Origin: Rhodoligotrophos defluvii
GTDB lineage: Bacteria > Pseudomonadota > Alphaproteobacteria > Rhizobiales > Im1
Assembly: GCF_005281615.1 (NCBI RefSeq)
Contig: NZ_SZZM01000004.1
Location: forward strand, 124,001 to 188,000
Length of the DNA stretch: 64,000 nt
Direction: 5' to 3'
The first letter of the stretch is position 1. Every line of letters begins with the position of its first letter. Below are positions 1-64,000 of this stretch, one piece after another. A model generated the notes under the pieces. It saw only the letters and a program-made list of their open reading frames with translations, was not told where the DNA came from and did not search any database. Both the position numbers and the translations under genes were made by a program.

Positions 1-903
1 CACGATGGCCATATATTGGTTGTAGGCTTCGTTGGCCGCTTGCGAGACGGAAAAGTCTGCCAGCGCCTTCGCGGCCTCGAGGTGTTTGGTGCCCTTCATG
101 ATCGCGGTCGCCTCGATGTCCCATCCCGTGCCGTCGCTGGGAACGATAATATCGATTGGCGCTCTCTTGGCTTTGAGCTGGGGCGCGGTGATGTCCGTTG
201 ATATGCCGACCACATACTCGCCGGTCGCGGCCATCTTGCAGGGCTTGGAGCCGGAATGCGTGTACAGTGCGATGTTCTCGTGCAGCGCATCCATGAAGTC
301 CCAGGCCTTATCGCCCATGGTCTGCGACCAGTGGTTGATCGCGAGGTAGCCAGTATGGCTGGATGCGGGGCTCGGCATCGTGATTTGTCCCTTATAGACC
401 GGCTTTGCAAGATCGCTCCAGGACTTGGGCTCTGGGATGCCTCGCTTCTTCGCCTCGACCGTATTGAAGCAGATCAGCGTCATCCAAGTATCCATGCCGG
501 TCCACGACGGCGGCGTCTTGTCGTCGCGAAAGCGCGGCTTGAGTTCCTCGTAGCCCTTTGGCGCATAGGGTTGTAGCATGCCGAGCTTGTCCATGGTGAG
601 AAGGTGCATCAAGGGGATGCCCCAGACCACATCGGCCTTCGGATTGTCCTTCTCGGCGAGCAAGCGGGCGAGAACGATGCCAGGACTGTCGCGTAGCCAG
701 GAAATTTGAATGTCGGGATGCACTTTGTTGAAGGCCGCCGCGTAAGGTGCGAGCTGCTCCTTTTCCAATGTGGTGTACACGGTCAAGGTTTCCCCAGACG
801 CTGCCGCAGACATCAAAAGCGATACCGCCGAAGCCACTGCAAGCACCGGCACCACTAGGCGATGGCGTCTCAGGAAACCTTGGAACAGCTTTCGGGTTTG
901 CAT
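1..903 (-). CDS. 2-aminoethylphosphonate-type ABC transporter substrate-binding protein (C-terminus beyond window)
   Basis: A periplasmic binding protein read towards the window edge; 301 codons are present and the C-terminus is cut off. It starts at the ATG at 903 with a GGGGAG ribosome site just upstream. Residues 1-36 are a signal peptide (basic MQTRKLFQGFLRRHR, hydrophobic core, Ala-rich cleavage region). The mature part opens GETLTVYTTLEKEQLAPY and contains RDSPGIVLARLLAEKDNP, DTWMTLICFNTVEAKKRG and YTHSGSKPCKMAATGEY, which match what I remember of the phosphonate-type (2-aminoethylphosphonate, PhnS-like) branch of the iron/putrescine binding-protein superfamily. Permease and ATPase genes would be expected outside the window, downstream on this strand. 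A ferric-iron role is the main alternative. Confidence 0.8.
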   Translation of the reverse strand, partial: MQTRKLFQGFLRRHRLVVPVLAVASAVSLLMSAAASGETLTVYTTLEKEQLAPYAAAFNKVHPDIQISWLRDSPGIVLARLLAEKDNPKADVVWGIPLMHLLTMDKLGMLQPYAPKGYEELKPRFRDDKTPPSWTGMDTWMTLICFNTVEAKKRGIPEPKSWSDLAKPVYKGQITMPSPASSHTGYLAINHWSQTMGDKAWDFMDALHENIALYTHSGSKPCKMAATGEYVVGISTDITAPQLKAKRAPIDIIVPSDGTGWDIEATAIMKGTKHLEAAKALADFSVSQAANEAYNQYMAIV

Positions 904-1997
904 GTTTCTCCCCTATTTTTCTTGATCAGACCAAAGCGTATTTTGAAATCCTGTTGCCCGTGAATACGCAATTGGGAAGTCTGCCGTCGCGAAAGGCGAA
1001 GCCTCCTCGATTGATCCGGTCCATTGTTCCCGGTCCTGGCAGTCTAATGCCGGCGAACAGACGTTTGGAACCCGCCAACTCGGTGTCGCGCCTGTCCTTC
1101 AGAAGGGCAATACTCGGCAACTGTCTGCCATAGATCGTTCGGGCTTTCTGTTCCTCCGAGCTGACATCACGCCAATAGCTGTATCATGCAAAATTGCCGA
1201 TTGTGGATCATGATAATTGCACGCCTGTGTTGTCTCCGGTGGCAGCGCCGATGAGCAGCCCGTAGCGCCGCAAACTAAGCAGAATGCTGAGCCCCGCCCT
1301 TGCCTATCCAATTGAACTATTCCTGACCCAAGCGGGGTCCCATAGCTAGAAGCAAGATGACAGCTTTGCGCCCCACATCGGCCATTCCAACGGTCCCGGT
1401 CGTTCGCCAAAAGCGGACATTGCTGGTGCGAACCCAGGAGATTGCGCGAGCCAGATCCCCCTTACGGAATGGCTGCTTCGTGTTGATTAGGAGCCTCCCG
1501 CTAGCGCAAATGTGGTCAATATAGATGCTTGAATCCCTTTTGCCCGCCGTTTGCCGTCGATTGCCCTCAATAATGCGCCACTGCCGCCGATCACCGCACT
1601 CCATCCACCGACGTGGCAAACCGCCGGTCCCAGTTTCAGCTCGATACAATTGTGACCGGGTCATAGATTGCTTCAGCGAGAACGGCGGCTCTCGACCCTC
1701 TGCTGTCCTTGGCGTCCGGCGCGACGAACGTTCTGGTCGAGCCGCTTGCGGACGTTCTCGGCTGCTCGTCCTGCAGATAGGATCACCGTCGGACAAGACC
1801 TTTTTCTAGCACATTTGAGCGCAGCGCCCGAGCGGACGTTCTTCTCCGAACGTGCCGACGGATAAGCTTGGCGGCGGCTATACGCGATTAGAACATATCA
1901 GGAACATGCTCGCAAGGGGCAACAGAATCGTTATGATCGCAACTCAGTTATCCCTGCTTTGGTAGCGCCGATAAAAGAGGCATAGTTTCGATCCACA
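904..1997. other. gene-poor stretch of about 1.1 kb
   Basis: No convincing gene. The open frames here are short, conflict between strands and show no family motif. A 7-base inverted repeat (GCGTATT at 936-942, AATACGC at 963-969) lies just upstream of the binding-protein gene and could be an operator. Around 1400-1420 and 1730-1860 there are short 'gcggac' and 'gaacgt' stretches that resemble degenerate intergenic repeat debris. The region separates the phosphonate-type gene from a decayed cas3 and may itself be the scar of lost genes. Confidence 0.4.
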
Positions 1998-2068
1998 TCA
2001 CCTCTTGGGAGCGACAATGAAAGTGGCCAAGATCTGAGCCGATTCACAGGTTTTGGCTTCTATTGGCA

Positions 2069-3780
2069 TCAAATCGTCCACTGCTCCGCCCACAGATACT
2101 CCGCATCCTCCCACGAGAGCCCAACCTCCGCGCGATAGAGGCTCCCCGTCACCAGCACCGCGAACTGCTCGCCGCGTTTGTCCGCCTGCGCGAAGACCAC
2201 ATGCCCACAATCGATCAGCCGCTTGCGCGCCTTCGGTGGCACCTGCACGGTGTAGCGCTGCAAGTCGCGGGCGAGCCTGACGGAAGGGATGGACTCGACG
2301 GCGAGTTTGTCGACCAGCGCGCGCGCCTCGGGCGCGATGGCCACGATCACCGGCTCCATGCCGCTCTCGATCATGCGGAATTTTTCCGCCACGCTGCGAT
2401 AGGCGAAGTTCGTTTCGCCGCCACCCACGCGGAAATCCTTGATGATCTTCTCGCGATCCAGCCCCGGCCGGTCGAGGGCGCCAGTAGACTTCGCCGAAGA
2501 AATCCTCCATCGCCTCGGGCGAAAGTAGGTCGTCGTGGGTGTTCATGACCCTGCGCATATCGCCGGAAAGGCAATTGATCTCGGTCGGCGGCGGATTGTC
2601 GGGCGCGCCTAAGACGGTGACGATGCTCGCCTCGCGGCCGCGTTTGCCCTCCCGGTTGCATCGCCCGGCTGCCTGCATGATCTGGTCGAGCCCGGCTTCG
2701 GCCCGCCACACCCGGGGAAAATCGAGGTCCACGCCCGCCTCCACCAGCGAGGTGGCGATGAGCAGGGAGGGCAGATCGTCCTTGAGCCGCTGCCGCACGT
2801 CGTTCAGAATTTCGCGCCGATGCGCCGGATATTGCCGCGTCGTCAGATGAACGAGGCCCTCCAGCCCTGCTTCCTTCGCCGCCTTGTAGAGCGCAAGGGC
2901 ATGGCCCCGGCTGTTGACGATGACAAGTCTCTGCCGCTCCTCCGCCAGAGCCGCGATCAGCGCTTCGTCGTCCATGTCGCCGGCATGATGGAGGCGCACG
3001 CGCGCCAGTTTGCGCGCCAGGCCTCGCGGATCGGGCGCGAGCTCCCGGCCTTCCCGCGGCAGGCCCAGGGGATGCCCGGGCTCGAAGCGGCGCGCGTCGA
3101 GCGCTGGTTGCGTGGCCGTGCACAAGACGATGGTGCAGCGGTAGTTTTCGGCCAGCTCGCGCAGCACCCAGACGGCCGGGATGAGCAGCGGGCGCGGCAG
3201 GGTCTGCGCCTCGTCGAGTATGATGATGCTTTTCGCGATGTTGTGCAGCTTCCGGCAGCGCGAGGTTCTCGCCGCGAAAAGGCTCTCGAAGAGCTGCACA
3301 TTGGTGGTGAAGACGACGGGCACCCTCTCCTGGGCGCGGGAAGCCCGCACGAAGTCAGGAACGAGACCCGTCGCGTCGGCCGCAATCCAAGCGGGGTCCA
3401 GCGAAGCGGGATCGAAAGCCCGCAGACGCTCGGCCAATGTGGAGAAGGCGTCGCCCTGCCTGTCCGGCAGACCGGAATGATGGCCGGCGATGACAGGCGA
3501 GCAGGTCGGCGACGATCCTGTCCTCGCCGCCGGCCATCTGCAAGACTATGGCGGCGCCGGCCGTGGCGTGATCGACCCTCAGCTTCGCGCCTTTGATATA
3601 GGCTTGGAAATCCGGATTGTACTTGCCTAGGTCGTGTAGGAGCCCGGCGAGCCGCGCCGCCTTCTCCGCCCCGAAGACGGCGCCGAATCTAGCGGCAAGT
3701 TCGGCAACACCGAGCAGGTGTGCGCTAAGTGTTTGCCACTGGACGTGTGACTTCCTCTCCGCCGAATGAGCGTAAAACAT
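2069..3780 (-). pseudogene. cas3: cas3 remnant (type I-C-like HD nuclease-helicase), frameshifted and internally deleted
   Basis: Three minus-strand frames together spell one Cas3. The first, from ATG 3780, begins MFYAHSAERKSHVQW and holds the HD-domain motif LLHDLGKY. Near 3495 the frame shifts and continues with AGHHSGLPDRQG, the second metal-binding part of the HD domain. The helicase resumes abruptly at VPVVFTTNVQLFESLFAAR, then LDEAQ (DEAD-box motif II), CTATQPAL, LLIATSLVEAGVDLDF and QAAGRCNREGKR (motif VI). A second frameshift near 2475-2482 separates EVYWR from LDRPGLDREKIIKDF, and the C-terminal domain runs to the TGA at 2069. The helicase Walker A region (roughly 150-200 residues of a normal Cas3) is missing, so even without the frameshifts it could not hydrolyse ATP. 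No cas5, cas7, cas8, cas1, cas2 or repeat array is nearby. It is an inactive relic. Confidence 0.9.
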
Positions 3781-4189
3781 AGTTCCTCCCCCACCTCTGC
3801 AGGTTTGGATGAGTGGAGCTGCCTGTCAGGGACCACACATCGATATCCCTTTACCTAGAGATGCTGAGCGTAACCTTCCCGCCGAGTATCCGCCGCGGCG
3901 GTCGAGCGCTGCCGAAGAGCAGTCGAAACAACACCCCCGTCGATGAGTGCGGAGGACTGGCTGAGCAATGTGCGGGAAGCATCAGGCAGGGCCATATCGG
4001 ATTGACTTGCAAGTGCAATGCGCCGTGCTTCCGCACGAAACTGTGGCGCTTGCTTGATGCGAGCCGGGAGGCGGCCGCAAGGCAGGCCGAAACAGATCTT
4101 ATGCGGCAACGAGGGCGAGCTAGACGCGCTTCGCGATCGAACTTCAGCTCTTGACGGCCATTGCGACGCGATCCGGCCTGGCACGTGTC
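3781..4189. other. intergenic stretch of about 400 bases
   Basis: No supported gene. Short open frames on both strands lack family motifs. The stretch lies upstream of the cas3 relic and downstream of the permease pair, so it may contain debris of lost cas genes, but I recognise no fragment of one. Confidence 0.4.
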
Positions 4190-4846
4190 CTACTGTATGA
4201 TTCTGGTGTGGCGCTCGAGGAGCCGGGTCAGGTAGGCGCAACCCAGGCTAACGATCAGAAAGAACGCCCCCACCATGGTAATCGGCTCGATATATCTGTA
4301 GGTTTTGCCGGCAATCGCGAGCGCTTGCCCCATGATCTCGTAAACGGTAATGGCTGAAAGCAGCGGGGTTTCCTTGAACATCGCGATCAGATAATTCGAG
4401 AGCGCCGGAATCATCGGAGGAATGGCTTGCGGCAGAATGATGTGGCGCCAAGTCTGCGCCATGCTCAGATTGCAGGCTCGTGCGGCCTCCCACTGCCCCC
4501 GCGAGATGCTTTCTATGCCCGCGCGGTAAACCTCGGCAATATAGGTCGAATTGTGCAACCCCAGCCCGATTATGCCTGCCGTGAGGGGCGACAGCACGAT
4601 CCCCGCGCTCGGCAAGACGAAAAACAAGATATAGAGCTGCACCAGCAATGGGGTGCCCCTGATGAAATCCGCACCGAATCCGACCGATTTGGCTAGCCAC
4701 TGCTGACGGGAGCGCCGTGCGAGCGCAATGAAGAGCCCGATAACGGCGCCGAGGAAGAATCCCAGGAATGTGGCCAGCACTGTTGTCTTGGCGCCGTCCA
4801 TCAGTCTCGGCAAGATCGCCCAGGCGAAAGACCAATCCCACTCCAT
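4190..4846 (-). CDS. ehuD: EhuD-like amino acid/ectoine ABC transporter permease
   Basis: Inner-membrane permease of the polar amino acid (HisM/GlnP) family, 218 residues. It shows hydrophobic membrane segments, the family motif FIRGTPLLVQLYILFFVLP and the ATPase-contacting EAA loop (GQWEAARACNLSMAQTWRHI ending in LPQAIPPM). The NSTYIAEVYRAGIESISRGQ and FKETPLLSAITVYEIM segments are close to EhuD of the rhizobial ectoine/hydroxyectoine transporter as I remember it. It overlaps the stop of ehuC; start options are GTG 4849 and ATG 4846, and GGAG lies 7 bases before the ATG. With ehuC and the binding protein at 7761 it would make the uptake system, but no ATPase gene is in the window. A general amino acid substrate is possible. 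Confidence 0.85.
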   Translation of the reverse strand: MEWDWSFAWAILPRLMDGAKTTVLATFLGFFLGAVIGLFIALARRSRQQWLAKSVGFGADFIRGTPLLVQLYILFFVLPSAGIVLSPLTAGIIGLGLHNSTYIAEVYRAGIESISRGQWEAARACNLSMAQTWRHIILPQAIPPMIPALSNYLIAMFKETPLLSAITVYEIMGQALAIAGKTYRYIEPITMVGAFFLIVSLGCAYLTRLLERHTRIIQ

Positions 4847-5508
4847 CACCGCGCTCCAGACGTCTCGATGCGATCGGCCCCAATGGCGAGTCTTCTCTCA
4901 AGTCGGCCCACGCCTTTCTTGATCAGCGTCGACAAGGCGAAGTAGATGACCATGATGACCGCGAAGGGGAAAAGCGTTTGGCCGGTTTCGCTGCGCACCA
5001 GCTGTGCCTGATAAGTGAGATCCGGTAGGGAGATCAGCGAGGCGATCGCGGTCATCTTCAGCAGGGTGACCGCCAGGTTCCCGAAGGGCGGCAGCATCAT
5101 CACAAGTGCTTGTGGGATGATCACATGCCGCAAGCGCTGATACCGCGTGAGGTTCAACGCGATGCAAGCCTCGGTTTGCTCGGCACCAATGGCCTGCACG
5201 CAGCCACGCACCACCTCTGCGCCGTAGGCACCAAGGTTGAGCCCGAGCGCCAATACGGCGGCCTCCATAGGTCCCAGCGACACGCCCAGCAACGGGAGCA
5301 CGTAGAAGGCCCAGAACAGTTGGACGAACAGCGACGTGCCCCGAAAGAATTCGATATAGGTGGTCGAGACCACCCTGACTGGCGAAAACCTGGAGAGGCG
5401 CCCCAGTCCGGCAGCGAACGCCGCCAGCAGGGCCAGCATCGCGCTCAACAGCGATAGTATTACCGTTACATGCAACCCCTTCAGGATCAGCAATATACCT
5501 TCAGTCAC
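4846..5508 (-). CDS. ehuC: EhuC-like amino acid/ectoine ABC transporter permease
   Basis: Second permease of the pair, 220 residues, GTG start at 5508 with CGGAG 7 bases upstream. It contains YIEFFRGTSLFVQLFWAFYV, LGLNLGAYGAEVVRGCV and the EAA-like loop ending IIPQALVMMLPPFGN, followed by a membrane segment and a basic C-terminus (VGRLERRL). These follow the EhuC pattern of rhizobial ectoine transporters. The stop overlaps the start of ehuD, so the two are translationally coupled. About 520 bases separate it from the MocR-type regulator upstream on the same strand. Confidence 0.85.
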   Translation of the reverse strand: MTEGILLILKGLHVTVILSLLSAMLALLAAFAAGLGRLSRFSPVRVVSTTYIEFFRGTSLFVQLFWAFYVLPLLGVSLGPMEAAVLALGLNLGAYGAEVVRGCVQAIGAEQTEACIALNLTRYQRLRHVIIPQALVMMLPPFGNLAVTLLKMTAIASLISLPDLTYQAQLVRSETGQTLFPFAVIMVIYFALSTLIKKGVGRLERRLAIGADRIETSGAR

Positions 5509-6031
5509 CCTCCAACTCCGCGGTTGTCACGCCTTCGCATCTGACCGGCCAATGAGGCGGCAGCTTGCTGCGCGCCACGACAGCCACCAGGAGGCCGCCT
5601 AAGGCAGTTCATGGACCAAGACAGTCTCGATTTGCGCCGGCATGCGCCCCCTCTCTTCTATGCCAACCTGACAATGGTGGAAGGGACAAGCGCGTGTCAA
5701 TCCGCATGTTTGCGTCAGTACAATTGTCGACGCCGGATGTGGAGCGCACGACCGAAAGGGCTGATCGGTGGCTAGGACGCGTGGCAAACTGCCGGCAGCT
5801 CCCCGGAAATCTAGGCAACATGAATGGCATGATCCGTTGGACTGAGAACCAGTTCAATAGACCAGATGAACCGGAGCAAACCATAACGGGCCATGTGGTG
5901 AAGCGCTTTCGCATTCACGGATAGGCCAGCCCGATGCCAAGCCCTAACCGCCTAGGGCATTGGTTGAGCAAAGTGGGTACCGGTTCGCTCGAAGAAAATG
6001 CGACCAAGCAAGCACTCGAGGCGCGGATGCC
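5509..6031. other. intergenic region upstream of ehuC
   Basis: About 520 bases between the end of the MocR-type regulator and ehuC. No frame has recognisable family motifs. It is long enough to carry a separate promoter for ehuCD and is somewhat less GC-rich around 5690-5900 than the flanking genes. I cannot identify a defined site in it. Confidence 0.4.
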
Positions 6032-7417
6032 TCATCGCAAGAGCGGCGCTTCGGGCGGCGCCGCCAGCACGCTCGCGATCGTCGCAAGGCCCGCCGACAG
6101 ATCCTCTTCCGAGACAGAGCCGAGGGACAGCCGGATCGCCTGATAGGGCGGCTCATCCCCCGTCACGAAGGAACTTGCCACCGCGACGGCTACCCCCAGC
6201 GACCGCGCATGCGCGGCGAAGCTGGCTTCGCTATAGCCCTCCGGCAGCGGCATCCAGACGTGAAGGGCCTCGGGATGGGTGGAATGGCGCATGCCGCCCA
6301 GGATGTCCTGGAAGATCCGATGTCGAGAGCGCAGGGCCTTGCGCTGCCAGTGCACGAGGTTTAGCGCGGTCCCATCCTGCACCCAGCCTGTGGCCAATTC
6401 CTCCAGCAGCGGGGTCGCCATCCAATTCGTCACCAGGTGCCGATTGGTGGCGGTTGCAATGTATTTCTGCGGCACCACGAGATAACCGATCCGCAGCCCC
6501 GGCATGACGATCTTGGTGAAGCTGGTGACGTAGAACGTTCGCCCGGGCGTGATGGAGGCGAAGGGTTGCGGCCTGTTGGAGATCAGAGGCCCAAGCGCGT
6601 CGTTCTCGATGATGAGCACGTCGTGCTTCTCGGCAATTGCGGCAACCTGGCGTCGTCTTTCCTCCGACAGGATCGTTGCAGGTGGATTGATCGCCGTCGG
6701 CTGAATGAACAGCGCGCGGATCTCCCGCTCCATGCACGCCCTTTCGAAGGCATCCGGGATCAAGCCGTCCGCGTCGACGTCCAGTCCCACGAGGTGGATG
6801 CCCATATAGGACGCGAGAGGCTTCAGCGAGTGGTGGCCCAGACTCTCGGTTGCCACCACGGAACCGGGTGGCGCGACCGTCATCAGTGCCACGGCCAGGG
6901 CCGAAGTCGCCCCATTCGTTATGCACACGTTATAGGGCGAAGCGTCGACCCCGCACTCCCGCAGCCATTGCAGCGCCGCCGCCCGGTGGTGTGAGGCGGC
7001 CCGTTCAGGCCGAAACGCATTCACGATGCGGTGCGGCACCGATGACGCGAGCCGCGACAGAGCATTGCTCATGTGCTGCAGATGAATATCCTCGCAAACG
7101 GGCTTCAGTATGGAGAGATCGACGACATCAGGGCTGCGCTGCAGCGAGAAAGGCGGGCCCCTGTCGGCCTCTTTGGGACGCTTCACGAAAGTGCCGCGTC
7201 CGGCGGCGCCGGACAAGAGATCGCGACGGGTCAGCTCTTCATACGCCCGGCTGACGGTCTGAACGGAGACATCCAGCTCGCTGGCCAGTTGGCGCTGCGG
7301 CAGCAGGCGGGCTCCATCAGGAAGGCGTCCATCGCGAATGGCTTCGGCGATCTGATCGGCGAGCGATTTGTAGATGGGGACGCTCAGGGATGCGCGATCT
7401 GGCTTCCAGCTTTTCAT
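6032..7417 (-). CDS. MocR-family regulator (GntR DNA-binding domain fused to PLP aminotransferase-like domain), EnuR-like
   Basis: About 461 residues. The N-terminal winged helix carries the GntR signature (IYKSLADQIAEAIRDGRLP, LLPQRQLASELDVSVQTVSR, AYEELTRRDLL). A fold-type I aminotransferase domain follows, with the PLP Lys in VTSFTKIVMPGLRIGYLVV and IENDALGPL supplying the Asp. Such MocR proteins sense a metabolite through a PLP imine; EnuR does this for ectoine catabolism genes. It is divergent from the binding protein at 7761 and lies upstream of ehuCD on its own strand, which fits a local regulator. I chose ATG 7417; an in-frame GTG at 7426 is possible. EnuR identity rests on neighbourhood and is not proven. 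Confidence 0.85.
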   Translation of the reverse strand: MKSWKPDRASLSVPIYKSLADQIAEAIRDGRLPDGARLLPQRQLASELDVSVQTVSRAYEELTRRDLLSGAAGRGTFVKRPKEADRGPPFSLQRSPDVVDLSILKPVCEDIHLQHMSNALSRLASSVPHRIVNAFRPERAASHHRAAALQWLRECGVDASPYNVCITNGATSALAVALMTVAPPGSVVATESLGHHSLKPLASYMGIHLVGLDVDADGLIPDAFERACMEREIRALFIQPTAINPPATILSEERRRQVAAIAEKHDVLIIENDALGPLISNRPQPFASITPGRTFYVTSFTKIVMPGLRIGYLVVPQKYIATATNRHLVTNWMATPLLEELATGWVQDGTALNLVHWQRKALRSRHRIFQDILGGMRHSTHPEALHVWMPLPEGYSEASFAAHARSLGVAVAVASSFVTGDEPPYQAIRLSLGSVSEEDLSAGLATIASVLAAPPEAPLLR

Positions 7418-7760
7418 CAGTATCACTCAATTGCCGTACTGATGTCGTGGGCTTGGCATAGTAGACCCTTGCCAGAGCGCGCGACATGTCCGGGGCAGGT
7501 CATAACATTCCGTGAGTCGAATTGCCCCCAGCGCCAACCTCCGAACCGCTCTTGCCGCAGCTTGGTACACCGGCCTGCGGAATACAGCATTCCGAAGCAC
7601 TCGTCCACCGGGCGAACGCTGTGTCGGTCGGCGAACGCCGCCGACTCATCATGGAGACGAGAAGAGGCTTGCTAACCGATCTGTCTCCCAATATCGTGAT
7701 TTTGCACCAGTACAATAGCCTAATGTCATGGGGCGAGGGATGAGCAAGAGGGAGACGCAA
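7418..7760. promoter_or_regulatory. divergent control region between the MocR regulator and ehuB
   Basis: About 340 bases between two divergent starts, so it must carry promoters for both and is the natural place for MocR binding sites. The last 70 bases before the binding-protein gene are AT-richer (around 7690-7730). The Shine-Dalgarno AGGGAG lies just before ATG 7761. I cannot assign -35/-10 boxes or the operator with confidence. Confidence 0.5.
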
Positions 7761-8633
7761 ATGAAGACATTGTATGCCGCCGCAAGGTGGACCGGTCTAG
7801 CAGTTGCGGTTGTGCTGCTGACAGCGCCGAATACCGCGACGGTTCATGCCGATGATCTCGCTGCGATCAAGGAGCGGGGATATGTGAGAGGCGTCACCGC
7901 CAACGAGAAGCCATACGGATATATCGACTCTGAAGGGAAAGGAGCAGGCATCGGGCCGGACGTCGCAGCGGCGGTGTTGGCCAAGCTTGGCATCGAGAAG
8001 ATCGAATGGACGGCCGTTGCGTTCGACGGGCTCATTCCAGGGGTTAAGGCGAACAGGTTCGACTTTTCCGCTGCGGAGCAGGCGATCAGGCCGGAGCGAT
8101 GCACGCAGGTCCAGTTCAGTGCTCCGACATCGAGCTACACGGGAAACTTGCTGGTCAAAGCCGGAAATCCGAAGAATCTGCGCAGTTACAAAGATATCGT
8201 TGCCAAGCCTGGCACCAAGCTTGCCGTTATTGCAGGTGGCACCGAGAGACTTCTCGATGCGTACAACATCCCTCAGTCGGACCGGGTCTACCTCAAGAGC
8301 AACGCCGATGCGATTCCTGCCCTGATCTCGGGGCGCGCCGACGCTTACCATGCCACCGAGTTGACCAACTACGCGCTTGCCAAGCTGTCACCTGAGGTCG
8401 AGGTTGCGGAGATGACGCGCGACCCGGTGATCGACGGCAAGCCCTACAGGAACTACGGGGCCTTTACGTTCAGGAAGGAGGACAAGGACTTCTACACCGC
8501 CTTCAATGCGGAACTCATCGCATTCAAAAAGACCGATGCGTATGAGAAGATCCTGACCTCCTATGGTTTGACCAGGGGAAGTGTTGAGGCGGCGCGCGAG
8601 GCCTCGACCGAGGCCCTGTGCGCGGGGAAATGA
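7761..8633 (+). CDS. ehuB: EhuB-like ectoine/amino acid ABC transporter substrate-binding protein
   Basis: Periplasmic binding protein of the family-3 (polar amino acid) type, 290 residues. ATG 7761 is preferred over upstream in-frame ATGs because AGGGAG lies 7 bases before it and a signal peptide starts at once (MKTLYAAARWTGLAVAVVLL, cleavage after VHA). The mature protein opens DDLAAIKERGYVRGVTANEK and includes RFDFSAAEQAIRPERC, LVKAGNPKNLRSYKDI, FTFRKEDKDFYTAFNAEL and a C-terminal EALCAGK. Order and wording match EhuB proteins as I recall them. Its permeases are on the opposite strand beyond the MocR gene, so the transporter is split over a divergent locus. Confidence 0.82.
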   Translation: MKTLYAAARWTGLAVAVVLLTAPNTATVHADDLAAIKERGYVRGVTANEKPYGYIDSEGKGAGIGPDVAAAVLAKLGIEKIEWTAVAFDGLIPGVKANRFDFSAAEQAIRPERCTQVQFSAPTSSYTGNLLVKAGNPKNLRSYKDIVAKPGTKLAVIAGGTERLLDAYNIPQSDRVYLKSNADAIPALISGRADAYHATELTNYALAKLSPEVEVAEMTRDPVIDGKPYRNYGAFTFRKEDKDFYTAFNAELIAFKKTDAYEKILTSYGLTRGSVEAAREASTEALCAGK

Positions 8634-8693
8634 CCCCGGCCACGCAGTCTGCAGCCCAATCGAGACGACAATGGAGATGGTCGCCTGGCTTAT

Positions 8694-8710
8694 GCGATGG
8701 CGGCCATCGC
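8694..8710 (+). terminator. short hairpin between ehuB and the racemase-family gene
   Basis: A perfect 7-base stem (GCGATGG / CCATCGC) with a 3-base CGG loop in the 147-base gap between the binding protein and the next gene. No U-tract follows, so it is more likely an mRNA-stabilising or attenuating stem that keeps binding-protein expression high than a full terminator. Confidence 0.35.
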
Positions 8711-8780
8711 GCGGTTTGAGCCGCGGGATGAACGCTAAGCCGGCATTTGCGAGGCAGACATATTGCTCAAGAGGTTGCTC

Positions 8781-9527
8781 ATGAGACCGTTGAGAATTGG
8801 TGTGATCTATCCAAGTAATGGCGTATACGAGGATGAGTTTTACAGATTCACACCGCCCGGTGTGACGCTCCACTTCACGCGGTGGACCTGGCCTGACAGA
8901 AAGTGGTTTCGTCCAAACTGGCCAGACCGGATGGCGTCTTTGGCTGACGATCCGGAAATCGCCACCTGTGCTGGCCTGTTCAATCAGATCGAGCCGGCCG
9001 TGGTGACCTTCGGCTGCACCAGCGCGAGCTTTGCCGGGGGCGCCGGCGGCGACATACCGGTGCTGGAAAACATAAAGCGCGGCACCTCCGCAGCGCCATC
9101 GTCGACGTCAACAGGCTTTCTCGATGCATGTCACACACTCGGTGTGACGCGTGTGGCGATTGCATCTGTTTACAGGGAGGAGGTCACCACGCGTTTCGTC
9201 GAATTCCTGTCTCACGCGGGCATCGAAACGGTTTCGCATCGCAGCGTCGGTTGGGAAGGCCAGCCAGACGATGATCATCGCCTGACGACCGCGGATGTTG
9301 AGCGACTCGCACGAGAGTGCGACCATCCCTCCGCTGCCGCCATCCTTATTCCTGAAACCAATATTCTGACCACCGAGGCCATTCCGATCATAGAGGCCCA
9401 GTTGGGCAAGCCGGTCCTCACCGCAATACAAGTGACCGTGTGGCATGCGGCACGACTTGCGGGATCAGACTGGACCGGTGGAATTGGGCGGATTTGGCAG
9501 GCAGGGCTGCCTGCGAAGTCAGCATAA
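8781..9527 (+). CDS. Asp/Glu racemase / arylmalonate decarboxylase superfamily protein (EutA-like)
   Basis: 248 residues; ATG 8781 has AAGAGG 7 bases upstream, so the in-frame TTG at 8763 is less likely. It resembles the maleate isomerase/arylmalonate decarboxylase group, to which the ectoine utilisation protein EutA also belongs: MRPLRIGVIYPSNG at the start, PAVVTFGCTSASFAGG around Cys79, TGFLDACHTLGVTRVAI mid-protein. The position that usually holds the second catalytic Cys reads ILIPETNI, with Glu192. Next to an ectoine-type binding protein, a EutA-like role is the best guess, but the substrate is unknown and the ectoine-opening enzymes (EutBC/DoeAB) are absent. Confidence 0.7.
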   Translation: MRPLRIGVIYPSNGVYEDEFYRFTPPGVTLHFTRWTWPDRKWFRPNWPDRMASLADDPEIATCAGLFNQIEPAVVTFGCTSASFAGGAGGDIPVLENIKRGTSAAPSSTSTGFLDACHTLGVTRVAIASVYREEVTTRFVEFLSHAGIETVSHRSVGWEGQPDDDHRLTTADVERLARECDHPSAAAILIPETNILTTEAIPIIEAQLGKPVLTAIQVTVWHAARLAGSDWTGGIGRIWQAGLPAKSA

Positions 9528-9760
9528 CTGGGCCGTCGTTCGCTCGCGTTCTCCCCAAGAATGAGAACCCTGGCGCACTGCCTCCGCGCCTCCAGCAATC
9601 CGGATCGTTCCGATCGCTCTCGGGCATTTTGTTATGAGCCAAATAGCCGATTGACATGATATTTGCGCCGTAACATTGTGAGGCTGATCTGGTCCGTCGG
9701 CTGACCCTGCGCGAGCCTTCAGGCCGCGCGAGCATCTGAGAACGAAGCGACGAGGAAAGA

Positions 9761-10882
9761 ATGATTCCGAAAACCATGAAGGCCATTGTGCTGACCGGCC
9801 ACGGGGGCATGGACAAGCTGGTCTACCGCGACATGCCGGTCCCCACCTGCCAGCCGGGCGAAGTCCTCCTCGAGGTTGCGGCCTGCGGCCTGAACAACAC
9901 CGATGTCTGGGTCCGCGAAGGCGCCTATGGCACCGACGATGACCCCGAGGCTGTTTCGACATGGCGGCGAGGGCGGTCGACCCTGACATTTCCCCGCGTG
10001 CAGGGCGCGGATATCGTCGGCAAGATCGCCGCTGTTGGGGAAGGCGTTTCCGCGAAGCGCATCGGCGAGCGGGTTGTCGTGGATGCATCGATCTACAACC
10101 GCGATGACGACAGCCTGGCCGACATCGATTATATCGGGCACGGACGGGATGGCGGCTATGCGGAGTACGTTGCCGTGCCCGCGGCGAATGCACACCCGGT
10201 GACTGTCTCCTACAGCGACGCCGAGCTCGCGACCTTCTGGTGCGCGTACCATACGGGCGAGCACATGTTGGATCGCGCCGGGGTGCGGAGCGGCGAAACC
10301 GTGCTGATCACCGGCGCTTCCGGTGGCGTCGGCTCTGGGCTGATCCAGCTGTGTCGCGCCCGGGGTGCCATTCCCTATGCCGTGGTCGGCAGAGGTAAGG
10401 AGCAAGCCGTGAAGGACCTCGGTGCCGAGGGCGTCATGTTCCGCGACAGCGACGATTTCCATGGCGAGCTTCTGGCAATGACCAATGGTCGGCCGATCGA
10501 TGTCGTGGCCGATCTCGTGGGGGGACCACTTTTCGCCAAGCTGCTCAATGTGCTTCGGCCTGAAGGGCGTTACACAACCGCGGGAGCAATCGCGGGGCCG
10601 GTTGTGCAGCTTGATCTTCGCACGATGTATCTCAAGCACTTGCAGCTTCATGGCTCGTCGCAAGGAACGCGGGCGGCGTTCAGGCGGGTCATTGATTATA
10701 TCGAGAGCGGCGCCATCAAACCGATTCTCGCCGCCAAGTTCCCATTGTCGCAATTTCACGAGGCGCAGACGCTGTTCATGTCGAAGTCTTTTGTCGGAAA
10801 CATCGTGGTCATTCCCGACAGGCTCTATTCGAGCGCGCTGGACCAGCCAAACGCCGATCGTCGCGAGATCGCCGTTTCCTGA
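9761..10882 (+). CDS. zinc-independent medium-chain alcohol dehydrogenase/quinone oxidoreductase-type reductase
   Basis: 373 residues, ATG 9761 preceded by GAGGAAAG. The N-terminal GroES-like half begins MKAIVLTGHGGMDKLVYRDM and continues ACGLNNTDVWVREGAYG. The Rossmann half has VLITGASGGVGSGLIQL, a nucleotide-binding loop typical of NADPH-dependent quinone oxidoreductases. At the place where zinc alcohol dehydrogenases have GHE it reads VQGADIVG, so it probably lacks catalytic zinc. It likely reduces a carbonyl or activated double bond. It stands alone, with about 230 bases before it and a dehydrogenase fragment after it, so its pathway cannot be told. Confidence 0.8.
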   Translation: MIPKTMKAIVLTGHGGMDKLVYRDMPVPTCQPGEVLLEVAACGLNNTDVWVREGAYGTDDDPEAVSTWRRGRSTLTFPRVQGADIVGKIAAVGEGVSAKRIGERVVVDASIYNRDDDSLADIDYIGHGRDGGYAEYVAVPAANAHPVTVSYSDAELATFWCAYHTGEHMLDRAGVRSGETVLITGASGGVGSGLIQLCRARGAIPYAVVGRGKEQAVKDLGAEGVMFRDSDDFHGELLAMTNGRPIDVVADLVGGPLFAKLLNVLRPEGRYTTAGAIAGPVVQLDLRTMYLKHLQLHGSSQGTRAAFRRVIDYIESGAIKPILAAKFPLSQFHEAQTLFMSKSFVGNIVVIPDRLYSSALDQPNADRREIAVS

Positions 10883-10903
10883 ACAATCAGCTGAAGGGGT
10901 GAT

Positions 10904-11005
10904 CGGCTCACAAACTCGCTTGGGAAGAAATTGGGCAGGTCGGGCGTCATCGTCAACGCGATCGCGCCGGGTGTGCTGCAGACCTCGATACGGACCAGCA
11001 AGGCG
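10904..11005 (+). pseudogene. fragment of a short-chain dehydrogenase/reductase gene
   Basis: About 34 codons read RLTNSLGKKLGRSGVIVNAI followed by APGVLQTSIRT, the stretch of an SDR (FabG-like) protein after the active-site helix; the VNAIAPG motif is diagnostic. No start, Rossmann GxxxGxG or YxxxK is present upstream, because the oxidoreductase gene ends at 10882. It is a scar left by deletion of most of an SDR gene, and it marks a junction between the oxidoreductase and the transporter operon. Confidence 0.65.
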
Positions 11006-11029
11006 GTGGCGGCTGTACGCGCAGCCATG

Positions 11030-12442
11030 TCATACCGCGCCGAGCCGTATCATCCGTGTGGCTACACGTTCGGCCAGCGCAAGGTCGTGTGTGACCAGCA
11101 GAAGGCCGAGCCCGCTCTTCTCCACGATCTCCAGCAGCAGCTCGATCACCTCCTTCTGGCTCAGAGGATCGAGCCGGGAGGTCGCCTCGTCGGCGAACAG
11201 GAAAACGGGGTCGAGCAGCAGCGTGCGGAGAATGGCAAAGCGCTGCAGTTCGCCTCCCGAGATCTGGTTGGGCAACCGGTCGAGGAGATCGTGCTGGAGC
11301 TTGAGCCGCACCAGAAGCCGCTCCACCGCGCGCCACTCGCGCCGGTGCAGCCTCACGAGATCCTCCAGGCCTTTGCGTATCGTCTGGTGCGGCGCGAAGG
11401 CAGCGGGAGGATCCTGGTAGAGCTTCTGAAACCGGAAGGGAGCAACGCCCCCGCGCCGCTCGACCCTGCCGACATCGGGCAGCACCAGGCCGAGCAGGAC
11501 GTTGCCGGCCGTTGTCTTGCCGCATCCGCTGGGCCCGACGATGGCGACCACCTCGCCTGCGCGCACCTCGACGTCGAGGTCCTTGAACACGGTCCGGTCG
11601 CCGAAAGACTTGGCAAGGCCACGGCCGGCGATCACGGCATTTCCCGCAGGCGGCGGCGTGCGGCGCGGCCAAGCCTCCGGATCGGCCGCAAACAGCGCAC
11701 GGCTGTAGCCATGACTGGGGCTGGTGAGCACCTCGTTCGCGGGGCCGTAGTCCACCAAGCGGCCCTCCAGCATGACCCCGACCGTGCCGCCGAGCGCCCG
11801 CGCCACCGCAATGTCATGGGTGATCGTGAGCAGGAGCCGGCCGGCCTCGATCTCCTGCTTCAACCGCGCCACCACGCTGTCGCGCAGATCCGCATCGAGG
11901 CCCTTGGTCGGCTCATCCGCAATCAGCAAACCACTGTCGCTCGCATGGGCAATGGCGATCGCCACGCGCTGGCACATGCCGCCCGACATCTGGAAGGGAT
12001 AGAGCGCGCCCGCCTGGCCGAGCCCAACCTCCCCCAGATTGTTCTCTGCGCGCATACTGCTGTCCTGGACCCCGCGCCCATGCACGAAGCGATGCACCTC
12101 GGCGACCTGCTCGCCCGTGCGCATGGTCGGGTCCAGCGCCAGCCACGGTTCCTGCGGAAGAAGCGCGATCCTGCGGCCCCAGAGCTTCCGGCGCTCGCCG
12201 GGCGGAGCAGAAAAGAGGTTCATGCCGTCGAGGCGAATGGTCCCTGATGCCTCGAGGTCCGGCGGCAGCGTGCCCATCACCGCCTGCGCGACGAGGGACT
12301 TGCCGGAACCGCTCTCGCCGAGCAAAGTCACGGGCGTGCCCGGCCGCAGCAACAGGGAAACGTCCCTCACGATCGGGCCGGCCGCGGAACGAACCGACAG
12401 CCCCGCGACGGAAAGCTCGCGGATGGGGGCCGGTGCGTTCAT
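11030..12442 (-). CDS. fused double ATP-binding protein of a nickel/peptide-type ABC transporter (DppD-DppF type)
   Basis: 470 residues with two complete ABC domains in one chain. Domain 1 (about 10-245): Walker A GESGSGKS, signature MSGGMCQR, Walker [13 protein letters not shown]. Domain 2 (about 255-470): Walker [10 protein letters not shown], signature ISGGELQR, Walker [14 protein letters not shown]. In most peptide/nickel importers these are two genes. Its start overlaps the upstream permease stop by 4 bases. With the two permeases and the binding protein it completes a four-gene importer. Confidence 0.9.
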
Positions 12443-13263
12443 CGATCATCCCTCTGGGCCACGAGTTGCAGGGCGAGCACGAGCAGGAAGATCAGCAGCG
12501 CCGGAAGCAAAACGTGCAGCGGCGCCTCGGCATAGTATGGGAGCAGTTCCACGATCATGCTGCCGAGTTCGGGCGTGGGTGGCTGCAGGCCCACGCTGAT
12601 GGCGCTCAGCGTGGAGACCGCAATGATCGCCGCTGCCATAGCGAAGGCCGCCAGCGTGGCGATATTGGGCGCGATCACCGGCAGGACATAGCTGCGCAGA
12701 ATATAGCCGGGCCCGAAGCCGAGAAGCTTTCCCGCCTCGATGTGAGGCTGCTTGAGCACGCTTGCTGTCGTTGCGCGCGTGACCCGGTAGAATTCCACCC
12801 ACAGGGTCAGCGCCAGCCCGAGATAAAGCGGCCCGAAATTGCCGGGCGCGAAGGCGAGCAGCAGAAGAACGAGCATCAGCCCCGGCAGTGCCAGCACCAT
12901 GTTGGCCAGGAGATCGAAGGCCCGCTCGAGCCAGCCACCGCGCCAGGCGGCGAGCAGGCCGAACAAGACGCCGGGAATGGCGGCCGTCAGCATGGTGAGG
13001 AGGGCCATGCCGAAAGAAAGCCTTGCGCCATGGGCAAGGCGCGCAAGCAGGCTGCGGCCGTAGTGATCCGCACCGAGAAGATATTCGCCGCCCATGGGGG
13101 CAAGGCTGGCGCCGAAATCCTGCGCTGCGGGATCCGCTCGCACCAGCCAGGGCCCCAGGATCGCGAAGGCAGCCAGCGCCGCGAGCAGCCCCGCGCCGGC
13201 GAAACGCGAGCGGGAAGGCGGCCGGGGTGGCGCGGTGCCGACTGAAGCGGTCTCGGTGCTCAT
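12439..13263 (-). CDS. nickel/peptide-type ABC transporter permease (DppC/NikC type)
   Basis: 274 residues; ATG 13263 is preceded by AGGAGGTGGCA, so the longer frame is not used. It has an N-terminal membrane segment (FAGAGLLAALAAFAILGPWL), the DppC-type loop GGEYLLGADHYGRSLLARLA, then five more hydrophobic segments. The EAA region reads KLLGFGPGYILRSYVLPVIA. It overlaps its neighbours by 4 bases on both sides, showing tight coupling. Confidence 0.88.
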   Translation of the reverse strand: MSTETASVGTAPPRPPSRSRFAGAGLLAALAAFAILGPWLVRADPAAQDFGASLAPMGGEYLLGADHYGRSLLARLAHGARLSFGMALLTMLTAAIPGVLFGLLAAWRGGWLERAFDLLANMVLALPGLMLVLLLLAFAPGNFGPLYLGLALTLWVEFYRVTRATTASVLKQPHIEAGKLLGFGPGYILRSYVLPVIAPNIATLAAFAMAAAIIAVSTLSAISVGLQPPTPELGSMIVELLPYYAEAPLHVLLPALLIFLLVLALQLVAQRDDR

Positions 13264-14198
13264 TGCCACCTCCTCAGACGCGGATCGATCCACACGCAGG
13301 CGGCGTCCACGGCGGCGGTGATGGCGACGAAGATCAGCCCCATGACGAGCGCCGTGCCCTGGACCATCGGGATGTCGCGCTCGATAATGGCATGGACGAG
13401 CGCATGGCCGATCCCCGGATAGGCGAAGATCGATTCCACGACGACGACGCCCTCAACCAGATAGACCGCTTGCAGGCCGAGATAGGAGACGACGGGGATT
13501 GCCGCGTTGCGCATCCCGTGGCGGCGCACGACCACCGATTCGGGCAGGCCCTTGTGCCGGGCGAAGGCGAAATAGGGAGCCTTGGCGACGGCAGCGATGG
13601 CGTTGCGCGTCACCCGGCTCGATACGGCCGCAAGGCCGAGCGCCAGGGTCAAGGATGGCAGCACCAGGTCGCGCCAGGTGCCGAACCCGGCGGGCGGCAG
13701 CCAGCCGAGCCAGATGGCGAAGATGAGCATGAGTATGAGACCCAGCACGAATGGCGGCAGGGCGCGCAGGGTCACGGAGCCGGCAAGCCCCAGCCGATCG
13801 ACCGCGCCATTGGGCCTGAGACCGGAGAGGACGCCGACGATGGGGCCGATCAGCAGCGACAGAAGAACGGCCGTGGCCGCAAGCAAAAGCGAGGCTCCGA
13901 GTTGAACCTTCAGCTCCTGAATGACCGGAGCGCCGGTGACGAGGGAATGGCCGAGGTCAAAGCGCAAGAGATTGCCGAGCCACTCCAGGAACTGCACGAG
14001 CCACGGGCGGTCGAGACCCAGCTCCAGGCGCACCTTCTCTGCCGCATCCGTGATCCCCGCGTCCGGACCGTAGCGGCCGGCGGCAATCCGCATGGCCGCG
14101 TCGCCGGGAAGAACCCGCATCAGGACGAAGCATAGCGCCCCGACCACGAAGGCGACGATGCTGGCCTGCCCCAGGCGCGCGAGCAGGAAACGCCCCAT
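13260..14198 (-). CDS. nickel/peptide-type ABC transporter permease (DppB/NikB type)
   Basis: 312 residues. ATG 14198, 8 bases after the binding-protein stop, gives the normal DppB start MGRFLLARLGQASIVAFVVG; a start at 14219 would overlap that gene. The periplasmic region includes LVQFLEWLGNLLRFDLGHSL, followed by membrane segments, and the EAA-like motif sits in KGLPESVVVRRHGMRNAAIP. The C-terminus carries AYPGIGHALVHAIIERDIPM, typical of DppB/NikB. Confidence 0.88.
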   Translation of the reverse strand: MGRFLLARLGQASIVAFVVGALCFVLMRVLPGDAAMRIAAGRYGPDAGITDAAEKVRLELGLDRPWLVQFLEWLGNLLRFDLGHSLVTGAPVIQELKVQLGASLLLAATAVLLSLLIGPIVGVLSGLRPNGAVDRLGLAGSVTLRALPPFVLGLILMLIFAIWLGWLPPAGFGTWRDLVLPSLTLALGLAAVSSRVTRNAIAAVAKAPYFAFARHKGLPESVVVRRHGMRNAAIPVVSYLGLQAVYLVEGVVVVESIFAYPGIGHALVHAIIERDIPMVQGTALVMGLIFVAITAAVDAACVWIDPRLRRWQ

Positions 14199-14206
14199 CG
14201 CACCGC

Positions 14207-15730
14207 TCACTTGGCCCAATGGATGGAGGCGATGCCGTAATTGACCTCCAGCGGGTCGACCTCGACCCCTGTGATGCGCTTGTTGGCAACGATCGCCAGC
14301 TCCGACCAGGTGACCGGGATGCTGGGCAGCTCCTCCTGCAGGATCTCCACCGCCCGGCGCTGGAGCGGCGCCCTCTGCTCCGGATCACTTGTCGCCACCA
14401 GCTTCTTGACGAGAGTGGCCATCTCCTCGTTCGCCCAGCCCGTGGCGCCCCAGTCCCCGCCACCGGGCCCATAGTCCTGCAGTAACGTGCCGACCGGATC
14501 GGGCACGATCGAGTAGAGCCGGGAGATCAGGCCCATTTCCAGCGTGCCGTCCTTGTGCCGGGCCGGGATTTCCGAGCTGTTGCCCACCAGGACTTGGACA
14601 TCGATCCCGACCTTTCTGAGCTGCGCCTGAAGCGCGGTGGCGATCGGCGGCAGTTCCGGCCAGCTCGCATAAGTGATCAGGGAGGCGCTGAAACGTTTGC
14701 CGTCCCGCTCCAGGATGCCGTCGGCGCCGGGCTTCCAGCCCGCCTCCGCCAGCAGCCGCTTGGCGGCCTCCACATCGTGCCTCAGCGGCTCGAGATCCGG
14801 CATGTGCCAGCCACCGAGGGCCGGCGGAAAGAGCTGGGTGGCGGCGAGGTCCGGGTTGCGCAGGATGACTTTCGTGATCCCCACGCGGTCGATGGCGAGA
14901 CTTACCGCCTGCCGTTCCCTGACGTCGTCGAAGAAGGGCGAGCCGGCATTCACCTTGAGAATGCGCGTGCGCGGAATGGTGGCGATCTTCACGTCGAGCT
15001 TCGGGTTGCGCTTCAGCCGCTCGACCGAGACCGGCAGCATGGAGAAGACGAGGTCGGCCTCGCCGCTTTCGGCCATCAGCGCCCGCGTCTCGCCCTGTCC
15101 TACCGCTAGATAGCTGACCGCGCCGATGCCGGGCTTGCCGCCCCACCAGTTGCCTGAGGCCTCGAGCTCCAGCTTCAAGGGCGGCGTAAACGCCTTCACC
15201 TTGTAGGGGCCGGAGCCGATGATCTGGTTCACCTTCCCGGATGCATCATAAGAGGCGGGCGCCAGAATGATCGCGCTGAAATTGACGAGATAGGCCGGCA
15301 CGGCGGCGAACGGCTCTTTGAGCCGTATCACCACATCCTGCCCTTCGCTCACGATCTCCGCGATCGGCACTTGCGCCAGCACGCCCACGCCCTTGTGGGC
15401 GCGCTCGAGGCTGTTCGCCGCGGCGCTGGCGGTAACGGGCGTGCCGTCGTGGAAAACCGCGCCGTCGCGCATGGTGAAGCGCCAGGTGAGCCCGTCATCG
15501 CTCACAGACCATTTCTCGGCCAGTGCCGGGATGAGCTTGCCGGTCGGATCAGCCGAGACCAGCGTCTCGGCCACTTGCAGCCGGCTGAACACATAGCCGG
15601 ATTGCGCAGGATCAATCCCGGCGATCTCCCAAGGGCCGGCGACCTTGAGGGTGCGCTCCTGGGTGAACCCCGGCCCGCTGGAAAGGCCGAGCGCCAAAGC
15701 CGCCGCGAGGAAAAAAGCTGCGAAACGCAT
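14207..15730 (-). CDS. family-5 extracellular substrate-binding protein (NikA/CntA-like)
   Basis: 507 residues from ATG 15730, which has GAGG 6 bases upstream and a clean signal peptide (MRFAAFFLAAALALGLSSG); the in-frame ATG at 15763 is an alternative. Family-5 motifs include VAETLVSADPTGKLIPALAE, DDGLTWRFTMRDGAVFHDG and IIGSGPYKV. The segment GIDVQVLVGNSSEIPARHKD lines up with the E. coli NikA stretch before its metal-site loop, so nickel, a metal-histidine or metallophore complex, or a peptide are all possible. It is the first gene of the operon, 170 bases downstream of hutD, so a link with histidine is worth considering but unproven. Confidence 0.85.
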   Translation of the reverse strand: MRFAAFFLAAALALGLSSGPGFTQERTLKVAGPWEIAGIDPAQSGYVFSRLQVAETLVSADPTGKLIPALAEKWSVSDDGLTWRFTMRDGAVFHDGTPVTASAAANSLERAHKGVGVLAQVPIAEIVSEGQDVVIRLKEPFAAVPAYLVNFSAIILAPASYDASGKVNQIIGSGPYKVKAFTPPLKLELEASGNWWGGKPGIGAVSYLAVGQGETRALMAESGEADLVFSMLPVSVERLKRNPKLDVKIATIPRTRILKVNAGSPFFDDVRERQAVSLAIDRVGITKVILRNPDLAATQLFPPALGGWHMPDLEPLRHDVEAAKRLLAEAGWKPGADGILERDGKRFSASLITYASWPELPPIATALQAQLRKVGIDVQVLVGNSSEIPARHKDGTLEMGLISRLYSIVPDPVGTLLQDYGPGGGDWGATGWANEEMATLVKKLVATSDPEQRAPLQRRAVEILQEELPSIPVTWSELAIVANKRITGVEVDPLEVNYGIASIHWAK

Positions 15731-15900
15731 CCAAGCCTCGTTTGCGATGTTATAACGTTGCATTTCTTTGATCCATCCCGGCAGGAAGGTCAATGCTCAA
15801 TCTGAGTGGATTGAGAGGTCGCGATAAACCGCAATAGGGCGATGTCTGAGAATGGACTGAGCTGCAGGCGCCACGGAGCCGATGATGGCTGAAGCGTCGG

Positions 15901-16470
15901 CTAGGTACCCGTCAGCTCGACGATGAAGATCTCGGCCGACTGGTCCGAATAGAGGTCCAGCGCCGTTCCAGGAGAGATTTCGGCAACGGTGTCGAGCGGC
16001 CGAAGCCTATCCCGGCCGCCTGTGGAAAGTTCCAGGAACCCGTTGGACACGACGAAGGTCTGATCGGCCACACCCCTGATGGTGATCCTCCCAACGAACT
16101 GCTCTCGGCGCAGGGTATGACGGAAGAAACCTCGGCGGGTCATTGCGTTGAGGTCGACGGTTGCGCCGCCAATCAGCTCGCACGAGATCTCTGTCTCTCC
16201 ATCGAAGGAGACGGGCGGTGTACCCGCACTCACGCTCATGCTCGCGGTGGGCGAGCGCAGCAACATGCCCCCGCCGCTGATGAGAGCAATCGTTCTGTCG
16301 ACGCCATCGAACCGGGAGAATGGCCCGGACCGTGCCACGGTCGCGATGCTCAGGCGCCACAGGAAGTCATCATGTCGGCTCGGATCGCGATATACCGCAA
16401 TCTCTCGAGTGGTGCCGCCACCGTTCCGCCAGGGAACGGTGGTATATCGGCGAGCGCGCAACACCCTCAT
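15901..16470 (-). CDS. hutD: HutD family protein
   Basis: 189 residues, a bicupin. The start MRVLRARRYTTVPWRNGGGT contains the conserved HutD motif PWRNGGG, followed by FLWRLSIATVARSGPFSRFDG and ELIGGATVDLNAMTRRG. HutD is conserved in hut operons and is thought to buffer pathway intermediates rather than catalyse a step. It is the last gene of the operon, 28 bases after hutU. Confidence 0.93.
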   Translation of the reverse strand: MRVLRARRYTTVPWRNGGGTTREIAVYRDPSRHDDFLWRLSIATVARSGPFSRFDGVDRTIALISGGGMLLRSPTASMSVSAGTPPVSFDGETEISCELIGGATVDLNAMTRRGFFRHTLRREQFVGRITIRGVADQTFVVSNGFLELSTGGRDRLRPLDTVAEISPGTALDLYSDQSAEIFIVELTGT

Positions 16471-16498
16471 GTGATGCTGACCATCGGCAGTCGAAACA

Positions 16499-18169
16499 TC
16501 AGCCGAGGATAGCCGGGAGGTTCAGGCCGTTCCGGCGTGCGCAATCGACGGCGATGTCGTAACCGGCATCGGCATGGCGCATGACCCCGCTCGCCGGATC
16601 GTTCCAAAGCACACGCTCCAGGCGGCGCGCCGCATCGTCCGTTCCGTCCGCACAGATCACCATGCCGGCATGCTGTGAGAAGCCCATGCCGACACCGCCG
16701 CCATGATGCAGGGATACCCACGTGGCACCGGATGCCGTGTTGAGGAGCGCATTGAGAAGTGGCCAGTCGGACACCGCGTCCGAGCCGTCCTTCATGGCCT
16801 CGGTCTCACGATTGGGCGAAGCGACGGAACCGGAATCCAGGTGATCGCGGCCGATCACGACCGGAGCCTTGAGCTCGCCGCTGCGAACCATCTCGTTGAA
16901 TGCAAGGCCAAGGCGGTGCCGATCGCCTAAGCCAACCCAGCAGATACGCGCGGGTAGCCCCTGAAAGGCGATGCGCTCCCTCGCCATATCCAGCCAGTTG
17001 TGGAGCTGGGTGTTGCCCGGCGTCAGCTCGCGCACCTTGGCATCGGTCTTGTAGATGTCTTCCGGGTCGCCCGACAGCGCGGCCCAGCGGAACGGCCCGA
17101 CCCCCCGGCAGAAGAGAGGCCGGATATAGGCCGGGACGAAGCCGGGAAACGCGAAAGCGTCCTCGAGGCCTTCATCCTTGGCGATCTGGCGGATGTTGTT
17201 GCCGTAGTCGAGGGTCGGGATGCCGCGGTTGTGGAAGGTCACCATGGCCTGGACATGGTCGCGTATCGAGGCACGTGCGGCTTTCTCGACAGCCTTCGGA
17301 TCGCTGATGCGCTTCTCGCGCCACTCCGCCATCGTCCAGCCCTTGGGCAGGTAGCCGTTGATCGGGTCGTGCGCAGACGTCTGGTCGGTGACGATGTCCG
17401 GGCGGATGCCGCGGCTTGCGATCTCCGGCAGGATTTCGGAAGCGTTTCCGAGAAGGCCCACGGACTTGGCTTGGCCAGCTTTTGTCCACCGCTCGATCAT
17501 CGCCAGCGCCTCGTCGAGCGTTTCCGCCTTCTCGTCGAGGTAGCGCGTACGCAGACGGAAATCGATGGAGTCGGGGTTGCATTCGACCGCGAGACAGCAG
17601 GCGCCCGCCATGACGGACGCCAGCGGCTGCGCGCCGCCCATGCCGCCCAGGCCCCCGGTGAGGATCCACTTACCCCCGAGCTTGCCGCCATAATGCTGAC
17701 GCCCAGCCTCCGCGAAGGTCTCGTAGGTGCCCTGCACTATGCCTTGCGTGCCGATATAGATCCACGAGCCGGCCGTCATCTGGCCGTACATGGCGAGCCC
17801 CTTCTTGTCGAGCTCGTTGAAGTGATCCCAGGTGGCCCAATGCGGCACGAGATTGGAATTGGCGATGAGAACACGCGGGGCATCTGCATGGGTGCGGAAG
17901 ACACCGACGGGTTTGCCGGACTGAACGAGCAGCGTCTGATCGTGCTCGAGCTTTTCGAGCGATGCCACGATCAAATCGAAGTCCTGCCAGGTGCGTGCGG
18001 CTCGTCCGATACCCCCATAAACGACAAGCTCGTTGGGGTTCTCGGCGACATCGGGATCGAGATTGTTCATCAGCATGCGCAGCGGCGCTTCGGTGAGCCA
18101 GCTCTTGGCACGAAGTTCGGTACCGTGGGGCGCGCGAACTACGCGCGCGTTGCGGCGTGGATCGGTCAT
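16499..18169 (-). CDS. hutU: urocanate hydratase
   Basis: Converts urocanate to 4-imidazolone-5-propionate in the cytoplasm with tightly bound NAD+ as electrophile. It is 556 residues, the family's normal length. The NAD loop is [13 protein letters not shown]; other recognisable blocks are [43 protein letters not shown] and [17 protein letters not shown] near the C-terminus. ATG 18169 overlaps the hutG stop by 4 bases. Confidence 0.97.
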
Positions 18170-18975
18170 GATGCTACTTTCGCAAGAGTGGGAGCGAGGT
18201 CTTCGATGCGCTTGAGCATGTCGCTCAGGTGCTTCCGCAAGCGGCCAGCTTTCGCTGGATCGAGATCGAAGGGCGGTTCTTCCTTACTGAGATAGGTGTC
18301 CTGCGCCAGCTCGAGCTGGATCGCATGGATGCCTTGTCGCGGCTGCCCGTAGTGTCGCGTCGTCCAGCCGCCCTTGAAGCGACCGTTGAGAACGTAGGTG
18401 TAACCGGCCGCGGCGGCCGCAACCTCGACGGCGGCAGCTTCGATCGCCGTTGAGCAGGAGGTGCCGTCGACGCTCCCGATATTCAGGTCGGGGAGCTTGC
18501 CCGAGAACAGGAACGGGATGGTGGAGCGGATCGAGTGGCAATCGAACACGACGGCGACGCCATGCTCGGCCCTCACCCGCTCGATCTCCGTCGACAGCGC
18601 GAGATGGTAAGGCCCGTGAAAGCGCTCGAGCCGATCGGCGGTCTCCGTATCGTCAGGCGCCTGCCCTTGTTTCCAGATGGGCTTGCCGTCGAAGTCCGTT
18701 TGCGGAATGAGCCCGGTGGTATTCTGTCCGGGGTAGAGGCTGATACCCCTCGGGTCGCGATTGGCATCGATCACATAGCGATGGAAGAGCGCCCGAATGC
18801 TCGACGCGCCCGGGAGAAGGCCGCGATAAAGTTCGTGGATGTGCCAATCGGTATCCGTCAGCAGGCGACCCGTGTCATTGAGCGCGGCCGCGATCTCGTC
18901 GGGGACATAGGTGCCCGTGTGCGGAAAACCCAGGATGACCGGTGAGTTGCCCCGATAAAGCTCGAAAAGACTCAT
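18166..18975 (-). CDS. hutG: N-formylglutamate deformylase
   Basis: Last enzyme of the five-step histidine route: N-formylglutamate to glutamate plus formate. 269 residues from ATG 18975, which overlaps the hutH stop by 4 bases; the open frame runs further upstream but that part is hutH in another frame. The metal-dependent amidohydrolase motifs are [40 protein letters not shown] and [10 protein letters not shown]. Its presence with hutF shows the pathway ends in formate rather than formamide. Confidence 0.95.
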
Positions 18976-20510
18976 CGCGGTGTCAGCTCCGGGAGAATGC
19001 CGGCGCTGACGGCGTTGGTCAGCGTACCGTTGGCGACCAGGCTCACCGCAGCTTCGATGTCGGAGGCCATGTAGCGATCGCCGTCGAGCTCGCGGACCAC
19101 TGCACGAAGCGCCGATCGGGCCTTCTGCAGTTCGTGCCCGGTCTGCAGGGGAGCCCGGCAATCGATGCCTTGGGCTGCCGTCAATGCCTCGATGCCAATG
19201 ATCCCGAAGAGATTGTCGGTCATCTGCAGCAGCCGGCGAGCGCCGTGGCAGGCCATCGACACGTGATCCTCCTGGTTGGCGGAAGTGGGGGTCGAGTCGA
19301 CCGACGCCGGATGCGCCATCTGCTTGTTCTCGCTCATCAGCGCGGCAGAGGTCACTTCCGCGATCATCAGGCCGGAGTTGAGCCCCGGCTTTTTCGTAAG
19401 GAAGGCAGGCAGTCCGTAAGAAAGAGCGGGGTCGACCAGAAGGGCGATCCGACGCTGCGCGATCGCGCCGATTTCGCAGATCGCCAGCGCGATCTGATCC
19501 GCAGCGAACGCGACAGGCTCGGCGTGGAAATTGCCTCCGGACACGATGCTGTCGTCCGGCAAGACCAGGGGATTGTCGGTAACGGCATTCGCCTCGATTT
19601 CCAGCGTACGGGCCGCGCTGCGCAGCAGATCGAGACAGGCGCCGTCGACCTGCGGCTGGCAGCGGATGCAATAGGGGTCCTGAACGCGTTCGTCGCCCTC
19701 GATGTGGCTCTCGCGGATGGCTGAGCCGTGCAGTAACGCACGCAGCGCGGCAGCGGTGTCGATCTGCCCCTGATGACCACGGAGAGCGTGGATGTCCGGG
19801 TGGAAGGGCGTCGGCGAGCCCATCGCCGCATCGGTCGACAAGGCACCGGTGACCAGAGCAGCCTGAGCGGCGCGATGCGCACGGAACAGGCCTGCCAGTG
19901 CCAAGGCGGTCGAGGCTTGGGTGCCGTTGATGAGCGCCAGACCCTCTTTTGCTGCGAGCACCACCGCATGGAGGCCCGCCCTGTCCAGCGCCTCGCCACC
20001 GCCGAGACGGCGGCCTTCGAAGACCGCCTCGCCTTCGCCCATCATCACGGCCGCCATATGCGCAAGCGGCGCCAGATCGCCCGAGGCGCCCACCGAGCCC
20101 TTTTCCGGGATGACGGGGATGACGCCGCGGGCCAGCATCGCTTCGATCAATCGGATCAGTTCGACCCGAACGCCGGATGCGCCCCGTCCCAAAGACACGA
20201 GTTTGAGCGACATCATCAGGCGAACGACATTTTCGGGCAGCGGCTGGCCGATGCCACAGCAGTGGGAGAGGATCAGGTTGCGCTGCAGTATCGCTAGGTC
20301 CGCCGAGTCGATCCTGATCGACGCGAGTTTTCCGAAACCCGTATTGACCCCGTAAACCGGTGTGCTGCCGGAGGCGACGGCAGCGATGCGATCCGCCCCG
20401 CGCCGCACGGCCTCGTTCGCATCGGGATCCAGCGCCGCCGGAACCCCGTCCCAATAAATTGTCGCGAGTGTCTCCAGGGAAACGGCGCCGGGGGTAAGCG
20501 TCACAGTCAT
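18972..20510 (-). CDS. hutH: histidine ammonia-lyase
   Basis: Deaminates L-histidine to urocanate, the committed step. 512 residues, normal for the family. The self-made MIO electrophile comes from the Ala-Ser-Gly in [16 protein letters not shown]. Other signatures are [39 protein letters not shown] and [18 protein letters not shown] 20510 overlaps the hutI stop by 4 bases; the longer open frame upstream is inside hutI and is not coding. Confidence 0.97.
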
Positions 20511-21739
20511 GGCGTCTTGCCCTTGAAGATGCGTCCATGAAGCGGGTTGAACCCGATCCGGTAGACGAGTTCTGCCGGCAGTGCGCAGTTCCAAACAGCA
20601 ATGTCCGCTGACTTTCCCGCCTCGAGGGTTCCGGTCTCGTCGATGAGGCCCAAGGCCCGTGCCGCGTTTCGCGTGGTGCCCGCCAGGCACTCGTGGACCG
20701 TCAACCCGAAGAACGTGGCCGCCATGTTCATGGCGAGCAGCAGGGAGGTGAGCGGCGAGGTACCAGGGTTGCAATCCGTAGAAACGGCCATCGGAACCTT
20801 GTGTCGCCGGAGGGCAGCGACGTCCGGCTTCTTCGTTTCTCGGATGGCGTAGAACGCGCCCGGCAGGAGCACTGCCACAGTTCCAGCGGCGGCCATGGCT
20901 CGGGCGTCGTCCTCGTCGATATATTCCAGATGGTCGGCGGACAGGGCACCGAAACTGGCGGCGAGACGCGCGCCGCCCAGCCAACTCAGTTGCTCCGCAT
21001 GCAGCTTGACGGGAAGGCCGAGTTCCTTCGCGAGGGTGAAGACCTGGGCAATCTCGTCAGGCGAGAAGGCGATGCTTTCGCAAAATCCATCCACGGCATC
21101 GACGAGGCCCTCGGCATGGGCGAGGCGCAGTCCTGGAAGGACGATCTCGTCGAGATAGGCTTGGCTGCGGCCCTTGTATTCCGCCGGCAAGGCGTGCGCC
21201 GCCAGATAGGTCGTCTTCACGCGAACGGGACGCGCCTGTTCCAGCGCACGCGCCGCACGAAGCATCGCGAGCTCGGCCTCTATCGTCAGGCCATATCCGG
21301 ATTTTATTTCGATGGTGGACACCCCCTCGGCGAGCAAGGTGTCGAGCCGCGGCAAGGCCTGGGCGACAAGCTCCGCCACCGACAAGGCTCGCGTCGCCTT
21401 GACCGTCGAGACGATGCCACCACCGGCCTCTGCAATCTCGAGGTAGCTCGCACCGTTGAGACGCATCTCGAACTCGCGAGCCCGGTTTCCACCATGAACG
21501 AGATGGGTGTGACAGTCGATCAGCGCGGGCGTCACGAGCCGCCCCTCCAGATCGATGACGTCCGTAGCGGACTCTGGCCGCGGGGCGTTGGCGCTGCTTC
21601 CGGCATATTCGATGCGCCCCGCCCGGATCATCAGTGCGCCGTCCTCGATGAGCGCGCCCTCGGGATGAGTCATCGTGGCCAGCCGGCAATTGCGCCAGAG
21701 GACGGGAGGCACATCGGGTGAGGAAGAGCTTGGCAGCAT
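20507..21739 (-). CDS. hutI: imidazolonepropionase
   Basis: Opens the imidazolone ring to give N-formimidoyl-L-glutamate. 410 residues, amidohydrolase fold. The metal site includes [43 protein letters not shown] and [15 protein letters not shown] are the other conserved blocks. ATG 21739 is chosen because upstream codons run into the divergent promoter region with the HutC-type operator. First gene of the hutIHGUD operon. Confidence 0.96.
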
Positions 21740-21770
21740 CGCATGGACCACTTTCAATCTGCCTATAACA

Positions 21771-21780
21771 TGTATAGACA
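21771..21780. promoter_or_regulatory. probable HutC operator between hutI and hutF
   Basis: TGTATAGACA, or TGTCTATACA on the other strand, lies in the 105-base gap between the divergent hutI and hutF starts. It matches the GntR/HutC pattern of GT and AC separated by an AT-rich centre, close to the TGTATATACA-like sites bound by HutC in other proteobacteria. A repressor here could block both operons until urocanate appears. Confidence 0.6.
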
Positions 21781-21844
21781 TAATCGGGTCGATGACAAGC
21801 GCGAATCTTCTCTTGAACACGCAATGCAGATCGGGAGCCCTGCC

Positions 21845-23191
21845 ATGACGACGTTGTTTGCTTCAACCGCGCTGCTACCGGGAGGGCTGGCCCGCGATGT
21901 CGCCATCGAAATCGAAGGCGATCGGATCGCGCGCGTGTCCGCCGGCGCGACCGCCGCCAGCCCGGATGAGCGCCACGCCTTGATCGTGCCGGGCATGGCC
22001 AACCTGCATAGTCACGCTTTTCAGCGTGCAATGTCAGGATTGACGGAGAGGAAGGGCCCGGCCGAGGACAGCTTCTGGAGCTGGCGAGCCGTCATGTACG
22101 AGTTCGCGCTGTCGATGACGCCGGACGATGTTGAGGCCGTTGCGGCGCAACTCTATGTGGAGATGCTTGAAGCCGGCTTCACGCGTGTGGGCGAATTTCA
22201 CTACCTGCATCACGATCGGGACGGCATGCCTTACGCGAACATTGCGGAGATGGCCGAACGCATCGGAGCGGCCAGCGTCGAGACGGGCATCGGGCTGACG
22301 CTCCTGCCGGTTTACTATGCTCATTTCGGATTTGGCCCGAAGCCCCCTGCCGAGGGGCAGCGCCGGTTTATCAACGATCGCGAGCGGTTTGCCTCCCTCA
22401 TGGCTGCGAGCCGGTCGGTCGTCGCCGGTGTGCCAGGCGCGCGGCTTGGCGTCGCGCCACATAGCCTTCGAGCGGCGACGCTTCCCGAGATACGCGACGT
22501 GATTGCACTCCCGCACGACGGACCTGTCCATATTCACGTCGCGGAGCAAGTTCTGGAAGTCGACGAGTGTCTCGAAGCCACGGGGGCCCGTCCGGTCGAA
22601 CTGCTTCTTTCGAGCGTCGACGTGACGGACCGCTGGTGTCTCATTCACGCGACGCATATGAGCGATGCCGAGCTGCACGCCATGGCTAGGCTCGGCGCCA
22701 TAGCCGGTCTTTGCCCGATCACCGAAGCCAACCTTGGCGACGGCATCTTTCGCGCCGCCGAATTTCGAGCAGCGGGAGGACAGTATGGCGTCGGCAGCGA
22801 CTCGAACGTGCAGATCTCCCTTGCTGGCGAGCTTCGCCAGCTCGAATACAGTCAGCGGCTTGCGCGACGGGTGCGGAACGTCTTGGCGGCCGCTGGTGGC
22901 TCGACAGGCGAGGCCCTTCTGCTCGATGCCATGGCCGGCGGAGCACGGGCGCTAGGCGTTGCTGCCGGTATCGCCGAGGGGATGCCCGCAGACCTTGCTT
23001 CGCTCGATGTCAGCTCGGTTGAGTACCTGCCCGAACACAGTCTGCTCGATGCATTCGTGTTTGGCTCGGGGGTGAGCGTCGCGGACGTCTGGGTTGCCGG
23101 GCGAAAGCGCGTCTCCGGCGGCCGCCATCGGGACCGCGATGCCATCCGCAAGCGGTTCGAGGCGGCAATGGTTCGGCTGGTTCGGCGCTGA
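21845..23191 (+). CDS. hutF: formimidoylglutamate deiminase
   Basis: Hydrolyses N-formimidoylglutamate to N-formylglutamate and ammonia. 448 residues from ATG 21845, which has GGGAG about 9 bases upstream; earlier in-frame ATGs would run back through the operator. Amidohydrolase signatures are [57 protein letters not shown] and [20 protein letters not shown]. Divergent from hutI and followed by hutC. Confidence 0.95.
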
Positions 23192-23244
23192 AGAACCCTG
23201 TATCAATCCCGGCATCGATGCCGTGCTTCGGAGTGTAACCGCGC

Positions 23245-23985
23245 GTGACCAAGGTCGAGGCAGCTGAGCGCGAGCCCGAGGCGGCCACGCTTCATCAGAA
23301 GATCGCCGGAGAAATACGGGGCAAGATCCTCTCGGGCGAATGGCCGGTTGGATATCGCTTACCCATCGAGGTCGATCTCGCGCGGGAGTACCGCGTGTCG
23401 CGGATGACGATCAACAAGGTGCTCACCCAGCTGGCGCGCGCCGGCCTGATCGAGCGGGTGAAGAAAGGCGGGACATTCGTCAGTCAGCCGCACACCCAGT
23501 CGGCCGTTCTCGAGATCGGCGACATCCGTCGAGAGGTGGAATCCCTCAAGCTTCCCTATGCCTTCAGGCTGATGAAGGCCGAACGTCGGAGGGCGACCAG
23601 CGCGGATCTGGCGCTGCTGGATGTCAGTGCTGGCGCACCTCTTTTGGAGGTCGTCTGTGTGCACACAGCAGGCGGAAGACCCTTCTGCCTCGAACAGCGT
23701 TTGATCAACCTGGTGACCGTCCCTGACGCCGCATCCGTAGAATTCAAGGACGTGTCTCCGTCACAGTGGCTGCTCAGCCAAATACCTTGGACGTCGGCGG
23801 AGCATCGCATTCATGCTGCAGCCGCTGCTGGCGATGACGCGGTCGCACTCGAGATTGCCGAGGGCACGGCTTGCCTGGTGATCGAACGGCGGACCTGGGG
23901 CGGCTCTGGGCCGGTGACGCATGTGCGGCTGACCTATCCGGGCGATCGTCACACGCTGATTGCGACCTTCACACCGGCATCGTAG
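23245..23985 (+). CDS. hutC: HutC-type GntR transcriptional repressor of histidine utilisation
   Basis: 246 residues, GTG start at 23245. N-terminal winged helix (LHQKIAGEIRGKILSGEWP, VSRMTINKVLTQLARAGLI) is followed by a UTRA effector-binding domain (EVVCVHTAGGRPFCLEQRLI, ACLVIERRTW, and VTHVRLTYPGDRH at the end). In the family, urocanate binds UTRA and releases the operator. It lies 53 bases after hutF. Confidence 0.93.
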   Translation: MTKVEAAEREPEAATLHQKIAGEIRGKILSGEWPVGYRLPIEVDLAREYRVSRMTINKVLTQLARAGLIERVKKGGTFVSQPHTQSAVLEIGDIRREVESLKLPYAFRLMKAERRRATSADLALLDVSAGAPLLEVVCVHTAGGRPFCLEQRLINLVTVPDAASVEFKDVSPSQWLLSQIPWTSAEHRIHAAAAAGDDAVALEIAEGTACLVIERRTWGGSGPVTHVRLTYPGDRHTLIATFTPAS

Positions 23986-24007
23986 CGCTGAGGCTCGCTG
24001 CAGGACC

Positions 24008-24607
24008 TCATGCGGCACATAGCTTTCGGAAGGCGACCATGGCTGTAACCGCTCTCTCCCGGATCTCCCTTTCGCTCGGAAGAGACAGTGCGCGGATGGC
24101 CCGTCGTATCTGCTGATCGCCAATCAGCAAATTCAGGAACCATTCCGTCGCTGTTCGGGCAGAGGGGGCTGTCAGCGTTCCGGCTCTTATTCCCCGCTCA
24201 ATCAATGCCTCTATCAGTGGGAATACGCGTTCCCGGCCGGCTGCAGCAATCGTTGCACCAAGCTCACCGCTTTCATCGGACGCTGCCGCCCGGTTCAGCA
24301 AAATGGCTCTCTCGCCAAGCAACATCGAAAGCAGGACCGGGGCGACCGCTTCGAGCGTTTTCAGTGGGTCGGCGCCATCACTGATTGCGAACTCCAGGGT
24401 TGCTGTCGTTGCCTTGGCATTGCTCTCTACCATGGTCTTGAACAGTCCGCGCTTGTCACGATACCAGCGATAGAGCGTTTCGTTGGAGGCTTTTGCCTCC
24501 TTCGCAATGGCGAGCATGGATGTCCCGCCATAGCCGCGCTTTTGCAGCACCTTGTAGGCCGCTTCCTCGATCTGCCGGTGCCGTTCGGCCCTGTTCTCTT
24601 CGCGCAT
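24008..24607 (-). CDS. TetR family transcriptional regulator
   Basis: 199 residues from ATG 24607, with GGAGG 7 bases upstream; the open frame extends upstream but crosses the operator region. The TetR helix-turn-helix reads AAYKVLQKRGYGGTSMLAIA then KASNETLYRWYRDKRGLFK. The C-terminal part resembles the AcrR/TetR_C type and its ligand is unknown. It is divergent from a DUF1772 membrane protein and the gap carries a strong inverted repeat, so it most likely represses that gene and itself. Confidence 0.9.
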   Translation of the reverse strand: MREENRAERHRQIEEAAYKVLQKRGYGGTSMLAIAKEAKASNETLYRWYRDKRGLFKTMVESNAKATTATLEFAISDGADPLKTLEAVAPVLLSMLLGERAILLNRAAASDESGELGATIAAAGRERVFPLIEALIERGIRAGTLTAPSARTATEWFLNLLIGDQQIRRAIRALSLPSEREIRERAVTAMVAFRKLCAA

Positions 24608-24636
24608 TGGCAACCTCCAGCCGCCTTGACTTGAAG

Positions 24637-24681
24637 CGTACATATCTATACGGATATGGTAAAGGCGTATAGATGTGTACG
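24637..24681. promoter_or_regulatory. inverted-repeat operator between tetR and DUF1772 gene
   Basis: Two 16-base arms, CGTACATATCTATACG at 24637-24652 and CGTATAGATGTGTACG at 24666-24681, are inverted copies with one mismatch, 13 bases apart. They fill the divergent gap between the two starts and are AT-richer than the surroundings. A TTGACT box just left of the arms (24626-24631) could be a -35 for the plus-strand gene. Confidence 0.65.
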
Positions 24682-24699
24682 GTCTTTCGGAGGCCCGCC

Positions 24700-25206
24700 A
24701 TGCCTGCAATGCTCCTAGTGCTGCCGATCGCATCCATTGTCTTTTGCGGAGCGATTTTCGGGTTCTTCTATGCATGGGTCTGCTCGACGATGTGGGGACT
24801 GGATCAGGCAGACCCCCGCATTGCGATCGAAGCCATGCAGGCGATGAACGGCTCGGTGCGCAACGCGGTCTTCTTTCCCGCATTTTTCCTGACGCCGGTC
24901 GTTCTGGTCGTCACGGTCGGCGCGTTGCGCATAGCCGGTCAAGGCGCGGCTGCGGCTTGGTTTTTTGCGGCTGCTGTTGTCTATCTGGCTTTTGGCCTTT
25001 TCCTTACGATGGCGGTGAACGTGCCGATGAACGAGGCGCTGGCGGCAATCACCGCTCCCACCGACAGAGAAGCTGCGCGTGAGATCTGGGCGAGCTATTC
25101 GGGGCGCTGGCAGTTCTGGAATCAAATCCGAACCATCGCATCTGGCACCGCTCTCGTATTCGCCGCCTTAGGGTCGATGAGAATGATCTTGCCTAGCAAA
25201 CGATGA
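24700..25206 (+). CDS. DUF1772 (anthrone oxygenase-like) membrane protein
   Basis: 168 residues from ATG 24700, preceded by CGGAGG at 7 bases; ATG 24673 lies inside the operator. Four hydrophobic segments are visible (LLVLPIASIVFCGAIFGFFY, FFLTPVVLVVTVGALRI, AWFFAAAVVYLAFGLFLTMA and a C-terminal one). The conserved DUF1772 features are DPRIAIEAMQAMNGSVRNAV after helix 1 and VPMNEAL after helix 3. Bacterial members are uncharacterised; the name comes from distant fungal anthrone oxygenases. Divergent from its likely TetR regulator. Confidence 0.75.
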   Translation: MPAMLLVLPIASIVFCGAIFGFFYAWVCSTMWGLDQADPRIAIEAMQAMNGSVRNAVFFPAFFLTPVVLVVTVGALRIAGQGAAAAWFFAAAVVYLAFGLFLTMAVNVPMNEALAAITAPTDREAAREIWASYSGRWQFWNQIRTIASGTALVFAALGSMRMILPSKR

Positions 25207-25403
25207 TGGATAGGGGTCCATGCGGAACGACTGCTCGTGGGGCGACCCTTTCCCCCAAAGCGGCGGGACCGCCACTAGCCCGGAGTCGACCTCTTATGTC
25301 TTCGCTCTCCAGGTTCGACAGTCTTGGAGGAGGGTTGACGACTTTGTGCGCCGTCTGTTCACCTCAGCGTCAAACGCCGCGACGACCCCCGACGGCGGGC
25401 CAC

Positions 25404-26426
25404 CTAAATTAATCCCGCTGCGAACCGATTCAAACTATCGCCGCCAAGGTGCCGGTCAAGCATGGAAAGACGATCATTCCCGAAGAATAGCTTGTCGTCG
25501 ACTGCGAAAGTAGGCACCCCGAATACGCCCCGCGCAACCGCATCCTTCGTTTCACGCTCGAGGCGGTCCTTATAGACCGGCGAAGTCGCAGCGGCGCGAA
25601 TAGCCTGTGGATCAAGCCCGATCTCCTCCGCCAGCCGGCCCAGCACGTCGAGATCGGAAATGTCGGCATTTTCCGACCAATACGCCTGCATGACGCGAAC
25701 GACCCACCCGGGCGCGTGTCCTTCGTCGGCCGCAAAAATGGCAGCGCGCAGTGCCCGCGCCGGACGCAACGGAAATTGAGGGTGATAGGAGATCGTCAAT
25801 CCGTAAAGCCGCGCCCAGTCCTGCATGTCCTCCTTATACCAACGAACGAATGCCGGATTCTCCTCAAGAACCCGGCGGCCGCCGATGGCGTCGATCAGGT
25901 TCGCCAGATGCAGCGGCCGCCAGTCAACCGTTGCGTCATGGCGTTGGGCGAGCCCGCCGATACGCGTGCTGGCGAGATAGCTCCAGGGGCTGTGAAAGTC
26001 GAACCAGAAGGTGACATTCCGTCGTGGCGCTTGCTCCGCCTGGACCTCCGAGGCCGCCGACAAAAAGCGGTCCAGCCGCACGAGGTGGCGCTCGTGTCGT
26101 CCCTGCATGATCACGCGCTGATCCTGGCTCGCCGCGACCGAAAACGCGAGGCGGCGGCCGTCAACCTCGACAAGCCGTGCTGTCATGCGCAATGGTTTGC
26201 TCGGAAAGGCAGGCGCCAGATGCTTCACGTCGATCAGGCTACCGACGGATGCCTCGCCGGCCGCGAAGTAAGCTCTGATCGCGAGATGGCACGCTTGCTC
26301 GAGGAAACCGATGATCGCCGAACTCGCAACGACGGTCACTCCCTCATTGCCGATCCTCGCCGCCGTTTCGTGCCCTTGGGGGACAACCTCGAAGGCGGCC
26401 TCGGCGCCGGGCGGGAAGCGCCTCAT
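25404..26426 (-). CDS. fusion of FlK-type hotdog thioesterase and 2-hydroxychromene-2-carboxylate isomerase/DsbA-like domain
   Basis: 340 residues in two domains. Residues 1 to about 125 match the FlK (fluoroacetyl-CoA thioesterase) hotdog family: ASSAIIGFLEQACHLAI, VGSLIDVKHLAPAFPSK, MTARLVEVDGRRLAFSV and IMQGRHERHLV. Ser35, Glu43 and His69 fall at the spacing of the FlK Thr42/Glu50/His76 triad. Residues 137 to 340 are a kappa-GST-like isomerase: FWFDFHSPWSYLASTRIGGL carries the catalytic-type Ser146, and the end has GVFGVPTFAVDDKLFFGNDR. It overlaps the CoA-ligase stop by 4 bases, so a CoA thioester made by the ligase is a plausible substrate. Confidence 0.8.
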   Translation of the reverse strand: MRRFPPGAEAAFEVVPQGHETAARIGNEGVTVVASSAIIGFLEQACHLAIRAYFAAGEASVGSLIDVKHLAPAFPSKPLRMTARLVEVDGRRLAFSVAASQDQRVIMQGRHERHLVRLDRFLSAASEVQAEQAPRRNVTFWFDFHSPWSYLASTRIGGLAQRHDATVDWRPLHLANLIDAIGGRRVLEENPAFVRWYKEDMQDWARLYGLTISYHPQFPLRPARALRAAIFAADEGHAPGWVVRVMQAYWSENADISDLDVLGRLAEEIGLDPQAIRAAATSPVYKDRLERETKDAVARGVFGVPTFAVDDKLFFGNDRLSMLDRHLGGDSLNRFAAGLI

Positions 26427-28033
26427 GGCAGGGGCTCCAATGCGCCTTGACTATGAAGCTCCCGAAGAGCCTGTTTGCGGATTTTTCCGCTCGCGGTCTG
26501 CGGGAATGATTCAACGCGGAAGAAGAGGGCGGGGACCTTGAAGCGCGCGATGCGCTCCGCGCAAAATGCTGCGAGATCGGCAGAGGTCGCCGTTCCGTCG
26601 AGCTTCACGACCGCTGCCACGATCTCCCCGTAATAATCATCCGGCACACCGAACACGGCGACGTCCGCGACGGCGGAGTGGCTCATGAGAACGTTCTCGA
26701 TCTCGATCGGATAAATGTTTTCGCCGCCGCGAATGATCATATCACGAAGTCGGCCGCCAGCGATGACGAGATGGCCGGAGGAACGCAGGGAACCAAGATC
26801 GCCCGTCCGCAGCCAGCCATCCGGGCCGATAACGTCCGCCGTCGCCTCGGGCTTGTCGAAATAGCCCCGCATGACCATCGGTCCGCGCGCTTCGATCTGC
26901 CCGATCATGCCGATCGGCAGCGGCTCCCCGGTGTTCGGATCGGTGATCCGCACCTCATAGCCGGGCAGCGGCAGCCCCGCCGTTTCCAGCCGGTCCGGGT
27001 CGTTCTCGGTGGGACAGGAAATCAGCGTGCTCGACTCCGTCTGTCCGTAGACCTGAGCCAGCAGCGGCTGCGGAAACTCCTTTGCGCAGCGCCGAAGAAT
27101 GTCCGGATTGCAATCTGCCCCGCCGCAGGTGCCGGTCCGCAGGGACGACAAATCATAGCGCGACCGGCTGGGGTGCTGCAGCATCGCAAGATAGGAGGTC
27201 GGTACGCCTGACAACGCGGTGCAGCGCTCACCTTCAATGACACGGAACATCAATTCCGGGTCGAAGGCCGGAACGCCGACATAGGTTGCCCCCCGCTGCA
27301 GACAGCCGAGAACATTCATGATGCAGCCGGCGCAGTGGAACAGCGGGATGATCGAGGTCCAACGGTCGCCAGCGCGGATGCCGAGCCGCTCGGCAACTTC
27401 CCAGGCATTCTGCAGCATACCGCGATGGGTAAGTAGCGCACCTTTGGCAAATCCCGTGGTGCCAGACGTGTATTGCAGCGAGGCGAGGTCGTCCGGACCG
27501 ACCTGCGGCAGGGCGATACGGGTCTTGCTGCCCCGGCGCAGCAGCATCTCGAAATTGTGTTCTTCCTCCCCTGCCGCGCCGAGGACAATGACCAGCCGCA
27601 GGTCCGGCAGACCGCCGCGAAGGCCGCGCACCATTTCGAGATAGCGGTTGGACCGAAAGCTCTCGGAAACGATCAGCGCCTCGCTGCGCGACTGCGCCAA
27701 CGCATAGCGCAGATCATCGGTGCGGTAATGCGTATTGAGCGGCACGAAGACACCACCCATTCGGGCCACGCCGATCTGTGCCAGTGGCCATTCGGGTCGG
27801 TTTTCCGCCAGGAGCGCGATATGCGCCCCTGGCCGCAGCCCGAGGTCAAGAAGTGCGCGGGCGAGCTGATCGGCCTGTTCATGCCACTCGGAGAACGTCA
27901 CCCGCGCCCCGGTTTCCGGAAAAACCAGCGCTTCGGCCAAGCCACGGATCCGCGCCTGGTAGGCGAGCGCGGCTCCGGGCGTGTCGAACTCCAGATGGTG
28001 GGACACGGATGCTCGGGCAGGATTCTCTGTCAT
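26423..28033 (-). CDS. AMP-forming acyl-CoA synthetase
   Basis: 536 residues. It would activate a carboxylic acid to its CoA thioester through an acyl-adenylate. Motifs: phosphate loop YTSGTTGFAKGALLTH, VYGQTESSTLISCPTE, GWLRTGDLGSL, the hinge GRLRDMIIRGGENIYPIEIE and the C-terminal catalytic Lys in TASGKIRKQAL. Starts at ATG 28033, 21 bases after the Liv binding protein, and overlaps the thioesterase/isomerase fusion. The transporter upstream probably imports the acid this enzyme activates; whether that is aromatic or a fatty acid cannot be told. Confidence 0.9.
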   Translation of the reverse strand: MTENPARASVSHHLEFDTPGAALAYQARIRGLAEALVFPETGARVTFSEWHEQADQLARALLDLGLRPGAHIALLAENRPEWPLAQIGVARMGGVFVPLNTHYRTDDLRYALAQSRSEALIVSESFRSNRYLEMVRGLRGGLPDLRLVIVLGAAGEEEHNFEMLLRRGSKTRIALPQVGPDDLASLQYTSGTTGFAKGALLTHRGMLQNAWEVAERLGIRAGDRWTSIIPLFHCAGCIMNVLGCLQRGATYVGVPAFDPELMFRVIEGERCTALSGVPTSYLAMLQHPSRSRYDLSSLRTGTCGGADCNPDILRRCAKEFPQPLLAQVYGQTESSTLISCPTENDPDRLETAGLPLPGYEVRITDPNTGEPLPIGMIGQIEARGPMVMRGYFDKPEATADVIGPDGWLRTGDLGSLRSSGHLVIAGGRLRDMIIRGGENIYPIEIENVLMSHSAVADVAVFGVPDDYYGEIVAAVVKLDGTATSADLAAFCAERIARFKVPALFFRVESFPQTASGKIRKQALRELHSQGALEPLP

Positions 28034-28054
28034 CGAAGAATTCGGACTCTCAGC

Positions 28055-29209
28055 TTACCAGCTCTTGATGATCTCGAGCTTGCCGCCCTTCCAGATGGCT
28101 ACGCCGAACTTGTCGACGCCGGCATGGTCTTCCTCCGAATAGGTGATCGGCGGGAAAATGCCGGATTTGAAGTCCTTTATGCTCTCCATGGCTTCAATCA
28201 GCGTCTCCCGTGTCGGCTCGCCTTCGATCCGCTTCAAGGCTTCGACGAACAGCATGGCGCCGATCACACCGTTGTAGGCGAAGTAACCCGGACGGGTGTT
28301 GGGCGCGTATTTGGCGAGGATCTCGTTCGTGGCCTGCGCCTCCGGCATGTTGGGCAGAGCCACGTCGAACACGATGTGCATGCCTTCCACCGCACTGCCG
28401 CCGAGTTCAGCGAACAAAGGATCTGCAAGAAGCGAAGGGCCGACCCAGGTCGGAGCCCAGCCCTGCGCTTCCGCCGTCTTCAGGAACAGCGCCACCGGCT
28501 TCGGAATCCCGGCAAGAACCACCACGTCGGGTTCGGCGCTTCGGAGCCGTGCCACCTGGCTGCTCATGTCTATGTCGTTCGGCTCGTAACTGGCCTCGGC
28601 AACGATCTCTTTGCCGGCTTCCTTCAGCACCTCGACCAGGCCGTCATACGGATCCTTTCCGAAATCGTCGTTCTGGTACAGGATCGCGATCTTCTCCGCC
28701 TTGAGATCATCGAGGATGTATCTGGCAAGCGCGCGGCCACGCTCGACGCCGGTTGGCAGGATCCCGAACACCTCCTTGGCCTCCGGCTCGAGCAGTGTCG
28801 GGCTACCGACGATCGGTCCGATGAGGGGGACCTGCCGCTGCTTGATATATGGCAGCACCGCAAGATTGGTCACCGTGCCGAGCGTCGACACGAAAGCGAA
28901 GATTCCATCGCGCTCGACCAGGCTTCGCGCCGCGGCGACCGACTGTTGCGGATTGTACGAATCATTCTCGACCAGCCACTCGATCTTTCGGCCGTTCACG
29001 CCGCCATTCTCGTTCACGTGCCGCAGGTAAGCATTGGTGCCGTCGCGGACCTGGACGGCGCCCGCCGCCAGCCCGCTCTGCAAGGGCAGGAACGCGCCGA
29101 TCACGACCTTGTCCTCCGTCACGCCGGTCGCCTGCGCCAAACCAGGCCCGGTGATGCCGACGGTAAACAGGGCCGCGACCACCGCCGCTTTGATGGCTTT
29201 TGCTTTCAT
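28055..29209 (-). CDS. branched-chain-type ABC transporter substrate-binding protein (LivJ-like)
   Basis: 384 residues, ATG 29209 with GGAGGAG upstream. The signal peptide is MKAKAIKAAVVAALFTVGIT up to about residue 26. The mature protein has VVIGAFLPLQSGLAAGAVQV, NENGGVNGRKIEWLVENDSY and KIAILYQNDDFGKDPYDGL, classic for type I periplasmic receptors. In operons with CoA ligases these often bind aromatic or dicarboxylic acids. It follows livHMGF and overlaps livF by 4 bases. Confidence 0.9.
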   Translation of the reverse strand: MKAKAIKAAVVAALFTVGITGPGLAQATGVTEDKVVIGAFLPLQSGLAAGAVQVRDGTNAYLRHVNENGGVNGRKIEWLVENDSYNPQQSVAAARSLVERDGIFAFVSTLGTVTNLAVLPYIKQRQVPLIGPIVGSPTLLEPEAKEVFGILPTGVERGRALARYILDDLKAEKIAILYQNDDFGKDPYDGLVEVLKEAGKEIVAEASYEPNDIDMSSQVARLRSAEPDVVVLAGIPKPVALFLKTAEAQGWAPTWVGPSLLADPLFAELGGSAVEGMHIVFDVALPNMPEAQATNEILAKYAPNTRPGYFAYNGVIGAMLFVEALKRIEGEPTRETLIEAMESIKDFKSGIFPPITYSEEDHAGVDKFGVAIWKGGKLEIIKSW

Positions 29210-29937
29210 TGTGTCTCCTCCTTGTGCTTGCTTGTTATTCCGTGCCCGAGATAGGCGGCCGCGACGGTTTGGTCCTTGACCAGCTCGGCGGCCGGACCCG
29301 CCCTCACGAGCCGGCCTTTTTCAAGGACGAATGCATCCTCGGCGATGCTTAGCGCCTGGCGCGCATTCTGCTCGACGAGGAAGACCGTGATGCCCTTGCG
29401 GTGAATGGCATCGATGAGACGCATCACCTCACGAACGAAGATCGGAGCGAGGCCCAGCGATGGCTCGTCGAGCAGCAGCAGACGCGGCTTCGACATCAAG
29501 CCTCGACCAATTGCCACCATCTGCTGCTCGCCGCCGGACAAGGTCTTGGCGAACTGCCTCCGCCGCTCGGCGAGCCGCGGGAACAGCGCCATGACCTCGG
29601 CGAAATCCTCATCGAGCCCATCGCGCCTGAGATAGGCGCCCATGCGGATATTTTCCTCGACCGTCAGGTCGCCGAAAAGCTGCCGCCCCTCGGGCACGAG
29701 GGCGAGCCCACGACCGACGCGCTGTTCGGTCGGCATGCTGAGGACATCATGCCCCTCGAACTGGATGCTTCCCGTCGAGGCGGGCACCAGGCCCAGAATA
29801 GCCTTCATCAGGGTGGACTTGCCGGCGCCGTTCGCGCCGAGAAGGCAGGCGATCGTCCCTGCGCGCACCTCGAGCGTCACGTCATCGAGCGCGACGACAC
29901 CGCCATAGCGGACGCCGAGCGCCTCAACCCGCAGCAT
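29206..29937 (-). CDS. LivF-type ABC transporter ATP-binding protein
   Basis: 243 residues. Walker A GANGAGKST, Q-loop region LVPEGRQLFGDLTVEENIRM, signature LSGGEQQM, Walker B LLLLDEPSLGLAP, H-loop replaced by the usual LivF VEQNARQALSIA. Overlaps livG by 14 bases and the binding protein by 4 bases. Confidence 0.93.
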   Translation of the reverse strand: MLRVEALGVRYGGVVALDDVTLEVRAGTIACLLGANGAGKSTLMKAILGLVPASTGSIQFEGHDVLSMPTEQRVGRGLALVPEGRQLFGDLTVEENIRMGAYLRRDGLDEDFAEVMALFPRLAERRRQFAKTLSGGEQQMVAIGRGLMSKPRLLLLDEPSLGLAPIFVREVMRLIDAIHRKGITVFLVEQNARQALSIAEDAFVLEKGRLVRAGPAAELVKDQTVAAAYLGHGITSKHKEETQ

Positions 29938-30703
29938 CGGCGACCTCCTCTCCGAGATAGGCCTCGATCACGTTCGGATCGCTCGCGATCTCGGCGGGCA
30001 TGCCTTCGGCAATTTTGGCGCCGTGGTCGAGGACGACGATGCGGTCGCATGTGCGCATGACGAGCGGCATGTCGTGCTCGACCAAAAGGATGGTGAGGCC
30101 CCGCTCCTCGCGCAGCCGCAGGATCAGATCGCCGAGCTCGGCGCTTTCGGCCGGATTTGCTCCGGCGGCCGGTTCATCGAGCAAGATGAGCTTCGGATCG
30201 GCGACGAGCGCGCGGGCCAGTTCGACGCGCTTCTCCTGGCCGTAGGGGAGCGTGCTGACCACTCTGTCGGCGACCTCCGTCAGGCCGAGCGCAGCCAGCT
30301 CGGCCTCGACGCGCTCATGCGCGGCCCGTGCCTTCGCCCGCGCGGCTGGTCCGGCGACGAGGTCGGACAGGAGGCCCGCACGAAATCGGAAATCGCATCC
30401 GACCAGCACGTTCTCGCGAACCGTCGCTTCTCTGAACAGCTCCAGGTTTTGAAAGGTGCGGGCGATGCCGCAGGCGGCAAGTTCGTCCGTTCGGCGATCG
30501 AGCAGATTCGTGTCGGCATAGCGGACTTGGCCGGCGGTCGGCTCGTAAATGCGGCAAAGGCAGTTCAGGAGCGTGCTCTTGCCGGCGCCGTTCGGTCCGA
30601 TCAGGCCGACGATCGAGTGCTCGTCGATCGCGAAACTCACCCTGTCGAGAGCGATGAGACCGCCGAAGGCGCACGTCAACTCCTGCACCTCGAGAATGGA
30701 CAT
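29924..30703 (-). CDS. LivG-type ABC transporter ATP-binding protein
   Basis: 259 residues from ATG 30703, which shares its base with the livM stop (TGATG); the longer open frame upstream is livM read in another frame. Walker A GPNGAGKST, ARTFQNLELFREATVRENVL (LivG Q-loop region), signature LPYGQEKRVELARAL, Walker B LILLDEPAAGANP, H-loop LLVEHDMPLVM. Confidence 0.93.
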   Translation of the reverse strand: MSILEVQELTCAFGGLIALDRVSFAIDEHSIVGLIGPNGAGKSTLLNCLCRIYEPTAGQVRYADTNLLDRRTDELAACGIARTFQNLELFREATVRENVLVGCDFRFRAGLLSDLVAGPAARAKARAAHERVEAELAALGLTEVADRVVSTLPYGQEKRVELARALVADPKLILLDEPAAGANPAESAELGDLILRLREERGLTILLVEHDMPLVMRTCDRIVVLDHGAKIAEGMPAEIASDPNVIEAYLGEEVADAAG

Positions 30704-31686
30704 CAAGCCTCCTTGCCTGCCGCGGGCGTGCCGGCGGGGACGGGCCGCGGCTGGGGCCTGGCGAACAGGCTTGCGACGCGCTCGGGTAGACTCGCCAGCC
30801 CGCCCGGGAGGGTGAGCATGACGACGACCAGAATGACGCCGTAGACGACCATCTGTGCCTCGCCCATGTCGCGCATGAGCTCTGGCGCGAGCGCAAGGAA
30901 AGCGGCGCCGAGAACGGCGCCGGAGAGGCGCCCGAGCCCGCCGATGACGATCATGGTCAGGAAGGAAAGCGAAGCGGTCAGCGTGAATGTGGACACGCTT
31001 AGATAACCGACGAGATGGGCATAGAGCGCCCCGGAAATCCCGGTCAGGAATGCACTCAGCACGAAAGCTGTGATGAGGCTGCGGCTTCTGCTGATGCCGC
31101 AGCACTGGGCAGCGGTCGGACTCAACCGTAGCGCCATGAGCGCCCGTCCGCTCGGAAAGCGTTTAAGATTGTGCGCTGCCCACGCAAACAGCGCGCCCAC
31201 TGCCACTATGACGTAGTAATAGTATTGGTCGGCAAGCAGTTCGGCCCCGAAAAAGGACGGTCTCGGCACGAACATCCCGGTGCGCCCGCCGGTCAGGCCT
31301 TCCCACTCATGCAGCACCTGTTCAATCACAAGCGCGAAGGCGAGCGTGGCGATCGCCAGATAGTGCCCCTGCACGCGCAGAGCCGGGATGGCGACGAGCA
31401 GGCCGAAAAGACCCGCGATGACGCCGCCGGCGATAACGCCCAGCAGGAAAGGAAAGCCGACTTTCGTGACGAGGATTGCAGAGCCGTAGGCGCCGAGCGC
31501 CCAAAAAGCGGCATGCCCGATGGAGACCTGACCGGCCTGCGCCACCAGGATGTTCAGGGCGAGCGCCACGATGAAATATGCGGCGATCGTGCACAGGATG
31601 AAATCGACATAGCTGCCGCCGAGCCACGGTAGCGCTATGATTGCAACAACGGCGGCGAGCGTCTGGAGAAGGCGATACACGCTCAC
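30703..31686 (-). CDS. LivM-type ABC transporter permease
   Basis: 327 residues, GTG start at 31686. Multiple membrane segments with the LivM landmarks LNILVAQAGQVSIGHAAFWA, ALRVQGHYLAIATLAFALV and FLTMIVIGGLGRLSGAVLGA. The C-terminal tail is Pro/Ala-rich and soluble. One base separates it from livH. Confidence 0.92.
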   Translation of the reverse strand: MSVYRLLQTLAAVVAIIALPWLGGSYVDFILCTIAAYFIVALALNILVAQAGQVSIGHAAFWALGAYGSAILVTKVGFPFLLGVIAGGVIAGLFGLLVAIPALRVQGHYLAIATLAFALVIEQVLHEWEGLTGGRTGMFVPRPSFFGAELLADQYYYYVIVAVGALFAWAAHNLKRFPSGRALMALRLSPTAAQCCGISRSRSLITAFVLSAFLTGISGALYAHLVGYLSVSTFTLTASLSFLTMIVIGGLGRLSGAVLGAAFLALAPELMRDMGEAQMVVYGVILVVVMLTLPGGLASLPERVASLFARPQPRPVPAGTPAAGKEA

Positions 31687-31687
31687 C

Positions 31688-32557
31688 TCACACCTTCTTC
31701 ACCGACGGTTTCCCGAGCAGTCCCTCGGGGCGAACCATCAGAACGGCCACAATCACCACGAACGCGATCGCGTCGTCGAAAGCCGAGGAAACGTAGACGC
31801 TCGTCAAGCTTTCGACGACGCCGACGAGCACGCCGCCCAGTACCGCGCCGGGAAGGCTGGTGAAGCCGCCAAGAACAGCTCCCGCCAAGGCTTTGAGCAG
31901 AACCAGGAACATCATGTTCACATCGATGAAGGTCAGCGGCGCGATCAGTACGCCGGCGACCGCACCGATTCCGCCTGCGATCGCCCACGACAGGAGTGAC
32001 ACGCGGCCGACAGATACGCCCATCAGCCGCGCCGCCTGCGGGTTCATGCTCGCCGCCCGCATCGCGGTTCCCTGGCGGGTATGCTCAAGGAAGACATACA
32101 GCCCAACGAGAACCAGAACCGAGACCCCGGCGATGGCGAGATTGCTTGGGGAGACCAGAGCGCCAGCGATCTCGATCGGCGCTTGGGGCAGAAGCGAGGG
32201 AAACGTAAACGCGTCGAAGCCCCAGATCCAGCCGGCGCCATAGTGAAAGATCATCCACAATCCGATCGTGACGATGAGCGCGTTCAATGGTGGCGCGCCG
32301 AGCAGCGGCCGGATAGCGATCCGCTCCGTCAGAGCGCCTAAAAGGGCGCCGATCGGGAAGGCAAGCAAGAGCACGGCGAGCAGCGGCAGCTTTCCCGCAG
32401 TCAGCAAAGATAGTCCCGCGAAGGCGCTGACCATGGCCATCTCGCCCTGGGCGAAATTCACCACGTCGGTCGCTTTGAAGACCAGGACGAGCGCGAGCGC
32501 GATCAGAGCATAGATGCAGCCGATGGCGACCCCGGAGACGAGAACCTGAATCAGCAT
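31688..32557 (-). CDS. LivH-type ABC transporter permease
   Basis: 289 residues, ATG 32557. Family landmarks are GVAIGCIYALIALALVLVFK, VVNFAQGEMAMVSAF and the C-terminal ALAGAVLGGFTSLPGAVLGG with VRPEGLLGKP at the end. First gene of livHMGF-J-CoA ligase-fusion, all co-directional with overlaps or very short gaps, divergent from the GntR regulator at 32778. Confidence 0.92.
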   Translation of the reverse strand: MLIQVLVSGVAIGCIYALIALALVLVFKATDVVNFAQGEMAMVSAFAGLSLLTAGKLPLLAVLLLAFPIGALLGALTERIAIRPLLGAPPLNALIVTIGLWMIFHYGAGWIWGFDAFTFPSLLPQAPIEIAGALVSPSNLAIAGVSVLVLVGLYVFLEHTRQGTAMRAASMNPQAARLMGVSVGRVSLLSWAIAGGIGAVAGVLIAPLTFIDVNMMFLVLLKALAGAVLGGFTSLPGAVLGGVLVGVVESLTSVYVSSAFDDAIAFVVIVAVLMVRPEGLLGKPSVKKV

Positions 32558-32687
32558 CGCGCGAACCGAAACTTCGCGCGAAAGTCCGACCGACAGAAGG
32601 CCGCGCTACCGCTTTCCGGTCGCGACATCCACCCATTGCAAGCTCTAGGACTCCTCCGCATGCGTTCCTAGCCTCGGCAAAACCAGT

Positions 32688-32709
32688 GTAATATATTACC
32701 GATATATCG
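32688..32709. promoter_or_regulatory. two adjacent palindromes in the livH-gntR control region
   Basis: GTAATATATTAC (32688-32699) and CGATATATCG (32700-32709) are perfect palindromes placed back to back in the 220-base divergent gap. They are very AT-rich compared with the surrounding DNA and suit a dimeric GntR/FCD repressor and promoter -10 elements for the divergent genes. Confidence 0.55.
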
Positions 32710-32777
32710 CTCGTATGCAACCGCCAGAATCGTCTATATGCTTTGCGATTTTCGCGAGGTGCTTGGGAGCACGATGA

Positions 32778-33431
32778 ATGACGCAATCAGAGCTTGCGTT
32801 TAACACGCTTCAGCGACTGATCGAGGAAGGGCGGCTCAAGCCTGGCTCGATGATATCAGAACGGGGTTTGATGGCGATTACGGGTCTCGGGCGCACCCCG
32901 GTGCGCGAAGCCATCCAACGTCTCGAACGCAACTACATGGTTCGCGTCCACCCGAGCAAGGGAATCGAAATTCCGGCGAACTCGGTCGAGGATCAACTCA
33001 GCAGGCTCGAGGTCCGCAGAGCAATGGAAGTCCTTGCGGTGGGGCTGGCCTGCAAGCGAGCGACGGCGAAAGATCTTGAACTGATTGAGGCAATGGCGAC
33101 GGCGCTGAAAGCTGATTTTTCGTTCAGCGACTATGCCGAAACGGTACGCCAAACCCACAAGCTGATCATTGATTCCGCGCATAACCCCTACTTGGAGGCT
33201 CTGATGAAGCCTTTGCAGGCGCTGTCGCGGCGCTTCTGGATGACGCATGTTCGCGACGAGAACGCCGAGGTTTTGCGCGGCAAAACCCTGCATCGTGAAA
33301 TTCTTCTGGCAATCGCGGAACGCAATGTCCGTCGGGCTGAAGCGGCATCGCTGGCGCTGAACGATTACCTGGTCGAGTTCGCGTTGAGGACTGTCAACGA
33401 GAATGTCAGGACCGGCGGAGGGTGGTTTTGA
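32778..33431 (+). CDS. GntR family (FCD-type) transcriptional regulator
   Basis: 217 residues, ATG 32778. Winged helix: LQRLIEEGRLKPGSMISERG then LGRTPVREAIQRLERNYMV. The C-terminal all-helical FCD domain includes LEVRRAMEVLAVGLACKRA, TVRQTHKLIIDSAHNPYLEA and LHREILLAIAERNVRRAE, whose Asp/His positions normally bind a metal and a carboxylic-acid ligand. It is divergent from the first Liv operon and probably represses it. Confidence 0.9.
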   Translation: MTQSELAFNTLQRLIEEGRLKPGSMISERGLMAITGLGRTPVREAIQRLERNYMVRVHPSKGIEIPANSVEDQLSRLEVRRAMEVLAVGLACKRATAKDLELIEAMATALKADFSFSDYAETVRQTHKLIIDSAHNPYLEALMKPLQALSRRFWMTHVRDENAEVLRGKTLHREILLAIAERNVRRAEAASLALNDYLVEFALRTVNENVRTGGGWF

Positions 33432-33582
33432 ACCCGCCCCTGTCATTGCACTGAACAGTTCGGCGCCGCACGAGATGGACGAGAGATCTACCCTTGGACC
33501 GGTGCCGCTCCATGGCCGCCACCAGGTGTCCCAATGCAGAAATACGTGCCCTCCGAACAGATGCTGCGAAACGTAGCTTTGA

Positions 33583-34356
33583 TCAGCCGTGCGCTTCTCG
33601 TCCAAGATAGGCAGAAATGACGTTATGATCGGCCATTACGGTCGCCGGATCGCCTTCCGCAAGAGATCTGCCGTAGTCCAAGACATGGACCCGGTCCGCA
33701 AGATCCGAGACCATTTGCATGTCATGTTCGATCCAGAGCATGGGGAGGTTGCGCTCTGCCTTTATCTTCAACATGAAGAACGCCAGGTCTTCGCGCTCTG
33801 GTTGGGTCAAGCCCGCCGAAGGTTCGTCGAGCAGCAGAATGGAGGGCTCGGCACACAGCGCGCGGGCGAAGCCGACGATCTTCTGCAGACCGAAGGGCAA
33901 GGTTCCTACCTTTCGATCGCGAAATTTTTCCAGCTCAAAAAAGCCGATCATCTCGTCGACGGCCTGTCGGTGCCGCTCTTCCTCGCGCCGCATCTTGCGC
34001 GTGCGCAGCATCTCTGACCAGATGCCCGTGTCCATGAGGCTGTGACGGGCTGTCAGCAGACTGTCGGCGATTGTCATCTGGGCGAACATTTCGCCGTGTT
34101 GGAAGGTGCGCCTCACTCCACGCGCGGCAATGTCATGCGGCGTCAAACCGACCAGGCTGGTGTCATGGAAGGTAATCGTGCCAGAAGGCCTGTAGATGCC
34201 GCTTATGCAGTTGAGCACGCTCGTTTTTCCAGCACCGTTCGGCCCTATCAGAGCGAACAGGTCGCCGTTGCGCACACTGAACGAAACCTCGTTCAGTACC
34301 GTCAGGCCCCCGAAGCCAAGGCTGACCTTCTCGAGAACGAGTGCCGTCAACTCCAA
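33583..34356 (-). CDS. LivG-type ABC transporter ATP-binding protein (second Liv system)
   Basis: 257 residues. The likely start is TTG 34356, because GGAGGAG lies 7 bases upstream and the protein then begins LELTALVLEKVSLGFGGL, the normal LivG opening; an upstream alternative at 34383 lacks this. Walker A GPNGAGKTS, VRRTFQHGEMFAQMTIADSL, LPFGLQKIVGFARAL as signature and Walker B ILLLDEPSAGLTQ. Last gene of the long minus-strand cluster; it overlaps the LivF stop by 10 bases. Confidence 0.9.
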   Translation of the reverse strand: MELTALVLEKVSLGFGGLTVLNEVSFSVRNGDLFALIGPNGAGKTSVLNCISGIYRPSGTITFHDTSLVGLTPHDIAARGVRRTFQHGEMFAQMTIADSLLTARHSLMDTGIWSEMLRTRKMRREEERHRQAVDEMIGFFELEKFRDRKVGTLPFGLQKIVGFARALCAEPSILLLDEPSAGLTQPEREDLAFFMLKIKAERNLPMLWIEHDMQMVSDLADRVHVLDYGRSLAEGDPATVMADHNVISAYLGREAHG

Positions 34357-35150
34357 CTTGAAACTCCTCCGGCAGCGCGGCAATCCCGGTAGCTCTTGCG
34401 CGTGCCATTGTTGGCGCCGAGATAAATGCGCTGGACATCCGCATTCTCGGCAAGTGCCTTCGGCGTCCCTTGCGCCGCAAGGCGGCCGTTTTCGAGCACA
34501 TAGACATAGTCGGCCATTCGCATGGCCAGCCCGGCGCTTTGCTCGACCAGCAACAGCGTCAGCTTGATCTCACGTCTGATTTCCAGCAACCGTTCCGCCA
34601 GCTCTTGTACCACGATGGGCGCAAGCCCCAGTGAGAGCTCGTCGATTGCAAGGAGGCGCGGCCCGCAGACGATGGCAGCAGCGATCGCAAGCATCTGACG
34701 CTCGCCTCCCGAAAGCAGCCCGGCTTCCTTGCGCCTCAGATGGGCCAATCGGGGGAAATAAGTGTAAGCCAATTCCTCGCGACGCGCTCTGTTGGAAGCG
34801 CTCCACCGAGATGGTCCTACTGCCGCGATGTTCTCGCTCACGGACAGGTTCGGGAAGACCTTGTCACGCTCCGAAACCAGCACGAGCCCCGCTGAAGTGA
34901 TCTGATGTGGCAAAAGGCCCAGCAACGAAGTTCCGCAAAATGTGATGGCGCCACGCCGGACACGCGCCCTGTCGAGTGGAATAAACCCGGTGATTGCCCG
35001 CAGCGTCGAGGTCTTCCCGGCGCCATTCGCCCCCAAGATGCTGACCACCTGTTGCTCGGCGACGTGAAAGCTCACATCCTGGACGGCGATGATCGCTTTC
35101 TTGTACGTGACCTCGAGGGAATCCACCTTGAGCAAAGGCTGCTCGCTCAT
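34347..35150 (-). CDS. LivF-type ABC transporter ATP-binding protein (second Liv system)
   Basis: 267 residues from ATG 35150; upstream codons of the same frame lie inside livM. Walker A GANGAGKTS, SERDKVFPNLSVSENIAAVG, signature LSGGERQM and Walker B LLAIDELSLGLAP, where Leu follows the catalytic Glu (DEL instead of the usual DEP). Its tail after the fold (about 15 residues) overlaps the start of livG. Confidence 0.9.
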   Translation of the reverse strand: MSEQPLLKVDSLEVTYKKAIIAVQDVSFHVAEQQVVSILGANGAGKTSTLRAITGFIPLDRARVRRGAITFCGTSLLGLLPHQITSAGLVLVSERDKVFPNLSVSENIAAVGPSRWSASNRARREELAYTYFPRLAHLRRKEAGLLSGGERQMLAIAAAIVCGPRLLAIDELSLGLAPIVVQELAERLLEIRREIKLTLLLVEQSAGLAMRMADYVYVLENGRLAAQGTPKALAENADVQRIYLGANNGTRKSYRDCRAAGGVSSWS

Positions 35151-36196
35151 GGCCGCCTCCCGAACCGCATTCTCAGATCGCCCCACATTCCAGCCAGTCC
35201 ACTTGGCTTGAAAAGCAGGAACGCGATCATGACGGCTCCGAAAGCCGCGTAATTCACGGCAAAGACCGAGCCCGCATACAAATCGGCTCCCGGCAGAAGA
35301 TCCAGCGCCGCCTCGATCGCATAGGGCATCAGGACGACGAAGAATGCGCCGCAGATCGCTCCAGCGAGAGATCCCATTCCGCCGATTATGACCATCGCGA
35401 TATACTGGATCGAGACGAAAATCGAGAACGCTTCGACCGATACGAAGCCGCGGTAGTATGCGAAGAGAGCGCCTGCTATCGCAGTTATGGATGAACTGAA
35501 GACAAACGCCAGGAGCTTGAATCGAGCAACGTTTATGCCGAGCGCGGACGCTACGGTCGGGTGGGCGTGCAGGGCGAGCCAAGCCCTGCCCGTACGGGCG
35601 TGGACAAGGCGCCAGCACAACAGATACGCCAAGCTCAGTGCCGCCACCAAGACGAAGTACCAGGTCCGCCCGCCATAGATCTCGTATCCGAAGAGAACGG
35701 GCGGATCGATCAGGATCCCGCTCGAGTAGCCACGTTTGACCTCATATTCGGCTCCTCCATAGAGCACCACAAAATGCAAGGCGAGCGTGCTTACGGCGAG
35801 ATAGACGCCGCGGACCCGCAACGACGGGAGACCAAAGATGAAGCCGAGTGCCGCGCCGGCGAGGCCGGATGCCGGCAAGGTGATCCAGAACGGCGCGGAA
35901 AACTCGCGGAACAGAATGCCAGTGGTAAAGGCTCCTGCTGCCATTAGTCCGGCGTGGCCAAGCGAAATCTGGCCGGCGATACCGGTGAGGATCATCAGCG
36001 AAAGCGCGCCGATCGAAGCGAGCAGAAACTGGCATGCAAGATCGACCAGGAAAGGCGATGCGAAGAATGGCGGCAGGGCTACAACGGCGGCCCACAGCGG
36101 CAGAACCAACCACCTGAGTTCACGCCGGCCGGCACCGAGGGGCGTTGCGGCCGCGCCCGGCCGCCCTGCCAGATCCGGTGAAACCAGGTCAGACAC
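35147..36196 (-). CDS. LivM-type ABC transporter permease (second Liv system)
   Basis: 349 residues, GTG start at 36196. A soluble N-terminal tail of about 28 residues precedes the membrane segments. Landmarks are MILTGIAGQISLGHAGLMAA, SLRVRGVYLAVSTLALHFVV and YIAMVIIGGMGSLAGAICGA. It overlaps livF by 4 bases and livH by 8. Confidence 0.92.
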   Translation of the reverse strand: MSDLVSPDLAGRPGAAATPLGAGRRELRWLVLPLWAAVVALPPFFASPFLVDLACQFLLASIGALSLMILTGIAGQISLGHAGLMAAGAFTTGILFREFSAPFWITLPASGLAGAALGFIFGLPSLRVRGVYLAVSTLALHFVVLYGGAEYEVKRGYSSGILIDPPVLFGYEIYGGRTWYFVLVAALSLAYLLCWRLVHARTGRAWLALHAHPTVASALGINVARFKLLAFVFSSSITAIAGALFAYYRGFVSVEAFSIFVSIQYIAMVIIGGMGSLAGAICGAFFVVLMPYAIEAALDLLPGADLYAGSVFAVNYAAFGAVMIAFLLFKPSGLAGMWGDLRMRFGRRP

Positions 36197-37061
36197 GGTC
36201 GAGTTCCTCGCGAGAGCCGAAGATGCCCCAAGGCCGCACTATGAGCATTGCGATCAGGATAAGGAACGGCACCACATCGGAAAGCAGCGGATCGACATGT
36301 TGAATGAGCGTGACCTCGATGAACGAGACGATCAGCGACCCGATCACTGCGCCAAAGAGACTGTCGAGGCCGCCGACGAGGGCGGCCGGAAAGGCCTTCA
36401 GGCCGATCATCATCATCGAATTGTTGAGGCCCGAGTCGAGGGCGATGAGCATTCCGGCCAAAGCGCCGGTGAAGGTCGATATGCCCCATGTCATGGCGTA
36501 GATCCCGCCCAAATTGATGCCTCTTTGGCCGGCGAGCAGCGTGTTCTGTCCGGCGGCCCGCATTCTGATGCCCCACCGGGTCAGCTTTAGAAACGCGAAC
36601 AGCGCCGAATAGACGACCGCGCATGTCGCGACCAGGAAGAGCGACATGAGCGAGATTCGCGCACCAAGAAAGATCTCCACTGAGGGATTGGCGACTTTTA
36701 GGGCCGCAGCTGGATATTGCTGCTGCGCGGACCAGATGAGAGTGACCAGTCCGCGGATGAGGATGCCCAGCGCAATTGTGGTCAGTACCGCAGCCAGCAC
36801 GGACTCCCCCGTCATGCGGCGCATGAGCATTAGGTAGACGAGAACGCCGACCGAGAGGCTCAACAGCGCCGCAACCGCGAGCGCGACTGCAGGATTGCTC
36901 GATACGGAAGCGGCAGTCGTCAGCAGCAGGTAAGCGCCAAGCATCATGAGCTCACCGTGCGCCAGGTTAAGCACGCGGCTCACCTTGTAGATAAGCACGT
37001 ATCCACAGGAGATCAGCGCATAGATAGATGCGAGAACCACGACATTGACGGCGAGCTGCAT
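36189..37061 (-). CDS. LivH-type ABC transporter permease (second Liv system)
   Basis: 290 residues, ATG 37061 with AAAGGG upstream. Landmarks: LASIYALISCGYVLIYKVSR, VLNLAHGELMMLGAY and LKAFPAALVGGLDSLFGAVI. It sits 27 bases after the binding-protein gene. Confidence 0.92.
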   Translation of the reverse strand: MQLAVNVVVLASIYALISCGYVLIYKVSRVLNLAHGELMMLGAYLLLTTAASVSSNPAVALAVAALLSLSVGVLVYLMLMRRMTGESVLAAVLTTIALGILIRGLVTLIWSAQQQYPAAALKVANPSVEIFLGARISLMSLFLVATCAVVYSALFAFLKLTRWGIRMRAAGQNTLLAGQRGINLGGIYAMTWGISTFTGALAGMLIALDSGLNNSMMMIGLKAFPAALVGGLDSLFGAVIGSLIVSFIEVTLIQHVDPLLSDVVPFLILIAMLIVRPWGIFGSREELDRV

Positions 37062-37088
37062 CGCCCTTTCCCCCTTCGGCCGGCACGA

Positions 37089-38252
37089 CTATTCGACGTC
37101 GTATCCGCGCCAGTCGCGAACGATGCGAACACGCCCACTTTGCCTGTCCCATCGGTAGACCCGATAGGACTGCTTGAGGCGGAAGTGGTTTTCGGGAGAC
37201 CACTGGATCGGGCCTGCACGCAAGCCCTTGGTGTCGATGCTGAGATTGGCCATGGCCTCTGCGAGGCCCGCGCCCGTGACAGGCCAACCGGCCTTCTCGA
37301 AGGCTGCCTCTATGGCCATGCCGGCGATCCAGCCTTCCGCCATCTGATCCGCCGGAAAGGTCGCCTTCGCGGCTGCGGCCGCTGCGGAGATCTCTTCATG
37401 CACCGGAAGGCGCTCGCTGAAAAGTGCATTGGTCCCGATGGCATAGAAGCCTTCGTCGCCTAGCCGAGCCAATTCCTGCTCGGCTTCGATATGCGCCCAG
37501 GTAATGTAATTGCCAGTCCAGCCCAGCTTGCGCAGGCTCTCGAATGTCCTCACTTCGGTCACCCACGGCGCCCAGGTATAGACCCAATCGGGCCTGGTCC
37601 GGTTTAGGCTGGTTGCGAAGGAGGTGTAATCTGCGGAGGCCGGTGGAATAATCTGCTTGTCGGTGACCTTCATCCCCCGTTCACCGGCAAGCTTCTCCGC
37701 GAAATCGATCCCGGCGCGCGAAATTGGAATCGTCGCTGCCACCAGACCGAGAGTGACCTTTTCCTCGCCGGACTGCGACTCTATGAAGTCAATCGATGCG
37801 AGACTGTCATATGTCGCCGCATACCCGGTGGTGCAGAACAGGGTCGGCTCGGCCGGCGGAAAGACCTCCTCCGGACACACCGAACTGGCGAACAGCAGGG
37901 GCACGCCCGCCCGCACGGAGTCGGCGATCATGGGCGCGAAGGTGGAAGATAGGCTGGCATTGACCAACAGCACCACCTGATCCTGGTTGATCAGACGCTT
38001 CGTATTCGCCGCTGCCTTGGACGGTTCGCCTTGATCGTCCAGCAAGATCAGGTCGATCTTACGGCCATTGAGGCCGCCATCGCCGTTGAGCCTGTTGATA
38101 TAGAGGCTCAGTCCTTCCATGGCGGCAGCGTAGTTTCCCGACGCAGGTCCGGTGAGCGCTGCGCTCACCCCGACCTTGTAAGCCTCGTCAGCCAATGCAG
38201 GTCCAGACACGCAGGCCAGCAGCAACACGGCCATCTTTGCCTTGAGCTTCAC
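37089..38252 (-). CDS. branched-chain-type ABC transporter substrate-binding protein (second Liv system)
   Basis: 387 residues. GTG 38252 is favoured because AAAGGGGTGGGG precedes it at a suitable distance and it opens a signal peptide (MKLKAKMAVLLLACVSGPALA); GTG 38261 abuts the ribosome site. The mature protein has YKVGVSAALTGPASGNYAAA and GDGGLNGRKIDLILLDDQGE, type I receptor features. Lying directly after 3-hydroxyanthranilate dioxygenase, it may bind an aromatic or amino acid related to that pathway. Confidence 0.88.
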   Translation of the reverse strand: MKLKAKMAVLLLACVSGPALADEAYKVGVSAALTGPASGNYAAAMEGLSLYINRLNGDGGLNGRKIDLILLDDQGEPSKAAANTKRLINQDQVVLLVNASLSSTFAPMIADSVRAGVPLLFASSVCPEEVFPPAEPTLFCTTGYAATYDSLASIDFIESQSGEEKVTLGLVAATIPISRAGIDFAEKLAGERGMKVTDKQIIPPASADYTSFATSLNRTRPDWVYTWAPWVTEVRTFESLRKLGWTGNYITWAHIEAEQELARLGDEGFYAIGTNALFSERLPVHEEISAAAAAAKATFPADQMAEGWIAGMAIEAAFEKAGWPVTGAGLAEAMANLSIDTKGLRAGPIQWSPENHFRLKQSYRVYRWDRQSGRVRIVRDWRGYDVE

Positions 38253-38305
38253 GATCCCCACCCCTTTTTATGTTCGTAGCGTCAGCTTGCTTCATGTCGC
38301 GGCCG

Positions 38306-38878
<573 letters not shown>

Positions 38879-39733
38879 TCAGGACCAACCTGACCTGTAG
38901 GTCGCGTAGACTGGGCTCCAGCCAAATGTTTCGCGCATGCGACTGTTGCTGGCCCGGCAGGATGCCCAGACCACAGCGCCACCCGGTTTCGGGCTCGGTC
39001 CGCGCTCTACGGCGGCGATGTGCTGGAAGAGCGTCGCATAAGGTACCGGCTCATCGTCTACGACATTGAATACGGTGCGTTTCGGCTCATGCTCGAGGGC
39101 TGTGATGACGGCTCGCGCATAGTCCACAACGTGTATGAGCGAGATGAATCCACGACCATCTCCCGGAAGCGACAGGGAGCCGTCACGTGCCGCGGCACGC
39201 CACGCTTCGTCTTGCCCTGCATGGGGGCCGTACAGAATCCCGCCGCGTAGTATCGTCCAGCCCAGGCCGCTTTCCTTGACCAGTCGCTCCATTTCGATAG
39301 AGGACTCCGTTGCCCGCGTGGGATGCGGCGGGGCGTCCTCGTCGCGGAGCTGATCCGTCCCATCGGCGGTCAGATGGACGACACCCTGTTGTATGTAGCG
39401 CTCCACGCCCAGGTCGCGACAGGCGTTCAGCAGGTTGGCCGTTCCCTCGGTCCGGATCCGGTCGTTGAGTGTCCAGTCTACCGGTTGGCCAGGACGCGGA
39501 ACGGCTGTCGCGACATGAATGGCGGCATCGCACGAGCGAAGTGGCGCCCGCAGATCAGCCGGACTGAGGATGTTCCCCACGGCGCATTCGATGCCGAGTT
39601 GGCTCAGCCATCCAGCGGCTTCTCCTTCGAGAACCAGGGCAACAACCTTGTGGCCGCGCTCAACCAGCCGGGGCATCAGTTGCCGGCCGATGACGCCCGT
39701 CCCTCCGACGACGAATACCCGCATCGCGTTCAT
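38879..39733 (-). CDS. NAD(P)-binding epimerase/dehydratase-like protein (extended SDR)
   Basis: 284 residues. The Rossmann nucleotide motif is MRVFVVGGTGVIGRQLMPRL; CDAAIHVATAVPRPG and the C-terminal GWTILRGGILYGPHAG and VDYARAVITALEH follow the extended/atypical SDR pattern. The usual catalytic YxxxK is not evident: the region reads RATESSIEMERLVKESG. It may therefore be a reductase with an altered site or a non-catalytic binding protein. Its start overlaps the NTF2-like gene by 4 bases. Confidence 0.8.
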   Translation of the reverse strand: MNAMRVFVVGGTGVIGRQLMPRLVERGHKVVALVLEGEAAGWLSQLGIECAVGNILSPADLRAPLRSCDAAIHVATAVPRPGQPVDWTLNDRIRTEGTANLLNACRDLGVERYIQQGVVHLTADGTDQLRDEDAPPHPTRATESSIEMERLVKESGLGWTILRGGILYGPHAGQDEAWRAAARDGSLSLPGDGRGFISLIHVVDYARAVITALEHEPKRTVFNVVDDEPVPYATLFQHIAAVERGPSPKPGGAVVWASCRASNSRMRETFGWSPVYATYRSGWS

Positions 39734-40152
39734 GCCGCCTGCTCACGGGCACCGATTTGCGAGAGCAAGCTGCCGAGATCGTAGTACGTCCTTTCGCCTG
39801 CGAGCAGACCGTCCCGAAAAGTGAGAAAGCACACGAGCGGGAAGTCTATCCGGCGTCCTGTCGGTTCTTCACCAACGAAAGAGCCCTGGTGTCTTCCCTG
39901 GTACCGGGCTTCCGAAACGATGTTGTTGTTGTCGAGGCGGTGCCGCTTTTCGCTCACCACGATCAGATCGAAAGCTTTCCACCAGAGCCCGTAATACTCA
40001 GCCGCCCCCTTGTGCCCCACATAATTGATCATCCGAGCCCGGTCTTCGAACAGACATTCGGGGTGGAGCGTCGCGAGGGTAGCCTCCATGTCATGTTCGT
40101 TCTCAGCAAGCAAATGCTGCTTCAGGATCGCAAGGTTCTTTTCGAACTCCAT
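39730..40152 (-). CDS. NTF2/SnoaL-like fold protein
   Basis: 140 residues from ATG 40152, with GGGAG 8 bases upstream; the open frame continues upstream but without family sequence. A cone-shaped NTF2-like barrel is suggested by LLAENEHDMEATLATLHPEC, AAEYYGLWWKAFDLIVV, RYQGRHQGSFVGEEPTGRRI and CFLTFRDGLLAGERTYYDLG. Relatives act as small isomerases, cyclases or hydratases, or only bind ligands. Coupled by a 4-base overlap to the SDR gene, so the two may act on one intermediate. Confidence 0.8.
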   Translation of the reverse strand: MEFEKNLAILKQHLLAENEHDMEATLATLHPECLFEDRARMINYVGHKGAAEYYGLWWKAFDLIVVSEKRHRLDNNNIVSEARYQGRHQGSFVGEEPTGRRIDFPLVCFLTFRDGLLAGERTYYDLGSLLSQIGAREQAA

Positions 40153-40259
40153 GATGGAACTCCCACTCTTTATTCGCGAGCAGGGATAGCGGTCACGAGC
40201 AAAGCCTGGAAGTTCCAAAAACCGCGATACGGACTGGGCCAATCACGACCCGCGCGCGG

Positions 40260-41717
40260 TCAGGCGAATTGTGGAAAGTGGTCTGCGATGGCGTCGTAAA
40301 GGCGCCCCACGAGTGCTTTGGCGCGTCTCTCGTGAATGTTGGTGAAGCCGAGGATGAGCCCTTGCTTCTGGGGACCTGACCAATAGCGGTCAGACAGCGC
40401 CTCCACCGCCAGCCCGCTTCGATAAAGAAGCCGGCTGATCTCGCTATCGTGTCCCACCTGCGGAAGCCTGGCGATCAGATGCATTCCGCCCTGGTTCTGG
40501 TCGACCGACAGGCGATCGTCGAATCTCATCGAAATGGCGCGCAGCAAAGCGATGCGGCGCTTGCTATAGAGGTCGCGCATCCGCTTGACATGTCTTGCAA
40601 AATACCCTTCGTTCATAAAATCGGCGACAATGGCCTGCTCGAAGGGTGACCGGCCGGCATTGGCTGACCTAGCCGCAGCAGCTAGCCGCGCGAGGAGGAT
40701 CTCCGGAGCAACCATGTAGCCCAGACGCAAAGCCGGAAAGAGGACCTTGCTGAAGCTGCCGACATAGATAACGCGATCAGATCGATCCATGGCCTTCATT
40801 GCGGGCTGGCGGACACCGCAATAGTGAAACTCGCCGTCGAAGTCGTCTTCTACGATCCAAGAATGGTTCGAGCCGGCCCAATCCAGAAACAGCGATCGCC
40901 GCGCGACCGTCATGGTCGTGCAAAGCGGCTGCTGATGCGCGGGCGTTAAAATCGCAAGGGACGCGTTGGGGCAGTGCATCATTGCCTCCGAGAGATCGGC
41001 GCCGCATTCGTCTATCTCGAGCGGCACCAACCCGGCTCCCATTGACCGGAGGAGGAATTGGGCACGAAAATAACCGGGGTTTTCGAACCAGACCGGATTG
41101 CCAGGCTGGAGCAGGGCGCGCGCGATCAACTCGAGCGCGCCCTGGTAGCCATTCGTGATGATTATGTTCTCGGCCGAGCACTGAATTCCCCGTGAGACGA
41201 GAAGATAACTCGCGATCGCGCGCCGCAAAGGTTCAAATCCGAGCTCGTTGGGGTAGTCCATCTGGCGCGGACTCATTCTGCGTGCCCTGCAACTCGCCAG
41301 CCTCGCCCATGTCTTGTATGGAAATTGGTCAAGCGCGGGAAGGCCGATCTGAAACGGCAGCGGTTCGGCTTTTTCCCCATTTATTCCGGTCGCTTCGGCG
41401 CTCAGGCTCCTCTCCTCGGTCGCTTCAGCGCCGGACGATAAACCTTGGTCAGTGACGACGGTGCCAACGCGCCCTTGAGCAACCACCAACCCTTCGCCCT
41501 GGAGCCTGGCATAGGCTACGTCGACCGTACCCCGTGCGATTCCAAGGTGTGAAGCAAGAGCGCGGGACGAGGGCAATCGATCGCCAGCCCCAAGAACCCC
41601 TTTTTGGATGGCGCCACGGACACGTTGATAGATCTGCTCGTGGAACGGCATTACCGCATCACTCGTGAGTGGCTGCTGAAGCTGAAGAAGACGACTGTCA
41701 CGCGCTGTGAATTCCAT
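40260..41717 (-). CDS. MocR-family transcriptional regulator (GntR-aminotransferase fusion)
   Basis: 485 residues from ATG 41717 (AGGA 7 bases upstream). The winged helix reads PFHEQIYQRVRGAIQKGVLG, LPSSRALASHLGIARGTVDV. The aminotransferase-like domain has IITNGYQGALELIARALLQP, SWIVEDDFDGEFHYCG (PLP-contact Asp) and the PLP Lys in YVGSFSKVLFPALRLGYM. It lies inside the twelve-gene cluster, 224 bases after the aspartate-dehydrogenase-like gene, so it may control the genes downstream from an internal promoter. A fragment of another MocR gene lies at 46440. Confidence 0.88.
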   Translation of the reverse strand: MEFTARDSRLLQLQQPLTSDAVMPFHEQIYQRVRGAIQKGVLGAGDRLPSSRALASHLGIARGTVDVAYARLQGEGLVVAQGRVGTVVTDQGLSSGAEATEERSLSAEATGINGEKAEPLPFQIGLPALDQFPYKTWARLASCRARRMSPRQMDYPNELGFEPLRRAIASYLLVSRGIQCSAENIIITNGYQGALELIARALLQPGNPVWFENPGYFRAQFLLRSMGAGLVPLEIDECGADLSEAMMHCPNASLAILTPAHQQPLCTTMTVARRSLFLDWAGSNHSWIVEDDFDGEFHYCGVRQPAMKAMDRSDRVIYVGSFSKVLFPALRLGYMVAPEILLARLAAAARSANAGRSPFEQAIVADFMNEGYFARHVKRMRDLYSKRRIALLRAISMRFDDRLSVDQNQGGMHLIARLPQVGHDSEISRLLYRSGLAVEALSDRYWSGPQKQGLILGFTNIHERRAKALVGRLYDAIADHFPQFA

Positions 41718-41941
41718 CGTACAATCCTGCGATGGCAGCCCCACATCCAGATCGATACATACTCGTCTCGGCGATGCTGACGCGTCACCCACTCCCAGTC
41801 TATCGCGGGTGCGCGAGGGCGTTCAATCATGGCAAAACGCCGGCAGGCCGACATGGCCCTCCTCGACGCTTATGGGTGGCCGGAGTCATCTCGACCAAGG
41901 CCATGTGCAAATCGGCGCCGCGCCACTCCGACATCAGCCTG

Positions 41942-42778
41942 CTATAGCGCCACCGGCAAGAACCTGTTCTCGAGAGTTCGTACTATGCTCAAGGCTGTCA
42001 TCAGAGAAGATTTTGGATTGTCCTTCACCGGCACGGCGTCGATCTTGAATTCCAGGGATCCAAACACGCCGCGGGCGCGGACGTAGTGTTCATTTCTCTG
42101 CAGCTTTGGATCGGCGATCAGCGTGCTCCGTATCTGCACAACGTCTCCAACCGCCAGGCGGATGGTTGCCGCTACATTTGCATTTTGGGGAAACAGTTCC
42201 GCCGCCCGTTCCGCATTTCCCGTAAACACCACGACACGTTCGTCGCAGCCATCGAGGTCGATAAAGTCATCCGCCGCGGTTCCGCGCCATGCCACGGGAG
42301 GCTTGGCGATTACGTGCTCGACGGTTTCCACCCCCGCTATTGCGGCGGCGCGCAGGCCGTCAATACCGCCGATTGCGCCAGGTATCACAAGCAACTGGCG
42401 GCCTGCGGCCTGCGCCAGCTGCAATATCTCTGACCTGAGTGCTTGATCCATCAGCGCCGCCGTGGAAACGAGGGCGAAATCGCTCGGAATCGAGAATGCA
42501 GCGACCGCCCATGGCGCCACCGCTGAACGGCCAGCGATCTCCAACACCAGGTCGGGTGCCAGGTCTTTCAGCTCGCTCGGCTTTGCAACAACCCTGGCGC
42601 CTTTGGGAAGATCGCTGCGAGGCACGGTCACATGTCGGACGACCACGCCGACAACGTCTGCGGCCACGTCGCGATGCTGGCTCAAAAGCTGGCTGACATG
42701 CCGTGCGAGAGCACCCCAGCCGACGATGCATATGCGGCCAGGCCTGCGGGCTCTCGCATCGGTAGCAAGTCCCGTCAT
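41942..42778 (-). CDS. aspartate dehydrogenase family protein (NadX-like)
   Basis: 278 residues. N-terminal Rossmann motif ICIVGWGALARHVSQLL; the family block LLVIPGAIGGIDGLRAAAIA; ELFPQNANVAATIRLAVGD; and a C-terminal DPKLQRNEHYVRARGVFGSL then NPKSSLMTALSIVRTLENR. Known relatives oxidise L-aspartate to iminosuccinate (NadX) or act on related amino acids in catabolic clusters. The usual 'GxGxIG' loop is altered (GWGALA). It starts 4 bases after the DapA-like gene, implying that both act on one substrate. Confidence 0.85.
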   Translation of the reverse strand: MTGLATDARARRPGRICIVGWGALARHVSQLLSQHRDVAADVVGVVVRHVTVPRSDLPKGARVVAKPSELKDLAPDLVLEIAGRSAVAPWAVAAFSIPSDFALVSTAALMDQALRSEILQLAQAAGRQLLVIPGAIGGIDGLRAAAIAGVETVEHVIAKPPVAWRGTAADDFIDLDGCDERVVVFTGNAERAAELFPQNANVAATIRLAVGDVVQIRSTLIADPKLQRNEHYVRARGVFGSLEFKIDAVPVKDNPKSSLMTALSIVRTLENRFLPVAL

Positions 42779-42782
42779 CGAC

Positions 42783-43739
42783 TCAGCCCACGATCAGCCC
42801 GCAACGTTCAAAGGCGGTACGCGTCGCGATCTTCTCCTCGTTGGTCAGCGGCAACAATGGCATCCGAACCGTTCCGCCTACCTGGCCAAGAAGTTCCTGC
42901 CAGTACTTCTGATGGGCATGCGGCTTCTCGGCGGGACGTGTCGACCTCAGAGCAGCACGGACCGGGTCGAGGCTGTCGCGGATGCGCCGCGCCTCCTCTC
43001 TTTTCCCTGCGAAGGCGAGATCGGTATACTCGCGCATGCGCTTATCGCGCGCGGTTTGCAGCAGGTAGGGAGGAGAAGAGCAGAGGTAAAGCTGCCACCC
43101 CAGATCGAGGATATTGTCCAACCACTCTTCTTCGGACGCCGTGCTCACGAGAATTCGGTCGCCGGCAAGCCTCGTCAGCTCGGCATACATGTGCCGCGGG
43201 ACGCTGTATTTGATGGCAACGACGTTCTCGATGTCTGCCAGACGATTGCAGAGTTCCGGACTCATGAGGTATCCGCTGTCGGGATGGCTCCAGAGCGCGA
43301 TTCCGATGTCGACCGCCTGCGCGATGGCCGAGTAGTAGTTCAGAAGCGTCTCGTCGTGAGCCTTGAAGAAGTGCAGCACGGGCGCATGCACCACGATGTA
43401 GTCCGCGCCCACCGCCTGAGCATGGCGTGCCAGCTCGATCACGGTGTCTAGGTTCTGATCGGAGCACGACATGATCGTTGCCGCTCTGCCTGCACACGCA
43501 TCGACTGCAAGTTCGAAACTGCGCTTGCGTTCTTCCAGTGACATGGAAAAAAATTCGCCCTGTTTACCGGCGATGAAGAGACCGTCTATAGACAGATCTT
43601 CGACCCAGTGGTCGACGTTCTTCCGCCAGCCCGGCTCGTCGATGGCTCCGGTCGGCGTGAACGGCGTCAACGCCGCCGCCCAGATGCCTTTCATATGTTG
43701 CCGCGCGTAGGCCTTGGCGTCCTTCTTGGCGTACTTCAT
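42783..43739 (-). CDS. dihydrodipicolinate synthase/N-acetylneuraminate lyase superfamily protein with altered active site
   Basis: 318 residues from ATG 43739 (GAGG 6 bases upstream). It has the TIM-barrel opening KGIWAAALTPFTPTGAIDEP and the Schiff-base Lys177 in VVAIKYSVPR. The pyruvate-carboxylate loop that is normally GTTGE reads AGKQGEF (Lys59, Gln60), and the place of the catalytic Tyr reads APVLHFFKAHDE without Tyr. It is thus an aldolase/lyase-type enzyme unlikely to use pyruvate in the standard way. Forty-six bases downstream of the aldehyde dehydrogenase, which could oxidise an aldehyde it releases. Confidence 0.85.
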   Translation of the reverse strand: MKYAKKDAKAYARQHMKGIWAAALTPFTPTGAIDEPGWRKNVDHWVEDLSIDGLFIAGKQGEFFSMSLEERKRSFELAVDACAGRAATIMSCSDQNLDTVIELARHAQAVGADYIVVHAPVLHFFKAHDETLLNYYSAIAQAVDIGIALWSHPDSGYLMSPELCNRLADIENVVAIKYSVPRHMYAELTRLAGDRILVSTASEEEWLDNILDLGWQLYLCSSPPYLLQTARDKRMREYTDLAFAGKREEARRIRDSLDPVRAALRSTRPAEKPHAHQKYWQELLGQVGGTVRMPLLPLTNEEKIATRTAFERCGLIVG

Positions 43740-43785
43740 CGAGGTCCTCACACCCGAATTTGGCGTGAACTGCTGGCCGGCATGC

Positions 43786-45216
43786 TCAGGCCATCCGATG
43801 GGAGACGGTCTTGACAATGGTGTAGTTCAAGATGCCTTCCGCGCCCCCTTCGCGCCCATAACCACTCTCTTTCACGCCGCCGAAAGGGGTCTCCGCCACG
43901 GATGCCTCCAACGTATTGATGGAGAGATTTCCTGCCTCGATGCAATCAGCGAGATAATCCACGTTGCGGGCAGAATGGGTGAACCCGTAAGCGGCCAGTC
44001 CGAAGGGGAGGGCGTTGGCCTTCTCGACCGCCTCTTCAAGAGACGCCACCGGATTGATGATAGCCAAGGGGCCGAAGGGCTCCTCTCGCATAGCCCGTGC
44101 GTCGTCGGGAAGTTCCGCGAAGACGGTGGGGGCAAAGAAATAACCCCGGTTGCCCAGACGGTCCCCTCCGGTGAGAAGTCGGCCTCCCTTCGCGCTCGCA
44201 TCCGCAACAAGACCCTCCAGTGCCCCCACGCGACGCTGGTTGGCCAAAGGGCCTACATTCGTATCGGCATGAAGGCCGTTGCCGACCTTCATCGCGCGCG
44301 TGCGTTCCACGAAGGCCTTTGAAAAGGCGTTGAAAACATCCTGATGCACAAAAAAGCGGGTCGGCGAGGTGCAGACCTGGCCAGCGTTTCTCATCTTGCG
44401 AACGGCCGACATTTCGGCAGCCGCAGCGGGATCGAAATCGTCGCAGACGATTACGGGCGCATGCCCGCCGAGTTCCATCAACACCGGCTTCATGTGGCGT
44501 GCCGCAAGTTCGGTCAGCCGCTTGCCAACTGCCGTCGAGCCCGTGAAAGCGACCAGTCGGACCTGCTCTCGTGGGATGAGGAACTCGGAAACGCGGGCGG
44601 GAACACCAAAGACGAGGTTCAGCACACCGGGCGGCAGTCCTGCATCGTGAAAGGCGCGCGCGATATGAAGGGCACCGGCCGGTGTTTCTTCGGAGGCCTT
44701 GATGATGATCGAGCAGCCGGCGCCGAGCGCGCCCGCAATCTTTCGACACGGCTGGCTCATGGGAAAGTTCCACGGCGAGAAAGCGGCCACGGTGCCGATC
44801 GGCTGATGAAGAACGATGTAACGGATACCCGGGCCGCTCGGGATTACGCGACCATAGGTGCGCTGCCCTTCGGCAGCGTCCCATTCAATGAATTCACAGC
44901 CACGGATTACCTCAAGACGTGCCTGTTCGAGCGGCTTGCCGTGTTCCAAGGTGATCGCCAGCGCAATTTCTTCGATCCGCTGGCGCATGAGCGAGGCCGC
45001 GCGGAGCATGATCTGCGCACGAGCCGCAGGCGCTGTCCGACTCCATGTGGCAAAGCCGATGGCAGCGGCTTCGAGCGCATCGGCTAAATCTACGTCGTCC
45101 GCTAACGGCACGTCGCCGATCGTCGTTTCGTCGGCCGGGTTGATGACGGGCTCACAAGACGCGGTGTCACGCCAATGGCCGCCGATATAAAGCTGCAGCC
45201 GCGGATAGTACGTCAT
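43786..45216 (-). CDS. NAD(P)-dependent aldehyde dehydrogenase, succinate-semialdehyde dehydrogenase type
   Basis: 476 residues from ATG 45216, which gives the normal family start MTYYPRLQLYIGGHWRD; upstream GTG/ATG codons add a few residues. Catalytic features: FSPWNFPMSQP (oxyanion Asn), LMELGGHAPVIV (general base Glu), NAGQVCTSPTRFFVH (nucleophile Cys). NADP-type contacts are in IIIKASEETP and FTGSTAVGKRL. First gene of the twelve-gene minus-strand cluster and divergent from a LysR regulator. Confidence 0.9.
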   Translation of the reverse strand: MTYYPRLQLYIGGHWRDTASCEPVINPADETTIGDVPLADDVDLADALEAAAIGFATWSRTAPAARAQIMLRAASLMRQRIEEIALAITLEHGKPLEQARLEVIRGCEFIEWDAAEGQRTYGRVIPSGPGIRYIVLHQPIGTVAAFSPWNFPMSQPCRKIAGALGAGCSIIIKASEETPAGALHIARAFHDAGLPPGVLNLVFGVPARVSEFLIPREQVRLVAFTGSTAVGKRLTELAARHMKPVLMELGGHAPVIVCDDFDPAAAAEMSAVRKMRNAGQVCTSPTRFFVHQDVFNAFSKAFVERTRAMKVGNGLHADTNVGPLANQRRVGALEGLVADASAKGGRLLTGGDRLGNRGYFFAPTVFAELPDDARAMREEPFGPLAIINPVASLEEAVEKANALPFGLAAYGFTHSARNVDYLADCIEAGNLSINTLEASVAETPFGGVKESGYGREGGAEGILNYTIVKTVSHRMA

Positions 45217-45315
45217 CTGGGCTATCATCCTCACCGACCGAAAAACCGGGCCGTGCCGCGATCGACGCGACGATTGAAAAACAGTTCAATCTATTCGAGA
45301 ATGCTATATTGTGTT

Positions 45316-45325
45316 ATCAATTGAT
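45316..45325. promoter_or_regulatory. palindrome in the divergent lysR control region
   Basis: ATCAATTGAT, a perfect 10-base palindrome, lies 27-36 bases before the lysR start, in an AT-rich stretch (about 45280-45345). LysR proteins bind dyads of this kind near their own promoter. No exact T-N11-A box could be fixed. Confidence 0.35.
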
Positions 45326-45351
45326 GCCTTCTTCTTATAAATGGGCCGCTC

Positions 45352-46263
45352 ATGCAGCGTGTCACGCTCAGACAGATTGAAAGCTTCATCGCTGTCGCGG
45401 AGACCGGCAACTTCTCGCGGGCGTCGCGTAGACTGGGGATTGCCCAGCCGGCGCTGTCCCTCGCCATAAAGGAACTTGAAGCCGAATTGGGGTTGCGGCT
45501 GTTCGATCGAACCACACGAAAGGTGCAGTTGACCGAAGCAGGTAGCGAGTTTTTCGCGTCCGCTGCGCCGATCATGGAAAGTCTTCAGCTGGCACTGGCC
45601 AATATGAGCAACTTGGCGCAGCTCAGGCGTGGGCGCATCAAGGTGGCAGCGCCGCCACTCCTCGCGTCGGCGATCTTGCCCTTGGCGTTGGCCAAATTCC
45701 GGCGCGAGCATCCAGGAATCACCGTTGAAGTTCTGGATGTCGACACGGGAAAAATCGTGGAAAGCGTCACGGCGGGCACCGTCGACTGCGGGCTAGGCAC
45801 TTTTTCCCCGGAAGAGCGCGAGGTCACACGCAAGGTCCTGGCGCGAGATAAGCTACTTCTATTCTGCCCGAAGGATCACGGGCTGGCCGAGCAGCCCCTT
45901 GTTCGATGGGAGCAGCTTGCAGGGTTTCCGCTTGTGACCTTGACCCGCAACAGCGCCATCCGCCTACTTGTTGAGATAGGGTTCGAAACGGCGGGCGTTG
46001 CCGCCAAGCCATCATACGAAGTCTCTCACATCACAACAGCCCTGGCGTTCGTAGGCGCAGGGGTTGGCATCAGCGTTCTGCCGACCTACGCCTTGACTGC
46101 GGTTCAAGACCGATCGCTCAAAGGGGTTCCGCTGGTTGAACCGGAAATGAGCAGGGAGATCGCATTGATCTGGGCGAGCGGCCGTTCGCTGTCGCCCGCG
46201 CTTGCAAAGTTCTCAGAATATATCGCAAAAGCATCAAGATCTCTTATGCCGGAGGAACGATAG
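45352..46263 (+). CDS. LysR family transcriptional regulator
   Basis: 303 residues, ATG 45352. N-terminal helix-turn-helix is typical: VTLRQIESFIAVAETGNFSR, ASRRLGIAQPALSLAIKELE. The effector domain has IKVAAPPLLASAILPLALAK, VDCGLGTFSPEERE and VGAGVGISVLPTYAL. Divergent from the aldehyde dehydrogenase at 45216, so it is the likely activator of the cluster from 45216 to 33583. Confidence 0.93.
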   Translation: MQRVTLRQIESFIAVAETGNFSRASRRLGIAQPALSLAIKELEAELGLRLFDRTTRKVQLTEAGSEFFASAAPIMESLQLALANMSNLAQLRRGRIKVAAPPLLASAILPLALAKFRREHPGITVEVLDVDTGKIVESVTAGTVDCGLGTFSPEEREVTRKVLARDKLLLFCPKDHGLAEQPLVRWEQLAGFPLVTLTRNSAIRLLVEIGFETAGVAAKPSYEVSHITTALAFVGAGVGISVLPTYALTAVQDRSLKGVPLVEPEMSREIALIWASGRSLSPALAKFSEYIAKASRSLMPEER

Positions 46264-46439
46264 AGTTGTCGAAAACAGTTGCCGGCCCGCTATGCACTGA
46301 TGGAAGCTTTTCATCTAACGACTCCCCGCTTCCTTTCCTATGGCGGGCCTCTGCAACTTCTCAGCCCGACATACGGTGTGTTGTTCCGGATGCGGTTCCG
46401 CCGGTGGGTCGCGTGATCATCGGCTTTGTGCCTTCATAG

Positions 46440-46864
46440 TGCATCCGCCCACGCTCTCCCAGGCAGCTCTTGCGGACTTCATGGAGGAAGGTCATTTCGG
46501 CCGCCATCTCCGCCGCATGCGCGTGCTTTATGGCGAGCGGGCGCAAACGCTGAAGGATGCGGTCGGTCGCTATCTCGGCGGTGTGCTTTCGGCTCCGGAA
46601 CCACAAGCGGGAATGCACATGGTGGGCTGGCTTCCCGAGAACATGGATGACCGGCAGGTCGCCTCCGCTGCCGCGCTGGAAGGAATCGAAGCCAGGCCAC
46701 TGTCGCTCTATGGAATGGAGCCTCTCAAGCCGGGGCTGGTCCTCGGCTTCGCGACCGTGCCGGCCTCCGAGACGAACGAAGGCGTCATCAAGCTCGCACG
46801 CGCCATCGAAACAGTGCTGCGAGCACGAGGTGGCCGCCCAGCGCTCTGCGCGGAACCACACTAA
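46440..46864 (+). pseudogene. C-terminal fragment of a MocR-family regulator
   Basis: About 140 codons open and in frame to a TAA at 46864, matching the end of the MocR aminotransferase domain: PPTLSQAALADFMEEGHFGR, HLRRMRVLYGERAQTL, PQAGMHMVGWLPENM and EPLKPGLVLGFATVPASE. No GntR domain or PLP-Lys region precedes it; codons before 46440 do not resemble the family. It is a 5'-truncated relic and differs in sequence from the intact MocR at 40260. Confidence 0.8.
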
Positions 46865-46911
46865 GTTATTGCTTCGCTCGAAAATGCTCAACGACACGCA
46901 GACAGCCGGCG

Positions 46912-47964
46912 TCAGGCTCGAGATGAGGCCGGCGCGGTCGATGACCTGATCACAAGCTCGACCGGCAGCACCGCATGCTCCGGTGGAACCTCCTGGCCGA
47001 TCATGCGCTGAAGCATCATTCCGGCGGCATGGCCCATCTTGTATTGCTGGATGCGCACCGTGGTGAGCGACGGCTGGATCCGGTCCATCATCGGCATATC
47101 GTTATAGCCGGTGACGGACATGTCCTGAGGGCACCTGATACCATGGCGCGCCAGCGCCGCGATCGCGCCGACTGCAAGCCGATCATTGGCGCAGACAACC
47201 GCGCTGAAATCGTCGCCGCCCGCCAGCAGTTCCTCGACACAGCGCTCGCCCTCCGCTTCGTTATAGGCTTCTGCGAAGGCCACCAGATGAGCGCGGGACG
47301 AAAGCCCCATCGCCGCCCGATGGTGCTCGAACGCGGCAAAACGCTCTGCGCCGGTCGAAAGCACCTGCGGCCCGGCAATCATGGCGATGTTCTTGTGACC
47401 GAGCGAGACAAGGTGGGTCAGCACGCGCCGAATGCCCTCGTATTCATCATGCACTACAGAGGAGACAGTATCCTTCTCGACCCGGCGGTTGACCGTAACG
47501 ATAGGCACCCCATCCGCCAGCGCGCGGTCCAGAGCGTCGTCCTCCCGTTCCACGCTCGCAAGCACGAGCCCGTCCACGCCGCGGCCGAGAAACATATCGA
47601 CCAGGCTGCGTTCACGGTCGCGATTGCCGTCCGTGTTGCCGACGATTGCCATGTAGCCGCCCGCCAGAAGCGCATCCTCGATGCCGCGGATGATTGGAGG
47701 AAAGATGGCGTTGGTAATGTCTGGAATGACCACGCCGATCGTCCGGGTGCGGTTGGTCCGCAGCGAATAAGCCGCAATATTCTGCCGGTAGTCCAACTCC
47801 CGGCTTGCCTTCAGAATCTTCTCCACGACCTTGGGGTTGATGAGGTGCCGAGTGTTGCTGTCGAGCGCCCGTGAGACCGTCGACACGTGAACGCCGACCG
47901 TCTGGGCGATTTCTTTCAGCGTCACGCGCTTCCTGGGACGGCTCTCAGTTTTAGCAGTCCTCAT
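46912..47964 (-). CDS. LacI family transcriptional regulator
   Basis: 350 residues from ATG 47964, with GGAGG 4-5 bases upstream; the open frame continues into the divergent promoter and is not used. DNA-binding headpiece: RVTLKEIAQTVGVHVSTVSR then ALDSNTRHLINPKVVEKI. Sugar-binding-type core: RTIGVVIPDITNAIFPPIIR, YMAIVGNTDGNRDRE, VDGLVLASVERED and DMSVTGYNDMPMMDRIQPSL. Divergent from the M24-fold gene; LacI-type operators occur in the gap and ahead of the transporter genes. Confidence 0.93.
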   Translation of the reverse strand: MRTAKTESRPRKRVTLKEIAQTVGVHVSTVSRALDSNTRHLINPKVVEKILKASRELDYRQNIAAYSLRTNRTRTIGVVIPDITNAIFPPIIRGIEDALLAGGYMAIVGNTDGNRDRERSLVDMFLGRGVDGLVLASVEREDDALDRALADGVPIVTVNRRVEKDTVSSVVHDEYEGIRRVLTHLVSLGHKNIAMIAGPQVLSTGAERFAAFEHHRAAMGLSSRAHLVAFAEAYNEAEGERCVEELLAGGDDFSAVVCANDRLAVGAIAALARHGIRCPQDMSVTGYNDMPMMDRIQPSLTTVRIQQYKMGHAAGMMLQRMIGQEVPPEHAVLPVELVIRSSTAPASSRA

Positions 47965-47977
47965 TGGACCTCCAGAT

Positions 47978-47991
47978 CGCAATCGATTTCC
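47978..47991. promoter_or_regulatory. imperfect LacI-family operator next to lacI start
   Basis: CGCAATCGATTTCC keeps the central AANCGNTT of the LacI-family operator pattern TGNAANCGNTTNCA and has mismatches at both ends. It lies 14 bases upstream of the regulator's start codon, a suitable place for autoregulation. Confidence 0.4.
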
Positions 47992-48068
47992 AATTCTCCC
48001 ATACACTGAATCCAACCAACCCTCCAGTTGGATTTGCACTTGACGGCGCGACGCCTTAGTGGTGTAAA

Positions 48069-48082
48069 TGCAAACGATTGCA
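48069..48082. promoter_or_regulatory. LacI-family operator upstream of the M24-fold gene
   Basis: TGCAAACGATTGCA fits the LacI-family operator pattern TGNAANCGNTTNCA completely and is nearly a perfect palindrome. It sits 13 bases before the ATG at 48095, where a bound repressor would block transcription of the plus-strand operon. Confidence 0.75.
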
Positions 48083-48094
48083 AAAGAGGGTTCC

Positions 48095-49405
48095 ATGGAC
48101 AGCAGGGTTATAGAGCCGCGGCACATCCGCGAAGGCGAAGTCGAAACGCCATCCACTCATTGGAACTGGGGGCGCGCAATTCCCGCGCCTGGCCACATGG
48201 GGGTGGACTTCGAAACCCGGGTCGATTTCCGCAGGCTGCAGGCCTACCGCCTCGCCCGCGCGCGACGGGCTCTGAAGATGTCGAACTGCGGCGCTCTCCT
48301 GCTCTTCGACGTCAACAACATTCGCTACGTCACCTCGACCAAGATCGGTGAATGGGAGCGCGACAAGTTCTGCCGTTTTGCGCTCCTTGCCGCCGATGGC
48401 GACCCGATTTTGTGGGACTTCGGCTCGGCCGCCGTCCACCACCGCCTGTACTGCGATTGGATGCCGGTGGAAAATTTCCGCGCCGGCATGCTCGGCATGC
48501 GCGGCACTGTTCCGCCCGATGTCGGGCTCATGCGCAAGCATGCCCGCGAGATCGCAGCGCTTCTCCGCGACGCCGGAGTGGCCGACATGCCTGTCGGCGT
48601 CGATGTCGCCGAGGCGGCGATGTTCTTCGCGCTTCAGGAGGCGGGCATCAAGGTGGTGGACGGGCAGCAGATTATGCTGGATGCCCGCCAGATCAAGAAT
48701 ATCGACGAGATTATTCTGCTCAACCAGGCAGCCGCCATGGTCGATGGCGTCTACCACATGATTTATGAGGAGCTGAAGCCGGGTGTGCGCGAGAACGATA
48801 TCGTCGCGCGCGCCAACAAGATGCTCTACGAAATGGGGTCGGATGACGTCGAGGCGATCAACGCCATATCGGGCGAGCGCTGCAATCCGCACCCGCACAA
48901 TTTCACCGATCGGCTGTTGCGCCCCGGCGACCAGGCCTTTTTCGACATTCTTCAATCCTACCAGGGCTATCGCACCTGCTATTACCGCACCTTCAATGTC
49001 GGCCGGGCCACGCCCGACCAGCGCGATGCCTATGTGAAGTGTCGGGAATGGCTCGATGCGGCGATCGCGCTCATCAAGCCCGGCGTCTCGACAGATACCG
49101 TCGCCCGCGCCTGGCCAAGAGCGGAGGAATTCGGCTTCGGCTCCGAACTCGACGCCTTCGGCCTCCAGTTCGGCCACGGGCTCGGCCTCGCGCTGCACGA
49201 GCGGCCAATTATCTCCCGGCTCGTTTCGCTCGATAACCCCATGGAGATCAAGACCGGAATGGTGTTCGCGCTGGAGACCTATTGCCCGGCCAAGGATGGC
49301 TTTTCCGCCGCGCGCATTGAGGAGGAAGTGGTCGTGACCGACACGGGCTGCGAGGTCATCTCGCGCTTCCCCGCCGAAGAGCTGCCCATTGCCAATGCCT
49401 ACTGA
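48095..49405 (+). CDS. M24-family (creatinase/prolidase/DddP fold) protein with incomplete metal site
   Basis: 436 residues from ATG 48095 (AAGAGGG just upstream); the in-frame ATG at 48068 overlaps the operator. The creatinase-type N-domain has GALLLFDVNNIRYVTSTKIG and RFALLAADGDPILWDFG, wording that recalls DddP (DMSP lyase) and other M24B proteins. In the pita-bread domain the expected ligands are Asp284 (AFFDILQ), His361 (QFGHGLGLALHERP), Glu394 (VFALETY) and Glu409 (AARIEEEV). The second Asp is Cys295 (GYRTCYYRTFNVG). Probably not an ordinary aminopeptidase; a C-N, C-S or C-C cleaving role in the operon's pathway is possible. Confidence 0.82.
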   Translation: MDSRVIEPRHIREGEVETPSTHWNWGRAIPAPGHMGVDFETRVDFRRLQAYRLARARRALKMSNCGALLLFDVNNIRYVTSTKIGEWERDKFCRFALLAADGDPILWDFGSAAVHHRLYCDWMPVENFRAGMLGMRGTVPPDVGLMRKHAREIAALLRDAGVADMPVGVDVAEAAMFFALQEAGIKVVDGQQIMLDARQIKNIDEIILLNQAAAMVDGVYHMIYEELKPGVRENDIVARANKMLYEMGSDDVEAINAISGERCNPHPHNFTDRLLRPGDQAFFDILQSYQGYRTCYYRTFNVGRATPDQRDAYVKCREWLDAAIALIKPGVSTDTVARAWPRAEEFGFGSELDAFGLQFGHGLGLALHERPIISRLVSLDNPMEIKTGMVFALETYCPAKDGFSAARIEEEVVVTDTGCEVISRFPAEELPIANAY

Positions 49406-49424
49406 GCGGTTGCGGGAGGAAACC

Positions 49425-50465
49425 ATGTCTGCACGGAAGGGAACGGCGGCGCAGGTCATGCCGGAGGCAGTTCTGGCCAATGATGACATCGGGTTGGCCA
49501 CGCGGCTCAAGCTCTATCGTATGCAGGTCGAGATGCGCGATTTCGAGAAACGCGCCTACGACCTGTTCCTGCAGAATCTGGTGAAGGGCACCAGCCACCT
49601 TTCCCTCGGGCAGGAGGCCATTGCCGCCGGTTTTGGCGCGGCCATGCGGAAGGATGACAAGTCGTTCTGTACCTATCGAGGCCACGCGCACACGCTCGCG
49701 CGTGGCGTGCCGCCCGAGTCGGTGCTTGGCGAGCTCATGCAGCGCGACAACGGGCTGATGCGCGGCAAGGGCGGCTCCATGCATCTGACCTCGGTAGAGC
49801 ACGGGGTTCTCGGCTCCTACGCGATCATCGGCGCGCATCTCTGCATCGCCAATGGGTCGGCTTGGCGCGCCCAGTATCTGGGAGAGGATGACGTCTCGGT
49901 CTGCTTCTTCGGCGACGGCACCACCAATATCGGCGCGTTCCACGAGGCTCTCAATTTTGCCGCCGTGTGGTCGCTGCCGGTGATCTTCGTCTGCGAGAAC
50001 AACCTTTACATGGAATACACGCCAATCGCCGATGTGACCCCCGTCGAGCATCCGGCCGCCGACCGCGCCAGCGCGTACGGCCTGCCGTCGATCGTCATCG
50101 ATGGCAACGATGCCGACATAGTCTATCGCACGGCGCGCGCAGCGCTCGACAAGGCACGCGCCGGCAGCGGGCCGTCGCTCATCGAATGCAAAACCTATCG
50201 GCACTCGGGCCACTCCCGCGCCGACCCGGCGAAATATCGGCCGGAAGGCGAGCTCGAACGTTGGCTGGAGCGCGATCCCGTCAAGATCTATCGCGCCCGG
50301 CTGCTGGAGTTCGGCGTGAGCGAGGATGAAATCGCGCGCATAGAGCAGGAGTCGCGGCGGCTCGTCAATGCGGCAACGGAAGCCTGCAAAGCGGCCCCGC
50401 CGCCGCCGGCCGAGCTTCTCACGACCGATGTCTATGCCGATGGGGTCTGGTCATGGCGGAACTGA
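49425..50465 (+). CDS. 2-oxoacid dehydrogenase complex E1 alpha subunit (thiamine-diphosphate dependent)
   Basis: 346 residues, ATG 49425 with GGGAGGA upstream. TPP/Mg site: CFFGDGTTNIGAFHEALNFA and FVCENNLY. Other blocks: GTSHLSLGQEAIAAGFG, YRGHAHTLARGV, GKGGSMHL and the phosphorylation-loop-like YRHSGHSRADPAKYR. It is of the PDH/acetoin dehydrogenase alpha type and would decarboxylate a 2-oxoacid or acyloin. Its end overlaps E1 beta by 13 bases. Confidence 0.92.
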   Translation: MSARKGTAAQVMPEAVLANDDIGLATRLKLYRMQVEMRDFEKRAYDLFLQNLVKGTSHLSLGQEAIAAGFGAAMRKDDKSFCTYRGHAHTLARGVPPESVLGELMQRDNGLMRGKGGSMHLTSVEHGVLGSYAIIGAHLCIANGSAWRAQYLGEDDVSVCFFGDGTTNIGAFHEALNFAAVWSLPVIFVCENNLYMEYTPIADVTPVEHPAADRASAYGLPSIVIDGNDADIVYRTARAALDKARAGSGPSLIECKTYRHSGHSRADPAKYRPEGELERWLERDPVKIYRARLLEFGVSEDEIARIEQESRRLVNAATEACKAAPPPPAELLTTDVYADGVWSWRN

Positions 50466-51430
50466 CCTACCGGGATGCGGTGGCTCACGCCATCGCACAG
50501 GAGATGGAGCGCGACGATCGTGTTGTCTTCCTTGGCGAGGATGTCGGCAAGGCGGGCGGTGTCTTCAAGGCGACGGTCGGCCTTCACGAAAAGTTCGGGC
50601 CGAAGCGCGTGCGCGATACGCCGATTTCAGAGCAGGCGATCTTGGGGGCCGCCATGGGCGCGGCAATGACCGGGCTGCGGCCCATCGCCGAGATCATGTT
50701 CTCGGATTTCCTCGCCGTCTGCTGGGATTTCGTCGCCAATGAGTTTCCGAAGCTGCGCTACATGACGGCTGGCCAGCTGTCCTGCCCGTTGGTGGTGCGC
50801 ACCGGCAATGGCGCGGGTTCGCGCTTCGGTGCCCAGCATTCCCAATCGGTCGAAAACTGGGCGATGATGATCCCGGGCTTGAAAGTCGTGGCGCCGTCGA
50901 GCCCTCGAGACGTGGTGGGCCTGTTCGCGGCTGCCGTGCGCGATCCCGATCCCGTCATCTTCTTCGAGCACAAGTCGCTTTATGCGGCCAAAGGAGAGGT
51001 CCCCGACGGGGAGATCGTCGATACTCTCGGCACCGCGAAGGTGGTGCGGTCCGGCCAGGATGCCACGATCCTTGCCCTCGCGCTGATGGTGTCACGTGCC
51101 ATTGCCGCCGCCGAGATGCTCGCCGCGCGGCACGGTATCGACGCTGAGGTGATCGACGTCCGCTCCCTGGTGCCGCTCGACACCCAAACCATTCTTGGTT
51201 CGGTCGCGCGCACCGGCCGACTGTTCACGGTGGAGGAGAATCCGCGGCTGTGCGGCTGGGGGGCGGAAATAGCCTCCATCGTGGCGGACGAGGCCTTCTT
51301 TGATCTCGACGGCCCGGTGGTGCGGATCACGACGCCGCACATTCCGCTGCCGGCGGCCGACAATCTCGAAGATCTCGCTCTCCCGACCGTCGACCGCATT
51401 GTCGAGCGCGTGCTGCGCGCCATGACGTGA
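50453..51430 (+). CDS. 2-oxoacid dehydrogenase complex E1 beta subunit
   Basis: 325 residues, ATG 50453. Family blocks: LTYRDAVAHAIAQEMERDDR, VVFLGEDVGKAGGVFKAT, RVRDTPISEQAILGAAMGAA, FGAQHSQSVENWAMMIPGLK and the transketolase C-domain AEVIDVRSLVPLDTQTILGS. Forms the alpha2beta2 E1 with the gene before it. The stop is 8 bases before the aldehyde dehydrogenase start. Confidence 0.92.
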   Translation: MAELTYRDAVAHAIAQEMERDDRVVFLGEDVGKAGGVFKATVGLHEKFGPKRVRDTPISEQAILGAAMGAAMTGLRPIAEIMFSDFLAVCWDFVANEFPKLRYMTAGQLSCPLVVRTGNGAGSRFGAQHSQSVENWAMMIPGLKVVAPSSPRDVVGLFAAAVRDPDPVIFFEHKSLYAAKGEVPDGEIVDTLGTAKVVRSGQDATILALALMVSRAIAAAEMLAARHGIDAEVIDVRSLVPLDTQTILGSVARTGRLFTVEENPRLCGWGAEIASIVADEAFFDLDGPVVRITTPHIPLPAADNLEDLALPTVDRIVERVLRAMT

Positions 51431-51438
51431 GGCCTCTT

Positions 51439-52887
51439 ATGCTGCAGGACATCAGCGTTTCCCGGACCGACCTCTACATTGACGGCAGCTGGGTGCCCGC
51501 GCGGGGAGGCGAGCGTTTCGAGGTGTTCGATCCCGCAACCGAAGCAGTGCTGGCCTCGGTGGCGAGCGCGACGGTGGAGGACGGGCGCGCCGCCCTCGAT
51601 GCGGCGGAGAGAGCCGCGGCAGGTTGGGCGGCTAAGAAGCCGCGCGAACGCGGAGAGATCCTGCGGCGCGCCTACGACATCATCATGCGCGAGCAGGAGC
51701 GCCTGGCCCGGCTGGTCACGCTCGAAAACGGCAAGGCGCTGCCCGACTCCATGAGCGAGATTGCCTATGCGGCCGAGTTCTTCCGCTGGTTTGCCGAGGA
51801 AGCGGTGCGCAATATCGGCTGTGTCTCCCGGGCACCCTCCAGCGGCGCACGCATCCTGGTTCAGCACAGGTCGGCCGGCATCGCGCTGCTCGTCACGCCC
51901 TGGAACTATCCGGCTGCGATGGGCACGCGCAAGATTGCGCCGGCGCTGGCGGCGGGCTGCACCGTGGTGGTGAAGCCTGCATCGGAAACACCGCTCACCA
52001 TGCTGGCGCTGATGCCGCTGCTTGAGGAAGCGGGCGTGCCGCCGGGCGTCGTCAATGTCATCCCTACGCGCCGCTCCGCCGCAGTGGTGAACAGCCTGCT
52101 CGGCGATCCGCGGATTCGTGTGGTGTCCTTTACTGGCTCCACCCAGGTGGGGCGGCAGCTGCTGCGCGCAGCGGTGGAAACGGTGGTTACCCCGGCGATG
52201 GAACTGGGCGGCAATGCGCCCTTCATCGTCTGCGCGGACGCCGACCTCGAACCGGCCGTAGACGGCGCCATGCTCGCCAAGATGCGCAATCTGGGCGAGG
52301 CCTGCACGGCGGCCAACCGGTTCTACGTTCATTCGAGCCTGCATGATCGCTTTGCGGCAGCAATGGGCCGGCGCATGGCCGCGCTCACGGTCGGCAATGG
52401 TCTGACGCCCGGCGTGGACGTGGGCGCGCTCATCAATAGGGCCGCCCGCGACAAGGTGGCGGCGCTGGTGGAGGATGCGTTGGCCAAGGGCGCCCGCCTG
52501 GTGACCGGCGGCGCCGTTCCCGAAGGACGCGGCTATTTCTACTCACCGACAGTGTTGGCCGGCGTCCCGGACGATGCCGACTGCCTGCAGGAGGAGGTGT
52601 TCGGCCCGGTTGCCGTAATCCAGCGCTTCGAGGACGAGCGGGAAGTGATCGCCAAGGCCAATGCCACGGAATATGGCCTGGCGGCCTATGTCTACACCCG
52701 AGACCTCAAGCGCGGCCTCGCGCTGTGCGAGCAGCTTGAATTCGGCATGGTCGGCTTGAATCGCGGGCTGGTCTCCGATCCTGCGGCACCGTTCGGCGGC
52801 ATGAAGCAGTCGGGCATCGGGCGCGAAGGTGCCCACGAGGGGCTCATGGAGTTCCTCGAAACCCAATATGTCTCCGTCGAATGGTGA
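51439..52887 (+). CDS. NAD(P)-dependent aldehyde dehydrogenase
   Basis: 482 residues from ATG 51439 (GAGG 6-7 bases upstream). Catalytic residues lie in LVTPWNYPAAMG (Asn), AMELGGNAPFIV (Glu) and NLGEACTAANRFYVH (Cys). The C-terminus has LVSDPAAPFGGMKQSGIGRE. Closest in style to succinate-semialdehyde/aldehyde dehydrogenases. Its position between E1 beta and E2 is unusual and suggests it makes or removes a substrate of this complex. Confidence 0.9.
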   Translation: MLQDISVSRTDLYIDGSWVPARGGERFEVFDPATEAVLASVASATVEDGRAALDAAERAAAGWAAKKPRERGEILRRAYDIIMREQERLARLVTLENGKALPDSMSEIAYAAEFFRWFAEEAVRNIGCVSRAPSSGARILVQHRSAGIALLVTPWNYPAAMGTRKIAPALAAGCTVVVKPASETPLTMLALMPLLEEAGVPPGVVNVIPTRRSAAVVNSLLGDPRIRVVSFTGSTQVGRQLLRAAVETVVTPAMELGGNAPFIVCADADLEPAVDGAMLAKMRNLGEACTAANRFYVHSSLHDRFAAAMGRRMAALTVGNGLTPGVDVGALINRAARDKVAALVEDALAKGARLVTGGAVPEGRGYFYSPTVLAGVPDDADCLQEEVFGPVAVIQRFEDEREVIAKANATEYGLAAYVYTRDLKRGLALCEQLEFGMVGLNRGLVSDPAAPFGGMKQSGIGREGAHEGLMEFLETQYVSVEW

Positions 52888-52895
52888 GCCCGGCC

Positions 52896-54206
52896 ATGGA
52901 AGTGATCATGCCGCAGCTCGGCGAGACCGTCGCCGAGGGAAGGATCGAAGCCTGGTTCAAGCAGCCTGGCGATGAGGTGCGCGAGGGTGAGCCCCTGTTC
53001 GTGATCGAAACCGACAAGGTTTCGATGGAGGTCCAGGCCCTCGCATCTGGGAAGCTCAGCGAGATTCGTGTACCGGCAGGCGCGAGCGCTCCGGTCGGCG
53101 CCATTGTCGCGGTGATTGGCGCAACGCAGGACGGCTCCTCGTCGGAGCCGGCGAATGCAGCCGTGGCCGCTCTGGCCCCGGCGGGGAACGGATCGACGCA
53201 AAGCTCCACGCTGGACCCGTATTTCGAGGTCCGCACACCGGCGCCTATCGCGATTGCGCGTGGCGCCAATGGCTTGCCTATAACCCCGCTTGCCCGGCGC
53301 AGGCTGGCAGAGACAGGGATTGCGGTGGAGCGCGTGGCGGCAGATGTTGCAGCTGCCGGCCGCCGTCGCATCACCCGCGCGGATGTCGAGCGAGCCTTGC
53401 GCGCGCCTGCGGAAGCGGAGATCGCTGTAGCGCCGGTATCGGCGCCTGCCCCTCCGCCCGTTGTTGCAAGGGCGGTCGAACAGCCGGCACCGCGAACCGG
53501 CGCTTTTGATGTTCTCGAACTGAACCGCATCCGCCGGAAGGCGGGAGAGCATCTGGCGCAGGCCTGGCGGGAGATCCCTCATGTCACGCAGGGCGTCGAA
53601 GTCAATTTCCAGCGGGTGGAGAGGGCGCGTGCGGCGCTCAATGCCGACCGCCGGGGAGGCGAGGCGAAGCTGACCTTCCTTCCCTTCATCGCCCGGGCGG
53701 TCTGCCTCGCCATTCGCGACTACCCGCAAGTGAACGCGACCCTCAACGGGGAAAGCCTCCACGTCCACCGTCGCGTGAACCTGGGAATCGCCGTGGATCT
53801 CGATCATGACGGGCTGGTCGTGCCGGTCGTCAGGGACGCGGACAGCATGACCGTGCGCGGCCTCGCTCGCGCTATCCAGGATCTCAACGACCGTGCCCGC
53901 ACCGGGCGACTGTCGGCTGACGATCTTGCCGGCGCCACCTACTCGATCTCGAACTCGGGAACCTTCGGCACCCTGTTCACGACACCCATCATCAACCCGC
54001 CGCAGGTAGCGATCCTCTCCACGGACGGGATCAGCAAACGACCGGTCGTCATAGAGGATCCGGAGGGTGATCGCCTGAGCATCGCGCGGGTCGGAATCCT
54101 GGCCCAGTCCTTCGATCATCGCGCCTTCGACGGCGCCTATTCCGCAGCCTTCCTGCGCAAGCTCCGGCAGATCATCGAGATGCGGGACTGGCTTGCCGAG
54201 GCTTGA
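52896..54206 (+). CDS. 2-oxoacid dehydrogenase complex E2 (dihydrolipoamide acyltransferase)
   Basis: 436 residues from ATG 52896, giving the normal start MEVIMPQLGETVAEGR; ATG 52881 adds five residues. One lipoyl domain with the lipoylated Lys41 in ETDKVSMEV, an E3/E1-binding domain (ITPLARRRLAETGIAVERVA), a Pro/Ala linker (about 170-190) and the catalytic domain with the active site AQSFDHRAFDGAY. No E3 (lipoamide dehydrogenase) gene accompanies it, so it must borrow E3 from elsewhere. Confidence 0.93.
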   Translation: MEVIMPQLGETVAEGRIEAWFKQPGDEVREGEPLFVIETDKVSMEVQALASGKLSEIRVPAGASAPVGAIVAVIGATQDGSSSEPANAAVAALAPAGNGSTQSSTLDPYFEVRTPAPIAIARGANGLPITPLARRRLAETGIAVERVAADVAAAGRRRITRADVERALRAPAEAEIAVAPVSAPAPPPVVARAVEQPAPRTGAFDVLELNRIRRKAGEHLAQAWREIPHVTQGVEVNFQRVERARAALNADRRGGEAKLTFLPFIARAVCLAIRDYPQVNATLNGESLHVHRRVNLGIAVDLDHDGLVVPVVRDADSMTVRGLARAIQDLNDRARTGRLSADDLAGATYSISNSGTFGTLFTTPIINPPQVAILSTDGISKRPVVIEDPEGDRLSIARVGILAQSFDHRAFDGAYSAAFLRKLRQIIEMRDWLAEA

Positions 54207-54236
54207 GTTTCAATCTGTCCATGAAGAGGAATCATC

Positions 54237-55196
54237 ATGAGTAAGTCGACGCTGAGCGCGGGTTGGATCGGTCTTGGGCGCATGGGCTTCCCCATGGCCG
54301 AGCGACTCATCAAGGCCGGCTTCAAGCTATCCGTCTGGAACCGGACGAAGTCGAAAGCCGAGCCGCTCGCCGCCTTGGGTGCCGAGCTCGTGGACCGGCC
54401 GAGCGATCTCGCCGGCGTCGACGTGCTGTTCACCATGGTGTCGACCGGCGACGACCTGGAGCAGGTCTATTTCGGGTCGGTCGGCGTGGCGACCGGAACC
54501 AGGCGCCCACCTATCTTCGTTGACTGCTCCTCGATCGGCGTCGAACAGAGCGATGTCATCCGCTCTCGTCTCCACGCATTGGGCTCGCAATTCCTGGTGG
54601 CGCCGGTCAGCGGCAACGGCAAATGCGTCAAGGCCGGTAAGCTCAGCCAGGTCGTATCGGGCCCTCGCGACGTCTATGAGAAGGTGCTGCCCTTCCTCGA
54701 GACCATTGCTGGCAACGGCGTCGCCTATGTAGGGGAGGGCGATCTCGCCCGCATCTGCAAGATCGCGCATAACGTATTCTTGGGCGTGATCATCGAAAAC
54801 CTGGCAGAGATCACCATCCTCGCCGAGCGGGCCGGGGTGCCACGCCACGCCTTCCTGGAGTTCATCAACAATTCGGTGATGGGCTCGATCTTCACCCGCT
54901 ACAAGACGCCTGCGCTGGTCAATCTCGATTGGACGACTACCTTTACCGTTCCACTCCTGCGCAAGGACATGGATCTCGGCCTGGAACTCGGGCGGGAGCT
55001 GGGGGTGGCGCTGCCGGTCACCGCGGCCACCCGCGAGGCGATCCAGGCGCATTTCGGAACGGCGGCACTCCAGTCGGATCCCGAAGCCTATTTGGCCAAG
55101 GACTTCGCAGCGCTTTTGGAGACGGTCGCCTTGCATGCTGGCCATAAACTGGTGAGCGAGAACAAGCCGCTCAAGACAGGGCTGGAGGTGGATTAG
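54237..55196 (+). CDS. 3-hydroxyisobutyrate dehydrogenase family oxidoreductase
   Basis: 319 residues, ATG 54237 preceded by AAGAGGA. NAD(P)-binding GWIGLGRMGFPMAERLIKAG, SVWNRTKSK; substrate loop VAPVSGNGKCVKAGKLSQVV; catalytic Lys region DLARICKIAHNVFLGVI. Beta-hydroxyacid dehydrogenases of this kind interconvert hydroxy acids and semialdehydes or oxoacids, which fits with the aldehyde dehydrogenase and 2-oxoacid dehydrogenase beside it. Confidence 0.9.
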   Translation: MSKSTLSAGWIGLGRMGFPMAERLIKAGFKLSVWNRTKSKAEPLAALGAELVDRPSDLAGVDVLFTMVSTGDDLEQVYFGSVGVATGTRRPPIFVDCSSIGVEQSDVIRSRLHALGSQFLVAPVSGNGKCVKAGKLSQVVSGPRDVYEKVLPFLETIAGNGVAYVGEGDLARICKIAHNVFLGVIIENLAEITILAERAGVPRHAFLEFINNSVMGSIFTRYKTPALVNLDWTTTFTVPLLRKDMDLGLELGRELGVALPVTAATREAIQAHFGTAALQSDPEAYLAKDFAALLETVALHAGHKLVSENKPLKTGLEVD

Positions 55197-55256
55197 GCCC
55201 CCGACGCGTGCGAGCGCATCTCCGAATTGAAAGGGCTGGACAAGGAGATGCGCTTA

Positions 55257-55270
55257 TGCAAACGTTTGCT
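55257..55270. promoter_or_regulatory. second LacI-family operator, upstream of the transporter genes
   Basis: TGCAAACGTTTGCT differs by one end base from a perfect palindrome and matches the core of the site at 48069-48082. It lies in the 143-base gap between the dehydrogenase and the permease, so the transporter probably has its own promoter under the same LacI regulator. Confidence 0.7.
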
Positions 55271-55339
55271 AAAACAAAACGCGCCACCGGACCAGGGAGA
55301 AGCGCAGGGCCGGAAACGGCAGAGGGAGGAGCCAAATTC

Positions 55340-56443
55340 ATGTCAGACGTCGACAGAGCCGGTAAACATGACGGCTTGCTGCTTGGTGCAAGGAGCAAGC
55401 CCGCGTCTGCCGCCCGGAGACCGGCGATCTGGTCCGTTGCCTCCACCGAGCTTCAGGTCCTGTTTGCGGCAGTGTTCCTGTTCGGCCTCTTTGCCTTTCT
55501 CTATCCCGATAGCTTCGCCACCGAAGGCACCATGCGCAACATGGTCCGCGTCGCCGGAATCCTCCTGGTGGTGGGCATCGGCCAGAGCTTTGCGCTGATC
55601 GTCGGCGGCTTCGATATCTCGGTCGGCTCGAATATGGGGCTGGTGAGTGTTCTGGTGGCTTTGCTCGCCGTTTCAGGAACACCGGTTCCAACGGCGATCC
55701 TCGTCGGGATTGCCACCGGTGCGCTGATCGGCCTGGTAAACGGCCTGCTGATTGCCAAGCTCAACATAACGCCGTTCGTGACCACGCTCGGCATGCTCAC
55801 CTTTCTTCGCGGCCTGGCGGATGAGCTGGGCAATGGCGGCTCGATCGTCGGCCTGCCTGCCGAGCTGTCGTTCTTCGGGCGCGCGAACTGGGGATTTCTG
55901 CCCTCGGCCGGGGCCATCGCATTCATCGCATTTGCCATCGCCTGGTTCATCCTCAACCGCACACGAGCCGGCCTCTACATCTTCTCGATCGGCGGCAGCC
56001 GCGAGACCTGCCGCCTGGCGGGGGTGCCGGTGACCCGATACGAAATCCTCGCCTATACCTGCTGCGGAGCTTTCGCTGGGCTCGCCGGCGTCATGCTGAC
56101 CGCACGCGTAGCAGTGGGCCAGGCCAATATCGGCCAGGGCTTCGATTTGCTCTCCATCGCCACCGCCGTCATCGGCGGCGTGGCGATCGGCGGGGGCAGC
56201 GGCCGGCTGTCGGGCGTGCTTCTGGGCGTGCTGCTGCTGACCATTCTCACCACCGGCCTCGACATCGCCGGCATCAACACCTTCTACCAGCAAATGGTGA
56301 CGGGCCTCGTGCTGATCTGTGCGGTGCTGGTGGCCCAGGCCCGCAATCCGCAGCTTCTGAAGCGGTTGCTCCGCCTTCGCGGTGAAACGCCGAAGGCCAT
56401 GGATCCCAATGTGCTCAACCTCGAACGCGGGGAGCTGAAATGA
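55340..56443 (+). CDS. ribose-type (CUT2) ABC transporter permease
   Basis: 367 residues from ATG 55340 (GGGAGGAG about 9 bases upstream); the longer frame would cross the operator. About ten hydrophobic segments. RbsC-type landmarks: FALIVGGFDISVGSNMGLVS, VNGLLIAKLNITPFVTTLGM, SIGGSRETCRLAGVPVTRYE and TAVIGGVAIGGGSGRLSGVL. It is the only permease of this transporter and presumably acts as a homodimer. Confidence 0.92.
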   Translation: MSDVDRAGKHDGLLLGARSKPASAARRPAIWSVASTELQVLFAAVFLFGLFAFLYPDSFATEGTMRNMVRVAGILLVVGIGQSFALIVGGFDISVGSNMGLVSVLVALLAVSGTPVPTAILVGIATGALIGLVNGLLIAKLNITPFVTTLGMLTFLRGLADELGNGGSIVGLPAELSFFGRANWGFLPSAGAIAFIAFAIAWFILNRTRAGLYIFSIGGSRETCRLAGVPVTRYEILAYTCCGAFAGLAGVMLTARVAVGQANIGQGFDLLSIATAVIGGVAIGGGSGRLSGVLLGVLLLTILTTGLDIAGINTFYQQMVTGLVLICAVLVAQARNPQLLKRLLRLRGETPKAMDPNVLNLERGELK

Positions 56444-57504
56444 CTTCTGCATATGCATGCGCAAGGCCGATCCTTGCAGGCTTTCTGGCCGGACTGCTGT
56501 CCACCGCCATCCCCTCCGCGGTGCAGGCGCAAGTGGCCCCCGAGATGAAGCCCATGGAGTGCGACGCCATCCTGACCGTCAACGACCTCGCCGGCATTTC
56601 CGCGCCAAAGGCCAAGGAGAGGTACAACATCGTCGTCTCCGTGCCGTCTCTCGCCAATCCCTACATCATGGCGCTGGTCTATGGAGCATACCGGGCGGCG
56701 GAAGATGCGGGCGTAGACGTCAGGGTGAGCTCCGGCTCCGGCATGATGAACTCGGCGGCGCAAATTCGCCAGCTGGAGAACGCCTTGAGCCGTAAGACCG
56801 ACGCGCTTCTCATCAACCCGGCTGATCCGGCGGGGCTTGCCACCATCATCGACGAGACGGTGGATGGAGGCACGCCGGTCTTCGACGTCGGCACCCTGTC
56901 GAGCAGCGCCAAGTCGCGGAAGATCGTTCAGGACGATTTCGCCGTCGGGCAGTTCGCGGTGCAGACGCTCGCAAAATATCTTCCCAACGGTGGACAGGGT
57001 ATCGTGCTCGGCGGTCCCGCGAACGCGGTCTGGGCGCAGCGGCGTGTCGCCGGCTTTCAGGAAGAGATCAAGAAACACCCGAACATGGCGCTCAATGCGG
57101 TGGCCCATTCCGACAGCACGCCGACCGAGGGGCTGCAGAAGTTCCAGAACGCTGCCCAGGCACATCCGCAGGTCGACTGGATCTATACCGTCTTCAGCCT
57201 TCTGCTACCGCCCACGGCCATTCCGCCGGAACATCAGAACGCGGTCTATGTCGGCTCGAGCTATGACGCGATCATGGTCGATGCCGTGAAGAACGGTAGA
57301 GCGGCGGCGGCGCTGGCCGACTTTCCCATCGCCGTGGGCTATGTGGGTGTCGCCCAAGCCGTCCAGGTGCTGAACGGTGACGATACGGTCGTCCGAGGCA
57401 CCTGCATCCCGGCCGGCGCCGTATCGAAGGAGAACGTCGCCGATCCGGTCTGGGAGCGATTCAACACCGTGCCGGATGGGTGGACCATTCCAACGAGCCA
57501 GTGA
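56440..57504 (+). CDS. periplasmic sugar-type substrate-binding protein (RbsB/TorT-like)
   Basis: 354 residues; its start overlaps the permease stop by 4 bases. Signal peptide to about residue 31 (FLAGLLSTAIPSAVQAQ). The core has YNIVVSVPSLANPYIMALVY, AAQIRQLENALSRKTDALLI and VGSSYDAIMVDAVKNGR, in the type I periplasmic/LacI-like fold. The extra N-terminal segment before the core (MKPMECDAILTVNDLAG) recalls TorT-like proteins. The ligand is unknown. Confidence 0.87.
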   Translation: MTSAYACARPILAGFLAGLLSTAIPSAVQAQVAPEMKPMECDAILTVNDLAGISAPKAKERYNIVVSVPSLANPYIMALVYGAYRAAEDAGVDVRVSSGSGMMNSAAQIRQLENALSRKTDALLINPADPAGLATIIDETVDGGTPVFDVGTLSSSAKSRKIVQDDFAVGQFAVQTLAKYLPNGGQGIVLGGPANAVWAQRRVAGFQEEIKKHPNMALNAVAHSDSTPTEGLQKFQNAAQAHPQVDWIYTVFSLLLPPTAIPPEHQNAVYVGSSYDAIMVDAVKNGRAAAALADFPIAVGYVGVAQAVQVLNGDDTVVRGTCIPAGAVSKENVADPVWERFNTVPDGWTIPTSQ

Positions 57505-57535
57505 TGGACGAGATCAGGGCGCACAGGATATCCCG

Positions 57536-59038
57536 ATGAGCGATCCGGTCGCGTTGAGAGTCAGGAACGTCACCAAGCGCTTTCCGGGCGTGATCGCGCT
57601 GGACCGGGTCGCCTTCGACCTCCAATGCGGCGAGATCCACGCGCTTCTCGGCGAGAACGGCGCCGGTAAGTCGACACTGCTGAAAATTCTGACCGGCATC
57701 TATCAGCCGGATGAGGGAAACCTCGTCATCCGTGGCAGAAGCGGATGGTTCGCCACGCCTGCGGAAGCTTATGCCGCCGGCGTCACGATCGTGCCGCAAG
57801 ACGTCTTGATGGTTCCACGGCTTTCCATCGGCCGTAACGTGCTATTGGGGGTGGAGAAAGGGCAGGCGAGACGCGGCAGGCTGAGTGATTCGGAATACGG
57901 GCAGGTTGAGCGGGCCTTCGCCAAAATCGGGCTCGATGTCGGCCCGGAGGCCATAGCCGGCACGCTCAGCGTACCGCAGCTGCGCCTTGCGCAAATAGCC
58001 CGGTGCTTGCTGAAACCCGGCGAGATCGTCATTCTCGACGAGCCCACGGCGGCACTCTCGGAGCCGGATGCGGCACATCTCCTGGAAAACCTGCAAGCCC
58101 TACGCCGTGAAGGGAAGGCCATCATCTATGTGACTCATCGCTTGTCCGAGGTCATCCAGATCGCCGATCGCGCGACTATTCTGCGCGACGGGCGGGTGGC
58201 GGGCCAGTTCAGCCGGCCCCTGGAGCGGGCACGGCTGGTGGAAGCGATGACGAAGTCCACATCCAGGTCGGCGTCCGCGCCGCCCGTTTCTGTTTCGATG
58301 GCAGTAGCCTCTGCCAGCCTGAAGGTGGATGGTTTGAGCGTCGACCGCTGGGTCGAGGGCGTGAGCTTTGAGGCACGCCCTGGGTCGATCGTCGGCATTG
58401 CTGGCGTGCAAGGCTCCGGCCATGGACAGCTGCTCTGGGCCATCGCAAATGCGCTTCCGCGCAAATCGGGCACGGTTCAGCTCGCAGGATCTAATGGCCA
58501 TGGCGCGTCCGTCGTCGACACGTACCGGGCGGGCATCGTGCTCGTGCCCGCAGACAGGCGCAATGCCGCGATCGTGCCGCGCCGCTCCATCGCGGACAAC
58601 ATCGCCATCAGCGGCCGCGCGTTCCATGAGCGGGGTGGGCTTGGCCTGCGCAGCCGAGCGGCCGAAGCAGCGCTCGCCCGTGAATATATCGACCGTTTCG
58701 ACATCAGGCCGCGCGATATCTCCGCCAGAGCCGGTTTTCTGAGTGGTGGCAATCAGCAGAAGGTGGCAATTGCCCGGGCGGTCGCCTCCAAGCCCCGCGT
58801 GCTCCTGATCGAGGAGCCGACCCAGGGGGTCGACATCGGTGCCAAGGCGGAAATCCACGCTCTCTTGCGGCAGATTGCGGCGGAGACCGGCTGCATCGTG
58901 ATCGTCGCAAGTTCGGAGTTCGAGGAATTGATCGCGCTCTGCGCCACGATCCATGTGATGCGTCTCGGCCGCCTGGTCCACAGCTGCCCCAGCGGATCGG
59001 CCACCTATCGCGACATTCTTGAGCACGCGTTGCCGTAG
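57536..59038 (+). CDS. ribose-type ABC transporter ATP-binding protein (two ABC domains)
   Basis: 500 residues from ATG 57536 (AGGA upstream). Domain 1: Walker A GENGAGKST, TIVPQDVLMVPRLSIGRNV, signature-equivalent LSVPQLRLAQIA, Walker B IVILDEPTAALSEPD. Domain 2 has the usual RbsA-like degenerate first motif (GVQGSGHGQLL), then FLSGGNQQKVAIARAVASK and LLIEEPTQGVDIGAKAEI. The domain 1 signature is unusually diverged (SVPQ in place of SxGQ). Last gene of the plus-strand operon. Confidence 0.92.
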   Translation: MSDPVALRVRNVTKRFPGVIALDRVAFDLQCGEIHALLGENGAGKSTLLKILTGIYQPDEGNLVIRGRSGWFATPAEAYAAGVTIVPQDVLMVPRLSIGRNVLLGVEKGQARRGRLSDSEYGQVERAFAKIGLDVGPEAIAGTLSVPQLRLAQIARCLLKPGEIVILDEPTAALSEPDAAHLLENLQALRREGKAIIYVTHRLSEVIQIADRATILRDGRVAGQFSRPLERARLVEAMTKSTSRSASAPPVSVSMAVASASLKVDGLSVDRWVEGVSFEARPGSIVGIAGVQGSGHGQLLWAIANALPRKSGTVQLAGSNGHGASVVDTYRAGIVLVPADRRNAAIVPRRSIADNIAISGRAFHERGGLGLRSRAAEAALAREYIDRFDIRPRDISARAGFLSGGNQQKVAIARAVASKPRVLLIEEPTQGVDIGAKAEIHALLRQIAAETGCIVIVASSEFEELIALCATIHVMRLGRLVHSCPSGSATYRDILEHALP

Positions 59039-59050
59039 CGCAGCCGAGAC

Positions 59051-59080
59051 GAGGCACCCGTACGATAGCACAGGTGCCTC
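59051..59080. terminator. hairpin between convergent operons
   Basis: GAGGCACC (59051-59058) and GGTGCCTC (59073-59080) form a perfect 8-base stem with a 14-base loop in the 54-base gap between convergent genes. No run of T follows on the plus strand. Its position suggests a bidirectional terminator or a transcript 3' end stabiliser. Confidence 0.5.
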
Positions 59081-59092
59081 ACGTGTTTCAGT

Positions 59093-60001
59093 TCACGAAG
59101 CATACTCGGCGAGAGTTGGACATTCACGCTTGTCCATCGGCACCAGCCATTCATCCACGTTCGCCGCGGTGATCAGGGCGCCAGGCAGAATGACTTCCTT
59201 GGGCACCTGTTCTCCGCGCACGGAGCGCAGGCCCAGCTCCATGGCAATGCATGCCATTTTGAAGCCGCTGAACTCGGCGATGGCGAGAATCTTGCCGTCT
59301 TTCACCGCCTGCGCGCCTTCCGTCGTGCCGTCTATGCTCACGACCCGCGTGCCTTTGCGACCAGCGGCTTCCAGCGCTTCCACCGCCGCAACGCCCATAT
59401 TGTCGCTCGCCGCGATCACGCCATCGATCTGCGGATGCTGCTGCATCAGGTTCTCCATCACTTGAAGCGCTTCGAGCCTGTTGTAGTTGGCGGGTTGAGA
59501 AGCGAGAACCTTGATATCCGGAAATTCTGCGGCCGCCTTGTTGAAGCCGATCACGCGGTTGTCCGAGGTGGAATTCCCCTTGATGCCCTCGAGGATCACC
59601 ACATTGCCTTTGCCACCGAGTGCTTCGAACAGGGTCTTGGCGATTGTGTGATCGTTGAAGTTCACGACGGGGATGCCCGATTTGATGATCGACCGGATCA
59701 GCGGCAGCTGCGAATTCGGGTTTAGCGGCATGAACAGCACGAGGTCCGGCCGCGAAACCAGAACGTCTTCAAGCTGGCTCATAGCTTCGGCCAGATTGTT
59801 CGGCTTGATCGGCACGTAATGGACGACCTTTGCGTCCATCTTCGCAGCCATTGTGTCGGCGCCGATGCGGGCGGATTCGAAATGTTCATCCACCTGGTTG
59901 AGGCGAAACACCGCCACTGCTTCCCCCTCCGCTCGGGCGGGCAGCGTTAGGCCCAACCCAACGGCTGCCGCTATCGCGGCGGCGATCCAAGAACGCTTCA
60001 T
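59093..60001 (-). CDS. periplasmic sugar-type substrate-binding protein (RbsB-like), second system
   Basis: 302 residues from ATG 60001, GGAGGA upstream. Signal peptide MKRSWIAAAIAAAVGLGLTL ending at ARA. The core shows the RbsB plan: SQLEDVLVSRPDLVLFMPLN, IIKSGIPVVNFNDHT, MENLMQQHPQIDGVIAASDN and TRVVSIDGTTEGAQAVKDGK. Last gene of the second transporter operon. Confidence 0.9.
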   Translation of the reverse strand: MKRSWIAAAIAAAVGLGLTLPARAEGEAVAVFRLNQVDEHFESARIGADTMAAKMDAKVVHYVPIKPNNLAEAMSQLEDVLVSRPDLVLFMPLNPNSQLPLIRSIIKSGIPVVNFNDHTIAKTLFEALGGKGNVVILEGIKGNSTSDNRVIGFNKAAAEFPDIKVLASQPANYNRLEALQVMENLMQQHPQIDGVIAASDNMGVAAVEALEAAGRKGTRVVSIDGTTEGAQAVKDGKILAIAEFSGFKMACIAMELGLRSVRGEQVPKEVILPGALITAANVDEWLVPMDKRECPTLAEYAS

Positions 60002-60064
60002 GGTTTTCCTCCTTTGATGCGCCGAAACCATTACCGCCGCGGCGCGTAACCGGCGGCCCCGAAC

Positions 60065-61045
60065 TCAGTCCCGCTGTGGCCTGTTGATCAGGCCGTCGAT
60101 GCTGATGGCGAGGATGATGGTGGCGCCCGTCACCAATGGATGCCAGGCCGCCCCGATATTGAAGAGATTGAGCCCGTTGATGACGAGCGTCAGGATGATG
60201 GCGCCCAGGGCGGTCTGGACCATTCCGCCTGCGCCGCCAAACAGCGATGTGCCGCCGACGAGAACCGCGGCAAAGGCCGGAAGCAGCAGGGGATCGCCGA
60301 CCCCTGCGTCTGCCGCGTTGACCCGCCCGAGATAAACCAGGGCGGCAAAGCCCGCGCTTGCGCCGCTCAGGAGATAGAGCAATATCCGCCGGGCGCGCAT
60401 CGGAATGCCGGAAAGCTCGGCAGCGGAGGCATTGGCGCCGATGAAATAGACCTGCCGGCCGAAGCTGGTGAAGGCGAGCACCGCGCCACCGAGCGCCATG
60501 AGCGCCAACATGATCACCACCGGCACCGGCAGTCCCAGCACATAGCCTGTGCCGAGAAAGCGCAGCGCTGGCGGGAAGCCGTAGATCGCCTGGCCGTGCA
60601 TGAAGGTGTAGGTGACGCCCTGTGCGATCCACAGCACGCCATAGGTTGCCAGGAACGGCGGGATCCTCAGCACAGTGATGAGAAGCCCATTGATAAGGCC
60701 GATGGCGCTTCCACAGGCAAGAGCGGTGGCGATCGCGGCCGGTACGGAACCTGTCGTCTTCACGACAGCCGCCGCCAGGCAGGCAGAGAGCGCCAGGTTC
60801 GCGCCGATGGAAAGATCAAGGCCGCCGCCGATGATCACGAAAGTGAGGCCCGCCGCGATGATGAACAGCAGCGAAGCCTGCCGCAGGACGTTGAGAACGT
60901 TCTCCGTCGAGGCAAATCCGTCCGTGCCCAGGGAAAGGACTGCCGCCAGGATAGCGATCAGCAGAAGGCGCTGGAGGATCACCGCACCAGCCCCTTCCAG
61001 CGCGACGATACTAGGCATGGATGCGGTGTTTTGCGTGAACGACAT
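60065..61045 (-). CDS. ribose-type ABC transporter permease, second system (a)
   Basis: 326 residues, ATG 61045. RbsC-type membrane protein with LTFVIIGGGLDLSIGANLAL, INGLLITVLRIPPFLATYGV, YFIGANASAAELSGIPMRAR and FAAVLVGGTSLFGGAGGMVQ. It pairs with the following permease of similar length, so this transporter uses two different permeases. Confidence 0.92.
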   Translation of the reverse strand: MSFTQNTASMPSIVALEGAGAVILQRLLLIAILAAVLSLGTDGFASTENVLNVLRQASLLFIIAAGLTFVIIGGGLDLSIGANLALSACLAAAVVKTTGSVPAAIATALACGSAIGLINGLLITVLRIPPFLATYGVLWIAQGVTYTFMHGQAIYGFPPALRFLGTGYVLGLPVPVVIMLALMALGGAVLAFTSFGRQVYFIGANASAAELSGIPMRARRILLYLLSGASAGFAALVYLGRVNAADAGVGDPLLLPAFAAVLVGGTSLFGGAGGMVQTALGAIILTLVINGLNLFNIGAAWHPLVTGATIILAISIDGLINRPQRD

Positions 61046-61056
61046 GGCGGATCTCC

Positions 61057-62019
61057 TCAGCCGTCGAGGCGTGCGCGGTCAAACAGCAGGATGAGGATGA
61101 CAAGCACGCCGACCGACGCGACCTGCAGTGAGGGCTCGATCGCAAGCAGGCTCATGCCGTTGCGCAGAACGGTGATCGCCGCGACCCCGAGGACCGTGCC
61201 GAACAGCCAACCGCGACCGCGCTCGAACGATGTGCCGCCCAGAACCACCGCAGCTATCGCATCGAACTCCGTGCCGAGGGTGACGGTGGGGTGGGCCGAA
61301 GCCATCCGGCCGACAAGGAGCAGGGCCGATGCCGCGACGGTCACGCTCGCGATCACATAGACTAGCACGTGGATGAGATCGGCCCGGACACCCGCAAGGC
61401 GCAGCGCATCCTTGTTGCCGCCGAGGGCGAACACGTAAGACCCGAAGGCGGTGCGATAAAGCAGCAGGTGGAAAGCCACATAGGCGGCCAGCGCCACCAC
61501 GACCGGCGCAGGGATTCCCAGGACGCGCGACCAATAAAAGTCCGGAAGCGGGCTTTCGAAGCCGGCCACGACATTGCCGCCCGAGAGCACGAGCGCGGCG
61601 CCATGAGCGAGCCCCAGCGTGCCGAGGGTGACCACGAATGTGGGCAGGCCGAAGCGCCCGATCAGAAGCCCGTTGATGGCGCCGATGATGAGACCCGCAA
61701 GCAGCGCAGCACCCGCGGCGGCGGGGACTCCCCAGCCGGAGAGCAGGACCAGCCCGACAATGACGCCGGCGAGGCTCAGCATCGCTCCCGCTGAAAGATC
61801 CAGGCCTTCCGTGAGGATCACCAGCGTCATCGGCAGGGCCACCATCAGCAGCATCGAGCCCTGCAGGCCGAGATTGGTCATATTCGACAGGGAAAGGAAC
61901 CGCGGTTCGATCACCGCGATGACGACGGCCATCACCGGAATCAGCAGGGCGGCGCCCGGAATGGTCCGGCGTTGCCGCCAAGCTGAGCTGAGTGTCCTTG
62001 TGGTTTCAACGGCGGTCAT
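61057..62019 (-). CDS. ribose-type ABC transporter permease, second system (b)
   Basis: 320 residues, start 62019. Landmarks: MTLVILTEGLDLSAGAMLSL, INGLLIGRFGLPTFVVTLGT, VFALGGNKDALRLAGVRADL and IAAVVLGGTSFERGRGWLFG. It overlaps the ATPase stop by 14 bases and ends 11 bases before the next permease. Confidence 0.92.
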   Translation of the reverse strand: MTAVETTRTLSSAWRQRRTIPGAALLIPVMAVVIAVIEPRFLSLSNMTNLGLQGSMLLMVALPMTLVILTEGLDLSAGAMLSLAGVIVGLVLLSGWGVPAAAGAALLAGLIIGAINGLLIGRFGLPTFVVTLGTLGLAHGAALVLSGGNVVAGFESPLPDFYWSRVLGIPAPVVVALAAYVAFHLLLYRTAFGSYVFALGGNKDALRLAGVRADLIHVLVYVIASVTVAASALLLVGRMASAHPTVTLGTEFDAIAAVVLGGTSFERGRGWLFGTVLGVAAITVLRNGMSLLAIEPSLQVASVGVLVILILLFDRARLDG

Positions 62020-63601
62020 CGCTCATCACCAGATCGAGAATCGCCTTTTCCGTGAGGGCATTTCCCTCGAGGTGCCCGACAACCGTGCCTTCGCGCATGA
62101 CATAGGCCCGGTGGGCAAGCTGGATCAGCTCCGGCAGATCGGAGGTGACGAGCAGGACGGCGCCACCCTTTTCCACCACGTCGCGGATCAGGCCGTAGAC
62201 CTCGTATTTCGCGCCGATGTCGATGCCGCGTGTCGGCTCGTCCAGGAGCAGGAGGCGCGACCCCGCCGCGAGCCATTTCCCGAACACGACCTTTTGCTGG
62301 TTACCGCCGCTCAGTGTGGTCGCGGCTTGGCTCGGACCCGAAGCCTTGATGCCGAGCAGTCGGATCATCTCGCGCGCCCTGTCGGCCACCGCCATGGGGG
62401 GAAGGTATCCGAACGTCGACATCAGCCGGTGTGAGGAGGCGATCAGGTTATCGGCAAGCGGGAGCGAGAGGGCCAGCCCCTGTCGCTTGCGGTCCTCGGG
62501 CACGAAACCGATGCCATTCGCGATGGCGGCGACCGGAGACGGCGAGATCTTGCGGCCCGCGACCCGGATCTCCCCTGCCTCGAGGCGGTCCACGCCGAAG
62601 ATTGCGCGCAGCACCTCCGTGCGCCCCGAACCGACGAGGCCGGCCAGGGCGACGACCTCGCCCGACCGGACCGTCAATGCATCGACCCTGACCGCCGAGG
62701 TCTGCAAGCCGGACGCCTCAAGCAGCGTCTGATCCGGCCGATGCGTGATCCTGGGCGGCGCGGCTTCGAGCGAACGGCCGATCATGAGCGTGACGAGTTC
62801 GTCGATGCTCTTTTCGTGCCGGCGCCAGGAGCCTACGCCTTTTCCATCCCGCAGCACGGTGATGCGGTCGGCCAGGCGCTGCACCTCGCGCATCCGGTGC
62901 GAGATGTAGACGATGGCACATCCCTGGGTCCGCAGCCTTTCCAGCGCCTCGAACAGGATCTCCGCTTCCCGCTCCGAGATCGCGGCGGTCGGCTCGTCCA
63001 GGATGAGCACATGCGCCTGTTTGGCCAGCGCCTTGGCAATTTCGACCATCTGCTGCTGGGCGACGGTGAGCTGCGAGACCTTGCGTCGCGGATCATAGTT
63101 GAGATTGAGGCGCTTCAGCGCTTTCGCCGCAGCCTGGTAAAGTGCGTTCAGATTGAGAAACCCGCCTCTCGAGAACAGCTTTTCGCGCCCCAAGAAAATG
63201 TTCCGACCGATATCGAGGGAAGGAACCAGCGAGAACTCCTGGTAGATGACCGCGATACCATACGCGATCGCGTCAGAAGGGCTGGCCATCGAGACCTGGC
63301 GGCCCCCGACCAGAATTTCCCCGGACTCCACACGATGGGCGCCGGCGAGCACCTTGATCAGCGTCGACTTGCCTGCGCCGTTCTGGCCCAGCAGCACGTG
63401 GATTTCCCCCGGCCTGATCTCGATCGAGACATCGGAGAGGGCGCGCACGCCCCGGAACGATTTGGTCGCGCTGCGAAGCTCAAGGGCAGGGGGGCTCGCC
63501 GCATCGGGACTGCGGTTTTGTGGGGCCGCTGCTGGCCGCTCTTCAATGTAAAAACGATTGCAGAGGTGGCTATCCGGCGCAATGACGATGCTCTCCCTCA
63601 T
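62006..63601 (-). CDS. ribose-type ABC transporter ATP-binding protein (two ABC domains), second system
   Basis: 531 residues from ATG 63601, overlapping the DoxX-like gene by 4 bases; the open frame upstream is that gene in another frame. An extra N-terminal stretch of about 40 residues precedes domain 1. Domain 1: Walker A GQNGAGKST, YGIAVIYQEFSLVPSLDIGR, signature LTVAQQQM, Walker B VLILDEPTAAISERE. Domain 2: GLVGSGRTEVLRAIFGV, LSGGNQQKVVFGKWLA, LLLLDEPTRGIDIGAKYEVY. Confidence 0.93.
   Translation of the reverse strand: MRESIVIAPDSHLCNRFYIEERPAAAPQNRSPDAASPPALELRSATKSFRGVRALSDVSIEIRPGEIHVLLGQNGAGKSTLIKVLAGAHRVESGEILVGGRQVSMASPSDAIAYGIAVIYQEFSLVPSLDIGRNIFLGREKLFSRGGFLNLNALYQAAAKALKRLNLNYDPRRKVSQLTVAQQQMVEIAKALAKQAHVLILDEPTAAISEREAEILFEALERLRTQGCAIVYISHRMREVQRLADRITVLRDGKGVGSWRRHEKSIDELVTLMIGRSLEAAPPRITHRPDQTLLEASGLQTSAVRVDALTVRSGEVVALAGLVGSGRTEVLRAIFGVDRLEAGEIRVAGRKISPSPVAAIANGIGFVPEDRKRQGLALSLPLADNLIASSHRLMSTFGYLPPMAVADRAREMIRLLGIKASGPSQAATTLSGGNQQKVVFGKWLAAGSRLLLLDEPTRGIDIGAKYEVYGLIRDVVEKGGAVLLVTSDLPELIQLAHRAYVMREGTVVGHLEGNALTEKAILDLVMSDDRR
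63549..63562. promoter_or_regulatory. partial LacI-type operator inside the start of the second ATPase gene
   Basis: TAAAAACGATTGCA keeps one half-site and the CG centre of the operators at 48069 and 55257, but the left half is degenerate. It falls about 40-50 bases into the coding sequence of the ATPase gene. It may be a weak internal operator or a chance match. Confidence 0.25.
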
Positions 63602-63933
63602 ACGATGCCCCCCACGTCGAGGCCAATGAGCGCGGCGAGCGAAAGCAGGATCGCAGGATATTCCATCTCCCGCCACGCGCGTTGGCGCGCCAGAGTGCCG
63701 ACGGCGCCGATGAGGCATATCCCGGCAATAGCGACGCCGATCCCGCGGGTGGGTGAATACAGGAGCAGGGCCGCCGCCGTTAGTTCTGCCAGCCCGACTG
63801 TGGTGAGCATCCACTTGGGGTATCCGAAGCTTTCGAAGGCCCGCCGCGCGAAATCTGCGCCCGCGGTGTTCGCGGATCCGTGGATCAGCAGCGCGGCAGC
63901 AACGATCCAGCAAAGGCCATCGGCCAGGGTCAT
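63598..63933 (-). CDS. DoxX-like small membrane protein
   Basis: 111 residues from ATG 63933, which has GGGAGGA 6 bases upstream; ATG 63939 lies against that site. Four hydrophobic segments are visible: LCWIVAAALLIHGSANTAG, TVGLAELTAAALLLYS, GVAIAGICLIGAVGTLA and YPAILLSLAALIGLDVG. The GYPKWMLTTVGLAELTAAAL block is typical of the DoxX-like family, whose function is unsettled. Translationally coupled to the sugar transporter ATPase, so it may be part of the uptake or metabolism of that substrate. The operon may begin further upstream, outside the window. Confidence 0.75.
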   Translation of the reverse strand: MTLADGLCWIVAAALLIHGSANTAGADFARRAFESFGYPKWMLTTVGLAELTAAALLLYSPTRGIGVAIAGICLIGAVGTLARQRAWREMEYPAILLSLAALIGLDVGGIV

Positions 63934-64000
63934 CGGCATTCCTCCCACCAGTGGCGGCCCACACCTTGCCGGCGTAGTAGCGCGCCGGACCGCGCGGCAG

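Follow-up and report, generated by a model that had tools for sequence, protein, structure and literature searches.

3-Hydroxyanthranilate and 3-hydroxykynurenine are bioactive tryptophan metabolites. In a comparable ring-fission route, protocatechuate 4,5-cleavage, the oxidised meta-cleavage product is hydrated and then split by a retro-aldol reaction into pyruvate and oxaloacetate. The described pathway for 2-nitrobenzoate and tryptophan (nba and onb clusters; PMC5817917) begins with 3-hydroxyanthranilate 3,4-dioxygenase (HAO) and proceeds via aminocarboxymuconate semialdehyde decarboxylase (ACMSD) and 2-aminomuconate. The locus described here, part of a window of 64,000 nucleotides (the whole stretch of DNA that was analysed), resembles that pathway in starting with HAO, in the presumed intermediate 2-amino-3-carboxymuconate 6-semialdehyde (ACMS) and, in some genomes, in having kynureninase upstream. 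It differs in lacking ACMSD, an orthologous 2-aminomuconate semialdehyde dehydrogenase (AMSDH; 33% identity between the canonical-cluster enzyme and the aldehyde dehydrogenase of the locus), 2-aminomuconate deaminase and the 4-oxalocrotonate enzymes, in place of which the module has an aldehyde dehydrogenase (ALDH) or molybdenum (Mo) oxidase, a DapA-like lyase and an aspartate dehydrogenase. From its sequences, this gene set looks like a second, decarboxylase-independent route that is widely conserved in bacteria. A literature search for the module returned the canonical pathway only; most subscription journals were out of its reach, and a prior description is possible.

Organisation of the locus

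As originally predicted, the locus comprises 12 co-directional genes and a divergent LysR gene; all 13 are present, the 12 on the minus strand and LysR on the plus strand (Table 1). Within each of two blocks, ALDH-DapA-NadX and SnoaL-SDR-HAO-LivKHMFG, the genes overlap or lie at most 47 bp apart. MocR is flanked by ~224 bp upstream (149 bp with a GTG start at 41792) and 107 bp downstream, and because of these gaps on both of its sides the cluster is possibly transcribed as two or three units. Promoter and terminator scans of the locus gave matches at or below chance level, including the one sigma-70-like match in the intergenic region (45274-45302, plus strand), which is not above chance, and a search for a strong LysR dyad found none.

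Table 1. Features of the locus, with positions in the window
Feature	Position	Strand	Remark
LysR regulator	45352-46263	+	divergent from the 12 genes; conserved-module member
Divergent intergenic region, 117 bp	45235-45351	no strand	probable control region
Aldehyde dehydrogenase (ALDH)	43786-45234	-	core module
DapA-like class I (Schiff-base) lyase	42783-43739	-	core module; best module marker
NadX-like aspartate dehydrogenase	41942-42778	-	core module
MocR-type regulator	40260-41717	-	outside conserved module
SnoaL/NTF2-fold protein	39730-40152	-	window-specific passenger
NAD-dependent epimerase/reductase (atypical SDR)	38879-39733	-	window-specific passenger
3-Hydroxyanthranilate 3,4-dioxygenase (HAO), bacterial two-metal type	38306-38860	-	core module
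LivKHMFG ABC transporter, whole	33583-38261	-	probable uptake system
LivK	37089-38261	-	
LivH	36189-37061	-	
LivM	35147-36196	-	
LivF	34347-35150	-	
LivG	33583-34350	-	

Core enzymes

The dioxygenase, the single HAO of the whole genome, is identified by its complete set of catalytic residues as a true 3-hydroxyanthranilate 3,4-dioxygenase. In profile searches it scored above both curated cut-offs (275 vs 220 bits and 264 vs 146 bits), and it keeps the Fe ligands H51, E57 and H95, the substrate residues R47, R99 and E110 (1yfu numbering) and both CxxC motifs of the rubredoxin-like pair.

Fold and Schiff-base lysine place the DapA-like protein in the DapA/N-acetylneuraminate lyase (NAL) superfamily as a class I lyase. 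Its start is the conserved MKYxxKDAKAY, which rejects a TTG at 43817; it matches the family PF00701, its Schiff-base lysine K180 is invariant, and its fold agrees with the DapA/NAL/KdgD superfamily at TM 0.8-0.9 (plasmid rows were left out of the structure prediction). It differs from that superfamily in being only ~25% identical and in carrying GKQGEFF where the DapA family has the GT/STGE carboxylate motif, and it forms a subfamily of its own with high internal conservation (64-84%). A true DapA (4-hydroxy-tetrahydrodipicolinate synthase) was considered and rejected: the protein scores 92 bits against an equivalog cut-off of 206, and has GKQGE with no T-T-G-E pyruvate motif.

By subfamily score and motifs, the NadX-like protein is an L-aspartate dehydrogenase (NadX). 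It reaches 222 bits against 177 for the subfamily model NF009828, lies under the cut-offs of the equivalog models, and retains N229-x-H231 and NPKSS in the active site. Family and active-site motifs are shared with NadX of Thermotoga maritima (1j5p) and the L-aspartate dehydrogenase structure 2dc1, but the protein in the window differs from this type in belonging to a putatively catabolic module, in genomes without the quinolinate synthase gene nadA. This gene is absent from the genome that holds the window and from five other module-bearing genomes, and present in 12 of 14 control genomes; where nadA is absent, NadX therefore cannot serve quinolinate synthase.

The ALDH is nearest to SSADH and alpha-ketoglutaric-semialdehyde dehydrogenase, which are of the dicarboxylate semialdehyde type. 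Compared with relatives, the DapA-like protein (~80%), ALDH (~73%) and HAO (~65-79%) of the window are all more conserved than its NadX (~43%).

Distribution of the module

The pattern scan yielded 496 related stretches, and 80 relative loci with a DapA-like gene were compared, all from other genomes and mostly from Hyphomicrobiales and Rhodobacterales. HAO is present in 76 of these loci, and for two of those without an adjacent HAO the gene lies elsewhere in the same genome. LysR was found in 62 and NadX in only 57 at the threshold used, the latter count being reduced in part because contigs are truncated. Among the 289 genomes compared within the class, 17 have a DapA-like gene, and HAO accompanies it in 16 of them, as against 12 of the 272 others (Fisher p 7e-18, although Fisher p values overstate independence here because the loci are phylogenetically related). 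In the HAO tree, the DapA-linked enzymes form one group (83 rows, 1 change).

The aldehyde-oxidising enzymes follow a distinct pattern, with ALDH only in 54 of the 80 loci, a Mo aldehyde-oxidase-type enzyme only in 20, neither in 6 and both in none (p 7e-14, with the same reservation). The two are thus mutually exclusive, which makes this a clean non-orthologous replacement and a pointer to the chemistry. Overall, the conserved module looks like HAO, the DapA-like lyase, NadX and LysR together with either ALDH or the Mo enzyme. Its compact form in relatives is kynU-ALDH-(LysR)-DapA-HAO-AspDH; XDH-DapA-NadX-LysR-HAO is another arrangement. Carriers of the compact module include Shinella zoogloeoides, Ensifer adhaerens and Phaeobacter inhibens. 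Some copies are plasmid-borne with transporters, and a Phaeobacter plasmid bears kynU, HAO, ALDH, AspDH and DapA together. The absence of co-occurrence elsewhere had been named as grounds for abandoning the original prediction; HAO, DapA-like, NadX-like and ALDH genes instead co-occur in dozens of genomes.

This conservation does not extend to all 12 genes, so that the earlier treatment of the whole set as a single pathway is not supported. None of the 80 relative loci has MocR, SnoaL or the epimerase, which were considered as pathway members and rejected, and the Liv transporters of these loci are only distantly related to that of the window (~30% identity) and not orthologous, the type of transporter differing among genomes.

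The local lack of ACMSD and kynurenine genes noted earlier is correct, and in the whole genome no ACMSD and no TIGR01814 (kynureninase) match was found. ACMSD is likewise missing from all 80 relative loci and from all 17 DapA-like genomes, this one included; in the positive controls, HAO genomes without a DapA-like gene, it adjoins HAO in 5 of 12. The PF04909 proteins of the genome were examined as ACMSD candidates and rejected: some are similar to gamma-resorcylate decarboxylase or 4-sulfomuconolactone hydrolase, others to no curated protein. In one DapA-like genome, PF04909 proteins are missing altogether. Among the 80 loci, orthologous AMSDH is absent and 2-aminomuconate deaminase (RidA) is represented by a single 30% match. 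The view that this is neither the 2-nitrobenzoate nor the kynurenine pathway through 2-aminomuconate is supported.

Proposed pathway and alternatives

Our comparisons make it likely that HAO, ALDH or the Mo oxidase, the DapA-like lyase and NadX would degrade 3-hydroxyanthranilate independently of ACMSD. Taken as a whole, the locus is best explained, with moderate confidence, as a module for catabolism of 3-hydroxyanthranilate in which neither ACMSD nor 2-aminomuconate takes part. That the semialdehyde is handled by co-encoded enzymes, as first proposed, is most likely.

The exact order of steps and the products can be put forward only tentatively. Judging from its family and catalytic set, HAO would open 3-hydroxyanthranilate to ACMS. 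ALDH, elsewhere the Mo aldehyde oxidase, may then oxidise ACMS to 2-amino-3-carboxymuconate, a step we infer because unrelated aldehyde-oxidising enzymes replace each other; unlike ACMS, this product would be unable to cyclise to quinolinate. Its HOOC-C(=NH)-CH(COOH)- half can be read as a substituted iminosuccinate. The DapA-like Schiff-base lyase could hydrate the double bond and cut C3-C4 by retro-aldol, giving malonate semialdehyde and iminosuccinate (or oxaloacetate and ammonia), and NadX would reduce iminosuccinate to L-aspartate, in which form the nitrogen is probably recovered. LysR would be the controller and the Liv-type transporter the importer of the substrate. The scheme parallels protocatechuate 4,5-cleavage in oxidising a semialdehyde, hydrating, and aldol-cleaving a tricarboxylate, and differs in having an amino for a hydroxy group, in using a DapA-type class I lyase where that route has a class II aldolase, and in ending with an imine reductase. 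It could possibly amount to a new aerobic pathway, in which a novel DapA-superfamily hydratase-aldolase yields iminosuccinate and malonate semialdehyde and nitrogen is kept as aspartate by a NadX shifted from NAD synthesis to catabolism.

Several points weigh against this scheme, among them the lower conservation of the window's NadX and the finding of NadX in only 57 of the 80 loci. ALDHs of this class are promiscuous, and malonate semialdehyde rather than ACMS may be the substrate. A lyase of the Schiff-base type would be expected to transiminate C2 and might by itself liberate ammonia, depriving NadX of iminosuccinate. The genome also has no kynureninase, the enzyme known to supply 3-hydroxyanthranilate.

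If correct, the proposed pathway would provide bacteria with a second means of mineralising 3-hydroxyanthranilate and 3-hydroxykynurenine, one that neither forms quinolinate nor needs ACMSD. The DapA-like family and a catabolic NadX, now annotated in many genomes as lysine-synthesis-like and NAD-synthesis proteins, would gain functions, and automatic annotations in which HAO alone is taken as a sign of the ACMSD route or of NAD synthesis would be corrected.

The alternative that survives best, though rather unlikely, is that the DapA-like protein replaces ACMSD as a Schiff-base decarboxylase/deaminase, releasing CO2 and ammonia from ACMS or its acid, with lyase or hydratase steps to follow and ALDH or the Mo enzyme acting on ACMS or on an aldehyde formed further along, for instance malonate semialdehyde. 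Consistent with this, NCBIfam models of the decarboxylating dehydratase KdgD match the protein (related structure 4ur7), decarboxylation at C3, in the beta position to an imine, is facile, and the ALDH is nearest to short dicarboxylate semialdehyde dehydrogenases. However, such a reaction leaves unexplained why an aspartate dehydrogenase whose iminosuccinate site is intact should be conserved, and the relative loci contain no downstream 2-aminomuconate or 4-oxalocrotonate genes.

It is improbable that HAO serves NAD synthesis, with ACMS cyclising to quinolinate, the substrate of NadC, and any excess being removed by the remaining enzymes. The distribution of nadA fits this idea, but the genome has no kynureninase, so that the known route from tryptophan to 3-hydroxyanthranilate is closed to it. 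Moreover, NAD synthesis needs no ALDH or Mo oxidase, lyase, aspartate dehydrogenase or high-capacity transporter, and plasmid-borne copies with transporters also speak against it. Quinolinate as an intermediate, suggested earlier, finds no specific support, because some aldehyde-oxidising enzyme is nearly always present.

Equally doubtful is the earlier suggestion that an analogue of 3-hydroxyanthranilate is the substrate. The missing kynureninase agrees with it, and SnoaL and the epimerase, both particular to the window, might serve to produce some unusual precursor; yet HAO retains every substrate- and metal-binding residue. Several relatives carry kynureninase inside the module, and 3-hydroxyanthranilate itself is therefore the likely substrate.

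A chance juxtaposition of ALDH-DapA-NadX and MocR-SnoaL-SDR-HAO-Liv as operons with no functional relation would fit the gaps around MocR and the occurrence of the SnoaL-SDR pair elsewhere without HAO, but is very improbable and for the core largely refuted, HAO being linked to ALDH, DapA-like and NadX genes in many genomes whatever genes are inserted. SnoaL and the epimerase are also paired outside the module, in Ideonella, where the MocR-type neighbours are disrupted by IS elements, and in one further genome at a site apart from HAO.

A conserved core within the twelve-gene cluster

The 3-hydroxyanthranilate 3,4-dioxygenase (HAO) of the cluster is encoded by a single copy in its own genome (5.49 Mb in 20 contigs; the window is C4, 124001-188000), scores above both curated cut-offs, matches the solved bacterial HAO 1yfu at 264 bits, and keeps R47, H51, E57, H95, R99, E110 and two CxxC motifs. 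Read with knowledge of the family, this evidence makes conversion of 3-hydroxyanthranilate to 2-amino-3-carboxymuconate 6-semialdehyde (ACMS) very likely as the ring-cleavage step. The original prediction described twelve co-directional genes, many overlapping, with a divergent LysR, and this layout is borne out (Table). Neighbours overlap or lie no more than 47 bp apart within the ALDH-DapA-NadX block and within the SnoaL-SDR-HAO-Liv block, and MocR stands apart, with gaps of roughly 224 bp on its upstream side (149 bp when measured from a GTG start) and 107 bp on its downstream side. Promoter and terminator scans of the cluster gave no signal above chance. Position 43739 is the better start for the DapA-like gene, being the point at which the MKYxxKDAKAY conserved among its relatives begins.

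A pattern scan of the genome collection for the DapA-like gene returned 496 related stretches, of which the best 80, 74-83% identical, were kept as loci. Among these best 80 of 496, HAO is present in 76, LysR in 62, the NadX-like gene in 57 and the aldehyde dehydrogenase (ALDH) in 54, whereas the window's MocR, SnoaL, SDR and neighbouring M24 and LacI genes are found in none. Liv-type transporters are common in the 80 yet non-orthologous (~30%), and other module copies carry TTT, TRAP or other ABC transporters. From these frequencies, the twelve genes are a conserved core (ALDH, DapA-like, NadX and HAO, with the divergent LysR) plus a transporter and a local insertion; the proposed single unit therefore holds for the core and not for MocR, SnoaL, SDR or Liv. 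The predicted co-occurrence also extends across 289 genomes of the same class, where HAO is found in 28, the DapA-like protein (E <=1e-100) in 17 and both in 16 (p 7e-18, such co-occurrence p values taking no account of shared ancestry). For two loci without an adjacent HAO, the enzyme is encoded elsewhere in the same genomes.

A molybdenum (Mo) subunit of the xanthine-dehydrogenase/CO-dehydrogenase family, with aldehyde-oxidase hammerhead and MoCo Pfam domains, is found in some loci, often in the position that the ALDH has elsewhere beside the DapA-like gene. In the best 80 of 496 loci, 54 have only the ALDH, 20 only the Mo subunit, six neither (mostly short contigs) and none both (Fisher p 7e-14). 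Because two unrelated aldehyde-oxidising enzymes substitute for each other, this pattern argues that the module requires oxidation of an aldehyde.

Absence of the canonical decarboxylase

In the canonical onb route, HAO is followed by a decarboxylase, a dehydrogenase, a deaminase and oxalocrotonate enzymes (PMC5817917). Among the 12 genomes that have HAO but lack the DapA-like gene, a bona fide decarboxylase (ACMSD) directly adjoins HAO in five (64-69% to the copy in genome G149, itself ~436 bits against 2HBV), and three of these five loci also carry the semialdehyde dehydrogenase AMSDH and a RidA-type deaminase. In contrast, no ACMSD is found in any of the 17 whole genomes with the DapA-like gene, one of which has no PF04909 protein whatever, or in the best 80 of 496 loci. 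In those 80, RidA gave just one match (30%), and the sole sequences similar to AMSDH are ALDHs at ~34% identity. In a tree of 83 HAO rows, the DapA-linked HAOs, including the window's, group together (one change; 82% of bootstrap trees), some supports being modest and several branches long. One canonical ACMSD cluster (L122) additionally encodes, adjoining kynureninase, NadX-like, VOC-like and classical DapA-type proteins; DapA/NadX pairs may serve in a second, different catabolic setting.

A candidate lower pathway

We rate the module as a known ring-cleavage step joined to a lower pathway for which our literature search, slight in its coverage of subscription journals, found no description. 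ACMS would be oxidised to 2-amino-3-carboxymuconate, whose imine form would be a C3-substituted iminosuccinate. The DapA-like lyase would then hydrate C4=C5 and carry out retro-aldol cleavage to malonate semialdehyde and iminosuccinate, and NadX would convert the latter to aspartate by reduction. The AlphaFold model of the DapA-like protein (pLDDT 89) has the superfamily fold (TM 0.8-0.9 to DHDPS and NAL), and its Schiff-base site is intact in sequence: K180 is invariant and lines up with the Schiff-base lysine of NAL. In place of the customary GT/STGE motif for the substrate carboxylate stands GKQGE, whose K62 and Q63 do not vary across 24 homologues; this change would suit a more highly carboxylated substrate. 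The protein scores far under the DapA equivalog cut-off (92 vs 206 bits). NadX passes one subfamily cut-off (222 vs 177 bits), and its iminosuccinate site is likewise intact in sequence: it retains N-x-H and NPKSS, as in aspartate dehydrogenases of solved structure, residues that at least 95% of 50 sequences share.

The main rival keeps the module and assigns the decarboxylase role to the DapA-like protein. Alternatively, malonate semialdehyde rather than ACMS might be the substrate of the ALDH, whose nearest relatives are dicarboxylate semialdehyde dehydrogenases. A role in NAD synthesis is less likely, keeping some standing because nadA (quinolinate synthase) is absent from all six module genomes examined (G000, our strain, and G052, G136, G144, G215 and G225) vs its presence in 12 of 14 controls; since our strain lacks nadA, NadX as a supplier of quinolinate synthase is ruled out.

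Sources of 3-hydroxyanthranilate

Some compact forms of the module include kynureninase (kynU). The arrangement kynU-ALDH-(LysR)-DapA-HAO-aspartate dehydrogenase occurs on plasmids of Shinella and Roseateles, a Phaeobacter inhibens plasmid has HAO-ALDH and kynU plus LysR-AspDH and DapA, and two class members have Mo-enzyme-DapA plus NadX-LysR-HAO. The module kynureninase (TIGR01814, 312 vs 246 bits) ties the module to 3-hydroxykynurenine and 3-hydroxyanthranilate. Kynureninase is absent from the whole genome of our strain, and its 3-hydroxyanthranilate is therefore probably imported from outside via the Liv system. In 15 of the best 80 of 496 loci, the module adjoins genes for an FAD monooxygenase and for a homologue of 3-hydroxy-4-quinolone 2,4-dioxygenase (265 bits to 3ibt), often accompanied by one for an HGGYW alpha/beta hydrolase, which suggests a possible quinolone-type feeder in other genomes, converting 8-hydroxyquinolones such as xanthurenate to 3-hydroxyanthranilate.

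Features of the window and of compared loci (L numbers)
Feature	Coordinates (strand)	Remarks
Twelve-gene cluster	45234-33583 (-)	ALDH, DapA-like, NadX-like, MocR, SnoaL, epimerase/SDR, HAO, LivKHMFG
LysR	45352-46263	Divergent from the cluster
Possible quinolone-type feeder, L007	5687-6946 and downstream	
Possible quinolone-type feeder, L037	5613-6398	
ACMSD cluster, L122	1-3150	
MocR-like ORF	46340-46864 (+)	Resembles a MocR regulator's C-terminal third (36% to the MocR of the cluster) and lacks the DNA-binding half; adjoins LysR; probably a remnant
FlK/DSBA ORF	25407-26426 (-)	Single ORF with FlK (fluoroacetyl-CoA thioesterase-like) and DsbA-like domains; adjoins the AMP-ligase gene and a second Liv operon
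AMP-ligase gene	26423-28033	
GntR/FCD regulator	32778-33431 (+)	Of the second Liv operon
2-Oxoacid dehydrogenase-type operon	48068-54203 (+)	Separate catabolic operon: M24 peptidase-family protein (distantly DddP-like), then E1 alpha/beta, aldehyde dehydrogenase, E2 acyltransferase
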